64,000 bases of DNA. It comes from Geobacter sp. DSM 9736 (GTDB taxonomy: Bacteria; Desulfobacterota; Desulfuromonadia; Geobacterales; Geobacteraceae). Both the position numbers and the translations under genes were made by a program. Position 1 is the first letter of the stretch. The number at the start of each line of letters is the position of its first letter. The notes under the pieces were generated by a model. The model saw nothing but the letters and a program-made list of their open reading frames with translations. It made no database searches and was not told the DNA's origin. The DNA lies in assembly GCF_900187405.1 (NCBI RefSeq), contig NZ_LT896716.1, positions 1,302,001-1,366,000 on the forward strand, read 5' to 3'. Shown piece after piece: positions 1 to 64,000 of this stretch.

Positions 1-1144
1 CCAGGAAGTCGTGAATGAGCTTGTTTAGCCTGTCCGTCTCCCTTACTACGATGTCGATAAGCTTTCCGTTGTTGGCGTCGGCAGCTACTTCCTGAGCAAG
101 GAGCTGCACAGAGCCGCTTATGGAAGCCAGCGGGTTTCGGATTTCATGTGCGATGTGTGCCGCCAGCTGCCCGATTGCCGACAACCGGTCCGCCTTTTTC
201 AGCTCTTCTTCCATCCTCTTGAGGCGCGTGAGGTCCTGAAAAATAACGATAACACCGGTTTTTTCCCCAACGGCATCCGACAGCGGGACCGATTTGAAGC
301 CGATGGTCCTTTCGGTTCCGTCAAAGCAGGTGAAGAAGAATTCTCCTCGCTGGACATCGTTCATCGTCTCGCCGAGATAACAGATACTCGGAAAGATCTC
401 GTGAAGGTACCTGCCATAGGCCTCTGTCTGCGTCATCCCTGTCAGGGATTCCGCGTACTGGTTGAACACACGGATCCGCCCCTCGTGATTTAGGGTCAGA
501 AGCCCGCTATTGAGATTGGCGACGATGGAGCTGTTGAGCCTGTCCAGTTCCTCGTAATCGATACCCTTTTCCACCAGGGCCCGCTCGCTCCTGCGATTTC
601 GCTCGGCCAGGTATCCCGTAAGAAACGCAGTGAGATAGAAGGCAAGGATGTTGAGAAAAATGGTGTAGAGAAGCCGCTGTTCTCCCATCTCCAGCGCGGG
701 GCTCGCACTCAATCCGAAGGGAAGGAGCCTGCCGTAATACTGCAGGTCGAGCAGTGCGCCATAGAGGATCGCACAGAGCGAAGCGGTATAGATGGCACCT
801 TTCCTGGCGAGTAGCACGCAGGAATTGACGATGCAGAGTAGGTAGAGAAAGGAGTACGGGGAAGACACTCCGCCGGTAAAGAGAATGAGGAGCGTTACTA
901 GAAGGATGTCCCACACTACCTGTACGTGCGGGATCGCGGAACGCAATTTATTGAACTTCAGGGCGATGAGCGACAGGAAGGAAAAGAGGTATGTTGCGAC
1001 GATGAGCCTGGCGACACCGGAATAAGGCTCATCATCGGGAACGACTGAATACTTGCGGTTCAGGACATAGGTCACGGCAAGAACCAGCGAGATAGCGGCA
1101 AGCCGGACAATTATGTACCAGGAGATGCGGTTCTTGTCCGTCAT
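1..1144 (-). CDS. pilS: PilS-type membrane sensor histidine kinase (partial, runs off the left edge)
   Basis: The minus-strand frame opens with ATG at 1144, two bases after the pilC stop, and stays open to the window edge (381 codons), so the catalytic ATPase domain is missing here. The N-terminal ~165 residues contain several hydrophobic segments, consistent with a polytopic membrane sensor. A PAS-like domain follows (ending in a segment reading VIVIFQDLTRLKRMEEEL). The dimerisation/phosphoacceptor box reads HEIRNPLASISGSVQLL, with His333 as the phosphorylated residue. In type IV pilus systems PilS phosphorylates the sigma-54 activator PilR, which controls pilin transcription. Its position directly after pilB-pilT-pilC matches the Geobacter order, so pilR and pilA are expected just outside the window (inference). 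Confidence 0.9.
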   Translation of the reverse strand, partial: MTDKNRISWYIIVRLAAISLVLAVTYVLNRKYSVVPDDEPYSGVARLIVATYLFSFLSLIALKFNKLRSAIPHVQVVWDILLVTLLILFTGGVSSPYSFLYLLCIVNSCVLLARKGAIYTASLCAILYGALLDLQYYGRLLPFGLSASPALEMGEQRLLYTIFLNILAFYLTAFLTGYLAERNRRSERALVEKGIDYEELDRLNSSIVANLNSGLLTLNHEGRIRVFNQYAESLTGMTQTEAYGRYLHEIFPSICYLGETMNDVQRGEFFFTCFDGTERTIGFKSVPLSDAVGEKTGVIVIFQDLTRLKRMEEELKKADRLSAIGQLAAHIAHEIRNPLASISGSVQLLAQEVAADANNGKLIDIVVRETDRLNKLIHDFL

Positions 1145-1146
1145 TT

Positions 1147-2367
1147 CTAGCCGCCGACGGCTCCCGCCAATTTGAAAATGGGAAGATACATGGCGATGAC
1201 GAGACCGCCGACAGTGGTTCCGAGGAAGACCATCAGGAGCGGTTCCATCATAGATGTGAGCGCAGCCACAGCGTCATCCACCTCATCGTCGTAGAAATCT
1301 GCGATCTTGTTCAGCATGGTATCCATGGCGCCAGTTGCTTCGCCGACCGATATCATCTGAACGACCATCGGGGGAAAGACACCCGATTCCTGAAGCGGCT
1401 CCGCTATGGTCTTCCCCTCCGAGATCGCGCTGCGGACCTTGTATATCGCTTCCTCCACCACAACGTTTCCTGAAGTCTTTGCAACGATCTCCAGGCCATC
1501 CATGATCGGCACACCGCTGCTGATCATGGTGCCAAGGGTCCGGGTAAACTTCGCGACGGACACCTTCCGGATGAGAGAACCGAAAACCGGCGCCTTGAGA
1601 GCCAGGCTGTCAATGACTTTCCTTCCCTTTTTGGTTGCGTAGTATTTCCTGAATGCCGCAGACAGCATGAAGAGTCCCAGGATCATGACGATGATGTACT
1701 TCTTGAAAAAATTGCTGAGAGCGATGACGAATTTGGTTGGAGCAGGCAGATCCCCTCCGAAATCGGCGAACATTTTGGCGAAGGTGGGGATAACGAAGAC
1801 AAGGATGACGCCGATGACGATGACGGCGATCGCCATAATGGTGGAAGGATATACCATCGCCCCCTTCACCTGCTTCTTTAGCTTCATTGCCTTTTCGATA
1901 TAGGCGGCTAACCGCCCCAGTATCGTATCTAGAATGCCTCCAACCTCACCGGCCGCTACCAGATTCACGTAGAGCTGGTCGAATGCCTTGGGATGCTTGG
2001 CGAGAGCTTCGGCGAAAGTAGACCCGCTCTCGACGCTCTCCTTGACTTTCACCAGGATGTCCTTGAACGTCTTGTTCTCCTGCTGGGATGCGAGGATGTC
2101 GAGACACTGGACGAGCGGCAGCCCCGAGTCGATCATTGTGGCGAACTGCCGGGTAAAGACCACAAGTTCCTTGGTTTCGACCTTGCCGCTTCCGAAGCTT
2201 GGAAGCTTCAGTTCCTTCCGAAGCCCCTTTCCTTCTTCCTTGACAGAGATCCCCGTGAAACCATACCGCTTCAGCTGAGCTTCCACGTTACTGACAGTAG
2301 CAGCTTCCATTACGCCTTTCTGAAACGACCCCGCCTTGCTTCTTGCTTCCCAGCTGAATTTTGCCAT
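1147..2367 (-). CDS. pilC: type IV pilus inner membrane platform protein PilC
   Basis: The 406-residue protein has the full length of the PilC/GspF family. It has two T2SF domains (about residues 70-195 and 275-398), each followed by hydrophobic segments, with the typical motif FTRQFATMIDSGLPLVQCL at the start of the first and FTRTLGTMISSGVPIMDGL at the start of the second. PilC sits in the inner membrane and couples the cytoplasmic motors PilB and PilT to pilin assembly and disassembly. It lies 12 bases downstream of pilT and 2 bases upstream of pilS, so one transcript is likely. Nothing looks truncated. Confidence 0.96.
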   Translation of the reverse strand: MAKFSWEARSKAGSFQKGVMEAATVSNVEAQLKRYGFTGISVKEEGKGLRKELKLPSFGSGKVETKELVVFTRQFATMIDSGLPLVQCLDILASQQENKTFKDILVKVKESVESGSTFAEALAKHPKAFDQLYVNLVAAGEVGGILDTILGRLAAYIEKAMKLKKQVKGAMVYPSTIMAIAVIVIGVILVFVIPTFAKMFADFGGDLPAPTKFVIALSNFFKKYIIVMILGLFMLSAAFRKYYATKKGRKVIDSLALKAPVFGSLIRKVSVAKFTRTLGTMISSGVPIMDGLEIVAKTSGNVVVEEAIYKVRSAISEGKTIAEPLQESGVFPPMVVQMISVGEATGAMDTMLNKIADFYDDEVDDAVAALTSMMEPLLMVFLGTTVGGLVIAMYLPIFKLAGAVGG

Positions 2368-2379
2368 GACAACTCCTTG

Positions 2380-3483
2380 TCAAACGCCCTGCCGCGGTCT
2401 GCCAGGCTGACCTGCAGGTCCGCCGTTGCTCATCATCTGCCTCAATTCAGAAGGATCAGGAGAACGACCCATTGCGTCGTCGAGAGAGATGATCCTTCTC
2501 GACATGAGGCTGTAGAGAGACTGGTTCATCGTCTGCATCCCGAATTTATCCTGACCGACCTGCATCTGCGAATAAATCTGATGTATTTTGTCTTCCCTGA
2601 TGAGATTGCGGATGGCGGCGTTAGGCACCATCACCTCAAGGGCAAGCGCCCTCCCCCGCCCGCTCGCACGTGGAATAAGCGTCTGGGAAAGCACACCTTC
2701 CAGCACGAAGGAGAGCTGTGTCCGTACCTGCGTCTGCTGGTAAGGAGGGAAGACATCTATAATCCGGTTTATCGTCTGAGTGCAGGAGTTTGTGTGAAGG
2801 GTGGCGAAGCAGAGATGGCCCGTTTCCGCCAGGGTCAGCGCAGCCTCGATAGTCTCCAGATCCCGCAACTCACCGACGAGCACAACATCCGGGTCCTGAC
2901 GCAGCACATATTTCAGTGCGGACTTGAAACTCTTCGTGTCCGCTCCGACCTCCCGCTGGTTGACAAGACAACCTTTGTGGGGATGAAGATATTCGATGGG
3001 GTCTTCTATAGTAACGATATGATCGTGCCGCTCGCTATTGATCTTGTCGATGATCGACGCAAGGGTGGTCGATTTACCGCTGCCGGTGGGTCCCGTAACC
3101 AGAATCAAGCCCCGCGGCTTGCATGAAAGCTCGCTCACCACCGGCGGAAGTCCCAGCTCTTCGAATGTGAGAATCTTGTAAGGGATAACACGGAATACGC
3201 CCGCGACGGCGCCACGCTGGATGAAGATGTTCCCCCTGAAACGGGAAAGACCCTTCACCCCAAACGATAGATCCAGTTCATTCTCCTCCTCGAACTTGTG
3301 CTTCTGGGAGTCGGTGAGGACGCTGTAGCAGAGCTGCTTCGTCTCCACCGGCGTAAGAGGAGGAAGATCCATCGGCCGGAGCGAGCCGTCGATCCTTATC
3401 TGGGGAGGCGTGCTAGTGGTTATGTGGAGGTCGGAGCCCCCGCAGTCAACCAGTTCCTTCAGCAATTGGTGTAGGTTAGCCAT
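2380..3483 (-). CDS. pilT: type IV pilus retraction ATPase PilT
   Basis: This 367-residue protein is a hexameric secretion ATPase that powers pilus retraction. Visible signatures are the Walker A motif GPTGSGKSTT (residues 131-140), a Walker B region reading DVVLVGELRDLET, the His box TGHLCFATLHTNSC, and the PilT-specific C-terminal motif AIRNLIREDK, which separates it from PilB. It lies between pilB (19-base gap) and pilC. The proline- and glycine-rich C-terminal tail is slightly longer than in minimal PilT proteins. Geobacter genomes carry several pilT paralogues; position next to pilB and pilC marks this as the main one (inference). Confidence 0.96.
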   Translation of the reverse strand: MANLHQLLKELVDCGGSDLHITTSTPPQIRIDGSLRPMDLPPLTPVETKQLCYSVLTDSQKHKFEEENELDLSFGVKGLSRFRGNIFIQRGAVAGVFRVIPYKILTFEELGLPPVVSELSCKPRGLILVTGPTGSGKSTTLASIIDKINSERHDHIVTIEDPIEYLHPHKGCLVNQREVGADTKSFKSALKYVLRQDPDVVLVGELRDLETIEAALTLAETGHLCFATLHTNSCTQTINRIIDVFPPYQQTQVRTQLSFVLEGVLSQTLIPRASGRGRALALEVMVPNAAIRNLIREDKIHQIYSQMQVGQDKFGMQTMNQSLYSLMSRRIISLDDAMGRSPDPSELRQMMSNGGPAGQPGRPRQGV

Positions 3484-3502
3484 TATTTACCTCTTAAACC
3501 CT

Positions 3503-5212
3503 CTAATCGTCAGAGATGGTGACACGAAGAACCTCTTCGAACGAGGTGACGCCATCCTTCAGTTTGGTGAGCCCCGACTGCCGCATTGTCTTGACGCCCA
3601 GCCGCATCGACTCGCGCTTGATCTCCGCCGTATTGGCGCCATTGAGAATCAGTTCCCTGATCTCCTCCAGCATGGGCATTACCTGATAAAAGCCTACCCT
3701 CCCCTTGTAGCCGGTACCGTTGCATTTTGGGCAACCCGCCCCCTTGTAGCAAACATATTCCGGAGCTTCATCGGCGTGCACACCCGCATCTACGAGTGCC
3801 TGCACCGGAATTTCCTCGACAACCCTGCAATCGGAGCAGACTCTTCTTGCAAGCCTTTGTGCTGTAATGAGGTTCACCGCAGACGCTACTAGAAAAGGCT
3901 CTATTCCCATGTTGAGGAGCCGGTTAACCGTGGAAGGAGCATCGTTGGTATGTAGGGTGGAGAGAACGAGGTGTCCTGTAAGAGCCGCCTTCACAGCTAT
4001 TTCGGCAGTTTCGAAATCACGGATCTCGCCGATCATGATGATGTCCGGGTCCTGACGGAGAAACGCCCGAAGCGCAGCGGCGAAATTCAAGCCGATCTCC
4101 TCGTGCATCTGCACCTGATTTATCCCGGCGAAGTTGAACTCGACCGGATCTTCGGCGGTCGAGATGTTGTCCGAAACCTTGTTGAGCTCCGAGAGTGCGG
4201 AATAGAGCGAGACGGTTTTGCCGCTGCCTGTAGGCCCTGTAACGAGCACCATGCCGAAGGGTTTGTGGATCTCGCGCTTGAAGTGAGCCAGCGCCTCCTC
4301 CTCGTACCCCAGCTTCGTCATGTCGAGCTGGAGACTCGACTTGTCAAGGAGACGGAGAACGATCTTCTCCCCGAAGAGCGTGGGGAGGACCGATACGCGG
4401 TAGTCCATGTCCTTCCCGCCGCCGAGCTTAATCTTGATCCTGCCGTCCTGGGGGAGGCGGCGCTCGGAGATGTCGAGCTCCGCCATGATCTTGATCCTGG
4501 AAGTGATGGCGTTCTTAAGCTTCATGGGAGGCTTCATCACCTCGTAGAGCACACCGTCGATCCGGTAACGCACGCGGAAATATCGTTCGTACGGTTCCAC
4601 GTGAATGTCGCTCGCCTTCTTCTTGATGGCGTCGGTGAGGATGAAGTTAACGAGCTTGACCACAGGCGCGTCTTCGGTGGAGCGCTCCAGAGAGGAGATA
4701 TCGAGCTCATCCTCGTCCCCGACAACCTCCAGCTCCTCCATTCCCTGAAGGTCGCTCATGACATCGGCGAGCGAGGCGGACTGGTCGTAATACTTGTCGA
4801 TGGCGGTCTTCACCGCGGATTCAGCGGCAACTACCACTTCTATGTTGTAGCCGGTCATGAACTTGATGTCGTCGACGGCGAAAATGTTCGACGGATCGCT
4901 CATGGCGATGACGAGGGTGGAACCGGCTCTGCTGATGGGTACAACCTGGTACTTCTGTGAGGTTTCGACCGGAATAAGCTTGATGATGGAGGAATCTACT
5001 TCGAGTTCGCTGAGGTTGATCGACGGCAGCCCGTACTGTTTTGCCAGAAAATGGGTGAGATCGGATTCGGTGATGAGGTTGTTCTTTATAAGGATTGAAC
5101 CGAGCCGGTGCTGCCCCCCCGACTGCTTCTGCTCCTCTATGGCTGAAGCAAGCTGCTCGGGAGTGATCAGCTTGTTACGAACCAGCAGTTCTCCCAGCCT
5201 GCTCAACTGCAT
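3503..5212 (-). CDS. pilB: type IV pilus extension ATPase PilB
   Basis: The 569-residue protein is the ATPase that drives pilin polymerisation. It has an N-terminal MshEN/T2SSE_N region (RLGELLVRNKLITPEQLA), Walker A GPTGSGKTVSLYSAL near residue 325, Walker B IIMIGEIRDFETAEIA, the His box TGHLVLSTLHTNDAP, and a C-terminal zinc-binding tetracysteine (CSDC, then CPKCNGTGYKGRVGF). The frame can extend to a TTG at 5254, but the ATG at 5212 has a GAGGAA site five bases upstream and yields the usual family N-terminus, so I chose it. That leaves 38 bases to the aroE stop; pilB probably belongs to a long leftward transcript. Confidence 0.96.
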   Translation of the reverse strand: MQLSRLGELLVRNKLITPEQLASAIEEQKQSGGQHRLGSILIKNNLITESDLTHFLAKQYGLPSINLSELEVDSSIIKLIPVETSQKYQVVPISRAGSTLVIAMSDPSNIFAVDDIKFMTGYNIEVVVAAESAVKTAIDKYYDQSASLADVMSDLQGMEELEVVGDEDELDISSLERSTEDAPVVKLVNFILTDAIKKKASDIHVEPYERYFRVRYRIDGVLYEVMKPPMKLKNAITSRIKIMAELDISERRLPQDGRIKIKLGGGKDMDYRVSVLPTLFGEKIVLRLLDKSSLQLDMTKLGYEEEALAHFKREIHKPFGMVLVTGPTGSGKTVSLYSALSELNKVSDNISTAEDPVEFNFAGINQVQMHEEIGLNFAAALRAFLRQDPDIIMIGEIRDFETAEIAVKAALTGHLVLSTLHTNDAPSTVNRLLNMGIEPFLVASAVNLITAQRLARRVCSDCRVVEEIPVQALVDAGVHADEAPEYVCYKGAGCPKCNGTGYKGRVGFYQVMPMLEEIRELILNGANTAEIKRESMRLGVKTMRQSGLTKLKDGVTSFEEVLRVTISDD

Positions 5213-5250
5213 AAATTCCTCTTTGCTCCACACAAGATAGTAATGGTCAC

Positions 5251-6135
5251 TCAATAACCCCCGTCGAGCATCGACAGCAGAGCCTTTTTCATGCAGTCAG
5301 CGGGAATCTCGGCTCCGGTCCAGAGTCTCAACGCCGCTTCCCCCTGGGCTGCGAGCATCCCCAGACCGTTTGCAGTTTTGAGGCCAAGGCCGCGGGCAGC
5401 GGCAAGAAGCGGCGTCTCGGCAGGCACATATACCATGTCGTAGACCCCTCCCCCCGACTTCATAGATGAAAGATCAAATCCTGAAAAGGAGGATCCTCCC
5501 ATGCCTATGGATGTCGTGTTAACGATCAGATCGGCCGACGCAAGTACATCTCCATCCTGCAGCGACCGGAGTGAAGCTGAGCGCAGCTGGATGTGAGGGA
5601 ATTCCGTCCGCACGCGGCGGATCAGCTCTTCTCCCCGCTCCTCGGTACGGTTTACCAGCAGAAGCGACGAAACACTCTCCTGACACAGACCCGTCACCGC
5701 AGCACGGGCAGCCCCTCCTGCACCGACGACCACAACTCGGGCACCTTCAGGTTCGAGTCCGAGATCCCGCCGAAGGGAAGAAATGAACCCGGTGCAATCC
5801 GTATTGTATCCGACAAGCCGATCCTCCTCCCGCTTTACCGTATTGACGGCGCCTATCAGTGAAGCTTCGGGGGAGAGTGCGTCGAGATATGGGATGATCG
5901 ATGATTTATGGGGGATCGTTACGTTGAAACCGGCGACATTCAGCGCTCGCAGGCCTGCCACCGCCTGGCCCAGCAGCTCAGGAGCCACCGGGAACGGGAC
6001 ATAGACCCAGTCGAGGCCGAGCTGGCGCAAAGCCGCATTCTGCATAAATGGCGACAGCGAATGCTCGACCGGCCATCCGATGATTCCGAGAATCCTGGTG
6101 CTTCCCGTTATCCCGCCCTGTTCAGAAAAATTCAT
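5251..6135 (-). CDS. aroE: shikimate dehydrogenase
   Basis: AroE reduces 3-dehydroshikimate to shikimate with NADPH, the fourth step to chorismate. The 294-residue protein has the shikimate-binding SLSP motif (GWPVEHSLSPFMQNAAL), the catalytic lysine in NVTIPHKSS, the catalytic aspartate in GYNTDCTGF, the NADP-binding glycine loop VVGAGGAARAA and the VNTTSIGM segment. A TTG at 6153 would add six residues, but the ATG at 6135 has GAAGG about eight bases upstream and gives the common N-terminus. It sits between the DUF2723 gene and pilB. A pathway gene beside pilus genes is plausibly a neighbour by position only. Confidence 0.95.
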   Translation of the reverse strand: MNFSEQGGITGSTRILGIIGWPVEHSLSPFMQNAALRQLGLDWVYVPFPVAPELLGQAVAGLRALNVAGFNVTIPHKSSIIPYLDALSPEASLIGAVNTVKREEDRLVGYNTDCTGFISSLRRDLGLEPEGARVVVVGAGGAARAAVTGLCQESVSSLLLVNRTEERGEELIRRVRTEFPHIQLRSASLRSLQDGDVLASADLIVNTTSIGMGGSSFSGFDLSSMKSGGGVYDMVYVPAETPLLAAARGLGLKTANGLGMLAAQGEAALRLWTGAEIPADCMKKALLSMLDGGY

Positions 6136-6302
6136 AGCGGACCCTTCAGGCAACGTTTATCAGTACAACTGGAAAATACAGATGTTCGCAGGGGACTTTG
6201 ACTGCACAGTGTGAGGAGGGACGTTGTCAAAAGTTCAATTCAGATTGTCAAATTGTTGATCGGCAGTAGCCGGGAAACCTTTAGATTTTTTCGTGTGTAC
6301 GG

Positions 6303-8159
6303 CTACCGCAGGCCATACCCGGAGAGTATACGCGCCACCTGCCCTTGCATCTCCGGCGCGATACGTTCCGCCATCCGAAGCTCCCGGACCGCCTCCTGAA
6401 CCCGGCCAAGACGCAGGAAAGTTTCTCCCGCTTCCATGTGAGCGCTCGCATAGATCAGAATTGCCTTACCGGTGTCCAGATCACGGAAAAACATATCATC
6501 GTTGATGCCACGGAAGTTGTAAAGCCTCCACACAGCCAGATCCGGCGGATAGGTAGTCGCAGAGGGCGATTTAATCAGCTCATAGCATATGCCTCTCTGT
6601 ATCATGGAGAACTCTTCGAAACCCACGGAATAACGAGTGGAGAAATCGATATAAACGGGCCGATTCCTGATCTGCTCTGAAATAGCTACTTTCAGCACAT
6701 ACTCTGCTGGCTGGAACTCCAGAGGAAGCGATCGTAACATGCTGTAGCGGAAAAGCTTCGGGAAAGCGTCCAAGTACCAGGTAAAGACAAGATGCGGCGT
6801 ATGGAGAATGTCAAGATCCTCACGCATCTTCTCCACCCCCTGCAGGTACCAGAGCGGGAAAGCACCGCTGTCCCCCCAGGTGAAGAGGACAGCTCCTTCA
6901 GGCATGCTTCTTAGTGAGTTGGTGGCATAATCGTATGCGATGTAGTTTTCGTGCTGGTCGTTTTCCACGTAGTTACCGGCACACAATGTAACGGGTAGCG
7001 CAAAGAGAAGCGCAAGGGCAGCCACACGAACCGGCTTTCCCCCGCTCCGCAAAGACCCGCAGGTGTATAGAATCTGCCTGAGAAGGAAGAACATTCCCAT
7101 CCCGATGAAGACCGCCGAGAGAAGGTAGATCGGGTCGAAAAACTCCTCAGTCAGAAAGATCAGGTCATCTGGAGTATTGAAGTATCCCACGATGACAAGG
7201 AGGAACACAGCGATGGCTATGGCATACGAAACGATTTCGTGGCGAAGCTTCCTGAAATAGGCGAGAAGGCCGATGAGCAGCAGGAATAGGCCCAGGAGCG
7301 TGAACTCGTAAGGCACGCTGAAGGCGTTGATCTGCTTCCAGAGCAGGGAAAGGGAGCGAACGGGTTTATCAACAGGGTATCCCTTGCGGAGAAAATTCCA
7401 GAGGAACTGCGTCAGCGTTTTCGGATCCCCCCAGTTGAGGAGGGGATTCTGCATGGCACGAATTGGCAGATGAAGATGAACGGATATAAAGCCGAATGCG
7501 GCGAACGATAGGACGAGGAGCAGCTCCTTCACCCGTGTAACAAGGCGCCAGTCTTGGGAAAGGATCAGAAAAGCGAAAGATGGCAGCATAAGGATCATGA
7601 TCTGATGCCCCCCGAAGCCGAGACCTGAGAGAAAAGCTCCCAGATAGATATAGCCAGGATAGTCCTCACCATTCCGATACTTTTCGCGCCATAGCAGGAT
7701 CAGGTAGAAAATCATCGCACAGAGGAAAGCCACAAGCGGGTATGGCTTATCATGGTTGGACTGCAGCCAGAGCCGTGGAGAGAACGCAAATGTGAGGGCA
7801 GCCGCCAGCGCCACCAAGCGCCGCTGAAGGATGCTCGCTTCGCGGTCTACTGCTGTGACTAGCCTGCACACGAGCAGATAAACTCCATAGCAGGCGACAG
7901 CAGCAGAGAGAGCGGTTGCTATGTTCACGCGAAACGCAATATTTCCGAAAGGAAGGTAGGTAAAGGGTTTTGCATAGTTGATGAAGAGCGGGTAGCCGGG
8001 AGAGTGCGCTGCACCGAGAGAATGGATCGCTGTAAGGAATTCACCGCTGTCGAAGAAAGTAACAGAGGGTGCGAGGGTGAGAAGATATACGGCAAAGGGA
8101 ACGATAACGGCAAGAACGGCACAGGGATCAATCTGTGCGATAAAGTTACGGTCTCTCAA
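6303..8159 (-). CDS. DUF2723 multi-spanning membrane protein (putative lipid-linked glycosyltransferase)
   Basis: This ~618-residue polytopic protein carries the DUF2723 signature near its N-terminus (TLAPSVTFFDSGEFLTAIHS, then GAAHSPGYPLF). The acidic residue in FFDSGE resembles the first-loop catalytic acid of GT-C glycosyltransferases, to which this family is distantly related. About ten hydrophobic segments follow, then a soluble C-terminal domain ending in a TPR-like stretch (LGRVQEAVRELRMAERIAPE). The longest frame starts at 8237, deep inside the upstream gene. A TTG at 8159 has AGGAG seven bases before it and leaves only a 14-base overlap, so I prefer it. Substrate unknown. A role in glycosylating surface proteins, perhaps pilin given the neighbouring genes, is inference. 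Confidence 0.82.
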   Translation of the reverse strand: MRDRNFIAQIDPCAVLAVIVPFAVYLLTLAPSVTFFDSGEFLTAIHSLGAAHSPGYPLFINYAKPFTYLPFGNIAFRVNIATALSAAVACYGVYLLVCRLVTAVDREASILQRRLVALAAALTFAFSPRLWLQSNHDKPYPLVAFLCAMIFYLILLWREKYRNGEDYPGYIYLGAFLSGLGFGGHQIMILMLPSFAFLILSQDWRLVTRVKELLLVLSFAAFGFISVHLHLPIRAMQNPLLNWGDPKTLTQFLWNFLRKGYPVDKPVRSLSLLWKQINAFSVPYEFTLLGLFLLLIGLLAYFRKLRHEIVSYAIAIAVFLLVIVGYFNTPDDLIFLTEEFFDPIYLLSAVFIGMGMFFLLRQILYTCGSLRSGGKPVRVAALALLFALPVTLCAGNYVENDQHENYIAYDYATNSLRSMPEGAVLFTWGDSGAFPLWYLQGVEKMREDLDILHTPHLVFTWYLDAFPKLFRYSMLRSLPLEFQPAEYVLKVAISEQIRNRPVYIDFSTRYSVGFEEFSMIQRGICYELIKSPSATTYPPDLAVWRLYNFRGINDDMFFRDLDTGKAILIYASAHMEAGETFLRLGRVQEAVRELRMAERIAPEMQGQVARILSGYGLR

Positions 8160-9174
8160 TTGACTGCTCCTGTGTGGCGGATTCGCTGATGGCCCTGAGG
8201 GAAACGTTTCCACGCCATAGACAGTAGAACCCTGCAATGATCACCGGAAAGAAGCTCAGCCCGTGGATGACAAAGGCAATGCTGAGGGCCTTTTCAGAGG
8301 TGATATTGAAAGCGGTCAGGGCTGTGACGCAGGCGAAGTGGTAAGTCCCTATGAATCCGGGAGAGGCCGGAACCATCACCGCGAATACGAGAAATACCAT
8401 GATGAACATCGAAGCGATAATCGGGAGGTGTACCCCGAAGGCTTGAAGGATAAGGTCGATGGGCCAGATGGCGGTAGCCCAGACCAGGAGGGAGGTAAGG
8501 ACGAGGGGTGCCAGGTCCGCAGGCTTCGACGAGAGCCTGATGCCAGCGATGAAAGAGCCGAGAACCGGTATGATCTTCTCTGACACCTTGGCGGGGAACG
8601 GCTTTAGAAGGAACCCGACGTAGTGCAGCGTCCTCGCTGTCTGTCGTTTGAGAAGAAGGAGAAATAGGATGACCATCAGGTAGAAGCCTACCGTCGCGTA
8701 CCCTCCCATCTCCATCCCATGCTCTACTTTTTCCATTCCGGGGGGAAGCTTCAGACTGAAGAAGGTGGCGAGGAGAATGATGAGTACAGTAAAGCCGTCG
8801 AAGAGGCGGTCGAGTACGAGTGTGGCAAAGACAGAGCTAGTCTCCAGCTTTTCCCGGTTGGCAAGCGCGTACGCCCGCACGAATTCGCCTAATCGAGCAG
8901 GGAGAAGATTGTTCGCCATATACCCGATGATGGTCGCCGAGGTGAGGCTCCCGATCCCGATCCGCTTGATCGGGAGCAGAAGGAAGTGCCAGCGTACGGC
9001 GCGAAAAAAATAGCTCACAAACGTAAGTAATACCGCCGGCCAGAGGAACAGGTAGTCAATTTCCCTAAAAGCCTCCAGAAGCTTTGTAGTGTCTATTTTC
9101 CGGAACAGCATGAAGAGGAAGAACATGCTGATGCCGGTGCCGATCCACAACTTCTTGTCGAAAGCCTTCCCCAC
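8146..9174 (-). CDS. lysylphosphatidylglycerol synthase transmembrane region family protein (UPF0104)
   Basis: The 342-residue protein is almost entirely hydrophobic, with 7-8 predicted membrane segments, and has the hallmarks of the LPG_synthase_TM family (PF03706): FFRAVRWHFLLLPI near residue 60, then ATIIGYMANNLLPARLGEFVR and PASPGFIGTYHFACVTAL. Family members include flippase domains of MprF and stand-alone proteins next to lipid or glycan genes. No lysyltransferase domain is attached here. The start is a GTG at 9174, one base after the ribF stop. The downstream DUF2723 gene overlaps its 3' end, which suggests coupled translation and a shared envelope role (inference). Confidence 0.85.
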   Translation of the reverse strand: MGKAFDKKLWIGTGISMFFLFMLFRKIDTTKLLEAFREIDYLFLWPAVLLTFVSYFFRAVRWHFLLLPIKRIGIGSLTSATIIGYMANNLLPARLGEFVRAYALANREKLETSSVFATLVLDRLFDGFTVLIILLATFFSLKLPPGMEKVEHGMEMGGYATVGFYLMVILFLLLLKRQTARTLHYVGFLLKPFPAKVSEKIIPVLGSFIAGIRLSSKPADLAPLVLTSLLVWATAIWPIDLILQAFGVHLPIIASMFIMVFLVFAVMVPASPGFIGTYHFACVTALTAFNITSEKALSIAFVIHGLSFFPVIIAGFYCLWRGNVSLRAISESATQEQSIERP

Positions 9175-9175
9175 G

Positions 9176-10138
9176 TCAGTCCCCCGTCAGGTAGCTCGGA
9201 TATTCGATGAGCCGGGTGTGTGACAGAATCTCGCGGCACCGTGCCACATCTGCGGCTATCGACAGCTTGAGTGCTTCCACATCCGGAAACTTCCGCTCGT
9301 CACGGACCCGCTCGATGAAGTAGACACGGATTTCCCTGTCGTACAGATCTTCCTCGAAGTCGAACAGAAAGACTTCCACTGACAGTGCTTGATTGGAAAA
9401 GGTGGGGTTGACTCCAATATTGCAGGCACCTTCATATACCTCGGAATCGACCTTCACCTTTACGGCGTACACCCCGTTCTTCGGAAGCAGTTCCTTTTCG
9501 GTGGCGATGTTCGCCGTGGGAAAACCGAGGCCTGAACCCCGGTGATGACCATGCACTACTTTACCCGCCAACGAGAAGTGGCGCCCGAGAAGCGCGACGA
9601 CACCGGCTACGTCCCCCGCAGAGACCATGCTGCGAATGAGGGAACTGCTGTATGTGGTGCGGCCATCTCCGACCGGTTCCATCACATCTACCTCGAATCC
9701 GAGTTCACCACCCAAATGCTGCAGCAGTGACACATCACCTTCCCTGCTGCGGCCGAAGCGGTAATCGGAACCGATGATCAGCTTTCTGATTCCGATTCTC
9801 CCGACGAGCACCCCTCTGACAAACTCCTCGGCGCTGACGGACGCAAATGTGCGGTCAAATGGGATTGCAACGAGGACATCGATTCCAGAGGCTTCGATAA
9901 GTGCTTCTTTTTCCGCGCAGGTGCTGATCAGTCGCAGATCCTTGCCCGACGGCACCACCTTGAGAGGGTGAGGCACAAAGGTAATGACGACCGACACACC
10001 ACCGAGACGAGCAGCATCACTTCTTACACGACGGAAGATCTCCCGGTGCCCCAAGTGGACGCCGTCAAAATTCCCGATAGTGGCGACCGGGCTGGGAAGA
10101 CCACCCGTAATGTCCTCAATCGCGCGGAATACTCTCAT
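9176..10138 (-). CDS. ribF: bifunctional riboflavin kinase / FAD synthetase
   Basis: RibF phosphorylates riboflavin to FMN and adenylates FMN to FAD. The N-terminal nucleotidyltransferase half shows GNFDGVHLGHREIF and GSDYRFGRSREGDV, then YSSSLIRSMV. The C-terminal flavokinase half begins at GKVVHGHHRGSGLGFPTANI and continues with GVYAVKVKV and NIGVNPTF. At 320 residues it is full length. It lies 16 bases downstream of tatC and one base upstream of the next gene, in an apparent leftward operon. The ATG at 10138 has no strong ribosome-binding site, so translation may depend on coupling. Confidence 0.95.
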   Translation of the reverse strand: MRVFRAIEDITGGLPSPVATIGNFDGVHLGHREIFRRVRSDAARLGGVSVVITFVPHPLKVVPSGKDLRLISTCAEKEALIEASGIDVLVAIPFDRTFASVSAEEFVRGVLVGRIGIRKLIIGSDYRFGRSREGDVSLLQHLGGELGFEVDVMEPVGDGRTTYSSSLIRSMVSAGDVAGVVALLGRHFSLAGKVVHGHHRGSGLGFPTANIATEKELLPKNGVYAVKVKVDSEVYEGACNIGVNPTFSNQALSVEVFLFDFEEDLYDREIRVYFIERVRDERKFPDVEALKLSIAADVARCREILSHTRLIEYPSYLTGD

Positions 10139-10154
10139 CTTAAGTCACCGGGCA

Positions 10155-10988
10155 TCATGTCTCGGGAACCGGAAGCTTCTTCTTCCCGAAAATAAGCACA
10201 ATCCAGATGCTGATTTCATACATGAGGTAAAGCGGCACCATGATCACGAACATCGTGATGAGGTCTGCGTGGAACGCGGCGATGATCGAGCTTGCGAGAA
10301 GTGCGTACTTCCGGTTTCGTGCAAGAAGCCCGTAATTAACGATGCCGAACCGTGACAGGAGGAGCGCCAGGACGGGAAGTTCGAAGATGAGGCCGAACAT
10401 CAGAATGAGCCGAAGGCAGAAATTGACATAGGCGCTCAGATTGAACCAGCTGCGCAGCCCTTCGGCCTCATATGACAAGGAAAAGTTTATGATGACGGGC
10501 CAGATAAGGATGAGGAAAAACAGTGCTCCTGCGCAGAAACTGAAGGTACTGAAGGTAACGAATGGAACCGCCAGCTTCTTCTCCTTGCGGGTGAGTCCAG
10601 GGGCGATGAAGAGCCACAGTTGATGAAAGACCACCGGCAAGGAGATTATGAAGCCTGCAATCATTGAAATCTTGCATTGGATAAAGAAAGGTTCCAGGGG
10701 GGCGCTGTAGTTGAGCTGACGCTCCTTCACGGGGATTGCCAGATCCTTGTCGAGCTTGTACCTCGTGTAGAGCGTCGGAAAACGGTCTTTCACCTCCTGG
10801 TAGGCTCTAACTTTTATGTCAGTAAGGTAGGTTTTCCCGGCCAGGGGCTTTTCGACGAAATTGAGAAGGGTCGGCGAAAAATTCCAGGAGATGCCCATTC
10901 CTATAACTATGGCGACAATTGCGATAATGAGCCGTTTTCTCAGCTCGATAAGATGCTCGATAAACGGCAGTACCCGCTCGTCTCCCAT
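10155..10988 (-). CDS. tatC: Sec-independent protein translocase TatC
   Basis: TatC is the multi-spanning receptor of the twin-arginine pathway, which exports folded, often cofactor-containing proteins. The 277-residue protein has the conserved cytoplasmic N-terminus (FIEHLIELRKRLIIAI), six hydrophobic segments, the FFIQCKISMIAGFIISLPVV region and the FGLIFELPVLALLL segment. The first periplasmic loop (about residues 35-95) is longer and more charged than in E. coli TatC. GAGG lies upstream of the ATG. No tatA or tatB is nearby, so partner subunits must be encoded elsewhere. Confidence 0.94.
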   Translation of the reverse strand: MGDERVLPFIEHLIELRKRLIIAIVAIVIGMGISWNFSPTLLNFVEKPLAGKTYLTDIKVRAYQEVKDRFPTLYTRYKLDKDLAIPVKERQLNYSAPLEPFFIQCKISMIAGFIISLPVVFHQLWLFIAPGLTRKEKKLAVPFVTFSTFSFCAGALFFLILIWPVIINFSLSYEAEGLRSWFNLSAYVNFCLRLILMFGLIFELPVLALLLSRFGIVNYGLLARNRKYALLASSIIAAFHADLITMFVIMVPLYLMYEISIWIVLIFGKKKLPVPET

Positions 10989-11079
10989 GAAAACCTCAAA
11001 GGTAAAGGTGTAAAACTGCGAGAAGATAACACAGCGTTACGGCACGCGCAACAGCTTTCGCCCCCAGCTTTCCTGCATA

Positions 11080-13374
11080 TCAGCGCCTTCGCCGGGTTGG
11101 TGGTTTTCGACCTTTGCCCCCCCTCTTTGTCGTCGCTCCGGCTCCCCCTCCACCAGGTTTTGTTCCTTTGGCAACAGGACGTTTCCCCTTTACCGGAACC
11201 CGGACGTACTCCTCCCGCTCCTGATTCATATGCTGGTAATCGCCGACAGCCTCGCCATCCTCCCCCGCCAGCACGAAATCGATCTGCCTGCGCTCTAGGC
11301 TGGCACCCGCTACGATCACCCGCACACGGTCGCCAAGGCGATATGTCCTGCGGCTCCGCTCCCCTATCATGGCGTGCTGCTGCTCTTCGTACCGGTAAAA
11401 GTCATGCGGCATCGTGGAGACATGAACCATCCCTTCAACGAATAACTCGATCAGCTCTACAAAAAGCCCATAGGAGGTGACTCCCGTTATGAACCCGTCG
11501 AACTGCTCCCCGATACGGCCCCTCATGAACTGGACTTTCTTGAGGTCGACAATTTCCCGCTCCGCTTCGGTAGCGGTACGCTCCCGTGAGCTGCAGTGAA
11601 TAGCCATATCCGGCAGTTTCCCAGCCAGGTCCTCCAGAGCCTCTCCCTTCTTCAGTGTCCCTGTTATTATGCCTTTGAGTATCCTGTGAACCTGAAGATC
11701 CGGGTAACGGCGAATAGGAGAGGTGAAATGGGTGTAACAGGAAGCCGCCAGACCGAAGTGCCCAAGATTCTCCGCCGAGTACCGCGCCTGCTTCATGCTG
11801 CGCAGCAGCACCTCGTTGATTAGCCGTTCCTCGGGCTTCCCCGCCGCCTGATCAAGGAGAAGCTGGAGAGCAGCCGGATCTACCCGTTCCCCATCGAACC
11901 GGAAATCGTACCCGAACCCGCTGATGAACTCCCTGAAGTCACGCAGTTTAATCATGTCGGGTGGCTCGTGAACACGGTATAGGGAAGGAACGTTGCGCTT
12001 CTCCAGAAACGAGGCCACGGACTCGTTGGCGGCAAGCATGAACTCCTCTATTATCCGATGCGCCAGGTTCCTTTCCGCCCTTACGATGGACATGGTTCCT
12101 CCCTGTAAATCCAGCACCAGCTGGGGTTCCGGCAGATCGAAGTCGATGCTCCCGCGCCGGCGTCTTTTCTCCATCAGAATCAGGGCAAGCTCCTGCATTA
12201 CAAGCAGGTCGGGCAGCAGATGCCGGTGGGATTCAACAATATCCGGCTCCTGGTCAACGAGCAGTCTTCGCACCGTGGTATAAGTAAGGCGGGCGGCACT
12301 TCGAATTACACTGGGGTAAAATTTTGAATCCACCATGCTGCCCGAGGCATCGAAAAGAAGCTCAGCGGTCAGTGCAAGACGATCCACCAGCGGGTTCAGC
12401 GAGCATATGCCGTTGGAAAGTTCCTCGGGAAGCATGGGGATTGCACGGTCGGGAAAGTAGACGGAGGTTCCACGCTCATAAGCATCCCGATCCAGCGCCG
12501 ACCCCGGCCGCACGTAATGTGAGACATCGGCGATGGAAACCCAGAGCCGGATCCTGTCTCCCACCCTTTCAGCGGCGACTGCATCGTCAAAATCCCGTGC
12601 CGTCTCCCCATCGATAGTAACCGTCAGGCGGGACCTCAGGTCGGTCCTGGCTCCTACATCGGCCTCGGAAACAGACTGGGAAACCGAGCGGGCAGCCTTC
12701 ATCGACTCAGGCGAAAACTCTACCGGGAGCTCGTATTTGGCGATGATCGTCCTTACTTCCACCTCAGGGTCCTCGGGAAATCCGAGAACCTCCACGATTC
12801 TCCCCTCGGCTGGTCGCCCTCCCACCGGATACCTGTCTATCTCGGCTACCACAACCTGGCCATCTCGTGCTGCTCCACGGAATCTCGCCGGAATGGAAAC
12901 CTCCTGTGAAAGACGCAGATCCTCGGGAATCACCAGAGCCGCCTTTCCAGCCTCCCGCAGACGGCCGACAACCTTCGTATGGGCCCGCTGAACGATCCTC
13001 ACAATGCGTCCTTCCCGCTTTCCTTCGCCCGGGGCGGGCAGGACCGCTACCTCCACCTGATCACCGTGCATGGTCTCACGCAAGTATCTGGCGGGAATGA
13101 ATATGTCTCCGCCACCGTCATCTGCCGAAACGAAACCGTATCCGTCACGATGTGTGGACAGCTTTCCTGTCAAGGTCGTGGAGGCCGACTGCAGCGCATA
13201 ACGGTTTCCCCTCACTCTGAGGATTTCTCCCTCATCAGCCATCGCCTCCACTAACTGGCGCACCCGAAGCCGCTGCCCCCGGTCTGCTCCGGCCATTCCC
13301 ATCAGCTCCCTGAGGGAGGCGCTACCGCCGTTTTGTCGCATAAGCTTGATTACGAGGGATTTGGAAATTTTCAT
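11080..13374 (-). CDS. rnr: ribonuclease R
   Basis: RNase R is a processive 3'-5' exoribonuclease that degrades structured RNA. The 764-residue protein begins with a winged-helix segment (LVIKLMRQNGGSASLRELMG), then cold-shock domains (TGKLSTHRDGYGFVSADDGG). The RNB catalytic domain has the metal-binding aspartates in IDGETARDFDDAV and the DRAIPMLPEELSNGICSL motif. An S1 domain (FDGFITGVTSYGLFVELIEL) and a lysine/arginine-rich tail ending in TRRRR close the protein. GAGG lies eight bases before the ATG. It is the first gene of the leftward series that continues into tatC and ribF after a 91-base gap. Confidence 0.96.
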   Translation of the reverse strand: MKISKSLVIKLMRQNGGSASLRELMGMAGADRGQRLRVRQLVEAMADEGEILRVRGNRYALQSASTTLTGKLSTHRDGYGFVSADDGGGDIFIPARYLRETMHGDQVEVAVLPAPGEGKREGRIVRIVQRAHTKVVGRLREAGKAALVIPEDLRLSQEVSIPARFRGAARDGQVVVAEIDRYPVGGRPAEGRIVEVLGFPEDPEVEVRTIIAKYELPVEFSPESMKAARSVSQSVSEADVGARTDLRSRLTVTIDGETARDFDDAVAAERVGDRIRLWVSIADVSHYVRPGSALDRDAYERGTSVYFPDRAIPMLPEELSNGICSLNPLVDRLALTAELLFDASGSMVDSKFYPSVIRSAARLTYTTVRRLLVDQEPDIVESHRHLLPDLLVMQELALILMEKRRRRGSIDFDLPEPQLVLDLQGGTMSIVRAERNLAHRIIEEFMLAANESVASFLEKRNVPSLYRVHEPPDMIKLRDFREFISGFGYDFRFDGERVDPAALQLLLDQAAGKPEERLINEVLLRSMKQARYSAENLGHFGLAASCYTHFTSPIRRYPDLQVHRILKGIITGTLKKGEALEDLAGKLPDMAIHCSSRERTATEAEREIVDLKKVQFMRGRIGEQFDGFITGVTSYGLFVELIELFVEGMVHVSTMPHDFYRYEEQQHAMIGERSRRTYRLGDRVRVIVAGASLERRQIDFVLAGEDGEAVGDYQHMNQEREEYVRVPVKGKRPVAKGTKPGGGGAGATTKRGGKGRKPPTRRRR

Positions 13375-13555
13375 AGGGATAACCTCGTGCGTATTTTTAG
13401 GTAAACTTTAACCTATAAACGGCACGACTATGCGCAAAGAACCCGCACAAGTCAATCTGTTTGGCTATGGAATTTCCTTTTGATTTTTTCGAATGGTTCC
13501 GGTTACTATTGAGTCCGCTTTTAAGGACCAGCTTTCCCACCTCTCGGAGTTGCCA

Positions 13556-15736
13556 ATGCGTTTTCGTCTTTCTCTTCCCGTCGTCGCTTTCATTCTTCTC
13601 AGTGTCCCAGCTTCGGGTCTTACCGTACTCGCCCAGGCTGGAGCGTTGGAGCAGGCTGCATCAAAAATGAAGGACAAGGATTACGATGCCGCGCGAGAGG
13701 CGGCATTGGCTGCTCCTCCAGGAGGAGCGCGGGATCTTGTAGCCGGAATGGCCGCGTTCAGGGCTGAACGATGGGAAGACGCTGCGCTCTCCCTGGGGCG
13801 CGCTTCGGAAACACTCCCCCTGCTTGCCGACTACGCCCTTTTTTACAGGGCACAGGCGCTCTTCACCCTTTCCCGCTTTAGTGAAAGTATTGCGCCTCTG
13901 CAAGCATTGCAGAACAAATACCCCGAAAGCCCACTGCTGCGCCGGGGACGCATCCTGATGGCGGACGCTTTTTTCGCTTCCGGCGACTATCGTGCCGCCC
14001 TCGACACATACTTGAAATTCATGGAAAACTATCCCTCTGGAAGTGATTCTCTCACCGCCGTCTATCAAACAGCGCTTTGCCGGGAAAAACTCGACGACAT
14101 GAAAGGAGCTGTTGCCGCCCTGCGGGGTGCCTGGCTCGCCTACCCGGCCTCCGACATTGCCGTAAAAGCTGAGAAAGAGCTACGGAGGATGAACGAGCAT
14201 GGAGCCACCATCCCTCCATACACTGAGGAAGAGCTTCTGAAACGGGGAATCACCCTCTATAACCTGCGCAAGTATGACGAAGCTCTCAGGACCTTCGAAG
14301 GAATAAAGGCGGGCCCCGAAGCGCCAGAGCTTGCCTGCAGGCTTTCCCTGAGAAAAGGCCAGACCCTCTTCAAATTACGCCGCTGCAAGGAAGCAGAGCA
14401 AACCCTCACCCTCCTAGATCCGGGGACGCTGAAAAAGGAAGTTGGGGAAGAAGTACTGTACTGGCTCGCCCGCAGCCTAGACAAGAACGGGAAGGATGAC
14501 GACGCCGTAGCAGCCTATCTCAGGCTGGTGGAACTCTACCCCGATGCCGATCTGGCTGACAACGCTCTCCTGGAAGCGTCCCTCATCAGAAAAGACCAGA
14601 AACGCCCGGATGAAGCACGGGCGCTTCTTGATCGCCTCATTGCCACCTATCCGGCATCCAATCTTCAACCGCAGGTCTACTGGGAGCTAGCATGGGGAAG
14701 CTATCAGAAGCGGGAGCACCAGAAAGCGGCTGAAGGATTCAAGAAACTGCTGGACACCTCCACATGGCGGGAAAAAGCCCTTTACTGGTACGCGCGTGCC
14801 GAGGCAGGCGCCGGAAATGCTGAAGCCTCCGGAGCTTCATATGCGGCTCTCCTCAGTGAATATCCGTACGGCTTTTATTCATCCTTGCTACGGCAGGAAT
14901 CAGGAGTAGAGGACACACTCGAAGTCCCGGCACCATCCGTGAAAACCGCGCGTGCGACTGTTCCTCCTGCATTGGAACGGGCAAGACTCCTCCTTTCTCT
15001 GGGGCTCCAGGAAGAAACCAGATCAGAACTTGCTGCAGTGAGAAAGAAAGCTACCGCTAAAAACGGCCTAATGGAAGCCCTGGCTGAGCTCTTCCTGGAA
15101 ATGAACGACTACAACAGTGCCTACAACCTGTATCAGAAGGAATCCTTGAAGAAGGAGGATGCAGTGCGTCTCTCCGCATGGCGGTTCCTCTATCCCCTTG
15201 CCTTCCGCGATCAGGTAGCCGCCAACGCAACACAGCAAGGCATCCCCGACAGCCTCGTTTATTCGATCATTCGGGCCGAGAGCAGCTACCTTCCTACAGC
15301 GCTTTCGCCGGTGGGGGCCGTGGGATTGATGCAACTGATGCCTGCAACGGCCTCGGCGGTAGCGAAGCAGCCGGTGCCGGAAGTAAAGAGCCGCCTCGTA
15401 CAGCCTGACTTCAACATCCGCCTCGGCACGAAACACATGAAGGACCTGCTGCGCACCTACGACGGCGATCTCGTGTCGGCTGTGGCGGCTTACAACGCCG
15501 GCGCCGGCAACGTCAACCGATGGCGCAAAGCATACGCCGGCCTCCCCCGGGACGAGTTCATCGAAAGCATCCCCTTCGGCGAGACGAGGGAGTACGTGAA
15601 GAAGGTCGTAACGGCGGCAACCTTGTATCGGAAACTTTACGGACTCGATGCTCCCGTGCAGCAACCGGCCCCTAAACCTGTAAAAGAAGAAGCCTCCGCT
15701 CCTCCTCCCCCTCAACCGGCTTCACCGGCTTCCTGA
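13556..15736 (+). CDS. soluble lytic transglycosylase (Slt70-like)
   Basis: This exported enzyme cleaves peptidoglycan between MurNAc and GlcNAc, forming 1,6-anhydro ends. The ATG at 13556 has GGAG seven bases upstream and yields a clean signal peptide (positively charged MRFRLSLP, a hydrophobic core, cleavage near LAQA); the frame can extend to 13493 but would bury that signal. A long alpha-helical, TPR-like superhelix covers about residues 30-530. The SLT domain follows, with the catalytic glutamate in SIIRAESSYLPTALSP, then GLMQLMPATA and AVAAYNAGAGNVNRW. The tail is rich in proline and alanine. The gene is monocistronic, with a terminator 17 bases downstream. Confidence 0.93.
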   Translation: MRFRLSLPVVAFILLSVPASGLTVLAQAGALEQAASKMKDKDYDAAREAALAAPPGGARDLVAGMAAFRAERWEDAALSLGRASETLPLLADYALFYRAQALFTLSRFSESIAPLQALQNKYPESPLLRRGRILMADAFFASGDYRAALDTYLKFMENYPSGSDSLTAVYQTALCREKLDDMKGAVAALRGAWLAYPASDIAVKAEKELRRMNEHGATIPPYTEEELLKRGITLYNLRKYDEALRTFEGIKAGPEAPELACRLSLRKGQTLFKLRRCKEAEQTLTLLDPGTLKKEVGEEVLYWLARSLDKNGKDDDAVAAYLRLVELYPDADLADNALLEASLIRKDQKRPDEARALLDRLIATYPASNLQPQVYWELAWGSYQKREHQKAAEGFKKLLDTSTWREKALYWYARAEAGAGNAEASGASYAALLSEYPYGFYSSLLRQESGVEDTLEVPAPSVKTARATVPPALERARLLLSLGLQEETRSELAAVRKKATAKNGLMEALAELFLEMNDYNSAYNLYQKESLKKEDAVRLSAWRFLYPLAFRDQVAANATQQGIPDSLVYSIIRAESSYLPTALSPVGAVGLMQLMPATASAVAKQPVPEVKSRLVQPDFNIRLGTKHMKDLLRTYDGDLVSAVAAYNAGAGNVNRWRKAYAGLPRDEFIESIPFGETREYVKKVVTAATLYRKLYGLDAPVQQPAPKPVKEEASAPPPPQPASPAS

Positions 15737-15753
15737 ACCTCCTGGACATAAGG

Positions 15754-15782
15754 GCCGCATGATCAGCATGCGGCTTTTTTTT
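15754..15782 (+). terminator. rho-independent terminator of the lytic transglycosylase gene
   Basis: A perfect 8-base-pair stem (GCCGCATG and CATGCGGC) with a five-base loop is followed by eight Ts, directly after the stop codon at 15736. Confidence 0.93.
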
Positions 15783-15867
15783 GCGTCATACATTTCTCTC
15801 TTTAACCTCTCCATGTTCGCCCGGTCTTCTCCCCCGGGTTCCTAACCAGACCTCCCCCCCTTTCGCT

Positions 15868-15896
15868 TTGACAGCATGATGTAGATGTGGCATATC
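15868..15896 (+). promoter_or_regulatory. possible promoter of the marR-tolC operon
   Basis: A perfect TTGACA (15868-15873) lies 55 bases before the marR start. At 17-base spacing the -10 candidate is only CATATC (weak), so the assignment is tentative. A MarR-type autorepressor site would be expected here, but I see no convincing perfect palindrome. Confidence 0.35.
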
Positions 15897-15927
15897 TGCT
15901 TCAAGAAATAATTAATAGGAAAAGTTC

Positions 15928-16341
15928 ATGATCGAGATTGAAAGAAGCGTGGGTTTCCTGCTGGCGAAAGCGTATCAGCGTGCGTGTGCCCTGTTCAAGG
16001 AAGAGTTTGACGGCTACGATATAACTCCCCAGCAATTCGGGCTGCTCGGATTCCTCTGGCAGCAGGATGGCCTATCACAGGCCGAGCTTTCCCAGCGCAG
16101 CCAGATCGACCGAACCACCATGGGAGGATTGATCGACCGGCTGGAGAAGGAGGGGCTCGTCAAGCGGATACCTCACCCTGAAGACCGGCGGGCGTACCGG
16201 ATTGTTCTTACGGAGAAGGGACGCAACCTCAATGATGAGCTTTCGGAACTCGCAAAGAAGGTGATTGAGCGCTTCATCAGCAGGATCACTCCAGAAGAGC
16301 ACATTACACTTCTCAGCATTCTGGAGAAGCTTCGCCATTGA
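15928..16341 (+). CDS. MarR family transcriptional regulator
   Basis: The 137-residue protein has the MarR winged-helix fold: the helix-turn-helix segment LSQAELSQRSQIDRTTMGGLIDRLE cannot be quoted in full, but key parts are LSQAELSQRSQIDRTTM (about residues 50-66) and the wing KRIPHPEDRRAYRIVLTEKG. MarR dimers usually repress their own operon and release DNA on binding a phenolic or lipophilic ligand. AGGA lies ten bases upstream of the ATG. It precedes the tolC-type gene by 13 bases, so it probably controls that efflux gene (inference). Confidence 0.92.
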   Translation: MIEIERSVGFLLAKAYQRACALFKEEFDGYDITPQQFGLLGFLWQQDGLSQAELSQRSQIDRTTMGGLIDRLEKEGLVKRIPHPEDRRAYRIVLTEKGRNLNDELSELAKKVIERFISRITPEEHITLLSILEKLRH

Positions 16342-16354
16342 GCCGGAGAAACGA

Positions 16355-17659
16355 ATGCGAGTCCTTATCCTCACCATCGTAGCCTGTGTCTGCATTGCAG
16401 GTGCAGGAAGCGCAGGGGAACTGACCCTGGAGCAGTGTCTGCGGAAAGCTGCCGCCATGAATCGCACGTTGAAGCTTGCTGCCATAGACCATGAGGCTGC
16501 TGCTGAAGGGGTCCGCATCGCCAGAAGCGGCTATCTCCCCCGTATCGATCTTCAAGGAGGGTACACGGCACAGCTCGAACCCCAATCGATCAAATTCGGC
16601 AGCGGTTCATTCCCCACACAGGACCAGACTTACCCCTTTTTTAACCTCGGCATCAACCAGATCCTTTACGATTTCGGCCGCACCGGTGCCCGGGTCCGAC
16701 GGGCCGCACTCGTTGCCGACGCAGCAGCCCTGGAACTCAGCGGCAGGAAGCAGGACATCTTTCTGCAGGTAACGGAGGCTTATTTCGCAGTGCTTGAACA
16801 GAGCCGGGTACTACTGGCGCTGGAGGAGGAAGTTACACAGCGCCGGGAACATTCCCGTGTAGCGCAAAACCTTTTCGAGCAGGGGGTAGTGACCCGCAAC
16901 GACCTTCTGCAGGCCGAAGTAAGACTGGCGGACAGCACGCAACGTAAGCTGGACGCTGCCAACAGAGTGGAAACGGCCTGGCTCAAACTCAACTTCCTGA
17001 TGTGTGAAGAACCGGGATTCCGCGGCGAACTCCAGGAGTTACCGGAAATCGGTGAGGTCGACCTGGAAGAGGCAACGGCCGAACGTGCATTATCAGCAAG
17101 GCCTGATATCGCAGCTCTGAAAAGGGTCGCTCAGGCAGGTGAGGCCGAAGTAACCGAGGCTAGAACCGCTTTTTTCCCGGAGGTTTACGCGCGGGCGGGT
17201 ATAGATTACGTGCAAAACAGCAGATCGCAGGAACAAGCAATCTATTCAGCTACGCTGGGGCTTCGAGTAAATCTCTTTGAAGGATTCGCCGCGACGGCCC
17301 GCCAGCAACAGGCGGTGCTCGGCAGGTCACACAGCAACGAAATCCTCAGGGCGGAGGAGGAACGGATAAGGATAGATCTGGAGATAGCGAAAAACGAGGT
17401 CCGCGTGACAGCACAGCGAGTGAGGACATTGGAACAATCGATACGCCAAGGGGAAGAGAACCTACGCATAAACCGCGACCGTTACACCGAGCAGGTCGGC
17501 ACTGCAACCGAGGTGCTCGACTCTCAGACCCTTTTGACGCAGGTGAGGACCGAGTACATCAGGGCTAAGTACGCTCACCAACTGGCCCTGGCAAGGGTAA
17601 AGCACGCTCTCGGACAGCTTGCAGGTCCTCCCTCTCTCCGGGAGATCCGAAGCCCTTAG
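16355..17659 (+). CDS. TolC-family outer membrane efflux protein
   Basis: The 434-residue protein has a signal peptide (MRVLILTIVACVCIAGAGSAG) and two OEP repeats, the mark of TolC-type trimeric outer membrane channels. The first repeat includes LTLEQCLRKAAAMN and NQILYDFGRTGARVRRA, the second GLRVNLFEGFAATARQQQA; long alpha-helical coiled stretches lie between them. The frame can be extended upstream into marR, but the ATG at 16355 has GGAG seven bases before it and starts the signal peptide. TolC proteins need a periplasmic adaptor and an inner membrane pump; neither is encoded here. The operon appears to stop against the convergent gltX. Confidence 0.9.
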   Translation: MRVLILTIVACVCIAGAGSAGELTLEQCLRKAAAMNRTLKLAAIDHEAAAEGVRIARSGYLPRIDLQGGYTAQLEPQSIKFGSGSFPTQDQTYPFFNLGINQILYDFGRTGARVRRAALVADAAALELSGRKQDIFLQVTEAYFAVLEQSRVLLALEEEVTQRREHSRVAQNLFEQGVVTRNDLLQAEVRLADSTQRKLDAANRVETAWLKLNFLMCEEPGFRGELQELPEIGEVDLEEATAERALSARPDIAALKRVAQAGEAEVTEARTAFFPEVYARAGIDYVQNSRSQEQAIYSATLGLRVNLFEGFAATARQQQAVLGRSHSNEILRAEEERIRIDLEIAKNEVRVTAQRVRTLEQSIRQGEENLRINRDRYTEQVGTATEVLDSQTLLTQVRTEYIRAKYAHQLALARVKHALGQLAGPPSLREIRSP

Positions 17660-17682
17660 GCGATCGCAGGAGGACTGGCTAG

Positions 17683-17778
17683 ATGTCGAACCGGAAAGAT
17701 CAGCGCCGGAGGAAGTCGAGCGCCCTGCTGATCCTCTTAAGGGATTCGTTTTTCCCAAGCACCTCAATCACCTCATAA
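17683..17778 (+). pseudogene. possible remnant of a pump or adaptor gene start after tolC
   Basis: An AGGAGG sequence eight bases before an ATG at 17683 opens a 31-codon frame whose product starts [20 protein letters not shown] basic N-terminus leading into a hydrophobic run is the typical beginning of an HlyD/EmrA-type adaptor, the usual gene after a MarR-TolC pair. The frame then runs antisense into the 3' end of gltX and stops at 17778. It could be the surviving start of a deleted gene, or coincidence, since most of it is antisense to gltX codons. Confidence 0.3.
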
Positions 17779-19100
17779 ATCCCGGGTGATGTAGTCCCTC
17801 CGCATAACGCAACCCGCACTGCCGGACCTATCTGGCCGAGCTTAATACCCCGGGCCGAACACAGTTCCTTGAATGCCGCCTCTATGCCGGATTGGTTGAA
17901 GGGATCGAGATTCCGCAAATGGAGAAGAAGCTCCTCGAAAAGCGGATCAACATCAGCCTTGAGAAATTTCGCCGCGGCTTCTTCTTCATAAGCGAAATCG
18001 TCCCTGAAATAGAACAGCGCACCATCTGCCATTTCCACCAGTGTCCGGGAGCGCTCCTGCAAGGTACGGACTACCATTGTCAGGTCCGGCCCCTGGGAAG
18101 TGTCGACATTCCTCTCATGCAGGAAAGGCGTGAGCAGGTCAGCCAGCCTCACAGGATCGCCGGTTTTTATGTAATGGGCATTGAGCCAGAGGAGCTTATC
18201 CGGATTGAATACTCCTGCTGAACGCCCCACATTCTCGATGGAGAATTTCTGCACAAGTTCTTCGCGGCTGAAAATTTCCTCGTCCCCGTAGCTCCAGCCG
18301 AGTCTGACGAGGTAATTCACCATTGCCTCGGGGAGAAAACCCATGTCGCGGTAGGCCATCACACTGGTTGCTCCGTGACGTTTTGAAAGCCTGGTCTTGT
18401 CGGCGCCCAATATCATCGGCACATGGGCGAACTGGGGAACCGGGTACCCCAGCGCCTCGTACAAAAGGATCTGTCGGGGCGTGTTGTTTACGTGGTCATC
18501 ACCTCGGATTACGGTGGTGATTGCCATCGTCGCGTCATCTATCACTACGGTGAAGTTGTAGGTCGGGGTCCCGTCGCTACGTTGGATGATGAGGTCGTCA
18601 AGCTCCTCGTTGTTAAAGGAGATCGGTCCCTTTACAAGGTCATTGAAGGCCGTAATGCCATCGTGAGGCGCCCTGAATCGCACAGCGAACGGGCGCTCTG
18701 GAGTGACTGCCCTGAGGCTGCGGCAGGTGCCGTCGTACTTCGGCTTCCTCCCCTCCTTCATTGCCAGTTCCCGCTTTGCCTCCAGTTCTTCCGGAGTGCA
18801 ATAGCAGCGATATGCCTTCCCTTCAGCCAGAAGCTTCTCAACGAATTCCCGGTATACGGGGAACCGCTCGGTCTGAAAAAACGGGCCTTCATTCCAGTCA
18901 AGGCCGAGCCAGCGCATTCCTTCGAAGATAGCATTTACGGATTCCTCGGTGGAGCGGGCCACATCCGTATCTTCTATGCGCAGTATGAAAGTCCCCTGCT
19001 CCTTTTTTGCAAGAAGCCAATTGAAAAGGGCTGTGCGTGCCCCACCGACGTGGAGGTAGCCTGTGGGACTGGGGGCGAATCGAAGACGTGGTTGTGACAT
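17700..19100 (-). CDS. gltX: glutamyl-tRNA synthetase
   Basis: GltX charges tRNA-Glu with glutamate. The 466-residue protein is a class I synthetase: the HIGH motif appears as YLHVGG ([19 protein letters not shown]), the KMSKS loop as [14 protein letters not shown], and [11 protein letters not shown] is also conserved. The C-terminal helical anticodon-binding domain ends [16 protein letters not shown] precedes the ATG. yacG lies 33 bases upstream on the same strand. The 3' end converges on the tolC operon. Confidence 0.96.
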
Positions 19101-19133
19101 TGGAACTCCTTCTTGTTTGTTCTTTCCGGCTGC

Positions 19134-19313
19134 TTACGATTCTTCTTCCTCATCCGGAGACTTTATGTCCGAAGGAATACGATAGCGCTCGTCTGCCCAG
19201 GCCCCAAGATCGATCAGCCTGCACCGTTCGGAGCAGAAAGGACGATTGGCGTTGCCCTGCCAGGTACACTGCTTGCCGCACGTAGGACACTTTACCGTCT
19301 CTAAAGGATTCAT
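19134..19313 (-). CDS. yacG: DNA gyrase inhibitor YacG (small zinc-binding protein)
   Basis: This 59-residue protein has the YacG zinc site: CPTCGK at residues 9-14, then [20 protein letters not shown] from residue 27, giving four cysteines (C9, C12, C27, C31). The segment [16 protein letters not shown] is the family signature, and the protein ends in an acidic tail (DEEEES). In E. coli YacG binds GyrB and inhibits DNA gyrase. The gene is read leftward with ATG at 19313 and TAA at 19134, 33 bases upstream of gltX. Confidence 0.92.
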
Positions 19314-19480
19314 GCTGTTGGCTCCAAAGACCGCTGCCGCTTGAGGCGACGCAAGTTTATAGCGAATGCCCCCGGAAAAGTCAAACCTATTGCTTGCGGC
19401 CCGGCAGCAAGATGGTTGACAGCATGGGGGTTGCCGGTATTATTGTTCATACTTTGCAGCACCAGGGGATGGAGGGTTTT

Positions 19481-20572
19481 ATGGCAAAAAGGATTTTCAT
19501 CGCCGCGACCGGTCAGAACTGCGGCAAAACCACCATGAGTGTTTCACTGATGCATCTCGCCCGGAAGAAGTATGGCCGGGTCGGCTTCATCAAGCCTATT
19601 GGCCCGAAGATCGACTATTACAACGATTTCATGGTCGATATGGATGCGCTCCTAATGGCTAAAACCTATGCCATGGAAGAGGATATCGCTTTAATGTCTC
19701 CCGTTGCCCTTCACAAGAACTTCACGAAGGATTATCTAGAGGGCCGCCTCACGGAACTGGATATGAGCGGGTGCATCGTCAAGGCAGTGGAAGAGTTGGA
19801 CAGCAAATACGACTTCCTCATCATTGAAGGTGCCGGTCATGGGGGAGTAGGATCGGTAGTAGGACTCAGCAACGCAAAGGTAGCGAAGCTGGTGGATGCA
19901 CCTGTTGTCATCGTAACGGAAAGCGGGATCGGCAAGGTAATTGACGCGGTACACCTCAATCTCGCCCTCTACGAGCGCGAAAAAGCCGACGTGCGGGCCG
20001 TCATTGTAAACAAGCTTCTGGCGAACAAACGGGACTCTATTCTCGACCTGCTCCGCAAAGGGGTAAGCTGGCAGGGAATAGACGTTATCGGCGGCTTCAA
20101 CTACTCACCTATTCTTGCAAATCCTACCCTCAGCCACATATCGAAGCTTCTCGACCTGCCGCTGCACGGGAATCCGGAGGAGCGAAGCCGCATAATTCAC
20201 CATATCCAACTGGGTGCGGCATCCTCGCAGAAGGTCATAGACGGATTGCTGGAATCTACACTCATGATTGTCACAGCCTCTCGGGACGAGCTGATCGTCA
20301 CAATCTCATCCCTCTACCACATCCCCGCCTACAAAGCCAAAATCGCCGGAATGGTAATCGCCGGACACACTCCCGTAGCAAAAATAACGCAGCAGATCCT
20401 AGACGACAGCACGATCCCATACATTCGCCTCGAACGCTCTACAGCGGAAGCGTTCATGATTCTCAAGGAGGATGTCGCGAAGATTTCAGCCGAGGATCAG
20501 GAAAAATTGAATTGGATCAAGGCCAACGCGGAGAGCGATATTGACTTCGAAGCCATAGATGCACTGCTCTGA
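19481..20572 (+). CDS. BioD-like P-loop ATPase resembling the N-terminal domain of phosphotransacetylase
   Basis: The ~363-residue protein starts with an AAA_26/dethiobiotin-synthetase-like P-loop (IAATGQNCGKTTMSVSLM), followed by GRVGFIKPIGPK and LIIEGAGHGGVGSVVGLSNA. The C-terminal half (from about residue 220) resembles a DRTGG domain (IAGMVIAGHTPVAKITQQIL). This pair of domains forms the N-terminal half of long bacterial phosphotransacetylases, where it senses metabolites, but the catalytic PTA domain is absent. The frame can extend to 19394; I chose the ATG at 19481 because GGAGG lies six bases upstream and the P-loop strand begins there. Exact function unknown; a metabolite-sensing role is inference. 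Confidence 0.75.
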   Translation: MAKRIFIAATGQNCGKTTMSVSLMHLARKKYGRVGFIKPIGPKIDYYNDFMVDMDALLMAKTYAMEEDIALMSPVALHKNFTKDYLEGRLTELDMSGCIVKAVEELDSKYDFLIIEGAGHGGVGSVVGLSNAKVAKLVDAPVVIVTESGIGKVIDAVHLNLALYEREKADVRAVIVNKLLANKRDSILDLLRKGVSWQGIDVIGGFNYSPILANPTLSHISKLLDLPLHGNPEERSRIIHHIQLGAASSQKVIDGLLESTLMIVTASRDELIVTISSLYHIPAYKAKIAGMVIAGHTPVAKITQQILDDSTIPYIRLERSTAEAFMILKEDVAKISAEDQEKLNWIKANAESDIDFEAIDALL

Positions 20573-20632
20573 ATCACTCGAAGCTACTCTTTCTTAACAC
20601 CTTCAGACTTTATCCAGTGAAGCAAGCGCCAC

Positions 20633-20857
20633 TCATTCATTAACGGTACGCGCGCGGCTGTCGAGATTGCGAGCACGCCTGCGCCGTTCTGTTCCATGGT
20701 ACTCCCCGGAAGAACTCCGCACGGGATCGCGCCCCACCTTTACCCAGCCACTCGACCGGCAGAATTGGATTACGCGACCTGTCGATATCAGGTAGTCGAG
20801 GCGATACGACTCTATAAGGTCATGGGTGCCGTCGTCATAGACCACGAGAATCAGCAT
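20633..20857 (-). CDS. small Geobacter-type conserved protein (GSU3473-like)
   Basis: The 74-residue product begins MLILVVYDDGTHDLIESYRL and continues with a segment reading VIQFCRSSGWVKVGRDPVR and a basic tail containing YHGTERRRR. From memory this matches a short Geobacter-specific family whose members end in a similar (S/H)G-P/T-ERR motif and occur in many copies. No enzymatic motif is visible; the YDDGT...L..LI pattern looks like a small beta-rich fold. The start is uncertain: an upstream codon at 20887 adds ten residues, but the ATG at 20857 is where the family pattern begins. Function unknown. Confidence 0.65.
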   Translation of the reverse strand: MLILVVYDDGTHDLIESYRLDYLISTGRVIQFCRSSGWVKVGRDPVRSSSGEYHGTERRRRARNLDSRARTVNE

Positions 20858-20951
20858 TGGTCCCCCCGCTAAACCACCGGTAGCCACATTGTTACCGCAA
20901 ATTGTATCACATCCGGGGGCGAATGGCGCGGGAGGGGGGACGAACGGAGGG

Positions 20952-21542
20952 TCAGCGTGCTATTACCTTCATGAACTTGAGGAGGTAGTCCACTCCGGAC
21001 CAGATCGTAATGATGGTGGCAATCCAAAGGTAGAACATGCCGACATTGTGCATATTTACAAAGAGGTACGGATGATCGATAGAGAAAAACCAATGGTAGT
21101 CAAAGTGGAGAAGAAGACCGATGATGGCCACCAACTGAAAGATGGTCTTGAACTTACCGAGGTTGCTGGCAGCTATCACGATGCCCTCGCTGGAGGCGAT
21201 GCCTCGCAGACCTGTAATAATGATCTCTCTGCCGAGAATGACCAGGACCATCCAGGCGGGAACCCTTCCGAAAGGTATGATCATTATGAGAGCCGTCATC
21301 ACGATCAGCTTGTCGGCGATAGGGTCGAGAAACTTGCCGAAGACGGTTTCGATACCCATGCGCCGAGCAAAATACCCGTCAAGCCAGTCGGTCACCGAGG
21401 CAGCGGCAAAGAGTGCGGCCGCCCAGAATCCTGCAGTACGTGACGGAGAGAGGAGCAGAATTACCAGCACCGGAATGGCAGCAATCCGCATCAGCGTGAG
21501 AATATTGGGGAGGTTCCAAATTGTGCGTTCGGCTGAAGGCAT
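20952..21542 (-). CDS. pgsA: CDP-diacylglycerol--glycerol-3-phosphate 3-phosphatidyltransferase
   Basis: PgsA makes phosphatidylglycerolphosphate, the committed step to phosphatidylglycerol and cardiolipin, in the inner membrane. The CDP-alcohol phosphatidyltransferase motif DGx2ARx8Gx3Dx3D is present in TDWLDGYFARRM followed by VFGKFLDPIADKL. Hydrophobic segments surround it and the protein begins NLPNILTLMRIAAIPV as in the family. A TTG start at 21554 would add four residues; the ATG at 21542 is preferred. A lytic transglycosylase gene is upstream on the same strand with a 24-base spacing. Confidence 0.94.
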   Translation of the reverse strand: MPSAERTIWNLPNILTLMRIAAIPVLVILLLSPSRTAGFWAAALFAAASVTDWLDGYFARRMGIETVFGKFLDPIADKLIVMTALIMIIPFGRVPAWMVLVILGREIIITGLRGIASSEGIVIAASNLGKFKTIFQLVAIIGLLLHFDYHWFFSIDHPYLFVNMHNVGMFYLWIATIITIWSGVDYLLKFMKVIAR

Positions 21543-21578
21543 GGACTCTTTCAAGAAACGATGCTCTAGGCACCGGCC

Positions 21579-22184
21579 TCAGTTGCTTTGATAATTTTTC
21601 TGGTACTCCAGCACCTTGGAGACGTAACTGCGGGTTTCCTGATACGGCGGAATGCCGCCATAGCGGGCAACCCGAGATAGCCCGGCATTGTACGCAGCCA
21701 AAGCTAGCGACACATCGCCTTTGCACGTATCCAGGAGAAACCTTAGATAGCGCACCCCTCCCCGGATGTTCTCCGCGGGATCGAAAGCGTCGGCGACCTT
21801 AAGATCCTGGGCAGTCTTCGGCATCAACTGCATTAGTCCCTGTGCACCCTTGCGGGAAACTGCATTGGGGTTGTAGGCGGATTCGGCATGAATCACTGCC
21901 TTGATAAGGGACTTATCGACGCCGTACTTCACGGCGCAGCTGCTGATGAGTGACTCGTAACGCGCAGGATCCCCCGAAATACGGAAGGAGGTCCGCAGTT
22001 GCTTCTCGCGTTTGATATCCCGCATGAAAATCTTGAATCGCTTATCTGTCGGAGCATCGGTGAAATGAACGACTCCGTTCGAATCTTCATACCTGTAGAT
22101 GTCGGCTTTCGCCTCCATCCCACACAAGACCGAAACCAAAACCAGAGCTACAATTGGATACGCTTTTTTCAAGGCAATTCTCAT
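21579..22184 (-). CDS. DUF4124 and lytic transglycosylase domain protein
   Basis: The 201-residue exported protein has a signal peptide (lysines, then a hydrophobic core, cleavage after EAKA), a short DUF4124 domain (IYRYEDSNGVVHFTDAPTDK) and a C-terminal SLT domain with the catalytic glutamate in AVIHAESAYNPNAVS, then GLMQLMPKTAQDL and LALAAYNAGLSRV. DUF4124 probably helps bind the cell wall. It should cut peptidoglycan in the periplasm. The ribosome-binding site before 22184 is poor. It is transcribed away from nadB. Confidence 0.88.
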   Translation of the reverse strand: MRIALKKAYPIVALVLVSVLCGMEAKADIYRYEDSNGVVHFTDAPTDKRFKIFMRDIKREKQLRTSFRISGDPARYESLISSCAVKYGVDKSLIKAVIHAESAYNPNAVSRKGAQGLMQLMPKTAQDLKVADAFDPAENIRGGVRYLRFLLDTCKGDVSLALAAYNAGLSRVARYGGIPPYQETRSYVSKVLEYQKNYQSN

Positions 22185-22289
22185 CAGGAGACGATACGGA
22201 AGCGGGCATGTCCAGAATTTGTATAAATCAGTATCGGCAATTTTACAAGAAGATTGACGGATTTCCAGTTTTACGAAAAGGGGAAAAGC

Positions 22290-22318
22290 TTGACAAACGG
22301 GGGTTCGGGGTAAATAAT
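22290..22318 (+). promoter_or_regulatory. sigma-70 promoter of the nadB operon
   Basis: TTGACA (22290-22295) and AATAAT (22313-22318, five of six consensus bases) are separated by exactly 17 bases, 65 bases before the nadB ATG. Confidence 0.8.
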
Positions 22319-22337
22319 TTAAAGCCTTTCAGAAACA

Positions 22338-22365
22338 CCTCCGACAGGACCACCCCCTGCGGAGG
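22338..22365 (+). promoter_or_regulatory. hairpin in the nadB mRNA leader
   Basis: CCTCCG (22338-22343) pairs with CGGAGG (22360-22365), and CAGG/CCTG extends the stem after one bulged base. It lies between the promoter and the G-rich ribosome-binding region of nadB, with no T-run, so a leader structure or protein-binding site is more likely than a terminator. Confidence 0.5.
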
Positions 22366-22382
22366 CACTTAGGGGGGTCTTC

Positions 22383-23978
22383 ATGCGTGTAGAAAGCGAT
22401 TTTCTGGTGATCGGCAGCGGTATAGCCGGTCTCTCCTTTGCCCTCAAGGCGGCGCGGCATGGAACCGTCGCGCTCGTTACCAAACGGGAGATAACTGAAT
22501 CGGCGACCAATTACGCCCAGGGAGGGATAGCCTCCGTCTTCTCGCAGGAGGATACCTTCGAGGCTCATGTGGAAGACACCCTGGTAGCGGGAGCTGGGAT
22601 CTGCCACGAAGATGTCGTTAAGATGGTTGTAGAAGAAGGTCCACAGGTCATTCACCGTCTTATAGAATGGGGAGTTCAGTTCACCACGAGCGGCGACTCG
22701 TACGACCTTACACGTGAAGGTGGACACAGCCAGCGGCGTATCCTCCATGCCGAGGACATAACAGGGAGGGAGATAGAACGGGCGCTTGTCGCGGCAACGA
22801 GGCAGGATCCGAATATTTCCATTTACGAACACCACATAGCCGTCGACCTGATCACCGAGGCTAAGGTCACGCGCAAAAGGGTCAAGCCCAACCGGTGCCT
22901 GGGCGCCCATGTTCTGGACATTGCCAGCGGGCATGTAAAGACCTTCTCCGCCAAAATCACCCTCCTCGCCTCCGGCGGTGCCGGCAAGGTCTATCTCTAT
23001 ACCTGCAATCCAGACGTCGCCACTGGGGATGGCGTAGCTATGGCGTACCGGGCAGGTGCGACAATCGCGAATATGGAGTTCATGCAGTTTCACCCCACGA
23101 CCCTCTACCACCCCCACGCAAAGTCATTCCTGATTTCGGAAGCAGTGCGAGGAGAAGGTGCGATCCTTCGCCGGCGGGACGGCACGGCATTCATGGAAAA
23201 GTATCACCACTTGAAGGACCTTGCTCCCCGCGACATCGTTGCCCGGGCCATCGACAACGAAATGAAGACCCACGGCGACGACTGCGTCTTCCTCGACATA
23301 ACCCATAAGGAACCCGATTATGTCAGGAATCGCTTTCCCAACATTTATCAGACCTGCATTGAATTCGGTCTGGACATGACGAGGGAGCCGCTTCCGGTAG
23401 TCCCCGCCGCTCATTACCTCTGCGGGGGAGTTGCGGTTGATTCCAACGGAGAGAGCGACATACAGCACCTCTACGCCATCGGAGAAGTCGCCTTCACAGG
23501 GCTGCACGGTGCAAACCGCCTCGCCAGCAATTCTCTTCTCGAAGCCGCGGTGTACGCAGGTCGCGCTTACAAGCATGCAGTCGAGATACTCAAGACCGGA
23601 AAGTTTGAAAAACCGGAGATCCCCGAGTGGGACGCGGGAACCGCAACTGACTCCGACGAAACTGTAGTCGTGTCACAGAACTGGGATGAAGTGCGCCGCT
23701 TCATGTGGAACTACGTCGGCATAGTGCGATCCAACAAGCGCCTCGAACGTGCAATGCGCCGCATCAAGCTGATCCAGGAAGAGATCGAAGACTACTACTG
23801 GGACTTCACGATCACCTCCGACCTGGTCGAATTGCGCAACATATCCACCGTCGCAGAACTGATCGTCCTCTGCGCCCAGCAGAGGAAGGAATCCAGGGGG
23901 CTCCATTACAACATTGACTACCCAGAGCGGGATGATGCTCATTGGCGAAGGGACACATTCGTCAAGAAGCAGTTCTAG
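22383..23978 (+). CDS. nadB: L-aspartate oxidase
   Basis: NadB oxidises L-aspartate to iminoaspartate, the first step of de novo NAD synthesis; under anaerobic conditions fumarate can replace oxygen as acceptor. The 531-residue flavoprotein has the FAD-binding Rossmann motif [29 protein letters not shown], the active-site segment [27 protein letters not shown] and [16 protein letters not shown]. The C-terminal helical domain contains the segment [21 protein letters not shown] lies upstream of the ATG at 22383. It starts an operon with a chorismate mutase and a small ferredoxin-like domain protein; quinolinate synthase (nadA) is not in view. Confidence 0.95.
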
Positions 23979-23991
23979 GGAGCTGACAGGC

Positions 23992-24270
23992 ATGAACATA
24001 GAGTCCTTGCGCGAGGAAATCGACCGACTTGACGACGAGTTGCTGCGCATTTTCAACGAACGCGCCGCCCTTGCCCTCAGGATCGGAATGATAAAGAAAG
24101 GGTTGTCCCTTCCTGTCTACGACCCGGGGAGGGAAAAGAATATTTTCCAGCGAATGAAGCAGCATAACCCGGGGCCCCTTGACGACCATGCTATTGTCAG
24201 GTTGTTCGAGCGCGTTATAGACGAATCCCGCAGGCTCGAGAGGATCATGTCTCACAAGGAGGAGGGGTAG
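23992..24270 (+). CDS. monofunctional chorismate mutase (AroQ class)
   Basis: The 92-residue all-helical protein matches the AroQ chorismate mutase domain that converts chorismate to prephenate: IESLREEIDRLDDELLRIFNERAALALRIG, seen as ESLREEIDRLDDELL and ERAALALRIGMIKK, then VYDPGREKNIFQRM and LFERVIDESRRLE. The ATG at 23992 lies 13 bases after the nadB stop; the frame could begin inside nadB but the family N-terminus is here. There is no fused prephenate dehydratase or DAHP synthase domain. The next gene encodes a DAHP-synthase-type regulatory domain, which suggests control of aromatic amino acid synthesis. Confidence 0.9.
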   Translation: MNIESLREEIDRLDDELLRIFNERAALALRIGMIKKGLSLPVYDPGREKNIFQRMKQHNPGPLDDHAIVRLFERVIDESRRLERIMSHKEEG

Positions 24271-24273
24271 CAC

Positions 24274-24483
24274 GTGCTGATTATCATGAAAACATCCGCC
24301 GATGAAGAGGCCCTTATCAACGTGAAGGAGTACCTGATCAACAGGAATTTCGACATCCACCAGTCGACAGGGGCTAACCGCACTATTATCGGGGTAATAG
24401 GAGACACGGAGTCGCTGGATACGCGGCAGATCGAAGCAATGCCGGGGGTACTCCAGGTAATCAGGATAATAAAGGAAGAATAA
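24274..24483 (+). CDS. free-standing ferredoxin-like regulatory domain of DAHP synthase
   Basis: The 69-residue product (GTG start, GGAGG 11-15 bases upstream) reads MLIIMKTSADEEALINVKEY, then RTIIGVIGDTESLD and GVLQVIRIIKEE. This is the pattern of the N-terminal ferredoxin-like domain of type I-beta DAHP synthases, which in Thermotoga maritima mediates feedback inhibition by aromatic amino acids. Here it ends without any catalytic barrel and sits three bases after chorismate mutase. It may act in trans on a DAHP synthase or the adjacent mutase (inference). ACT-like folds are the alternative reading. Confidence 0.75.
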   Translation: MLIIMKTSADEEALINVKEYLINRNFDIHQSTGANRTIIGVIGDTESLDTRQIEAMPGVLQVIRIIKEE

Positions 24484-24541
24484 CCTTAACTATTCAACGG
24501 AGCGAATGCACCGCACGGGGGACGAATGGCCCCACCCCACC

Positions 24542-24830
24542 TCAATATGGCCCGGCCTGGCTCTCGTAGATGTTCCTGAAGAGAGTCTCGATATTGAAAA
24601 ATGTTTCGAGAAGATGCGGGTCAAAGTCTTTGCGGGGATCGATCCGCTCTTCCCCCCTCCTCATGATCTCCACCGCCTCACCGTGCCCCACAGGCTGCTT
24701 ATAGCTCCGCCGCGAACGCAGGGCGTCGTAGACGTCCGCAATCTTCACGATCCTTCCTGCCAGAGGAATATCCTCCCCTTTGAGACCATATGGATATCCC
24801 GATCAGTCCCAATTTTTCATGATGAGAAGT
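24542..24830 (-). pseudogene. decayed HD-GYP phosphodiesterase, C-terminal remnant with frameshift
   Basis: On the minus strand the end of an HD-GYP domain is readable: HHEK (24824-24813), then in another frame GYPYGLKGEDIPLAGRI, KIADVYDALRSRRSYKQPVG, and FDPHLLETFF before a stop at 24542. The 13 bases between HHEK and GYP replace the expected 12 (for W-D-G-S), a net +1 shift. A TGA lies just before the HHEK frame and no N-terminal HD part is visible upstream, where the sequence becomes the terminator of the neighbouring operon. The gene is therefore a broken fragment of a cyclic-di-GMP phosphodiesterase or response regulator. Confidence 0.82.
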
Positions 24831-24858
24831 GAATAATCACGATATCAGCCACTCTAAT

Positions 24859-24888
24859 AAAAAAAGGGCAAAGCTCTTTGCTTCACCC
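24859..24888 (-). terminator. rho-independent terminator of the cytochrome / fibronectin operon
   Basis: Read on the minus strand, GCAAAG and CTTTGC form a stem around a two-base loop, flanked by GGG and CCC that can pair around a TGAA bulge, followed by seven Ts (24859-24865). It lies about 30 bases after the stop at 24917. Confidence 0.85.
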
Positions 24889-24916
24889 TCCAACAACAGT
24901 GCATCGAAAACTAGAC

Positions 24917-27900
24917 CTATTGGCAGGTATCGTCACCTGCCCGGAAGACAGCGGTAGAGACGGTTGCAGTGCTGCTGTAGGGCGAGCTGTCCCCTCCTTT
25001 GACCGCACGAACCCGGTAGCTGTATCGCCTGTTCGGCTCAAGGCCTGTCGTGTCTGTGTAGGTGAAGGTCGTGCCGTTCGCCGTCCTGCCAAGAAGCACC
25101 CAATTCCCGTCGCGTACGAGCCGCTCAATCTCGTACATGTCCGGGTCGTCACACGGCTCCGGAAGACAGGAGAGTGGGACCCAATCCAGCTTGACCTTCT
25201 GGGAATTAACAGCGGTCGCGACCAGATTCTGGACCGCAAGCGCAGAGGTTGTCCCGCATTTTTCGACACTGGCAGCAGAGTCCCCGCCCGTGCTGTTCCA
25301 GGCTCTCATTCGATAGCAGTACGTAGTGCTCTCCTGGAGGCCTGCATCCTGATAGCCGACAACCTTGGGGGACAAAGACGGGCAAGCCACCGTAGGATAG
25401 GGCTCACCACAATAGGATGTTGTGTAACCGACAGCCTGATCGGCAAGGGCAGCATAAGCACCACTTCCTTGCTTCCGCTCCATCCTGTAGTTGGTGGCAC
25501 CAGGAACGACCTGCCAGGAAAGATCGATCTGCGCAGCAGAAATAACCGAAAGAGTTACTACTGGCACTGCAGGAGTAGTGGTCGCCGACTGTTCGGGACT
25601 GGCAGCCGAGTATCCAGCGGCAGAATTTGCGCTGATTCTGTAGAAATAGAGTGTGCCCGGTGTAAGGCCGGCATTGGGAAAGCTCTCGACATTAGCCGCC
25701 ACCGTTCCGACCGAGCTCCAGGTGCCGCTGGCATCTGTTTTGCGCTCAATATTGTAGCCGCTGTTTCCTGTAACGTTAGACCAGAGGACGGTGATGCTCG
25801 TAGCGGTTATGCTGCTGAGCGTCGGTTGGCCGGGTGCAGTTGGTTTCGTCGTCTGAAACACGGCATTGCTAGCAGCTGAATCGGGGGTTCCCGATGGACC
25901 GGCTGCGACAATCTGATAGCAGTAAAAGGTTCCGGGTTCAAGGCCGCTATGGTTATAGGTAACCGCATTCAATGCCTGAGCTATGGGCCCGTTCCAGGCG
26001 CCGGGTGTGCAGTCGGCCCCTGACCTGACCTTCCAGTACAACTTGTAACCGTTGTCGCCGTTGACATTGCTCCATGTAGGAGTCAATTGAGTCGTGGTTG
26101 CGGATACTGCGGTCGGAGCAGTCATCACAGGGGCCGGAGGTGTAGTTGTAACCCAATGCGCATTGCTCCAGGCGGTATAATCGGATACGTTGTAGGTGCC
26201 TCTCACCCGGTAACGGTACGTGTAACCCGCGGTAAGATCCGTAAGTGACGTCGCCGCAATATCGGCTCCGACTTTCGGAGCCAGTACAGAACAGCCTCCA
26301 AGAGGATGCGTGACCGGCTGATTATGATCCGACGTAACACACTGCTCTATCTCGTAACCTGTGTTTCCCGTGATGTTGTTCCATGACAGGTCCACACGGG
26401 TACCCGAGACTACGACGGGAGCGGCAAGAACGGGAGCATCAGGTGGAGTGGTCTTGCATTTCGCCTCGCTGTATACTGAAGGTGGCGCACCGGCCTCGGA
26501 ACTGTATGCCTGCACCCTGTAGCAGTACTGCGTATTCAACGAGAGTGAACTGTGCGTGTAGGAGACGTTGTTCATGGGATGCGCTGCAACGATCACTGAC
26601 CATGGTCCAGTATCGGCAGGGCCTGTTTCAATGGCGTATCCTGTCTCGCCCGGACGGGCATCCCAATCCAGCGTCAGCGAGGTGGAACTAGCGGGAGTAA
26701 CTGTCAGTGCCGGCAAGGGAAGATTCGTCCATGAATGGAGGACATTGCTCGCACGGGAGGTGTTTCCTGCGACAGTGGCTATGATCTGGTAGCGATAGTT
26801 AGTGCCGGCACTGAGTCCCGTAGCGGAATAACTTGTCGCAGCAACTCCCGTAGCCTTGTTTCCCCAAGCAGCATAGGATGCCGCAACACCTCTGCACGTA
26901 CTCGGATTGGCGCTGTCGGTGCAGGCGGATTGTTGGATGGTATATCCTGAGGCTTCCGGTACCGCGGTCCATACAAGGTCGATTTGGGTACCGGAAGCGC
27001 CGGACGCGCTGCTGAGAGTCGGCGAGGAGAGAAGAGTCTTGGCGCTGACCTCGGAACTCCAGTTGGAGCTGCCCGCAGCGTTGTTGGCTCTTACACGATA
27101 GTAGTAAGTCCTGTTAGGGGTAAGATCCGCTACGGTACAGAAGAGATTCGTGCCGACCGGGCAACCGGAGTCGACATAGCTTCCTCCCGCCCCCTCCTTG
27201 TATTGAAGTGTATATGAGGTGACATTCGCCCCGGTGACAACAGGGTTGGTCCAGGCGACGTACATCTGGGTGCTGGTAATGGTCGCAGCAGCAACTGGAG
27301 TGGTCAGGGTTGGAACACCGAGAGCGGCTGTACCACTCGTCTCGTTGCTCCACGACGAATCCCCCCCACTGTTGACCGCCTTGACCTGAAAAAAGTACTG
27401 GTTTGGTGCAGCAAGGCCGGTAACGGTGCAGGTGGTGCCGGCTATCGAAGTGCATCCGGCAAAATTCGCATAAGCCCCACCCGACACCTTGTACTGAAGG
27501 GTGTATGAAGCTGCACCAGTGACGGAATTCCAGCCGAGAACCATCTGCGTGTTGGTGATGCCTGTAGGTGCATTGAGGACCGGAGCAACCGGCCTTGTAA
27601 CAGCACTCTGCTCATTGCTCGCAGCCGAAAAGCCCGCTGCACTGCCGGTGCTGACCCGGTAATAATGCGTCGTACCCGGGGTGAGCCCGGTGTCGGTATG
27701 TGAATTGGCTCCCGCTGCCTTTGTCGCTACCTCGCTCCAAGCTCCTCCTCCTATCTTGCGCTCAATCCTGTACCCTGTATTTCCGGCCACCTGGTTCCAG
27801 CTCAGGCTGATATGTGTTGTGGAATCAACAGTCGGCGGATCGAGCGTAGGCGCTGGCAGCCGCGTGGTAACACATTTTTCGAGTTTTCGCGAATTCAGAC

Positions 27901-30900
27901 TGCCAATGGAGGCATCGATTCGGTAGCAGTAACTGGCGCCCGGCGAAAGGCCGCTGTCAGTGTAACCGGTTGTGCCGGAGTCTTCCGTCGCAACGTGCGT
28001 CCACACACTTAACGGGTTCGAAGGACCCTCTGTCCGTTCGATGCGAAACGACGTCCCGGGGGTATTTTCTCTCCAGCCCAGATCCACCTTGCCGTAATCA
28101 GGCTGTGGTGCCACCACAAATGGGGCGGGAACCAGAATGTAATTGTTTATCTGCTTCAGAAGTATGTAGTCGGCATTGGTAGAATTCCTTGAGAAACCTG
28201 CTACGAATGCCTCACCTTTATAGTTCGCGGCAATTGAAACCGCTTCGTCCTGCCTGCCGCTCCCGTCATACAGCATCGCACCTAAAAATGTCCCCTCATG
28301 GTCATAGATAAGGGAGAGAATGTCGGAAGTGCCGTCGAACTCGACTCCGGCTCCGCCCCTAGTATTCCCGGCAAGATAGATGTGGCCTGATGAATCCATC
28401 GTCATGGCCGTTAGGAAGTCGTATCCCGGGCGGTTGAAATTCTTCTCCCATAAAATACTGCCGTCTGCAGCCAAATACCGTATGACGTGAAAATCGCTGT
28501 CGGTCGGGCTCACGTAGGTAGTGCCGGCGACGACGATGTTCCCGTCTATCGGGTCCACCTTTACTGCTGCTCCCCAATTGTCAAAACCGGAGCCGCTGCA
28601 CCGCATTTCCCATATACGGCGTTGCGGAGGTGCCGCTGCCCCGGCGTATTTTATCGTATGAATATCCCGGAGGCTTCCTCCGCGTGTCGCGTATCCGGTT
28701 GCATAGACATTCCCGTCAGTATCGATGTCTAGGGAGAGAGCCCTGTCGTCACCCAAACCGCTGTCGAAGGTGTCCGTCCAGAGCAGGGTCCCATCGGCAC
28801 CGCTATATTTACGGGTGAACCAGTCGTAGCTGCCGGCAGGGTCGGCGGAAGTGTCGAAGCTGTAGCCGGTAACTACGATATCTCCGGAAGGATCGAAAGC
28901 AACAGCAGTCGGAACATCGTGGCGACCGCTGTCATAAATGGTAACGGCTCCCCATGGGCGGCTGCCGTCCTGGTTGTACTTGATCACGAACAGGTCGTCG
29001 TTGTTGGAACCGTTTCTGCCGTAACCGACTACGACACTGCTGTTCGACCCGTTCTTAGCCATGGCTATCGCCTTGGCGAGGTCGATTCCGGACTCGGTCC
29101 CGTACTGGTGGTCCCATACAAAGGGAGGGTTCGTATTCGGATCTGTATGCCCCGACGTGTCGAACTTGATAGTGTACAGGTCGTCGCTCTTGTCACTTCC
29201 GCCCGACAGATAGGCGGTTCCTGTCACCAGCAGGTCCCCGGTGGAATCCAGCACCGCTCCCGAAGCCATGTCATTGCCGCCGTCCCCGCTGTCATAGCGC
29301 GCCTTCCACTTGAGAGACTTGTCGCTGCGATCCACCTTGAGCGTGAGATAGTCGAGAGAGAAGGAATCTTCCACCCCTTCTTCTGTCATCTCGCTGTAGC
29401 CTGTCACTACGGGATGATCGTCGGAGCCGACAGTAACTGCAGTGGCCTTGTCTTCGCGGTCATCAACACTGTTGAACCGGTAATTCCATGGGGAGGTATT
29501 GTAGCTCACCACCTTTGTCAAAGCCCTTGCCTCATTGCTGTAATAAGAATCGCCATTTGCTGCGTTGGCCGCACGTACCCGGTAATAATAGTAGTTGTCA
29601 GCGGCCAGGCCGGTATCAGTATAGGTGGTGGTATCGGGAGGCAGGATGGCCGGCACTGTTGCAATATCGGTGAAGGTCCCACCATCCCCCAGCTTCCTCT
29701 GAATGACGAATTTCTCCTCGTTTGAAGCGTTGTCGGTCCAGTTCAGGGTAATGGATGTACCTGAAGCGGCGGTGGCCGTAAGGTCTCCGGGAGCGTTAAG
29801 CGGCCCGAAGTCATACTTGAGTGCACTGAAATCATATCCTGAGACACCGTCTGACCAGGCACCGACGCAGACATTGCGAGCGCTAAGGGCAATGCCCACA
29901 GGGCGGTCGTTCCTTTTCTCACTGCCGTTCCAAATAGCCTTCCATAATATTTTTCCGGTATCTTTCCGGTACTTGATCGTAAGTAAGTCTTCGTCGGTGG
30001 AGACGGTCGTATAGCCGGTAACAAAGACCCCTCCGTCTGCAGCTGGATCAACGGTCACCCCTACCGGGATGTCTGTTGAACCGTTACCGGCGTCAAAGAC
30101 ATTCTTCCAGATGAGTGTTCCGTCGCTTCCTCGGTAACGTGCGGTGAAGAAATCCTGATTGCCGACAAGGGTTGAGGTGTACCCGACGACATAGACATCA
30201 TCGTCGTCATCGATCCAGACTCCCTTTGACTCGTCGTTGCCGCTACCATCGAAGGTAGCTTCCCATACCGGTGTCGGATTCCCCGGGTCATACTTGCCAA
30301 CATAGATGTCAGTATTATTGAGCGGGTTGGTAATGAAACCGGTCACAACAATGTTCCCCTCCGAGTCGATCCTTACGGCCACACCGCGGTCATCACGGCT
30401 TCCTGCGGATGAGTGCCTCCACTCCCTTATGAATGATCTGTCGAAACCATACAGACGGGTGAAAACATCGAAATCCGCGCCAGACTTCGAAGAATAGCCG
30501 GTTACGGCAATTGTTCCTGCACCTGCAGCTATTGCGGAAATCCTGTTGTCATTGTTTGGATAGGCGGCATCGTCAAGAAGCTCGACCCACTCCGGAGCGC
30601 TTGCAACCGGACCGCTCTGCCGGTACTTGATGATCAGGACGTCGTCGCGCTTCGCCCCGTTGGCGGAATAGCCTCCGATGTAGATGTCGCTGCCGCCGTC
30701 CACGGCGATAGCTGTGGCGTAATCGTTTCCGTTGGCCGCTCCATCGTCGAATGTATGTTCCCACAGTTTGGAGCCATCGGCGCCGCTGTACTTGATGGTG
30801 AGGATATCGTAATCGGCACCATTGTTTGTATAGCCGGTTACTATGATATCCCCGGCGGAATCGACTGCTACTGCAGTCGCAACGTCGGAACCCGTACCGC

Positions 30901-31219
30901 CATACGTAACCGGTGCCCACGCAGTACCGGAACCATCCGATTTGAATTTCGCGATGTGGTAGTCGTTACCAGTGACGCCGGTATTGCTGTAACCAACAAC
31001 GATCAGGTTTCCTGCAGGATCAACAGCCATGGCGCGTGCAAGCTGTTGCCCTGCTTTTGCGTCGATCACGGGGAAAGGAGCGAGCAGATCTCCTCCCTTG
31101 CCGTACGCAAAACTTGTGAAGAACAGGGCAAGGATCAACGGAAACAATAGTGAGAAAATAGAAGCGGATCGCTGCAATATTCGCAATCGATTTAAACGGG
31201 TTTTATGTCTTCGGATCAT
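24917..31219 (-). CDS. giant secreted beta-propeller / fibronectin type III repeat protein
   Basis: The 2,100-residue protein has a signal peptide (basic start, hydrophobic LFPLILALFFTSFAYG). Two blocks of SBBP-like propeller repeats (consensus AVAVDSAGDIIVTGYT...YDILTIKY) cover about residues 40-480 and 575-1010. One fibronectin type III domain lies between them and about eleven more follow (I counted repeats of the kind ...ISLSWNQVAGNTGYRIERK). No haem motif, transmembrane anchor or sortase signal is visible; the C-terminus ends FRAGDDTCQ. The ATG at 31219 has GGAGG six bases upstream; a longer frame would run into the cytochrome gene. Forty-one bases separate it from the cytochrome stop, so they are probably co-transcribed. 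Likely extracellular scaffold or adhesin; substrate unknown. Confidence 0.85.
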   Translation of the reverse strand: MIRRHKTRLNRLRILQRSASIFSLLFPLILALFFTSFAYGKGGDLLAPFPVIDAKAGQQLARAMAVDPAGNLIVVGYSNTGVTGNDYHIAKFKSDGSGTAWAPVTYGGTGSDVATAVAVDSAGDIIVTGYTNNGADYDILTIKYSGADGSKLWEHTFDDGAANGNDYATAIAVDGGSDIYIGGYSANGAKRDDVLIIKYRQSGPVASAPEWVELLDDAAYPNNDNRISAIAAGAGTIAVTGYSSKSGADFDVFTRLYGFDRSFIREWRHSSAGSRDDRGVAVRIDSEGNIVVTGFITNPLNNTDIYVGKYDPGNPTPVWEATFDGSGNDESKGVWIDDDDDVYVVGYTSTLVGNQDFFTARYRGSDGTLIWKNVFDAGNGSTDIPVGVTVDPAADGGVFVTGYTTVSTDEDLLTIKYRKDTGKILWKAIWNGSEKRNDRPVGIALSARNVCVGAWSDGVSGYDFSALKYDFGPLNAPGDLTATAASGTSITLNWTDNASNEEKFVIQRKLGDGGTFTDIATVPAILPPDTTTYTDTGLAADNYYYYRVRAANAANGDSYYSNEARALTKVVSYNTSPWNYRFNSVDDREDKATAVTVGSDDHPVVTGYSEMTEEGVEDSFSLDYLTLKVDRSDKSLKWKARYDSGDGGNDMASGAVLDSTGDLLVTGTAYLSGGSDKSDDLYTIKFDTSGHTDPNTNPPFVWDHQYGTESGIDLAKAIAMAKNGSNSSVVVGYGRNGSNNDDLFVIKYNQDGSRPWGAVTIYDSGRHDVPTAVAFDPSGDIVVTGYSFDTSADPAGSYDWFTRKYSGADGTLLWTDTFDSGLGDDRALSLDIDTDGNVYATGYATRGGSLRDIHTIKYAGAAAPPQRRIWEMRCSGSGFDNWGAAVKVDPIDGNIVVAGTTYVSPTDSDFHVIRYLAADGSILWEKNFNRPGYDFLTAMTMDSSGHIYLAGNTRGGAGVEFDGTSDILSLIYDHEGTFLGAMLYDGSGRQDEAVSIAANYKGEAFVAGFSRNSTNADYILLKQINNYILVPAPFVVAPQPDYGKVDLGWRENTPGTSFRIERTEGPSNPLSVWTHVATEDSGTTGYTDSGLSPGASYCYRIDASIGSLNSRKLEKCVTTRLPAPTLDPPTVDSTTHISLSWNQVAGNTGYRIERKIGGGAWSEVATKAAGANSHTDTGLTPGTTHYYRVSTGSAAGFSAASNEQSAVTRPVAPVLNAPTGITNTQMVLGWNSVTGAASYTLQYKVSGGAYANFAGCTSIAGTTCTVTGLAAPNQYFFQVKAVNSGGDSSWSNETSGTAALGVPTLTTPVAAATITSTQMYVAWTNPVVTGANVTSYTLQYKEGAGGSYVDSGCPVGTNLFCTVADLTPNRTYYYRVRANNAAGSSNWSSEVSAKTLLSSPTLSSASGASGTQIDLVWTAVPEASGYTIQQSACTDSANPSTCRGVAASYAAWGNKATGVAATSYSATGLSAGTNYRYQIIATVAGNTSRASNVLHSWTNLPLPALTVTPASSTSLTLDWDARPGETGYAIETGPADTGPWSVIVAAHPMNNVSYTHSSLSLNTQYCYRVQAYSSEAGAPPSVYSEAKCKTTPPDAPVLAAPVVVSGTRVDLSWNNITGNTGYEIEQCVTSDHNQPVTHPLGGCSVLAPKVGADIAATSLTDLTAGYTYRYRVRGTYNVSDYTAWSNAHWVTTTPPAPVMTAPTAVSATTTQLTPTWSNVNGDNGYKLYWKVRSGADCTPGAWNGPIAQALNAVTYNHSGLEPGTFYCYQIVAAGPSGTPDSAASNAVFQTTKPTAPGQPTLSSITATSITVLWSNVTGNSGYNIERKTDASGTWSSVGTVAANVESFPNAGLTPGTLYFYRISANSAAGYSAASPEQSATTTPAVPVVTLSVISAAQIDLSWQVVPGATNYRMERKQGSGAYAALADQAVGYTTSYCGEPYPTVACPSLSPKVVGYQDAGLQESTTYCYRMRAWNSTGGDSAASVEKCGTTSALAVQNLVATAVNSQKVKLDWVPLSCLPEPCDDPDMYEIERLVRDGNWVLLGRTANGTTFTYTDTTGLEPNRRYSYRVRAVKGGDSSPYSSTATVSTAVFRAGDDTCQ

Positions 31220-31260
31220 GAACTTCCTCCGATACTGCATCTGACGTTCACGTCGGTATC

Positions 31261-34200
31261 CTACCAGGGTGTCTTGTCGTTCCAGTAGTTCCCGTTGGGC
31301 CACTGTGCCGGCGGAGCGGAGTAATTGTAAGCAGGGTTGTATCTGCCGACATGGCAGGCAGTCGTTGCATCAGGCGACCCCGCTCCACCGAGCATGCTGC
31401 CGATCGGATAGCCACGGTGCTCATTGCCCGTGCCATGAGGCCTCGAACTGTTGTACTGCTTATCTACTCCCCACGCTTGCCCGCCGGAAACCCTGCCACC
31501 GCGGTGCTTGTAATCGAGGCAATTGGTCTGCATGAGCCGGGGCAATCCGGAGTTATGGGGCTGATGGCATTTCGAGCAGGTAAAGGAATGCTCGGTATTG
31601 GCTCCCCACCCCTTCACCGACTCATGAATCCGATCGATTGTCTTGAATCCTGCCGCACCGTCATTCCTGTTAGTACCGTCGGTCAGGTTCTCCTTCGTGT
31701 GGCAATTCAGGCAGAGCCCGGCAAACTGTGAGTCGCTCTCACTAGGCCTCTTGGCAGCACCTCCCGGAATGCCGTTGGAAGTTCCGAACGTATTACGGTC
31801 GAGTGTGTGCCTGGTAACCGGGGAAGTTCCATAAAAGCCGTATTTATGGGCACCGGTGAATTTTCCCCACGATTTGTCAGTAGCTTCGCTGCCTGACGGA
31901 TCGGGAGGAGGCGCATCCTCCTTGTAGGGAGAGGTCATCCAAGTTCCCTTGAGCAGCGGCACGCCGTATTCCTGGTTGGAGCCAAGGGTGGGGGTTACTC
32001 CGTGAGGATCATGACAGGGTGTACATAGACCGTTTACGGTGGCTGAATATGGAACGATCCTGTACATATCCCCCGCAAGAATGGTCGCGGCAAAAGCATC
32101 GACGGTCAGGACTGTCTCCGTGCTGGAGATGATCTTACGCAACTGACCGCTGTTACTGCCGGTTGCCATCAGAAGGTACGAGTTCCTCCATTTGTTGAGC
32201 GGCCAGTTTTTTCCGCTGTCGGTCAACGTGGTTGCCGTTCCGCCTGTGGCAGTCCCTGTGTCCTTTGCCAGATTGGGAAGTGCTCCCCCGGGCTCCGAAG
32301 CCTTGAGATGACCACCCAGGATGGTTTTGCGGGAATCCCTTTCGGGGAAGCGGGCAGTTGATGCCTTTACCCCCTCGCCGAAGCGCGCAGTGTCCTTGTA
32401 TCCCATGATGGGGGCGGACGCACCGAAAGTTGAGCTATACCCCCAAGGTGTCTTTCCTGTCGGAACCGCGGTACCCGCATTTGCCGTGTTGTGGCAGTCG
32501 AAGCATTGCCCGGCCCCCGCGCCGTATGGATTGACTCCGAGACTGTTCGACGAGGCCTTGTAATCCGCAGTGTAGCCCCCGATGTCCTTTTTGGTTTCTT
32601 TGAGGTTTCCGCCGTTGTTGGTGCCGTTGAACGTGACGTAGCTGGTCGTCACCCCCTGTACCTTGGAGCCGTGTGAGTTGTGGCAATCGAAGCATCCAAC
32701 ATTGGTGCTCCCGTTCCGGCTGTTGGGAATGCCTTCATCCACGCCGGTTGCAGGATCCCATCCGCCACTATTGCCCACGGCATTGCCATGGGCGGAGAAG
32801 GATTTCGGAGCTATCTTTTTCGCGGCCGTAGCCGTTGCCGAATATTTTCCCCAGTTTGTTGTGCCAGTCTGGGAGTAGCGGGCAGCGATACTCTGCAGGT
32901 CCCAGGCGTACTGCCGCGGCGTCTTGCAGTCGTTGAAGGGGGTGCTGTAGTTGTTCTGATCGCTGTGACATGAGATGCAATGGACCGTGACCTTATCTAC
33001 CTGGTTCCGTTCTTCGCCGGTTCCCATCTTGACGGCTACGAATTTTACAGCCGTTGCCCTCCCTTCCACAGAAGAGATCTCCCGGTACACCGGAGGCCGC
33101 AGGTTGGGCCCGTATATCACGAGATCAACGGTGTCGTTCCTGACCGAGGTGTAGGTCTTGTAGTTATACCCGGTGTGGTATTGATTATCGATCAACCCCT
33201 CCGGAGTGGCCTCCCAGTGGCATTGGTAACAATGCCTGTTGTTCAGCTCGACTCCCTGAACATGGTGGGAGTTCGACTTCATCTGGCCGATGATGTCCAT
33301 TCGCTTCCCGACGGTACCGGAGTGGCACTTCACGCAGTCGCGCGGCAGACCGAAGGCAGTGTGCTTCGGGATCGGCTTTGTGCTGGTATGGCAACTGTCG
33401 CAGTTCTGCTTGCTGGCATGACTGTCGGTGAAACGGTGCTCGTGGCAAATGGTGCAGCGTCTGTTGATGTTGTGCCCATCCCCGGAATTGCGCGTGAAAT
33501 GCTTGCTGCTCGCGGAGTGGCACACGTTGCAAATGCCGTCGAAGGGCTCCGTCTTTTTCGCGTAGTAGGCTCCCGTATCTTCGGTAAACGTGACAACTGC
33601 CTGGGTCTTCGGCCTTCCGAACTTCCCGTCGGTCGTCGTGGCCACCTTTTTCTGAATCATGTAGAGGTTGGCGTCTCCGTGGGGATCGTGGCAGTCCCAG
33701 CAGAACTTGCCCCCTTTCCAGGTCCCCAGGTAATTGCCTGTGCCGTCTTTGGCCCAGCCGCCGCTCTCCTTGAAGGCACGGTAGTGCTTGTACCCGAAAT
33801 GGCCGCCGGATGCTCTCGCCTTTCTGGGTTTTATGAATCCGGTGCCCGGGTCATACCCCAGGGAGTACTTCATGGGGTTGTCCGACGGAGCGATGTGGCA
33901 ACTTGTGCACTGACCGTTGCTGTCGTCATCGTGGCACTGGAGACAGACACCCATCATCATGTACTGGTTTTTCACATCGGCTATTTGTTCCCTGGTCCAG
34001 ATGCCCGAATTGGTATTGTGCCCCTTGTGCGTTCCGCCCGGAAAGAGGCCGGTATCGGAATCATGGCAGGTGAGCGCCGTACAGTTGTCCAGAGCGGTGT
34101 GTGATGGATGCCTGATCTCGGTGGAAGTGTTGCGGTACCTGAACAGTATTCCGGCTGCCGTCGCCTGTGGAGACAAGGACTGGGTCTGCCCTACATGACA

Positions 34201-37200
34201 GGAGATGCATTCTAGGTCGGTGCGCTCCATGTGGCAGTACACGCATTCTTTTTCGAATCGCCGGTCGAACTGCCCGTGCATTCTCAAACGGTACGGATTC
34301 GAGGGATCGCTGTGAAGCACGCTGTTGTCATGGCAGTACCAGCAGGGATTTCCGGGAAAGCTAGCGGCAGGATTTCTGGAAAAAGGATAGGACCCTGTGT
34401 AGGCGGCCGAGGAGTACCTTCCATGACCGCTCGTTTCCCACTGGGTGAGATTTATCTTTCCCTGGGTGCCGTTGAAGGCATCGAAGTCGTCGACGTCAGG
34501 ACCGGTAATGCCATGACATGAAAGACAGGTGACGGCGCTGCCTACGGAGCCGCCCCATACCGGGTCGACGCCGCTAGTATGGCAGGTTGTGCCGGAACAG
34601 CTTCTGGTAATCGGATCATAATCGGCACCGGGCATATCCTTGAAATCAACGTCTTTCTTCTTGTTGACATGGTATGCGGCATCTATGTGCGCCACTTCCC
34701 CCATTCCTCCGGGAGGTATGCCGTCTTTGTGGCAGCTTATGCAATCACCTTTAATCGTCTTCGCATGGCAAATGTCGCAGGTGAAATTGGTTTGGGCATG
34801 GCGGGGGTGAGAGTTGGCACGCGCAGTGCCGGGTCCCTGGTTTGGAAACATCGGCAGCGAACCTATCCACTCCTGCCCCGCGGGCCATCTGTAGGCCGTC
34901 TGATTGCCGAATTTTGCCGGGAGATTCCATACTCTTCCCGTAGGATCCCCCGGGTGAACCTTATTGTCATGACACCCGGCATTGTTGCATGAGCCGGTGG
35001 GATGACCGTGACAGCTGTTGCATTCGGTCTTCGGTGCATTCCATGGAAACGGGCGCACTACATCAGGGTCGATGGTACCGTCGCTGTGGCAGTACACGTT
35101 ATCGCAGACTTTCTCTGTGTAGCTCGGTTTGTCCCGGCTCGGAATCTCCCATTTTGCAGCGATCTTTACATCCTTGACTCCATTCAGGTGCCGGGCTCTG
35201 TCCTTGATGTCCCCCGCAGCATCCATTGTGGCGTCATGACAGTAATAGCACGGGTACTTCCTGATCCACTGAGGCCCTACCAGCCTGTGGTGGCCGTCGG
35301 CATTCATGGTGATGTCGGGGGTGCAGAACTCCCTGGCGCTGCTCCAGTTTCCTTGGACAACCCCGCAGTTCCCCTCGGAAGTGTCGGACGTCCTTCCTTT
35401 GTGGCAGGAATAGCACTTCATGGTGATATCCGTGTCCGACCATTTCACGCTGAACGTCGGCTCGCCTCCGCGCGCATCGCTGTGACAATACGTAGTGCAG
35501 CTCTTGCTGCCGCTGTTATAGCTGCCTCCATTGTTAAACGAAATGTCCTTGGTCCTGTTGGCGTGACGGCTCCTGTCGACGATCTTCCCCGTACCGTCAA
35601 TAGTGCCGCTGTGACAGCGGTCGCAGCTGGATACGTAGATGGTGCTGGCGGTATGCTTGCCATGCCTGCCGCTAAGTTCTTCGGCAGAAGCAGAATCGCC
35701 ATGACATGATGCGCAGGTGAGCGGGGCTCCTCCCCAGGTCATCGTCCTGAAATTTGCAGTGCTGTTGTCAAAACGAAGGCCATTGGAATGACAGTAGACG
35801 GTGCTGCATTGCTGGTCCGATGAGGTGTAGACGGCCCCGTCTCCGGCCACAGCGGAAAATGCCACATCCCGGTTTCTGTTCAGATGAAGGGTAGAATAGG
35901 GGCGAAGCCTGCTGGCTTGCGACAGGTCCACAGTCTGCCTGTGACATCTCGCACACCCGGTGGAGTCGGCAATTCCGCCTCCCCAGACATGGGACCGATG
36001 GCTGTTGGCTGTAACGGTCCCGGCCCCGCCGTTTGCGTAGCTAGGTTCGCCTGCCACGCTCGTGAAGGCGGAAAAGGTTCCGTCGGGAAGACTGTTTGCG
36101 CCGTGGCAACCGTTGCACGTAAAAGTACGCGAAGAGTACCAGCCGGCTGAACTCATGTCCCAGAACTGGTTGGCTTGCATCCCGGTGCTGTGACAGTAGG
36201 CGGTGGTGCAGCTTCCCGAGCCGGAGACATTGATTCTGCCTGCTCTGGCTCCCGAATAGTTCTTGATCCCGTTGCCGTGGTTGGCACGGTTTGAGATTAT
36301 TCGGCTGCCACTTACCGTGCTGGCGTGACAGTCGGTACAGGTATACCTGTTACCAGCCCCGAGGGTAGAATAATTATCCAGGTGCCTCCTGTGTTTACCG
36401 CTGGCTATGGGAGCAGCGCTTGCGGTATCGCCGCCATGACAGCCGGTACAGTCGACAGGCAGGATACCACCCCATTGTGCAGAACCGCCGAAATGGCAAC
36501 CGATATTGCTGCAAGTTTTGGTGCCTGGGGTCCAGGTGGCAGCTCCCGCCTTGGCTGGATCGAAATTTACGTCAACAGCGCTGTTAACATGTTTCAGACT
36601 GCCGGCTTTAATTTCCGTGCCGCTCGTGGTTGTCTGAACATGACAGGCCCCGCAGCTGCCTGCCCCTCCTGATGTGTGGCTTTCATGGCTGTTGGCCCGT
36701 ACACTACCGGCTCCACTGTTGGCATAGTTAGGCTCGCCTGCACGGCTTGTGAAGGCGGGGGAGCCGTCGCTGCCATGACATCCCCGGCAATCGAACGTTG
36801 CGGCTGAAGTCCAGGAGGCAGCGTTCAGGTTCTTTTTCGAGCCCTTGCCGTCGCTGTGGCAGTAGGAGTTGGAACAGACACGGGTGGCACCGTTGTAGCC
36901 GGCGCTCCCTCCGGCTCTTGCGCCGGAATAATCGACCAGTCCATTGGCATGGCGAGCCGGATTCAAGATAGTGTAGTTATTGCTGACTGTGCGGGCATGA
37001 CAATCGGCACAGCCGAATGGTGCACCAAGGGATTCGTTGGCACCAGGGCTTATGTGCGACCCGTGCCTGCCGGTCAGTATCGGAGTACCGCTCGCTTCAT
37101 CGCTTCCATGACAGGCGCTGCAACTGCCACCCATCGCCGAAAAAGCTCCCCTCCCCCCTTCGTTATGAGGATGACAGATGCTGCATGCATTCGCCGGTGC

Positions 37201-38277
37201 ATCCGCAAGGCGGTGAGCACCCGGGTACCCGGCACTTTCGGGGACAGTGTGGCAGGCCTGACACACCCCTGTTCCGGCGGCGTTTTTGTATGGGCGCGTG
37301 CCTGCGGAAGTGTACTGGAACATAACCTTACTGTTGACTACCTTGCCGGCAGGCGATGATATGTTCATGTAACGTCTGACAAGGAATACGTTGGGTCTTG
37401 TCCCGTCGGCCTCGTCTACATGCCCGCCGTGGCAATCTGCGCACTGGACATTCTGGCCGCGCCCATCATGGTTTTGCCGTAAATGGCAGTTTGTGCAGAT
37501 ATTGACGGAGCCTGCCGAACTTCCACGCATATCGGTTCGAAGGAGAGCACCGGCAGAAGGTTGCAGGCCGTAGTAGCTGGTAGCGTTGTCGAATGTAGAG
37601 CTGTTTGAATCAGTGTAGTGAACTCCATGACAGGTAGTGCAAAGTAGAGTACCGTTCTTTAACGGCAGAGCAGAGGTGGGATTCGAGGGGTTGGCATTGA
37701 GCGGAGGGACATTGAACTCCGCCGGCTTCTGCCTTACCAGAGATTGCGCACCAGTGTAATTGAAGTTGACAGGATGGGTGCCCAGGCTGTGGTCAGTGGT
37801 GCCTCGGGACCTGTGGCAATCGAGACACAGCTGGTCCCTGTCGATTTTAGCCCTAAGGAAAGGCCTGTCTTTATAGGTGTGGAGATCATGGCAGCGCGGG
37901 CAGCCAAGACCGGAAAGGGTCTTTGTGGAGCGGAGCTCGGTACTGGCCGGTTCTTCCGCCCCCGCATCAGGTCGGATTTGTGGGCCCGACCAGTTGTGGG
38001 ATGTCTGGTAGCGAAGTCCAGGCTGTCCTGTGTACCCACTGAATGGGGTAGCAGCGTCGGCGAGAGTAAACGGTTTGCGTCCGGCCAGGGGAACTCCCGG
38101 CCGGTGGCACGTGAGGCAGGCATTGGTAAGCCCGGTAGATCCCAGGGTCATGTGCACCGAATGGCAGTTGGAGCAGGTGTAGCCATTGGTCAGATTATGG
38201 GGGGGCTCGACCCCCGCACCATTTCGATAGAAAACCAGAATGAGAATTATCGCGAAGGTGGTCAGAAATCTGTTCAC
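31261..38277 (-). CDS. giant multihaem c-type cytochrome (CX4CH/CXXCH repeat family)
   Basis: By hand count this ~2,338-residue protein has 42 canonical CXXCH haem-attachment motifs, eight CX4CH motifs (for example CSNSYCH, CSTVYCH, CNNAGCH) and one CX3CH (CTTYCH), so 42-51 potential haems. From about residue 420 a repeated unit alternates CXXCH with a variant motif, as in the Geobacter CxxxxCH/CxxCH family. A signal peptide starts at MNRFLTTFAIILILVF. GTG at 38277 follows an AGGGACA stretch and begins the signal peptide; an in-frame ATG at 38322 is the alternative. Some sections contain WYCHDNS and WDCHDPHGD, typical of NrfA/doubled-CXXCH-like modules. It should be matured by cytochrome c assembly in the periplasm and act in extracellular or outer-surface electron transfer. 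Confidence 0.92.
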   Translation of the reverse strand: MNRFLTTFAIILILVFYRNGAGVEPPHNLTNGYTCSNCHSVHMTLGSTGLTNACLTCHRPGVPLAGRKPFTLADAATPFSGYTGQPGLRYQTSHNWSGPQIRPDAGAEEPASTELRSTKTLSGLGCPRCHDLHTYKDRPFLRAKIDRDQLCLDCHRSRGTTDHSLGTHPVNFNYTGAQSLVRQKPAEFNVPPLNANPSNPTSALPLKNGTLLCTTCHGVHYTDSNSSTFDNATSYYGLQPSAGALLRTDMRGSSAGSVNICTNCHLRQNHDGRGQNVQCADCHGGHVDEADGTRPNVFLVRRYMNISSPAGKVVNSKVMFQYTSAGTRPYKNAAGTGVCQACHTVPESAGYPGAHRLADAPANACSICHPHNEGGRGAFSAMGGSCSACHGSDEASGTPILTGRHGSHISPGANESLGAPFGCADCHARTVSNNYTILNPARHANGLVDYSGARAGGSAGYNGATRVCSNSYCHSDGKGSKKNLNAASWTSAATFDCRGCHGSDGSPAFTSRAGEPNYANSGAGSVRANSHESHTSGGAGSCGACHVQTTTSGTEIKAGSLKHVNSAVDVNFDPAKAGAATWTPGTKTCSNIGCHFGGSAQWGGILPVDCTGCHGGDTASAAPIASGKHRRHLDNYSTLGAGNRYTCTDCHASTVSGSRIISNRANHGNGIKNYSGARAGRINVSGSGSCTTAYCHSTGMQANQFWDMSSAGWYSSRTFTCNGCHGANSLPDGTFSAFTSVAGEPSYANGGAGTVTANSHRSHVWGGGIADSTGCARCHRQTVDLSQASRLRPYSTLHLNRNRDVAFSAVAGDGAVYTSSDQQCSTVYCHSNGLRFDNSTANFRTMTWGGAPLTCASCHGDSASAEELSGRHGKHTASTIYVSSCDRCHSGTIDGTGKIVDRSRHANRTKDISFNNGGSYNSGSKSCTTYCHSDARGGEPTFSVKWSDTDITMKCYSCHKGRTSDTSEGNCGVVQGNWSSAREFCTPDITMNADGHHRLVGPQWIRKYPCYYCHDATMDAAGDIKDRARHLNGVKDVKIAAKWEIPSRDKPSYTEKVCDNVYCHSDGTIDPDVVRPFPWNAPKTECNSCHGHPTGSCNNAGCHDNKVHPGDPTGRVWNLPAKFGNQTAYRWPAGQEWIGSLPMFPNQGPGTARANSHPRHAQTNFTCDICHAKTIKGDCISCHKDGIPPGGMGEVAHIDAAYHVNKKKDVDFKDMPGADYDPITRSCSGTTCHTSGVDPVWGGSVGSAVTCLSCHGITGPDVDDFDAFNGTQGKINLTQWETSGHGRYSSAAYTGSYPFSRNPAASFPGNPCWYCHDNSVLHSDPSNPYRLRMHGQFDRRFEKECVYCHMERTDLECISCHVGQTQSLSPQATAAGILFRYRNTSTEIRHPSHTALDNCTALTCHDSDTGLFPGGTHKGHNTNSGIWTREQIADVKNQYMMMGVCLQCHDDDSNGQCTSCHIAPSDNPMKYSLGYDPGTGFIKPRKARASGGHFGYKHYRAFKESGGWAKDGTGNYLGTWKGGKFCWDCHDPHGDANLYMIQKKVATTTDGKFGRPKTQAVVTFTEDTGAYYAKKTEPFDGICNVCHSASSKHFTRNSGDGHNINRRCTICHEHRFTDSHASKQNCDSCHTSTKPIPKHTAFGLPRDCVKCHSGTVGKRMDIIGQMKSNSHHVQGVELNNRHCYQCHWEATPEGLIDNQYHTGYNYKTYTSVRNDTVDLVIYGPNLRPPVYREISSVEGRATAVKFVAVKMGTGEERNQVDKVTVHCISCHSDQNNYSTPFNDCKTPRQYAWDLQSIAARYSQTGTTNWGKYSATATAAKKIAPKSFSAHGNAVGNSGGWDPATGVDEGIPNSRNGSTNVGCFDCHNSHGSKVQGVTTSYVTFNGTNNGGNLKETKKDIGGYTADYKASSNSLGVNPYGAGAGQCFDCHNTANAGTAVPTGKTPWGYSSTFGASAPIMGYKDTARFGEGVKASTARFPERDSRKTILGGHLKASEPGGALPNLAKDTGTATGGTATTLTDSGKNWPLNKWRNSYLLMATGSNSGQLRKIISSTETVLTVDAFAATILAGDMYRIVPYSATVNGLCTPCHDPHGVTPTLGSNQEYGVPLLKGTWMTSPYKEDAPPPDPSGSEATDKSWGKFTGAHKYGFYGTSPVTRHTLDRNTFGTSNGIPGGAAKRPSESDSQFAGLCLNCHTKENLTDGTNRNDGAAGFKTIDRIHESVKGWGANTEHSFTCSKCHQPHNSGLPRLMQTNCLDYKHRGGRVSGGQAWGVDKQYNSSRPHGTGNEHRGYPIGSMLGGAGSPDATTACHVGRYNPAYNYSAPPAQWPNGNYWNDKTPW

Positions 38278-38394
38278 TGTCCCTATTCTCCGTTGATGAG
38301 TGGCCACAGCTACGAGTTCCATAGCTTTGGCAAGGGGAATGCCCTTTGTTTATCGGAGTTTCGGGATGGTTTCTTAAGATTTTTTTACCTTATA
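38277..38394 (-). promoter_or_regulatory. candidate -10 box and structured mRNA leader of the cytochrome gene
   Basis: Reading leftward, TATAAG (38394-38389) is a possible -10 box, though no good -35 is visible. The following ~105-base leader can fold as three helices: CTCCG/CGGAG (38358-38354 with 38292-38288) closing the element, AAGGG/CCCTT (38346-38342 with 38336-38332) and an AGCTA/TAGCT helix extended by CCA/TGG (38330-38322 with 38312-38304). The closing helix ends about ten bases before the GTG, near the ribosome-binding site. The conserved blocks of GEMM riboswitches, common before Geobacter cytochrome genes, are not matched. Confidence 0.4.
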
Positions 38395-38561
38395 GGGTTT
38401 TTCAAACTGCTGCCGTAACACCCGAAGGACGGGCCATGCAGGGGCGCCGTTCAGAGCGGCTTTCGATGACCGGAACGAGTTGCAACGACCAGTGAAGAGT
38501 AGACGGCATTGGAGGGAAAGCGGGCAACAAACAGGAGTTGGATTACAGGAGCAGGCACATA

Positions 38562-39029
38562 TCAGTGCTGCTTAGGCATATGGGCAACTTCATCGATCTT
38601 CCAGATTCCACAGTCATTTTTGACGAGGGTGTATTCGAGGCAGTACGTTTCGAACCGTTTCTCTTTTATTATCCTGCCTGACTTTCTGTCTTCACACCAA
38701 AACTGCCACCACTCCTCGGTGCGGACTTTCGCCGCATTACCCGAGGAAACTATTGTCGGCTTTCCGAGCCGTTTTAGCTTTACCTCAGATCGCATTACAG
38801 TGTTCGAGGTCCTGAGAGAATATAGCGTGGGGAAGAGGTTTCCCAGCTGATGCTCTGTGGCTATCTGTGCAAGAGGATCTATGTCGTGATGTTCGAAAGC
38901 GGCTTGCTTCGCGCTGCAGTAAGTGGAAATTGCCCGGGTGACCGTCTGCTCAGCTGCCGAGGTGCAGGCAGCGAGCCCACAAGCGTATGCAAAAAAAAGC
39001 AGCACTCGGAATAGCAACAGGTTCGGCAT
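38562..39029 (-). CDS. putative lipoprotein of unknown function
   Basis: The 155-residue product begins with a short signal sequence ending in a lipobox (GLAAC), so it is likely lipid-anchored on the periplasmic side. The mature part is mixed alpha/beta; its end (VRTEEWWQFWCEDRKSG, then YCLEYTLVKNDCGIWKIDEV) resembles the cone-shaped SnoaL/IMS-type fold, in which an aromatic pocket binds small molecules, but this is only pattern resemblance. A strong GGAGG lies upstream of the ATG at 39029. It is divergent from the zinc-ribbon gene at 39184 across an AT-rich region holding a perfect palindrome. I cannot name the gene. Confidence 0.7.
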   Translation of the reverse strand: MPNLLLFRVLLFFAYACGLAACTSAAEQTVTRAISTYCSAKQAAFEHHDIDPLAQIATEHQLGNLFPTLYSLRTSNTVMRSEVKLKRLGKPTIVSSGNAAKVRTEEWWQFWCEDRKSGRIIKEKRFETYCLEYTLVKNDCGIWKIDEVAHMPKQH

Positions 39030-39077
39030 CTTCCCCCCTCCCTGGACAACTGCAAAAGAAGCTTATTATTATATATG

Positions 39078-39097
39078 ATTAATTGTCAACAATTAAT
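39078..39097. promoter_or_regulatory. perfect inverted repeat in a divergent promoter region (likely operator)
   Basis: ATTAATTGT and ACAATTAAT form a perfect 9-base inverted repeat around a CA spacer, between divergent genes starting at 39029 and 39184. The core TTGTCAACAA has the form of GntR-family operators. On the minus strand it contains TTGACA, so it could cover a -35 box of the lipoprotein gene. Confidence 0.55.
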
Positions 39098-39160
39098 TCA
39101 CACTGAATACCACCAATCAGTTTGCTCTTGCATAAAACTAATGAACATGTAAATTAAGGG

Positions 39161-39177
39161 TATAATAATACAAGGAG
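39161..39177 (+). promoter_or_regulatory. TATAAT -10 box and AAGGAG ribosome-binding site of the zinc-ribbon gene
   Basis: A perfect TATAAT (39161-39166) lies only 18 bases before the ATG at 39184, with AAGGAG (39172-39177) between them. The leader would be about ten bases long. No -35 consensus is visible at normal spacing. Confidence 0.5.
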
Positions 39178-39183
39178 CCCGCC

Positions 39184-39483
39184 ATGAAAGACATCTGGAA
39201 GGAACGGGAAAAGGCGCTGGAAAACGAATATATACTGAAGCAGGAAAAAGAAAAGATCGAGAAGATGCGAAGCGAAACCCGCGAGCAGCTGGTGAGGGAT
39301 CTTTGCCGCAACCGCTGCCCGAAGTGCGGCGAGAGCATAACACCTATGACGTTCAGGGGAGTGCCGCTCGACAAATGTCCCGGATGCGGTGGCATCTGGC
39401 TGGGGCCTGCCGATCTGCAGATACTGGCTGCGAAAGACCACCGTTCCTGGTTCGAAAAATGGTTTCTGGGGGAAGCCGAATAG
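39184..39483 (+). CDS. TFIIB-type zinc-ribbon protein
   Basis: The 99-residue protein has a charged, probably coiled-coil N-terminal half (KEREKALENEYILKQEKEKI) and a C-terminal zf-TFIIB zinc ribbon: CPKCGESITPMTFRGVPLDK followed by CPGCGGIWLGPADLQ. Four cysteines in two CxxC pairs should bind zinc. The family is widespread in bacteria with no firm function. Its stop at 39483 lies five bases before the end of the convergent PilZ gene. Confidence 0.85.
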   Translation: MKDIWKEREKALENEYILKQEKEKIEKMRSETREQLVRDLCRNRCPKCGESITPMTFRGVPLDKCPGCGGIWLGPADLQILAAKDHRSWFEKWFLGEAE

Positions 39484-39487
39484 CGCT

Positions 39488-39850
39488 TTACCCCTCGTCG
39501 TAAACAATTCGCCTGAAACTCATTCCCGACGCTTCGTTATCGGAAGACGCAGCATGAAGAAGCATTTCAATCGTTGCATAGCTGCGTGCATCGAGATCAA
39601 GGAATCTCACGCCGACGATACAGAAGCCGATATGAACAATCTGGACCCCTACCACAAGAGGCGTCGATTCATCATCACGCTGTATCGAAAGCCGCCAGAC
39701 TTCACCAGGGCGTGCCAGAAGTGTTTCTCTCAGCCGAACGAGAGCCCCGTGGGCAGAAATATTCTCCACCCTCCCCGGGTAGGCATGCCGATCATGCTCC
39801 AGACTCGCCTTCATGTCACACCCAATCCTCACCGCACGCCGCTTGTTCAC
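39488..39850 (-). CDS. PilZ domain protein
   Basis: The ~120-residue product starts NKRRAVRIGCDMKASLEHD and includes GRVENISAHGALVRL; the RR..R near the start and the N-I-S-x-x-G motif are the cyclic-di-GMP-binding signature of PilZ domains. A single-domain protein like this would act as a c-di-GMP effector on a partner. The frame extends to 39940, but a GTG at 39850 has AAAGGAG seven to eight bases upstream and gives the usual short N-terminus before RRxxR. The stop faces the zinc-ribbon gene. Confidence 0.83.
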   Translation of the reverse strand: MNKRRAVRIGCDMKASLEHDRHAYPGRVENISAHGALVRLRETLLARPGEVWRLSIQRDDESTPLVVGVQIVHIGFCIVGVRFLDLDARSYATIEMLLHAASSDNEASGMSFRRIVYDEG

Positions 39851-39950
39851 GTCCGATCTCCTTTGCATCGTTCTATCTGTAAGGATATCGGACAGGAACA
39901 GGGAAAATTTAATCAATATTAACCTTAAAGAACGCGGCACAGAATCTGTG

Positions 39951-40454
39951 TCAGACGCCTGTAAGGTAAGGGCGGTTCGCTGGCCATAGCCCCATGACCT
40001 GACGCATGACGGCTATTTCTCCCACATGATAGGCCATATGATCAGCTGCGATAAGAACCTCACGGTATATCGTGTAGTCGGGGGCGTGAGGGAGGGGAGC
40101 AAGCAGGTCGCACCCCTGGTCGGATACGATCGCCAGCAATGCGGCAAGGTCTGCTGATACCGCCTCCACCGACTGCCGCCAGCGCCGCTCATCCGCGACC
40201 TCTTCAGGCCGGGGCCGGTACCCTTCCGGATAAGGAGGGGACTGGTGCTGCGGGTTCCTGATGAATTCAAGGATGTCCCACTGGGCGATCCGGATATGCT
40301 CCACGAAATGCCAGAAGGAATAGGGGGTATTCGGCGGCTTAATGTTGATCTGTTCCAGGGGGAAGTCGGCAACAGCCTCCCTGAAAGCCATGTGGGCGTT
40401 TTGACTGTCGAGAAGGGCCAGCAGTTCATGACGGATCAAATCATCATGCTTCAT
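39951..40454 (-). CDS. DinB-superfamily metal-dependent protein
   Basis: The 167-residue protein is a four-helix DinB/DUF664-type fold: SFWHFVEHIRIAQWDILEFI near residue 50 supplies one metal-ligand histidine, and ADHMAYHVGEIAVMRQ near the end supplies others. Such proteins include thiol transferases acting with bacillithiol or mycothiol and the N-terminal domain of EgtB. GAGG precedes the ATG at 40454 (a longer frame begins at 40496). It is divergent from egtD, separated by about 150 bases, so a thiol-linked role is attractive but unproven. It is not the SOS polymerase DinB. Confidence 0.83.
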   Translation of the reverse strand: MKHDDLIRHELLALLDSQNAHMAFREAVADFPLEQINIKPPNTPYSFWHFVEHIRIAQWDILEFIRNPQHQSPPYPEGYRPRPEEVADERRWRQSVEAVSADLAALLAIVSDQGCDLLAPLPHAPDYTIYREVLIAADHMAYHVGEIAVMRQVMGLWPANRPYLTGV

Positions 40455-40606
40455 GGGAACCTCTTTCTCCGATTGCAGTTTCTTTAGTAAATACAACCGA
40501 ATCCTCTTTTGTCAAAGTCGGCCATGTTTGACTGCGAAAACAGATATCTTATACTTTTCCAATGTCCAACACCGCACCAAGTACCGGCAGTAGACAAGGA
40601 GCCAAC

Positions 40607-41674
40607 ATGCAGATCTCAACGACGGGAGCGTCGAGGCTTCGATGCGATGTCCTGAAGGAGGCGCTCTCTGCGTCCGAACCGGTCATACTTCACCAGCAGG
40701 GGGGACACGAGCCTCTTGTTGATTTCGCCAAGTCAGTTGCATGTGGCCTGGGAAGTCAGCCGCGCCGCATTGAAAGCCGATTTCTCTATGACACACGGGG
40801 CAGTGCGCTTTTCGAGATGATAACCCGTCAACCTGAGTATTATCTTACGCGTATCGAAGCCTCGATACTGGCAGAAGCAGCCCCGCGCTTGAGAAGCATC
40901 ACCGGCCCGGTTTCCATTCTCGAACTGGGCTCCGGAAGCTCCGAGAAGACCGGGTTTCTGATCGATGCGTGGCTGGCGCGAGATGGGGTAGCCACCTATA
41001 TCCCTGTAGATGTTAGCGAAAGCGCCCTTCGCCAGGCATGCTCATGGATAGCGGTGCGATCTCCGTCTATCCAGGTGGCTGGGATCCATGGTCAGTACGA
41101 ACAGGCCATATCATGGTTGAACCAGGCATCTCCTGCAATGGCGGTATTTCTCGGCAGCACCATAGGAAATATGGATGAAACGGAGATGAGCCGCTTTCTC
41201 CGCCTGATAAGCTCGGCCATGGGAAGGGATGACTTTTTCCTCATCGGCTTCGACCTGGTTAAAGACTCGAAGGTTATTGATGCCGCGTACAACGATGCTG
41301 CCGGAGTGACCGCCCGATTCACGAAGAACCTGTTCGTTCGCATGAACCGCGAGCTTGGATGTGAAATAGAATCCTCTACGATTGAGCACCATGCTAAGTA
41401 CTGCGAAGAACAGGAGCGCGTGAAGATCCATGCCCGGTTCACGAGGAGCCACAAAATCGACATTATGCCCCTCGGAACCAGTTTCTTTGTGGGCAGCGGC
41501 GAAGTTATACGCACGGAAATCAGCCGCAAGTTCAGGCTTGGGACTCTCATTCCCCTATTGATGTCACATGGGCTGAAAACGGTGGAAGTCTTTACGGACT
41601 CTCGGGAATGGTTCGCCTTGCTCCTGCTCCGTAAAGCAGGAGAAGGCCCGTGGGCTTCAAAGGGTAGTGCATGA
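40607..41674 (+). CDS. egtD: L-histidine N-alpha-methyltransferase (EgtD)
   Basis: EgtD transfers three methyl groups from S-adenosylmethionine to the amino group of histidine, giving hercynine, the first step to ergothioneine. The 355-residue protein has the family start FLYDTRGSALFEMITRQPEY (with YYLTRIEASIL next), the SAM loop SILELGSGSSEKTGFLIDA, the acidic VDVSESAL, FLGSTIGNM and the EgtD-specific FDLVKDSKVIDAAYNDAAGV. An N-terminal extension of ~30 residues precedes the core. The ATG at 40607 has AGGAG six bases upstream; the frame can start at 40562. Its stop overlaps the ATG of the next gene by four bases (ATGA), implying translational coupling with the Mo/W-desulfurase fusion. No egtB, egtC or egtE is present. 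Confidence 0.92.
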   Translation: MQISTTGASRLRCDVLKEALSASEPVILHQQGGHEPLVDFAKSVACGLGSQPRRIESRFLYDTRGSALFEMITRQPEYYLTRIEASILAEAAPRLRSITGPVSILELGSGSSEKTGFLIDAWLARDGVATYIPVDVSESALRQACSWIAVRSPSIQVAGIHGQYEQAISWLNQASPAMAVFLGSTIGNMDETEMSRFLRLISSAMGRDDFFLIGFDLVKDSKVIDAAYNDAAGVTARFTKNLFVRMNRELGCEIESSTIEHHAKYCEEQERVKIHARFTRSHKIDIMPLGTSFFVGSGEVIRTEISRKFRLGTLIPLLMSHGLKTVEVFTDSREWFALLLLRKAGEGPWASKGSA

Positions 41675-44600
41675 AAATGAATGCGAGGGAGCAACGCAGC
41701 GGTCTGTGTGGCATTTGTCCTGCCGGCTGCTTCGTCACGGTTACCGTTGAACACGATCGGCTTGTGGCCATTGAACCGCAAGCGGATCACCCTTTCGGCA
41801 TGATCTGCCGGATCGGCCGCCACGCTCCGGAGATAGTTCACGATCCAAATCGGCTTTTACACCCTATGCGTCGAACGGGACCGAAAAGTGCCGGCTCCTT
41901 CGAAAAAATCAGCTGGGACGATGCCTACGCGATCATCACCGAAAACTTGATGAAGACAAGGGAACAGTACGGTCCGGAAGGGGCGGCGATCTACACAGGC
42001 AGGGGCAGCTTCGACATGGCCCTCTGCGACGTCTTCCAGCCTGCGGGAGTCGCAGTATCATCCGCTTCCAGCGTACTCTTCCCTTTCGGGTCCCCCAACA
42101 CCCTCGGAGTCGGTGCTCTCTGTTACGTTTCCTTCGCAATGATCGCTCCACATGTCACCATGGGAGAGATGCTGATCACAATGGAGACGGACCTTGAGCA
42201 GGCCGAATTGATCCTGCTATGGGGAGCCAATCCGGCCACAGACTCCCCTCCCCTCGCCCATCTCCAGATCATAAAGGCAAAAGAACGGGGCGCGAGGGTG
42301 ATCTCCATCGACCCCCGCCGCGCAGGCACCGCCGTTGAAGCAGATGCCCGCTGGGTTCCGATACGGCCCGGGACAGATGGAGCCCTAGCCCTGGGAATGA
42401 TCCAGGTACTCATCGAAGAAGAACTCTACGATGAGAAGTTCGCCGGTGACTGGACGGTCGGTTTCGAGGAGTTGGCCACGTACGTGCAGCATTTTCGCCC
42501 TGAAACGGTGGAACGTATAACCGGGGTCGCCGCAGAGACCGTTCGGGAACTGGCCCGTTTGGTGGCCACCAGGCGCGGTGTCTGTCCGGTGATGTATACG
42601 GGCCTGGAATACTCCGACAGCGGCGTCCAGGCGATACGCGCCGTCTTTACCCTGTTCGCACTTGCAGGGCAGCTTGACGTTCCGGGAGGACTGCTTTTCC
42701 GGATGAAGGAGAATACATTCCCCCAGAACCGGACCCGCCTCGTGCCTAACCCCGACATCAGGAAGGCGCTCGGCCGAGACCGCTTCCCCCTCTACAGCGC
42801 CTACCGGGAAGAATCTCATGCCATAGCTCTTCCAGATGCAGTGCTTCGCGGCAAGCCATATCCGGTGCGGTCATTGATCATACTTGGAGGATCAATCTGC
42901 ACCGCATGGCCTCAGCCGCGTGTTTGGTGCAAAACCCTTGAAGCGCTCGATTTCCTCGTAGTGATCGACCGGTACCCTACAGCGGATTCGGCGTATGCCG
43001 ATATCGTGCTGCCTGCAGCCACCGGATTCGAAATCACCTCCTATATGCGATTCGGACCGCTCTTCAAGATCCGCGAACCACTGGTCCCACCGCAAGGGGA
43101 AGCACGCAGCGACTTCCAGATCTTGGCCGGCCTGGCGCAGCACCTTGGATATGGGCACATGTACCCACGGAACGAGGAGGAACTTCTCGCCTTTGCCCTT
43201 GAAGGGAGCGGCTTCACACTGGAGGAGGTACGAAACGCCGGTGGAGAAATCCAGCTTCCCACTGCCATGATGCAGTACCGGAAATGGGAAAAGGGGCTGC
43301 TGCGTCCCGACGGCAAGCCGGGGTTCGACACGCCCAGCGGCAAATTCGAGATAGCTTCTTCCATTCTGGCCGAATACGGGTACGACCCGCTCCCGGTGTA
43401 TTCAGAGCCGGCGGAGGGCCCCCTCGCCGCTCCCGAAACGGCACTCACCTTCCCCTTGGTATTTAATTCGGGAGCCCGCACCCACTACGATTTCAGGAGC
43501 CAGCATCATGGGGTGCCCCCTTTGGCCGCTCACCACCCCGAGCCGATCCTGACGATCAACACGCATGATGCCGCGAGCCGAAACATCTCCGACGGAGATC
43601 GTATCCGCGTCAAAACTCCACGGGGAGAAGCCGTCTTCACCGCATTTACTACATCCGGCATCGTCCGGGGTGCCGTAGACGCCGCCATGGGTGGGGGAGG
43701 CCCCCTGGGTAATGAAGCATGGCGAACGTGCAACGTGAATGAACTCACGGACCTCGGCAGATTCGACCCCATATCGGGGTTCCCGATCTACAAGGCGCTC
43801 CTGTGCCAGGTGGAAAAGATTACTGAAGATAGAGTCATGGAACGCTTGAATCCTCCCGTGGAAGAAGAGCGCAAGGAGGCGCGGGTGCGGGTGCAAGCGA
43901 TGCGGCAGATCTACCTTGACCACAACGCCACGACCCCCGTTGCCCCGGAAGTTCTTGAAGCCATGCTCCCCTACCTCACCGACTGTTGCGGCAATCCTTC
44001 GAGCATCCATAGCTCGGGAATACGGGCGCGGGATGCGGTGGAAGCGGCGCGGCGCATCATTGCTCAGGCACTCAACTGCACCGCCCGCCGGATTGTCTTC
44101 ACCGGTAGCGGCTCGGAGGGGAACAGCCTCGCCATTCTCGGCGCCACCAGAGGTTCGAACAGTAGCCGCCGTCACCTCGTCACCAGTTCCATCGAGCACC
44201 CGGCAGTGCTTGCCCCCTTCCGGCTGCTGGAAAGAAGCGGATACGATCTTACTCTCCTGCCGGCTACACGTGAAGGACTGGTAGCACCAGAAGAACTGGC
44301 CCGTGCGATACGTCCCGACACACTCCTCGTCTCAGTAATGCTCGCTAACAACGAAACGGGAGCGGTTCAACCGATAGGGGAATTGGCCTGCATTGCCCAT
44401 AGTGCAGGTGCGCTCTTTCATTGCGACGCAGTGCAGGCATTCGGGAGAATCGATGTGGATGTCGCGGCCCTGGGGGTCGACCTGCTGACGGTATCGGCCC
44501 ACAAGCTCCATGGGCCGAAGGGAGTCGGAGCGCTGTTTTCCCGCCGTGAAGTGTCTCTGGTGCCGATTGTCGCAGGGGGGGGGCAGGAAGAAGGCCTTAG

Positions 44601-45066
44601 GGCGGGAACGGAAAATGTTGCCGGAATAGCCGGATTCGGAACTGCCGTCGAGATGGCAATGGAGCGCCTGCACCGGCAGGAGGGGAAGCGCCTGATACAA
44701 TTGCGGGACCGGCTTGAGGAGGAAATACGTACACTTGTTCCCGGTGCCCGACGTAACGGCCCCCGCGATCTACGCCTCCCCAATACCCTGAACATGCACC
44801 TGCCGGAGATCAGGGGCGAATCGCTAGTTCTCATGCTCGACCGCAAGGGGATCTGCCTTTCTGCAGGTTCAGCCTGCAAATCGGGTAATCCTGATCCCTC
44901 CCATGCCCTTCTCGCCATGGGTCTGACTCCCGCTGAAGCACATTGCTCCATCAGGCTTTCACTTGGCTATGGAACCTGTGAGGAGGACATCCACCGTGCG
45001 ATAGTTGCTTTCAGCGAGGTGATGTCCGAAGCCAGCAGCATGGTCAGGTTCATGGCGTGCCGGTAA
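41671..45066 (+). CDS. molybdopterin/tungstopterin oxidoreductase fused to a cysteine desulfurase (probable metallopterin-dependent ergothioneine synthase)
   Basis: This 1,131-residue protein joins two enzymes in one frame. Residues 1-~720 form a DMSO-reductase-family enzyme: a [4Fe-4S] motif C13-x2-C16-x3-C20-x25-C46, a likely metal-ligand cysteine C151 in GSPNTLGVGALCYVS, and bis-MGD-binding segments LLWGANPATDSPP, ISIDPRRAGTAVEADARWVP and IRPGTDGALALGM. It most resembles acetylene hydratase / polysulfide reductase types but lacks the hydratase Asp after the second cluster Cys (Pro17 here). A charged linker (~721-743) leads to a NifS/IscS domain (744-1131): DHNATTP, PLP lysine K945 in SAHKLHGPKG, GLRAGTEN and the persulfide cysteine C1069 in SAGSACKSG. 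Coupled to egtD, it probably passes cysteine sulfur to hercynine at the metallopterin site. A similar two-module ergothioneine synthase was reported from Caldithrix abyssi (memory). No Tat signal: cytoplasmic. Confidence 0.88.
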   Translation: MKMNAREQRSGLCGICPAGCFVTVTVEHDRLVAIEPQADHPFGMICRIGRHAPEIVHDPNRLLHPMRRTGPKSAGSFEKISWDDAYAIITENLMKTREQYGPEGAAIYTGRGSFDMALCDVFQPAGVAVSSASSVLFPFGSPNTLGVGALCYVSFAMIAPHVTMGEMLITMETDLEQAELILLWGANPATDSPPLAHLQIIKAKERGARVISIDPRRAGTAVEADARWVPIRPGTDGALALGMIQVLIEEELYDEKFAGDWTVGFEELATYVQHFRPETVERITGVAAETVRELARLVATRRGVCPVMYTGLEYSDSGVQAIRAVFTLFALAGQLDVPGGLLFRMKENTFPQNRTRLVPNPDIRKALGRDRFPLYSAYREESHAIALPDAVLRGKPYPVRSLIILGGSICTAWPQPRVWCKTLEALDFLVVIDRYPTADSAYADIVLPAATGFEITSYMRFGPLFKIREPLVPPQGEARSDFQILAGLAQHLGYGHMYPRNEEELLAFALEGSGFTLEEVRNAGGEIQLPTAMMQYRKWEKGLLRPDGKPGFDTPSGKFEIASSILAEYGYDPLPVYSEPAEGPLAAPETALTFPLVFNSGARTHYDFRSQHHGVPPLAAHHPEPILTINTHDAASRNISDGDRIRVKTPRGEAVFTAFTTSGIVRGAVDAAMGGGGPLGNEAWRTCNVNELTDLGRFDPISGFPIYKALLCQVEKITEDRVMERLNPPVEEERKEARVRVQAMRQIYLDHNATTPVAPEVLEAMLPYLTDCCGNPSSIHSSGIRARDAVEAARRIIAQALNCTARRIVFTGSGSEGNSLAILGATRGSNSSRRHLVTSSIEHPAVLAPFRLLERSGYDLTLLPATREGLVAPEELARAIRPDTLLVSVMLANNETGAVQPIGELACIAHSAGALFHCDAVQAFGRIDVDVAALGVDLLTVSAHKLHGPKGVGALFSRREVSLVPIVAGGGQEEGLRAGTENVAGIAGFGTAVEMAMERLHRQEGKRLIQLRDRLEEEIRTLVPGARRNGPRDLRLPNTLNMHLPEIRGESLVLMLDRKGICLSAGSACKSGNPDPSHALLAMGLTPAEAHCSIRLSLGYGTCEEDIHRAIVAFSEVMSEASSMVRFMACR

Positions 45067-45090
45067 GAGAAGGTCGCTCATCACCCCCGC

Positions 45091-45645
45091 CTACTGTTTT
45101 CTGATCCGGTACCTGTAGAACCAGATCATCCCGGCCGGCAGAAGGATCACCAGGACTATGATCCACTGGTAACGGTGTACATCTTCCAGGAACAGCCGTA
45201 TGACGCTTCCGAAGAAATAGCCGGCGCATGCAACCACTGAAGCCCAGATGAAGGTACTGATCATGTTGAGGATCATGAACCTGCGGGTACTGAACCCGCT
45301 CGTGCCGATGAGAAGGGGAGCTACCGTGCGCATACCGTAGATGAAACGATAGCCAATGATGGCCACTATATGGTATCTCACGAGAAACCTTCTCACGCTT
45401 TCGATCCGAGACCGCCACTGTGGCCTCCTCTCGATAATAGCTTGCCCCTTGTGCCTCCCCAACTGGAACATGGCCTGATCGACAAGGAAAGCTCCGGTGC
45501 AAGCAATGAGAATGACTAGAGAAAGCCGCAGGTCCCCCTGATACGCCAGCAATCCGGAGACGATAACTACCGTCTCGCCTTCAAGCAGGACTCCGGCGAA
45601 AAGGGCGGCGTACCCGTAGCTGGTAATGAAGGATTCAAATGTCAT
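45091..45645 (-). CDS. DedA family (SNARE-associated / VTT domain) membrane protein
   Basis: The ~184-residue polytopic protein has the DedA pattern: YGYAALFAGVLLEGETVVIV at the start, LGRHKGQAIIERRP in the middle, the family motif RFIYGMRTVAPLLIGTS and a C-terminal hydrophobic segment followed by a basic end (YRYRIRKQ). DedA/VTT proteins are lipid scramblases or flippases that recycle undecaprenyl phosphate or phospholipids and support membrane-potential homeostasis. The frame extends to 45726, but the ATG at 45645 gives the family N-terminus; its ribosome-binding site is weak. It converges on the egtD-fusion operon and is divergent from the small zinc-ribbon gene. Confidence 0.87.
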   Translation of the reverse strand: MTFESFITSYGYAALFAGVLLEGETVVIVSGLLAYQGDLRLSLVILIACTGAFLVDQAMFQLGRHKGQAIIERRPQWRSRIESVRRFLVRYHIVAIIGYRFIYGMRTVAPLLIGTSGFSTRRFMILNMISTFIWASVVACAGYFFGSVIRLFLEDVHRYQWIIVLVILLPAGMIWFYRYRIRKQ

Positions 45646-45743
45646 GCTATAACAATAGCAGAGATCTTTTACTAGAAAGCCGGCGCCAGGAAGAAATGTC
45701 GGAAAGGCAATTAGACACCCCATCACTGCAACGGGAGGATTCC

Positions 45744-45899
45744 ATGAGAGTACTCGTCCGTCGAGGAGAAAAGGTCCGCATATGGGAAACCATTGAAGAC
45801 CCCAAGGTGGTGTGCGAAGTATGCGGGACCGAAATGGAAGCGGATAGGGAAAGCGGAGAGGTTCACTGTGCCGTCTGCGAAGGCTCTGAGCAGTACTGA
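45744..45899 (+). CDS. 51-residue zinc-ribbon protein of unknown function
   Basis: A strong GGGAGGA precedes the ATG at 45744 by five bases. The product reads MRVLVRRGEKVRIWETIEDP, then CEVCGTEMEADRESGEVHC and AVCEGSEQY: two CxxC pairs (CEVC and CAVC) that should bind one zinc. There is a longer frame from 45639 but it lacks a ribosome-binding site. It could be a small regulatory or chaperone-like ribbon; nothing in the neighbours indicates a partner. Confidence 0.65.
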   Translation: MRVLVRRGEKVRIWETIEDPKVVCEVCGTEMEADRESGEVHCAVCEGSEQY

Positions 45900-45935
45900 A
45901 GCATCTTCAGCAGAGGTCCGCTCCAGAGGTTCGGC

Positions 45936-47069
45936 TCAACTGGTACTATGACCACCATCTGCCCCGTCTGAGATCAGAGCCAGCACCCAATCTGCCAACG
46001 AGGCCAGCTGATCGAGGGCAATCCGCTCAGCCGTGGTATGTACCGCTTCGTAGCCGCAGCTCAACACAACGGATGGCAGTCCGCCGCTGTTGAAGATATT
46101 GGCATCGGAACCGCCGCCAGTCGACTTGAACGTCACCGGCAGGCCGACTCGTTGTGCAGCAGAAGCAGCACGCCGTGCCGGCTGAGAATCTTCTGCCAGC
46201 GTATATCCGGGATAACAGGAGGTCACCGTTATCTCGACGCTGCCCCCCTGCGCGGCCGCCGCGCTCCTCATCGCCTCCGTCATCAGGTTTACCTGAACCC
46301 GCAATTTCTCGGGATCCAGAGAGCGGGCCTCTGCTTCCAGTTCACATCGATCAGGAACGATGTTGGTAGGGCCGGCGGCAGATATGCTCCCGATATTCGC
46401 GGTTGTTTGCGGGTCGACGCGAAGGAGCTTCATCCGGCTGATGGCAGCGGCGGCCATCAGAATGGCGGAGACCCCCTCTTCGGGAGCGAAGCCCGCGTGA
46501 GCCTTGCGACCATTGAAAACCGCCTGTATCTTCGCCTGCTCCGGCGCCTGTATGACTATCTCCCCTACAGGGCCGCTGGCGTCCAGCACGAAACAGCATG
46601 GGGCGGCAACCCTGCCGAGATCGAAAAACCGGGAACCGACAAGTGCCAGCTCTTCGGCAACGGTGAAGACGACCTCAACGGTAGGGTGCGGGAGGTTCCT
46701 CTCCTTAATCGCTGTTAGAGCTTCCAGGATCGCCGCTATGCCGGCGGCATCGTCGGCTCCGAGCACCGTAGTTCCGTCACTTACGATGAAATCTCCTTCG
46801 ATTCGCGGTCTGACGCCTCTTCCCGGCGATACCCTGTCCATGTGACATGAAAAGAGCAGAGGTGTCCCTCCCCCTCTCCCCTCAAGCCGCCCGAACAGGT
46901 TTCCCGTGTCACCGCCAGATTTCTCCCCCGCATCATCCTCCGTAACGACGAAGCCAAGCTCCAGCAGGTGCCTCGTCAGTTTCTCCGCCAGCAGGCGCTC
47001 CTTTTTCGGCTCCGAGTCGGTAGCGCAAATGTCCATGAAGGTACCGAAGAGACGGTTCCTGTCTATCAT
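45936..47069 (-). CDS. M20 family metallopeptidase (PepT-like)
   Basis: The ~377-residue protein is a cytoplasmic zinc exopeptidase of the M20 family. The metal-site segments are LLFSCHMDRVSPG (His and Asp), VLGADDAAGIAAILEAL (bridging Asp), FTVAEELALVGSRFFDL (catalytic Glu pair) and FKSTGGGSDANIFNSGGLP; a dimerisation lid domain starts near IVIQAPEQAKIQAVFNGR. Overall it resembles tripeptidase PepT and its PepT2-like relatives in Firmicutes and Geobacter. The ATG at 47069 has GGAG about nine bases upstream; a longer frame from 47138 has no support. Substrate (di- or tripeptides) inferred. Confidence 0.88.
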   Translation of the reverse strand: MIDRNRLFGTFMDICATDSEPKKERLLAEKLTRHLLELGFVVTEDDAGEKSGGDTGNLFGRLEGRGGGTPLLFSCHMDRVSPGRGVRPRIEGDFIVSDGTTVLGADDAAGIAAILEALTAIKERNLPHPTVEVVFTVAEELALVGSRFFDLGRVAAPCCFVLDASGPVGEIVIQAPEQAKIQAVFNGRKAHAGFAPEEGVSAILMAAAAISRMKLLRVDPQTTANIGSISAAGPTNIVPDRCELEAEARSLDPEKLRVQVNLMTEAMRSAAAAQGGSVEITVTSCYPGYTLAEDSQPARRAASAAQRVGLPVTFKSTGGGSDANIFNSGGLPSVVLSCGYEAVHTTAERIALDQLASLADWVLALISDGADGGHSTS

Positions 47070-47291
47070 GTGCTCACTCTCCATTGTGGGAATCTGCAAA
47101 GGTGCGAAGATAGCCGAGGCGCAGCATAAACGCAACACCTGTTATGCTTGTTATTACTTCGCTGTATTTTGTTCCGAGCAGGACCGGGTGAGCCGGTTCT
47201 GGAGAATATGACTCTTCTTAATGCCTACCCTTGAATCGTAGTCAAAACGCTGTAACATTAGCTTGCGTTTATTAACCAAAGCGAGGGAGCC

Positions 47292-47993
47292 ATGAAAAAA
47301 ATCATGCTGTTCCTGCTGCCACTCGTCCTGTTTCTTCCAGCTTGCGGCAGCCACCAAAACGATGGAGGCGCCGGTCTCTCATTGACCTCCACCGGTACGA
47401 CGACCGACCTTACACATTTGAAGAATTTCGTGGAAGCAACGGGAACGCCCGGAAGCACAGCAAGCTTCGGTCTGACCGGCAACGACTCCAATGGCATCAG
47501 TTACACGGGTACCATGCGCTTTACGGTCAACCCTGAGACTACAATGGAATCAGAGACAGTGAAGGTAGCCAGTCAATACCTCTCCGTAACAGATACAGCA
47601 ACCGGTGCCTGGGGAGCAGGAACGAGAACGGCATACCTCTCTATCTCCAGGGGGTGCCTGGTGAGAGTAGCCAACCGGAATGGCTCGGTTTCGACACCTT
47701 TATCACAACGTGCACTCCCGCCTACTGCAAAAGTAGGTGACTCCGGAATCTATGCAGCCCTGTCCCGTGACGACGGAGATTCGGAGACGATATCATGGAG
47801 ACTTGACCCCGGCACTAACAGAGGCTCCATTTTCGCCTTCACTTCAGTAGTCACATCGGGTAAAGGCACCACCATGGCCATAGAGGAAGACAGATTTCAT
47901 CTGGATCCAGCAGGAAATGTCTATGCCATAGATCTTACCTTCGATTATCCCGGCATGGGCTTCTCTCGAACACTAAGCGGGCCGAGGCTTTAG
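47292..47993 (+). CDS. hypothetical lipoprotein
   Basis: The 233-residue product has a lipoprotein signal (KKIMLFLLPLVLFLPAC, lipobox LPAC with Cys18) preceded by a good GAGGGAG site. The mature part is rich in Gly, Ser and Thr and predicted beta (repeated alternation such as GISYTGTMRFTVNPE, AIDLTFDYPGMGFSRTL). Length and composition fit a small periplasmic or outer membrane lipoprotein, but I recognise no family. It is a single gene, convergent with the pyruvate oxidoreductase gene. Confidence 0.75.
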   Translation: MKKIMLFLLPLVLFLPACGSHQNDGGAGLSLTSTGTTTDLTHLKNFVEATGTPGSTASFGLTGNDSNGISYTGTMRFTVNPETTMESETVKVASQYLSVTDTATGAWGAGTRTAYLSISRGCLVRVANRNGSVSTPLSQRALPPTAKVGDSGIYAALSRDDGDSETISWRLDPGTNRGSIFAFTSVVTSGKGTTMAIEEDRFHLDPAGNVYAIDLTFDYPGMGFSRTLSGPRL

Positions 47994-48066
47994 CTCCTGC
48001 GGTTCAAAGTCTGTAAAGATCTGACCCTCGCATTGATTTGATAGCTGCTTGTGCGTTAATGGGAGC

Positions 48067-48091
48067 GCCCCGGCATCAGAATTGCCGGGGC
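48067..48091. terminator. hairpin between convergent genes, possible weak bidirectional terminator
   Basis: CCCCGGCA and TGCCGGGG pair perfectly around a seven-base loop, with one more G-C pair outside. No T-run follows on either strand, so rho-independent termination would be inefficient. It sits between the lipoprotein stop (47993) and the oxidoreductase stop (48130). Confidence 0.4.
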
Positions 48092-48129
48092 AATCAATCC
48101 ACGAAGCAACGCTCTCATGCTGCTCACCG

Positions 48130-54329
<6,200 letters not shown>

Positions 54330-54958
54330 ACAGCCCTCCCATCATTGATTTATAAATTCTAACAATTATTGATGGTATGGGAAGTAGGGGCACCTGGTTC
54401 CTTACGATTCCTACAAGATTGGTACAAGGAAAGCCTCTCTAATAAAAAAGGTTCGGCACCGACCGAAGCTGTACCTGCAGTCTCACAACTTTTATTTGGT
54501 TCAAACGCTCAAGTTATGCTTTAAGTTTTCAACGTCTCCGAACGGATTTTCCGCAGCTACCATCCCGACTAAAAAAAAGCAGCGCGAGCATACACTCAAA
54601 AAACATATTGACATGTAATTTCAGCAGCTTAAGCAATGTGCTCAACCTTTGTGCAGTACGCTAAAGTACCTGTTGAATGAAGATTTTTCATAACGGTATC
54701 CACAGGAGGAAGCCACTTATCCACAGCCCCTGTCGATAAGATGTCCAGATACGTAATTCACCGCTTAAAAAACTATTTTTATTATTAGACGCCAATGTTG
54801 CCATCGTGATCTGGAAAGGGATGTCTGTTTCTGATGGCGATCAATTCTTCATGAGATTAAGCATCTTGACCAGCCTTTGACCGAAAGTGTTCGCCAGTCT
54901 TTACTTCATGCTTTATTTATAGTATGAGATTTTTATTATATCTTCTTCAAGGTGGTTC
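54330..54958. other. AT-rich intergenic region with DnaA-box-like sites
   Basis: This 629-base gap separates divergent lon and the histidine kinase gene and holds no convincing coding frame. It contains a perfect DnaA box TTATCCACA (54717-54725) and a one-mismatch box GTATCCACA (54697-54705), same orientation and 20 bases apart; a candidate minus-strand terminator at 54444-54467; and A/T-rich stretches around 54765-54790 and 54900-54945. lon and kinase promoters must lie here; no clear -35/-10 pair was found. Confidence 0.6.
54444..54467 (-). terminator. candidate terminator of an unassigned minus-strand transcript
   Basis: On the minus strand TTCGG and CCGAA pair around a six-base loop and are followed by CC and six Ts. 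It lies upstream of lon, with no minus-strand gene before it, so it could end a small RNA. The stem is only five base pairs. Confidence 0.3.
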
Positions 54959-56185
54959 ATGCCCGCTGGAATTCTGTCTCGCCTGTTCAGCAGAAACGGA
55001 AGTGCATCAACCACCTCCGAATCCTGCTTTTCTACCGTGTTTCACAACGCCCCCATTCTGTTTGCCATAAGTACAATTCCCGACGGCAGATATATCGAAG
55101 TAAATGATACCTTCCTCAGCACCCTCGGGTTTAGCCGCCATGAAGTCATGGGTAATACCTCTTTTAAAATGGATCTCTGGCATAATCCGGAGGATCGTAG
55201 CAGATTGGTTTCTCACCTTCGAGAGCACGGTTCGTTTCAAAATGAGGAGATAATAATAAGAAAGAAGAACGGCGACTGTTTCACTGGACTATTCTCGGGC
55301 ATAATTCTGGATATTGATGGAGAACAGCTTCTTTTTACGCTTGCCACGGATATCTCTCAGCGCAAAGATGCAGAAGAGAATCTGTTACGAGCCAAATTGC
55401 TGCTTGAAAATACGGTGAACGAACAGGCGCAAGTGATCCTTGCCGAAATGAAGGAACAGCAGCGTGTCCGCGAAGATCTGAAGGTGGCGCGACAGATGCT
55501 GATCGAGCGCAACCGTCAGTCCATGATGGGGCAGATGATAAACAACATCATCCATCAATGGCGGCAGCCGTTGAATAATCTCGGACTCCTCATTCAGAAC
55601 GTTTCATTCGAGCAGGGGGAGGATGGCCAGAAATCCCAAATGTACCTCGACAAGGCGATGCACCTCATCCTCTATATGGCAGAGACCGCTGAAGTTTTCA
55701 GATCTTTTCTGAAGCCGGTTTTGGAGAAAAGCGAATTCAGCCTAAATGACGCGATAGGACGCACCATCCTCCTTTTCGACACCATGCACAGTGGAGAAAA
55801 TATCGGGGTTGACTACGTGAAACCAGGGGAACGGATAGCGACGGTCGGCAATAGTAATGAATTCTGTCAGGCGATTCTGAATGTGCTGAATAACGCGCGA
55901 GATGCTCTTCTAGAGAGGAATGTTCCCGACCCCAGGATAATAGTTGAAATTGAAAAGTGCGAAGGGCAATGGGTTGTTGTCGTTTCCGACAACGGGGGAG
56001 GAATTGCAGAAGAGGCTTTCGGAAGTCTATTCGACGTTTATTTTACGACCAAACCGTCGGATGAGGGTACAGGAATCGGCCTCTGCATTACCAGGACCAT
56101 TATCGAGGACCGGATGGGTGGTAAAGTCTCCTTCTGTAACAGAGGCAGCGGTGCAGAGTTCAGATTAGCTGTTCCGTGCATCTGA
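54959..56185 (+). CDS. PAS domain sensor histidine kinase
   Basis: The 408-residue protein is a soluble kinase (no membrane segments). A PAS domain lies at about residues 25-140 (FHNAPILFAISTIPDGRYIE, with LATDISQRKDAEENLL at its end). A coiled-coil linker leads to an unusual phosphoacceptor box NNIIHQWRQPLNNLGLLIQN (His with W-R-Q-P, typical of a HisKA subgroup common in delta- and epsilonproteobacteria). The ATPase shows NVLNNARDAL, VVSDNGGGI, FDVYFTTK and GTGIGLCITRTI. AAGGTGG precedes the ATG. No response regulator is adjacent on this strand; the convergent hybrid kinase could be a partner by position only. Confidence 0.92.
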   Translation: MPAGILSRLFSRNGSASTTSESCFSTVFHNAPILFAISTIPDGRYIEVNDTFLSTLGFSRHEVMGNTSFKMDLWHNPEDRSRLVSHLREHGSFQNEEIIIRKKNGDCFTGLFSGIILDIDGEQLLFTLATDISQRKDAEENLLRAKLLLENTVNEQAQVILAEMKEQQRVREDLKVARQMLIERNRQSMMGQMINNIIHQWRQPLNNLGLLIQNVSFEQGEDGQKSQMYLDKAMHLILYMAETAEVFRSFLKPVLEKSEFSLNDAIGRTILLFDTMHSGENIGVDYVKPGERIATVGNSNEFCQAILNVLNNARDALLERNVPDPRIIVEIEKCEGQWVVVVSDNGGGIAEEAFGSLFDVYFTTKPSDEGTGIGLCITRTIIEDRMGGKVSFCNRGSGAEFRLAVPCI

Positions 56186-56303
56186 GGAGTTGATGCTCTT
56201 CCACTCAAGGCGTTCTGTTAACGTGCAGAAATCCTCTGGCATTTTTTGGCTTTCTGCCTGATCTGTGAATGCCAAGCTGACTCGGCCCGGACACTGGAGC
56301 AGT

Positions 56304-58829
56304 TTACTTTTTCATGAGATTGAGAATCACCTCCACGCCTTTCTGGGTGTCCAGAGGCTTTGTAAGATATGCATCCATTCCGGCAGCAAGGCATCGTTCC
56401 CTGTCTTCATCAAATGCGTGAGCCGTCATAGCCACGATCGGGATGCGTCCCCCAACGGACTTTTCCTTCTCCCGTATAACTTTGGTAGCGGATATGCCGT
56501 CCATATGCGGCATTTGCACATCCATGATTATCAAATCGTACAGGCCGTTCTCATACTTCTGGACCGCTTCGCTACCGGATCGTGCAATATCGGTCTTGAA
56601 TCCTTCCCAGGTTAGTATCTCCTTGATCAGGTCACATGCAAGTATGTCGTCTTCTGCAATGAGAATGAACGGAGGCTTGTCTGATACATAGCTACGCGCG
56701 AGTACGGTTTCCGTTGGGGCTGCCTGAATCGAATCATCGACTTTCAGGCTTTCTTCAGCCTCACCCAGAGGTAGGGTAAAGTAGAAAGAACTCCCCTCTC
56801 CTTCCTTGCTTTTGCATGAAATGGTTCCTCCCATTATTTCTACCAATTGCTTGCTAATCGCCAGGCCCAGCCCGGTGCCTCCATATCTTCGGGTTTCTGA
56901 GTCATCAGCCTGACTGAAGGGACGGAAAAGAAGATCCTTTTTGTCATCCGGTATGCCTATGCCGGTATCGGTTATGGAGAAGCTGTAAACCGGCTTCCCC
57001 GTCGGCTGTTTCTCTCCGGGTATGACCTGTACCAGGACACTGCCTTGTTCGGTGAACTTGATGGCATTGCCGATAAGGTTGACCAGGACCTGTCTCAACC
57101 GCAAAGGATCCCCAATCAGATTGTCGGGCACTCCACCTCCAATGATATAAGAGACTTCGAGCCCTTTGTGCTGAGTCTCTGCCGAAAAAAAATCTATCGA
57201 TTCGGAGATGCATTCAGATAATGAGAAACGTCTCTCTGTAATGGATAATTTGCCCGCCTCTATTTTGGATAAATCAAGAATATCGCTGATAATCAAGAGA
57301 AGAGATCGGGCCGCCTTATCGGCCTTGGCGAGCAAGTCTCGCTGCTTTGGTTCGAGCGGCCCGGCATAGCCTCCAAGAAGCAACTGAAGCACTCCGAGAA
57401 AACCGTGGATCGGAGTACGGAGTTCATGGCTCATGTTTGCAAGGAAGCGACTCTTTGCCATGCTTGCCGCCTCGGCAGCCTGACGTGCTTGAAGCAGCTC
57501 CTGTTCACGAAGTTTCCTTTCAGTTATCACTTCGGTAAACATGATGATGCCGCCGATTTTCCCCTGGCTTTCATGCCATGGACGCACATCCCATCGAACC
57601 CAATCTATGGATCCGTCCCTCCGCGGAAAGGGATCTTCCTCGCACTGCTCCGATGCTCCTTCCAGGCAACGTTTATGAATCTCTTTCCAGCGCTCAGGTA
57701 TGTCGGGAAAAACATCATAGTGACTTCGTCCAGTAACTACCTGTTCGTCCAACCCGTAACTGGCCAGCCACCGGCGACTGGTGACGATGTACCTCATATC
57801 ACGATCGAACATTGCAACAGCCGCCGGTATGTTCTCAAAGAGAAAGCGGAACTTCTCCTCGCTTCCGCGAAGCTCTTCTTCCATCTGTTTTCGGTCGGTA
57901 ATATCCTGCACGGCTCCGGCCACGGCGATGACTTCACCTTCCTCCGTCTTAATCGGAAAGAAGCTGGCAAGCCAATGCCGGCTCACTCCAGGCAGCTTGC
58001 GAGTATGACCTGGTACTTCAACGTCGAGAACCGCCTCTCCTCTCTCAAAAACCGGTGCCCAGACCATTTTCAGTTTCTCGATCATCTCTACTGGCAGCAT
58101 GTCATAAAGAGAATGCCCCAGATGCGCCTCCAAGGGCATACCGTTGGTCTCTGCCAATCGGGCGTTGGCACGCAAAAAAATCAGGTCGCGATCAAGAACG
58201 AATAAGGCTACTGGTGCGTAATGGTAAAGCTGGCCAAGCTCTTCGAACTGTTTGTGCAGTTGTTCCTCGCTTGTCTTCGAAAGGTATTCCAGCTGCCTTC
58301 GTTTGGTTATGTCTATGACTGCGAATCTGCATTCTCTCCCCTCTTCGCACCATATAGCTTCGATCTGTGCGTCGAATTGCCGATCCGGTTCCTTCGTAAG
58401 AGTCAATTCCAGTGAATCCTTACTCTCTGCATCGAATATGTTCGCCAGAAACTCCGCAAAGGATTGTCGATTAGCCTCATTGACATAATCGTTAAAATTG
58501 CTGCCCAATAGAACCGAACGTTCCATCCCCAAAAGAAGCGCTCCGGTCAAATTGAGGCCGCGAACGATCCCGTCTCTGCCCAGAGTGAAGTAGCCGACGG
58601 GGGCGTAATCGTATAGACTCATATACCTCTGCACGGCCGCCGTCAGTTCTTCTTTCTCCGAGCGAAGTTCATCTATTCGTAGTTCCAGGGATTTTTGTTG
58701 AGACTGGAGTTCGCGAAGAAGCCTCTGCCGTTCAGCCGTCGCTGCAGGTGAAGGATGGTGTTGTCCATCCCAAAGCCCCTTCTTCTTTTCCCGCTGCGGG
58801 CCGTATCGGTGCTTCTTCTCGTATTGCAT
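56304..58829 (-). CDS. multi-PAS hybrid histidine kinase with C-terminal receiver
   Basis: The 841-residue protein lacks membrane segments. After a charged coiled-coil start come three PAS domains (about residues 70-180, 195-315 and 325-435, each ending in a DIT-R/K motif such as AVIDITKRRQLE and AVQDITDRKQMEEEL). HisKA follows with MAKSRFLANMSHELRTPIHG, then HATPase motifs (NLIGNAIKFTEQG, ITDTGIGIP, FRPFSQADDS, GGTGLGLAIS) and a receiver domain (FILIAEDDILACDLI, phosphoacceptor in DLIIMDVQMPHMDG, and YLTKPLD). Receiver fusion suggests a phosphorelay needing a separate HPt protein. The ATG at 58829 lacks a clear ribosome-binding site. Signal unknown; PAS could bind haem, flavin or small ligands. 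Confidence 0.93.
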   Translation of the reverse strand: MQYEKKHRYGPQREKKKGLWDGQHHPSPAATAERQRLLRELQSQQKSLELRIDELRSEKEELTAAVQRYMSLYDYAPVGYFTLGRDGIVRGLNLTGALLLGMERSVLLGSNFNDYVNEANRQSFAEFLANIFDAESKDSLELTLTKEPDRQFDAQIEAIWCEEGRECRFAVIDITKRRQLEYLSKTSEEQLHKQFEELGQLYHYAPVALFVLDRDLIFLRANARLAETNGMPLEAHLGHSLYDMLPVEMIEKLKMVWAPVFERGEAVLDVEVPGHTRKLPGVSRHWLASFFPIKTEEGEVIAVAGAVQDITDRKQMEEELRGSEEKFRFLFENIPAAVAMFDRDMRYIVTSRRWLASYGLDEQVVTGRSHYDVFPDIPERWKEIHKRCLEGASEQCEEDPFPRRDGSIDWVRWDVRPWHESQGKIGGIIMFTEVITERKLREQELLQARQAAEAASMAKSRFLANMSHELRTPIHGFLGVLQLLLGGYAGPLEPKQRDLLAKADKAARSLLLIISDILDLSKIEAGKLSITERRFSLSECISESIDFFSAETQHKGLEVSYIIGGGVPDNLIGDPLRLRQVLVNLIGNAIKFTEQGSVLVQVIPGEKQPTGKPVYSFSITDTGIGIPDDKKDLLFRPFSQADDSETRRYGGTGLGLAISKQLVEIMGGTISCKSKEGEGSSFYFTLPLGEAEESLKVDDSIQAAPTETVLARSYVSDKPPFILIAEDDILACDLIKEILTWEGFKTDIARSGSEAVQKYENGLYDLIIMDVQMPHMDGISATKVIREKEKSVGGRIPIVAMTAHAFDEDRERCLAAGMDAYLTKPLDTQKGVEVILNLMKK

Positions 58830-59003
58830 GAATATATTTTACCAGCGTCGCGGAATATTCCTCGCAAGAAGCACTCGAAATCGTCCAACCCCGGTCCAGC
58901 GTGAATCATCCGGTGCCAACGACCGACAACAACCAACAAAACAACAACTATGACGAAAGAAAAACGACGACGACGACGAGAAAGAGAAGGAAAGCGCTCC
59001 GGC

Positions 59004-59032
59004 TTGACTTACGAACAACTTGCGAGTATAGT
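59004..59032 (+). promoter_or_regulatory. sigma-70 promoter of the lexA-imuB-dnaE2 cassette with overlapping imperfect palindrome
   Basis: TTGACT (59004-59009) and TATAGT (59027-59032) have an ideal 17-base spacer, 23 bases before the lexA ATG. Overlapping the spacer, ACTTACGA (59007-59014) and TTGCGAGT (59020-59027) form an imperfect inverted repeat, a plausible LexA autoregulation site. The published Geobacter LexA motif (GGTT-type, from memory) is not seen. Confidence 0.7.
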
Positions 59033-59055
59033 GTCGCATCAAACGAGGATTAAGC

Positions 59056-59676
59056 ATGACACCGAAACAGAAGAAAGTGCTCGATTTTATAACCGGATAT
59101 CGCATCCGCAAAGGTTTCGCGCCGTCGCAGCAAGAAATTGCAGCTGGGTGCGGATTTCAATCGTTGGGAACGGTGCAGCACTACCTGAAGCTCCTGGAGC
59201 GGGAAGGCCACGTGGCCCGTCGCTGGAACGGAAAACGGAGTATCGAACTTCTCCCTTCGGAAATGTCTACATCGGGAATCGAGCTGCCGCTTGTGGGAAT
59301 CGTCGCGGCAGGAAAACCGGTCGAAGCATTCCAGCTTCCCGACGTGATCGAAGTTCCCTCGTCCATGGGGGGGCCGGGAAACGTAGTGTACGAAGTCCGT
59401 GGGGAGTCGATGGTGGAAATGGGGATCATGGAGGGCGACTACGTTGCGGTCCACCCACAGCTTACGGCGGAAAACGGACAGACCGTCATCGCGGAGCTTA
59501 ACGGCTCCATCACTATCAAGAAGTTCGTGCGCAAAGAAAGCAGGATCGAGCTGCACCCTGCCAACTCGGCCATGTCACCTATCGTCGTCCAGGAGACGGA
59601 CGATTTTCATATACGCGGGGTCATCGTCGGCTCCATGCGGCTCTATCGCAGATGGACCGGCAAATCCTCCACATAG
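59056..59676 (+). CDS. lexA: LexA family SOS repressor (second LexA of a mutagenesis cassette)
   Basis: The 206-residue repressor has an N-terminal winged-helix domain (PSQQEIAAGCGFQSLGTVQHY) and a C-terminal self-cleaving S24 domain: cleavage bond A85-G86 in VGIVAAGKPVEAF, catalytic Ser118 in VRGESMVEMGI and Lys155 in SITIKKF. On RecA activation it should cleave itself and release its operon. It is first in a cassette with imuB (25-base overlap) and dnaE2, so it probably represses damage-induced mutagenesis and itself. The recognition helix (SLGTVQHYLKLL) differs from the E. coli form, consistent with a distinct operator. Confidence 0.93.
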   Translation: MTPKQKKVLDFITGYRIRKGFAPSQQEIAAGCGFQSLGTVQHYLKLLEREGHVARRWNGKRSIELLPSEMSTSGIELPLVGIVAAGKPVEAFQLPDVIEVPSSMGGPGNVVYEVRGESMVEMGIMEGDYVAVHPQLTAENGQTVIAELNGSITIKKFVRKESRIELHPANSAMSPIVVQETDDFHIRGVIVGSMRLYRRWTGKSST

Positions 59677-60908
59677 CTATCCCCTCCTTTCCCATTGCCC
59701 TTGCGCGCGTCACTGAAGCTCGACTTCGACGAAGACCCGTGGCGGTCGCGTCGCTTAACTCGGAGCGGGCGCTCCTCCAGTGCGTTTCCGAAGAGGCCAG
59801 GTCGGAAGGGATCGAACCAGGAACCCCGGTCTTCAGGGCGCGAAGGCTATGCCCCTCTCTGGCAGTAATCCCCCCCGATCCGATCCTTCTTGCAAAAGGG
59901 AACGCAGCTCTGACAAAATTTTCGGTAGAATTCACACCACTGGTGGAAACGCAGGGGGGACGCGTCTATCTCGACCTCACTGCATCCCGCAGGCTCTTCG
60001 GCCCGGCGCGGGACGTGGCGGCAAGGCTGGAACGTTCGATCTCGAAGGACCTGCGGGTGGAAGCAGTGGCAGGATCAGGCGGCAACAAGCTCGTCTCACG
60101 CATAGCCGCCGATACGCTCTCCGAACCAGGGATTTACGATGTGCTTTATGGTTCCGAAAAGCATTTTCTCGCCCCCTTCCCCGTCTCTGTCCTCCCGGGC
60201 GTGGGCGAATCGAGGCAACTTCTCCTGTTCCGCGACCTTAACCTTCAGCGAGTGGAGCAGATAGCAGAGCTTTCCATTCCCCAACTCCGCCTTGCCGTGG
60301 GACCATTTGCACCTCTCCTGCACGAGCGGGCGAACGGCATTGACCGTTCGCCGGTGCAACCTCCCCGAAAAAGCACCGAAATCGAGGAAGAGGCCTTCCT
60401 TGAGCGTGAGGAGAACGACGATGAAGTCCTGACGTCGGAACTGCTTCGACTGGTTGAAGCGTGTGGCATAAGGCTTCGCCATTTAGGGAAGGAAACCCGG
60501 AAAATCACCCTCACCGTCACCTACACCGACGGTGTCACCGATGAGGGGAAGCGTACCCTCCCCCACCCCCTCTCCCTCGACATCCCCCTGTTTGCCCAGG
60601 CGCAGGAACTCCTCCTCTCTACCTGCAGACGTCGCGTAAGGGTTCGGGGGCTGCGGCTGTCGTGCGGTAATATAGGAAAAGAAAATGCACAGATGGAGCT
60701 CTTTTCCACCACCGCCTGCGACACATCTCCAGGCCACATGGCCCTCCAGACGACACTGGACCACCTGAGAGACAAGTTCGGTCATGAAGCGGTTACGTGG
60801 GGAAGGCGGCTCATAAAGCAGGAAAGGGAGCTGGTAGCGGAGAGCGAACCGCCGGCTTGGGATTCCGAGAGAACCAGGTATATGACGCTGACCAAGAGGA
60901 ACGGGTAA
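59652..60908 (+). CDS. imuB: ImuB-like Y-family polymerase homologue, catalytic residues missing
   Basis: The 418-residue protein follows the Y-family fold (RRRPVAVASLNSERALLQCV, GGRVYLDLTASRRLFG, AVAGSGGNKLVSRIAADTL, LPGVGESRQLLLFRDL) but lacks the metal-binding acids: the DxD position reads A9-I-P11 in HIAIPSF, and the SIDE position reads T100-Q-G-G103 before VYLDLT. Such proteins (ImuB) do not polymerise; in mycobacteria and Caulobacter they recruit DnaE2 via the beta clamp. The start overlaps lexA by 25 bases and the stop is six bases before dnaE2. imuA is not present. The C-terminus carries a segment similar to the ImuB tail (MALQTTLDHLRDKFGHEAV). Confidence 0.87.
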   Translation: MDRQILHIAIPSFPIALARVTEARLRRRPVAVASLNSERALLQCVSEEARSEGIEPGTPVFRARRLCPSLAVIPPDPILLAKGNAALTKFSVEFTPLVETQGGRVYLDLTASRRLFGPARDVAARLERSISKDLRVEAVAGSGGNKLVSRIAADTLSEPGIYDVLYGSEKHFLAPFPVSVLPGVGESRQLLLFRDLNLQRVEQIAELSIPQLRLAVGPFAPLLHERANGIDRSPVQPPRKSTEIEEEAFLEREENDDEVLTSELLRLVEACGIRLRHLGKETRKITLTVTYTDGVTDEGKRTLPHPLSLDIPLFAQAQELLLSTCRRRVRVRGLRLSCGNIGKENAQMELFSTTACDTSPGHMALQTTLDHLRDKFGHEAVTWGRRLIKQERELVAESEPPAWDSERTRYMTLTKRNG

Positions 60909-60914
60909 CACGCC

Positions 60915-63905
60915 ATGTTCTGCCATTTACATACCCACTCAGCCTTCTCCCCCAACTGGGGCATCCATTCACCGGAAGCTCTGTGTGCGGCAGCGAAAGA
61001 AATGGGAATGGTCTCCCTCGCCCTCACCGACAGAAACGGCCTCTACGCCATCCCCCGCTTCGTCAATGCCGCTCGCGAGGCGGGCATTGCACCTATCATC
61101 GGCAGTGAGGCGGTGACGCCGGAACATCGGGCACTCCTTCTGGCACGGAACGAAACCGGCTACGCGAACCTGTGCCGCCTCGTCTCCGACCTCCACTGCC
61201 GGAAGGATTTCAATCTTCCCTCTGCTGTCAGCCAATACCGTAACGGGCTCATTGTGATTAGCGACGACAGAAGGCTCCTGTGGCACTTTCGGCAAGATAT
61301 CGAGAACATATTTGTAGAACTCTCCCCAGGCCACTCGATGCATACGGCTCTGGCTACGGCCCGAGAGCTGAAACTGCCTCCAGTAGCGACATCACGGGCG
61401 GTATTTCTCCAGCCGGGCGACCTTCACCTTCAACGTGTTCTCCGCGCCATACATCTGAATACAAAACTATCCCGCCTGAAATCGGAAGAGTGCGCCACAG
61501 AGTCCGACTCCCTGCACCATCCAGAAAAAATGGCGGAATTCTATCCCCATTGTCCCGAGGCGCTGGAGAATACGCAGCGGATTGCCACCGGCTGCCGCAC
61601 CGACTGGGACTTTTCCCGCACCATCTTCCCCGCATTTCGGGATTATGACGACGACGGAGCTTTCGCCGAGCTTGAACGACGTGCGCGGGAAGGAGCGCTG
61701 TGGCGATATGGAGCTATTGACGCGAGGACTGAGGCACGCATCAGGAAAGAACTCGGTCTGATCCGGGACAAAGGGTTTGCTCACTACTTCCTGGTCGTAG
61801 AAGAACTGTCAAAGCGCTCGGAGCGGACCTGTGGCCGGGGGAGCGCAGCAGCATCCGTCGTAGCCTTTTGCCTCGGGATTACTCATGTAGACCCCATCAA
61901 GCACAACCTTTTCTTCGAGCGGTTCCTCAACGAGGGTCGCACCGACCCTCCCGACATCGACATTGATTTTCCTTGGGACGAGCGGGATGAGATTCTCGAC
62001 TTTGCCTTTGCCCGGTACGGAGCAAAAAGAACCGCCATGATAGCAAACCAGGTGGGCTTCAAGGGACGGGCTGCGCTGCGGGAAGTGGCGAAGGTGTACG
62101 GACTTTCAGCCACCGAGATAAAGGAGATGACCGAGCGGGTCTCCGGGTTCTGGAAAGCCGATCAGACTGCAGGGGCGGTTGCGGTGCACCCCCTTTTCCA
62201 GGGAGAAGCACTATCGAAGGATTGGCAGGATATCATCACACTCGCAAGAAAACTAAAGGGGCACCTGCGCCACCTTTCGCTCCATTGCGGGGGAATAGTC
62301 GTAGTCCCAGATGAAATCCGAAAGTACGTCCCTGTGGAACTGTCCAGGAAGGGGCTCCCGCTTATCCAGTGGGAAAAGGACCAGGCGGAAGATTCAGGGC
62401 TGGTGAAGATAGACATCCTGGGTAACCGTTCCCTAGCGGTTATCCGTGATGCAATGGCGGCGGTTAAGAGAAATTGTGGCCGGGAAATCGACTACGCCTC
62501 GTGGGAACCCTATTCGGATGAGAATACGAAAGCCCTGATCCGTCGCGGACGTACGATCGGGGTGTTTTATCTTGAATCCCCATCAATCAGGCTCCTGTTG
62601 CGGAAGATCTGGGGAGAAGCTCCCGTTCCGCAGGCCCTCTCCCTGGACATTTTCGAGGTACTCGTGCAGGCCTCCTCCATCATTCGCCCCGCCGCCAACT
62701 CCTTCATGGTCGAGTACGCAGCAAGGCTTCGGGGAAAAGCATGGGACCCGCTCCATCCACTTCTTTCCGAGGTCTTGAACGAAACGTACGGGATTGCAAT
62801 CTACCAGGAGCAGATAACGCAGATTGCAATGGCGCTTGCAGGTTTTTCCGCCTATGACGGAGATCAGCTGAGGAAGATCATCAGCAAAAAGCACAAGGAG
62901 AAAAAGCTGGCCCAGTACAGGCAACTGTTTTTTGAAGGTGCTTGTAACAACGGCGTCCCCAAGAAGACCATCGAGGCCATATGGGATCAGATCATGTCTT
63001 TTGCGGGTTACTCTTTCTGCAAACCCCACTCCGCGAGCTACACATTATTGAGCGGGAAATCGGCATGGCTTAAGGCAAACCACCCGGCTGAATTCATGGC
63101 TGCGGTCATCTCCAACCAGGGAGGCTACTACTCGACGTTTGCGTATATCTCTGAATCGCGCAGACTAGGACTTGAAATCCTACCTCCCGACATCAATGGG
63201 AGCGAGATACACTATACAGGCTGCGGAAAAAATCTTCGTGTGGGGCTGATGCAGGTGCAGGGGTTGAAAGCGGATGCTGCGGAAAAGCTCTTGAAGGAGC
63301 GCAATCAAGGGGGTGACTTTACATCCTTTTCCAACTTTAACAGGCGGGTAAGAATTGACTGTTCCGATGCAGCCCGGTTGGTGAAAGCAGGATGCTTTGA
63401 TTCCGTCGAAGGGATGCAGAAACGGCCGACACTGCTTTGGCAGCTATTATCTCAACAGAACAATGAGGGACACCTTTTTGACGTAAACCCTGAGACTCCG
63501 GTAGTATCCCCTTACGACGAGAAGGCGGTTCTGCGCCAGGAGATTGAGAGCCTTGGTTTCCTGGTATCCCGCCATCCCCTTACGCTCTACCGCGACGAAT
63601 GGCTCCGTTATAGGCCGATAAAGGCGATTGAGATGATCAATCATGCCGGGAAAAGCGTCACGATGGTCGGATGGTGGATCACCACAAAGACGGTGGAAGA
63701 CAAGCACGGACGCCCGATGGAATTTATCTCCTTTGAAGACACCACTGCAATCTTTGACGCAACGTTCTTTCCGGAAGTTTACAAAAAATTCTGCCGAAGG
63801 CTGTCGCAGAACCGTCCATACCTTCTGAAGGGGTTAATTAAAGAAGAATTCGGCATTCCTACACTGACGGTGAGATGGGTGACATTTCTGAGTGAGGAAA
63901 GGTGA
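60915..63905 (+). CDS. dnaE2: error-prone DNA polymerase III alpha subunit DnaE2
   Basis: The 996-residue protein is a C-family polymerase, shorter than DnaE1 as expected for DnaE2. It begins with a PHP domain (FCHLHTHSAFSPNWGIHSPE). The catalytic palm includes GRGSAAASVVAFCLGITHVD and the acidic PDIDIDFPWDERDEILDFAF. Further conserved parts are IANQVGFKGRAALREVAKVY, the thumb/finger region GIAIYQEQITQIAMALAGFS, and FCKPHSASYTLLSGKSAWLK. An OB-fold segment lies near the C-terminus (GKSVTMVGWWITTKTVEDKH). With ImuB it performs translesion synthesis and damage-induced mutagenesis. Its ATG is six bases after imuB, so translation is probably coupled to the cassette. Confidence 0.94.
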   Translation: MFCHLHTHSAFSPNWGIHSPEALCAAAKEMGMVSLALTDRNGLYAIPRFVNAAREAGIAPIIGSEAVTPEHRALLLARNETGYANLCRLVSDLHCRKDFNLPSAVSQYRNGLIVISDDRRLLWHFRQDIENIFVELSPGHSMHTALATARELKLPPVATSRAVFLQPGDLHLQRVLRAIHLNTKLSRLKSEECATESDSLHHPEKMAEFYPHCPEALENTQRIATGCRTDWDFSRTIFPAFRDYDDDGAFAELERRAREGALWRYGAIDARTEARIRKELGLIRDKGFAHYFLVVEELSKRSERTCGRGSAAASVVAFCLGITHVDPIKHNLFFERFLNEGRTDPPDIDIDFPWDERDEILDFAFARYGAKRTAMIANQVGFKGRAALREVAKVYGLSATEIKEMTERVSGFWKADQTAGAVAVHPLFQGEALSKDWQDIITLARKLKGHLRHLSLHCGGIVVVPDEIRKYVPVELSRKGLPLIQWEKDQAEDSGLVKIDILGNRSLAVIRDAMAAVKRNCGREIDYASWEPYSDENTKALIRRGRTIGVFYLESPSIRLLLRKIWGEAPVPQALSLDIFEVLVQASSIIRPAANSFMVEYAARLRGKAWDPLHPLLSEVLNETYGIAIYQEQITQIAMALAGFSAYDGDQLRKIISKKHKEKKLAQYRQLFFEGACNNGVPKKTIEAIWDQIMSFAGYSFCKPHSASYTLLSGKSAWLKANHPAEFMAAVISNQGGYYSTFAYISESRRLGLEILPPDINGSEIHYTGCGKNLRVGLMQVQGLKADAAEKLLKERNQGGDFTSFSNFNRRVRIDCSDAARLVKAGCFDSVEGMQKRPTLLWQLLSQQNNEGHLFDVNPETPVVSPYDEKAVLRQEIESLGFLVSRHPLTLYRDEWLRYRPIKAIEMINHAGKSVTMVGWWITTKTVEDKHGRPMEFISFEDTTAIFDATFFPEVYKKFCRRLSQNRPYLLKGLIKEEFGIPTLTVRWVTFLSEER

Positions 63906-63919
63906 TGCACCTGATCCAC

Positions 63920-64000
63920 TCATGCGGCAACCCCATGTTTTACTTTCACATCCGAGGCCCTTTCAAGAAGCCTTCCCTGTGCAGCCATAATTTGTACTGT
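63920..64000 (-). CDS. possible 3' end of a minus-strand gene (partial)
   Basis: A minus-strand frame runs from the right window edge to TGA at 63922-63920, ending QGRLLERASDVKVKHGVAA, which looks like a plausible protein end. With only 26 codons visible it may be chance. A plus-strand frame from 63904 also stays open to the edge, so the strand is not settled. Confidence 0.2.
   Translation of the reverse strand, partial: TVQIMAAQGRLLERASDVKVKHGVAA

Follow-up and report, generated by a model that had tools for sequence, protein, structure and literature searches.

The window, i.e. the whole 64,000-nucleotide stretch of the Geobacter sp. DSM 9736 genome that was analysed, carries a locus that very likely encodes an oxygen-independent pathway to ergothioneine, composed of the methyltransferase EgtD and a metallopterin-dependent ergothioneine synthase (MES); this confidence concerns the two proteins only and excludes any role of the DinB-fold protein encoded beside them. 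The MES pathway itself is already known, and is here found in a Geobacteraceae host. A two-gene, oxygen-independent route had been proposed in a sequence-only reading of the same DNA, and it is supported by the module order of the fusion enzyme, the presence of the residues named for a characterised MES, an intact EgtD, the co-occurrence of MES with EgtD and the lack of a full-length EgtB. The features of the locus, in window positions, are the following:

39951 to 40454, minus strand: DinB/YfiT-like (STL superfamily) gene, 167 aa, divergent from egtD (DinB_2 E 2.6e-10)
40455 to 40606, no strand: intergenic region of the divergent dinB/egtD gene pair
40607 to 41674, plus strand: egtD, 355 aa, ATG at 40607 and stop TGA at 41672-41674
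41671 to 45066, plus strand: MES fusion gene, 1131 aa
41671 to 43824, plus strand: metallopterin module forming the N-terminal part of MES (residues 1-718), with FeS cysteines C13, C16, C20 and C46
42121 to 42123, plus strand: codon of C151, predicted Mo/W ligand, counterpart of C. abyssi C153, present in 34/34 covering rows
43909 to 45042, plus strand: C-terminal cysteine desulfurase module, NifS/IscS-like, residues 747-1124
44503 to 44505, plus strand: codon of K945, PLP lysine, counterpart of C. abyssi K952, present in 35/35 rows
44875 to 44877, plus strand: codon of C1069, persulfide cysteine, counterpart of C. abyssi C1074, present in 34/34 covering rows
45058 to 45060, plus strand: codon of C1130, relay cysteine in the C-terminal motif [RHQ]FxxC[RK], counterpart of C. 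abyssi C1135, present in 34/34 rows reaching the end

AAGGAG lies a short way ahead of the egtD start codon, and egtD and the MES gene share the bases ATGA (41671-41674), i.e. the four-base overlap described earlier from the sequence; the divergent DinB gene mentioned there is equally real. A longer open frame starting with the ATG at 40562 is present as well. Scanning the region between dinB and egtD for promoters and terminators gave a single sigma-70-like match (plus strand, 40528-40555) against 2.6 expected, which is chance level, and no gene for a partner subunit of the Mo module was found among the window neighbours scanned. Loss of function or ongoing decay of these genes in the host seems to us scarcely credible: egtD, MES and dinB are all open with their invariant residues present, and the host genome is a single contig of 3,957,683 bases. 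What speaks for decay comes from two relatives, one (G017) having lost nearly all of the egtD-through-MES stretch together with half of dinB, the other (G028) showing frame breaks in MES and dinB, possibly draft sequencing errors.

Concerning EgtD, the protein scores 295.3 bits against TIGR03438, above the curated cut-off of 290.9, matches Pfam Methyltransf_33 with an E value of 2.3e-91 and aligns to the M. smegmatis EgtD structures with an E value of 3e-55. The residues aligned to Y39, F47, Y56, T163, N166, Y206, T213, E282 and S284, whose roles are described in PMC8593015, are identical in 9/9 cases; judged from its sequence, the window EgtD is intact at the histidine site. The aerobic EgtB/EgtD pathway employs the same methyltransferase family, but differs in that the window genome is devoid of a full-length EgtB and in that sulfur is here expected from the fused desulfurase and the metallopterin, oxygen-free. 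The absence of the aerobic EgtB, previously claimed from the local sequence, extends to the whole genome, where the search returned no full-length EgtB and only one match of 53.5 bits, restricted to profile positions 272-412 of 413.

The MES product displays the Pfam order Molybdop_Fe4S4, Molybdopterin, Molydop_binding and Aminotran_5, the last covering residues 747-1109 with an E value of 1.5e-76. The solved structures nearest to the Mo module are acetylene hydratase 2e7z (E 1.1e-60) and thiosulfate reductase 2vpw (E 1.2e-58), which share its sequence family and cofactor-site pattern, whereas the window enzyme additionally carries the fused desulfurase. The metal-ligand cysteine of acetylene hydratase, which we take to be Cys141, aligns with C151, while the aspartate that follows its second FeS cysteine, a catalytic residue, aligns with window P17 (Pro in 27, Ser in 5 and Ala in 3 of 35 rows). 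The desulfurase module matches IscS/NifS-type chains of the PDB and reaches 450.2 bits against TIGR03402, below the equivalog cut-off of 530.75.

The multiple alignment was built with the window protein, loci L002-L029, six loci from the genome search and three unfused modules, leaving out L085, L086, L092, L095 and L096, which identical scores or the length of their contigs marked as duplicates. Since neither L017, whose frame breaks near residue 960, nor L023, of whose three pieces one was used, is complete, there are 34 covering rows; alignment A1 excludes both. Both MES modules are matched by 28 of the 80 retained loci and, apart from the frame-broken L017 and L023, the other MES rows, 32 in number, are full-length and open, hence the fusion of a Mo/W enzyme with a complete cysteine desulfurase, as originally read, is no assembly accident.

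The C. abyssi metallopterin-dependent ergothioneine synthase, to which the sequence-only reading had pointed, is indeed described in PMC9516567. The window enzyme resembles it in module order, in length (1131 versus about 1136 residues) and in being co-encoded with egtD, as well as in its FeS set (C14, C17, C21 and C48, corresponding to window C13, C16, C20 and C46), its Mo/W-ligand, persulfide, third conserved and penultimate C-terminal cysteines and its PLP lysine, the counterparts being assigned by motif and position from PMC9516567, without direct alignment. Those of the nine residues named in that work are conserved in every covering row, 34/34 for the FeS cysteines and the others and 35/35 for K945, and window C1092 corresponds to the conserved C1097. 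C1069, singled out earlier as the persulfide cysteine, thereby finds its match in C. abyssi C1074. The differences are the Geobacteraceae-type host and the divergent DinB gene beside egtD; the main text of PMC9516567 mentions neither Geobacter nor DinB, and its Table S1 may include Geobacter relatives. Among the matches listed in the open-access literature, none reports MES in the Geobacter group or ergothioneine in a Geobacter relative, PMC9874932 naming ergothioneine, in the part available, only in a general list of thiols.

Qualitatively, the pathway would proceed as follows. EgtD would trimethylate histidine to hercynine, while the PLP-dependent desulfurase of MES would take sulfur from cysteine and form a persulfide on C1069. 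The persulfide would then pass to C1130 in the C-terminal tail and from there to the Mo/W centre held by C151, whose sulfido group would sulfurate C2 of the hercynine imidazole, yielding ergothioneine. Reaction and residue requirements are transferred to the window protein from the MES of other organisms studied in E. coli: according to PMC9516567, that host produced ergothioneine when it expressed C. abyssi MES and was given hercynine, C153 was required for activity, and the sulfur relay depends on C1135, a further cysteine close to the C-terminus. For the metal centre, the chemistry is a proposal in that work too. The relay cysteine C1130 is a refinement absent from the sequence-only reading. 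An AlphaFold model of the full-length fusion, obtained with 27 close rows, is poor (mean pLDDT 64.4, pTM 0.42, tail 1124-1131 below 50) and was therefore left unused for relay distances.

A listing of egtD beside such fusions, which the sequence-only reading had suggested, places EgtD inside the same locus in 24 of the 28 fusion loci; the remaining four (4/4) have it at another place in their genomes. Of the 58 relatives, 11 have MES, in one case with a broken frame, and EgtD occurs in the same 11, a count that excludes a match in G057 (E 4.3e-4, 19.6 bits) and includes G030 (289.9 bits, just under the cut-off). In a phylum sample of 395 genomes EgtD is found in 14/14 MES genomes (the MES of G137 containing one stop) versus 7/381 others; 26 genomes of this sample match the Mo module, and the 12 that match it alone were not counted as MES. 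A fusion that sulfurates a different heterocycle or a methylated histidine-like compound, with EgtD linked in some other way, is very unlikely given EgtD in 28/28 fusion genomes and in every MES genome of the phylum sample, the four MES from different sources that yielded ergothioneine in E. coli (PMC9516567) and the key residues kept in the window enzyme. In its favour, PMC9516567 raises the possibility of heterocycle sulfuration by further Mo enzymes, and unfused relatives of the Mo module with 42-50% identity exist in 12/395 genomes, none of these with an EgtD match. The three unfused modules looked at, L087-L089, lack C119, H274 and H383 as well as a desulfurase; L087 and L088, found among the relatives, lie beside URO-D and DUF1638 genes, L088 also beside nitrogenase-like genes. 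Such EgtD-free settings and neighbours indicate that the Mo-module family has other jobs. L087, L088 and L089 were considered as a split MES and ruled out on the same grounds, i.e. genomes without an EgtD match and, for the first two, these neighbours.

As to EgtB, six of the seven EgtD-positive, MES-free genomes of the phylum sample have a profile-spanning EgtB-like gene, three of these over the cut-off. When 24 MES genomes were searched, 6 also showed EgtB-like ORFs of ~700-760 residues that cover the greater part of the profile, scoring 166-180 bits and thus under the cut-off, so the two gene types do not strictly exclude each other. Among the EgtB-like matches, that of G255 lies in two stretches. 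It should be noted that gene absences weigh less than presences, because drafts and metagenome bins are part of all genome samples. The named strains that carry both MES and EgtD belong to Geomonas, Citrifermentans, Pelotalea and Geomesophilobacter; Geotalea toluenoxydans, a draft, has a frame-broken MES.

The DinB-fold protein co-occurs with MES. An orthologue occurs in 9/14 MES genomes of the phylum sample versus 0/381 others, and in 6/10 MES genera versus 0/236 others, genus counts that lessen but do not abolish the non-independence of genomes, which the Fisher values ignore. In 7 of the 9 genomes dinB lies on a different contig from MES, and this co-occurrence even on another contig indicates that its link to the pathway goes beyond mere adjacency. 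Among the relatives it is present in 9/11 MES genomes, one (G028) in two pieces and scored present, versus 0 intact copies in 47 genomes, fragments in G017 (one with a stop) being scored absent. Conversely, dinB is missing from 5/14 MES genomes of the phylum sample, 2/11 among the relatives and 18/21 reached through other loci (of this last set G458 shares coordinates with G192 and is probably the same genome); since many MES genomes lack it, the protein is not essential to the pathway.

H53, H139 and H143 are invariant in the 18 DinB rows and are inferred to form a metal-binding triad; 14/18 members carry the DinB_2 domain and 4/18 the MST family, and beyond two weak single rows no NCBIfam family was found. 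No sequence relative emerged from the PDB by single-sequence or profile search, the only row being a DnaA chain (E 0.66). The predicted fold gives Z up to 14.1 with superfamily members among the matches listed, where the mere arrangement of a helical bundle can give about 13; all Foldseek E values are above 0.001. It appears to resemble mycothiol S-transferase 8f5v (Z 12.6, 14% identity) and BstA 5wk0 (Z 10.6, 10% identity), which have the histidine triad and single domain in common with it, but unlike them this family accompanies MES, and BshC was absent from its carriers (17/17 tested).

From fold, histidine triad and co-occurrence, the DinB-fold protein probably uses ergothioneine. More specifically, it is a candidate ergothioneine-dependent S-transferase that would, as a metal-dependent enzyme, join ergothioneine to electrophiles in the way its relatives do with mycothiol or bacillithiol, some MES anaerobes then using ergothioneine as a working detoxification thiol; we put this forward tentatively, as a proposition somewhat short of an even chance. 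No ergothioneine-dependent S-transferase and no link between dinB and ergothioneine or MES were found in the open-access literature searched, and according to the review PMC10950700 no transferase is known for ergothioneine. A protein unrelated to ergothioneine, e.g. a general metalloprotein or a transferase acting with a different thiol, whose gene lies near egtD by chance, is a serious contender, doubtful rather than unlikely. DinB-type proteins are very diverse (PMC5815605), the loci where it was seen adjacent to egtD are all from Geobacteraceae (G107 showing a looser linkage), the unlinked neighbourhoods share no theme in the seven loci compared (L123 and L125 left out; L127 also holds MES), and there are the many MES genomes from other loci without dinB; against mere proximity stand the phylum, genus and relatives counts above, the missing BshC and the breakage of dinB in G017, where egtD-MES is deleted.

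EgtB, OvsA and SenA have the predicted fold as well, in their N-terminal domains (4x8b Z 11.8, 8vig Z 11.0, 8k5i Z 11.2), and some EgtB/OvsA/SenA structures were solved with hercynine or trimethylhistidine. Such a fold would suit a protein acting in hercynine synthesis or handling, e.g. by binding it, instead of in S-transfer, which we find unlikely, as many MES genomes have no dinB and C. abyssi MES worked in E. coli without a DinB protein (PMC9516567).

If the S-transferase reading is true, ergothioneine would take the place held by mycothiol or bacillithiol in other bacteria. What ergothioneine does in oxygen-free life is a question raised in PMC9516567, for which the MES- and EgtD-bearing strains of the four genera named above offer hosts, and the DinB-fold protein, as a candidate ergothioneine-using enzyme under anoxia, would make the anaerobic role testable.

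A two-gene, oxygen-independent ergothioneine pathway in Geobacter sp. DSM 9736 was proposed in the sequence-only reading, and both the observation and its interpretation hold, as judged from domains, key residues and co-occurrence with EgtD. The gene of the metallopterin-dependent ergothioneine synthase (MES) follows egtD with the described four-base overlap, an ATGA shared by the egtD stop and the fusion start, and the divergent DinB gene is present as described:

40607-41674, plus strand: egtD, L-histidine methyltransferase family, 355 aa
41671-45066, plus strand: MES fusion gene, 1131 codons
39951-40454, minus strand: DinB-type gene (DinB/YfiT-like), 167 residues

The starts of egtD and the DinB-type gene are 152 bases apart, and the host genome is one contig of 3,957,683 bases. 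Upstream of the locus lies an ORF for a giant multiheme cytochrome of 2353 residues (31261-38322, minus strand; 42 CxxCH motifs, Geobacter-type cytochrome repeats), whose end overlaps by 43 bases a 2128-residue ORF (24917-31303, minus strand) with fibronectin type III domains and zero CxxCH motifs. At the MES 3' end, ten loci (L003, L019, L020, L023, L028, L084, L090, L091, L093 and L094; 12 of 42 by tblastn including two duplicates, one member domain-scanned) carry a small convergent gene for a PQ-loop membrane protein, in whose place the window has a VTT-domain gene. The PQ-loop protein might be a transporter, or its position might be plain synteny.

The fusion itself was read as an acetylene-hydratase-like Mo/W module joined to a cysteine desulfurase, with which Pfam domains and nearest solved structures agree: residues 12-709 form an FeS/molybdopterin oxidoreductase closest to acetylene hydratase (E 1.1e-60) and thiosulfate reductase (E 1.2e-58), and residues 747-1109 an aminotransferase class V domain closest to IscS/NifS-type desulfurases. 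The Caldithrix abyssi MES, named in that reading as being of this design, is indeed described in PMC9516567, with the same module order. That paper assigns C14, C17, C21 and C48 to the FeS cluster, makes C153 the metal ligand and K952 the PLP lysine, and lists C1074, C1097 and C1135 as conserved cysteines; in E. coli, changes at C153, K952, C1074 and C1135 gave zero ergothioneine, and a change at C1097 merely halved it. Paired by motif and position from that description, not by direct alignment, the window counterparts are C13, C16, C20, C46, C151, K945, C1069, C1092 and C1130. All nine are kept in the 34 covering rows of the fusion alignment (K945 in 35/35), and the penultimate cysteine lies within a [RHQ]FxxC[RK] tail in each of the 34 rows extending to the C-terminus.

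The window EgtD passes the curated TIGR03438 cut-off (295.3 against 290.9 bits), and its residues 42-340 align to the M. smegmatis enzyme. Nine histidine-site residues named in ligand contacts by PMC8593015 (Y39, F47, Y56, T163, N166, Y206, T213, E282 and S284) are all identical, with the numbering offset fixed by taking the WFYD motif tyrosine as Y39.

A scan of genome contigs matched both fusion modules in 28 of the 80 loci kept. The suggested survey of genomes with egtD beside such fusions placed EgtD inside the fetched locus in 24/28, and elsewhere in the genome for the remaining four. Among the 58 relatives the fusion occurs in 11 (one frame-broken) and EgtD, with strong scores, in exactly the same 11; the 395-genome phylum sample has 14 fusion and 21 EgtD genomes, with EgtD in 14/14 fusion carriers. 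Six of the seven EgtD genomes lacking the fusion have an EgtB-like gene spanning the profile (three above cut-off); the remaining one, G102, a genome of 67% completeness, is congeneric with a fusion carrier. The claimed absence of EgtB from the host was borne out, the whole-genome search yielding not a full-length protein, only a single match of 53.5 bits over profile positions 272-412. Outside the host genome MES/EgtB exclusion is not strict, since an EgtB-like ORF of ~700-760 residues (161-180 bits) occurs in 6 of 24 MES genomes searched (G004, G005, G022, G030, G032 and G054). Judged by length these ORFs are OvoA-like, perhaps OvoA-type ovothiol synthases, and the same search gave no match of that size in the host. 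Among the papers listed by our literature searches, none placed the MES pathway in a Geobacteraceae-type host; the genome list in Table S1 of PMC9516567 may do so.

In a tree of 29 rows (the window, 26 full-length fusions and two unfused modules), the window MES belongs to a seven-member group, supported at 100/100, whose other rows are all from Geobacteraceae. Several phyla are intermingled among the 27 fusions: Thermodesulfobacteriota, Pseudomonadota, Myxococcota, Planctomycetota, Gemmatimonadota, Actinomycetota and methanogens. Many of these rows come from metagenome bins and may be mislabelled. Exchange of MES between lineages is likely. Of the 395 genomes in the phylum sample, 12 carry the closest unfused Mo modules (42-50% identity), and none of the 12 has an EgtD match. 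Two unfused modules, L087:1059-3215 and L088:7744-9891, are 46-47% identical to the MES Mo module, also in genomes without an EgtD match; both adjoin DUF1638 and URO-D genes, L088 also lying near two nitrogenase-like genes, and they probably represent a Mo/W enzyme family with a different job. At 39 first-module positions every covering fusion has one and the same residue, and L087 and L088 each have another; among them C119, H274, H383 and H613 are, from this comparison, candidate substrate or relay residues, at which the accessible part of PMC9516567 reports no mutants.

Nine of the 11 relatives with MES carry the DinB orthologue (eight intact copies, one split in two); it is linked to egtD in eight of these nine and unlinked in G054, and no intact copy was found in the 47 relatives without MES. 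One of these 47, G017, is a natural loss of the pathway with a dinB remnant left: compared with Geomonas paludis (L003), its locus (L107) is missing almost the whole stretch from egtD to the end of MES, and a second gap removes half of dinB. In the phylum sample all nine genomes with the orthologue are among the 14 MES carriers (0/381 others; by genus, 6/10 against 0/236). Since DinB and MES lie on different contigs in 7/9 of these carriers, close linkage does not explain their pairing there. Among EgtD carriers, DinB accompanies 9/14 with MES versus 0/7 without (Fisher P 0.007, genomes treated as independent). The gene is nevertheless accessory, because just 3/21 MES genomes reached via other loci carry it.

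Across 18 DinB rows H53, H139 and H143 are invariant, a pattern which we take to be the superfamily metal site, as are H21, N37, Y45, W48, R55, Q58, D60 and W92. Structural matches of the predicted model, which is good (pLDDT 88.9), include YfiT at Z 12.8, a mycothiol- and Zn-bound mycothiol S-transferase at Z 12.6, and EgtB at Z 11.8, scores that helical bundles can reach by arrangement; Foldseek returned no match at E < 0.001. In Firmicutes the thiol used by superfamily members is bacillithiol and in actinomycetes it is mycothiol, according to PMC5815605 and PMC10950700; a table in the latter gives the transferase for ergothioneine as "unknown". The partner thiol here is unlikely to be bacillithiol, because BshC was found in 0/17 DinB carriers tested, host included (1/38 genomes searched overall), by a search that did recover it in three control genomes, including Bacillus subtilis. 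The simplest reading, to which we give somewhat less than an even chance, is that the DinB protein may be an ergothioneine-dependent S-transferase. The pathway itself has been described before and is seen here in a Geobacteraceae-type bacterium, and the DinB-fold protein co-occurring with MES, which goes beyond the sequence-only reading, is a lead worth pursuing.
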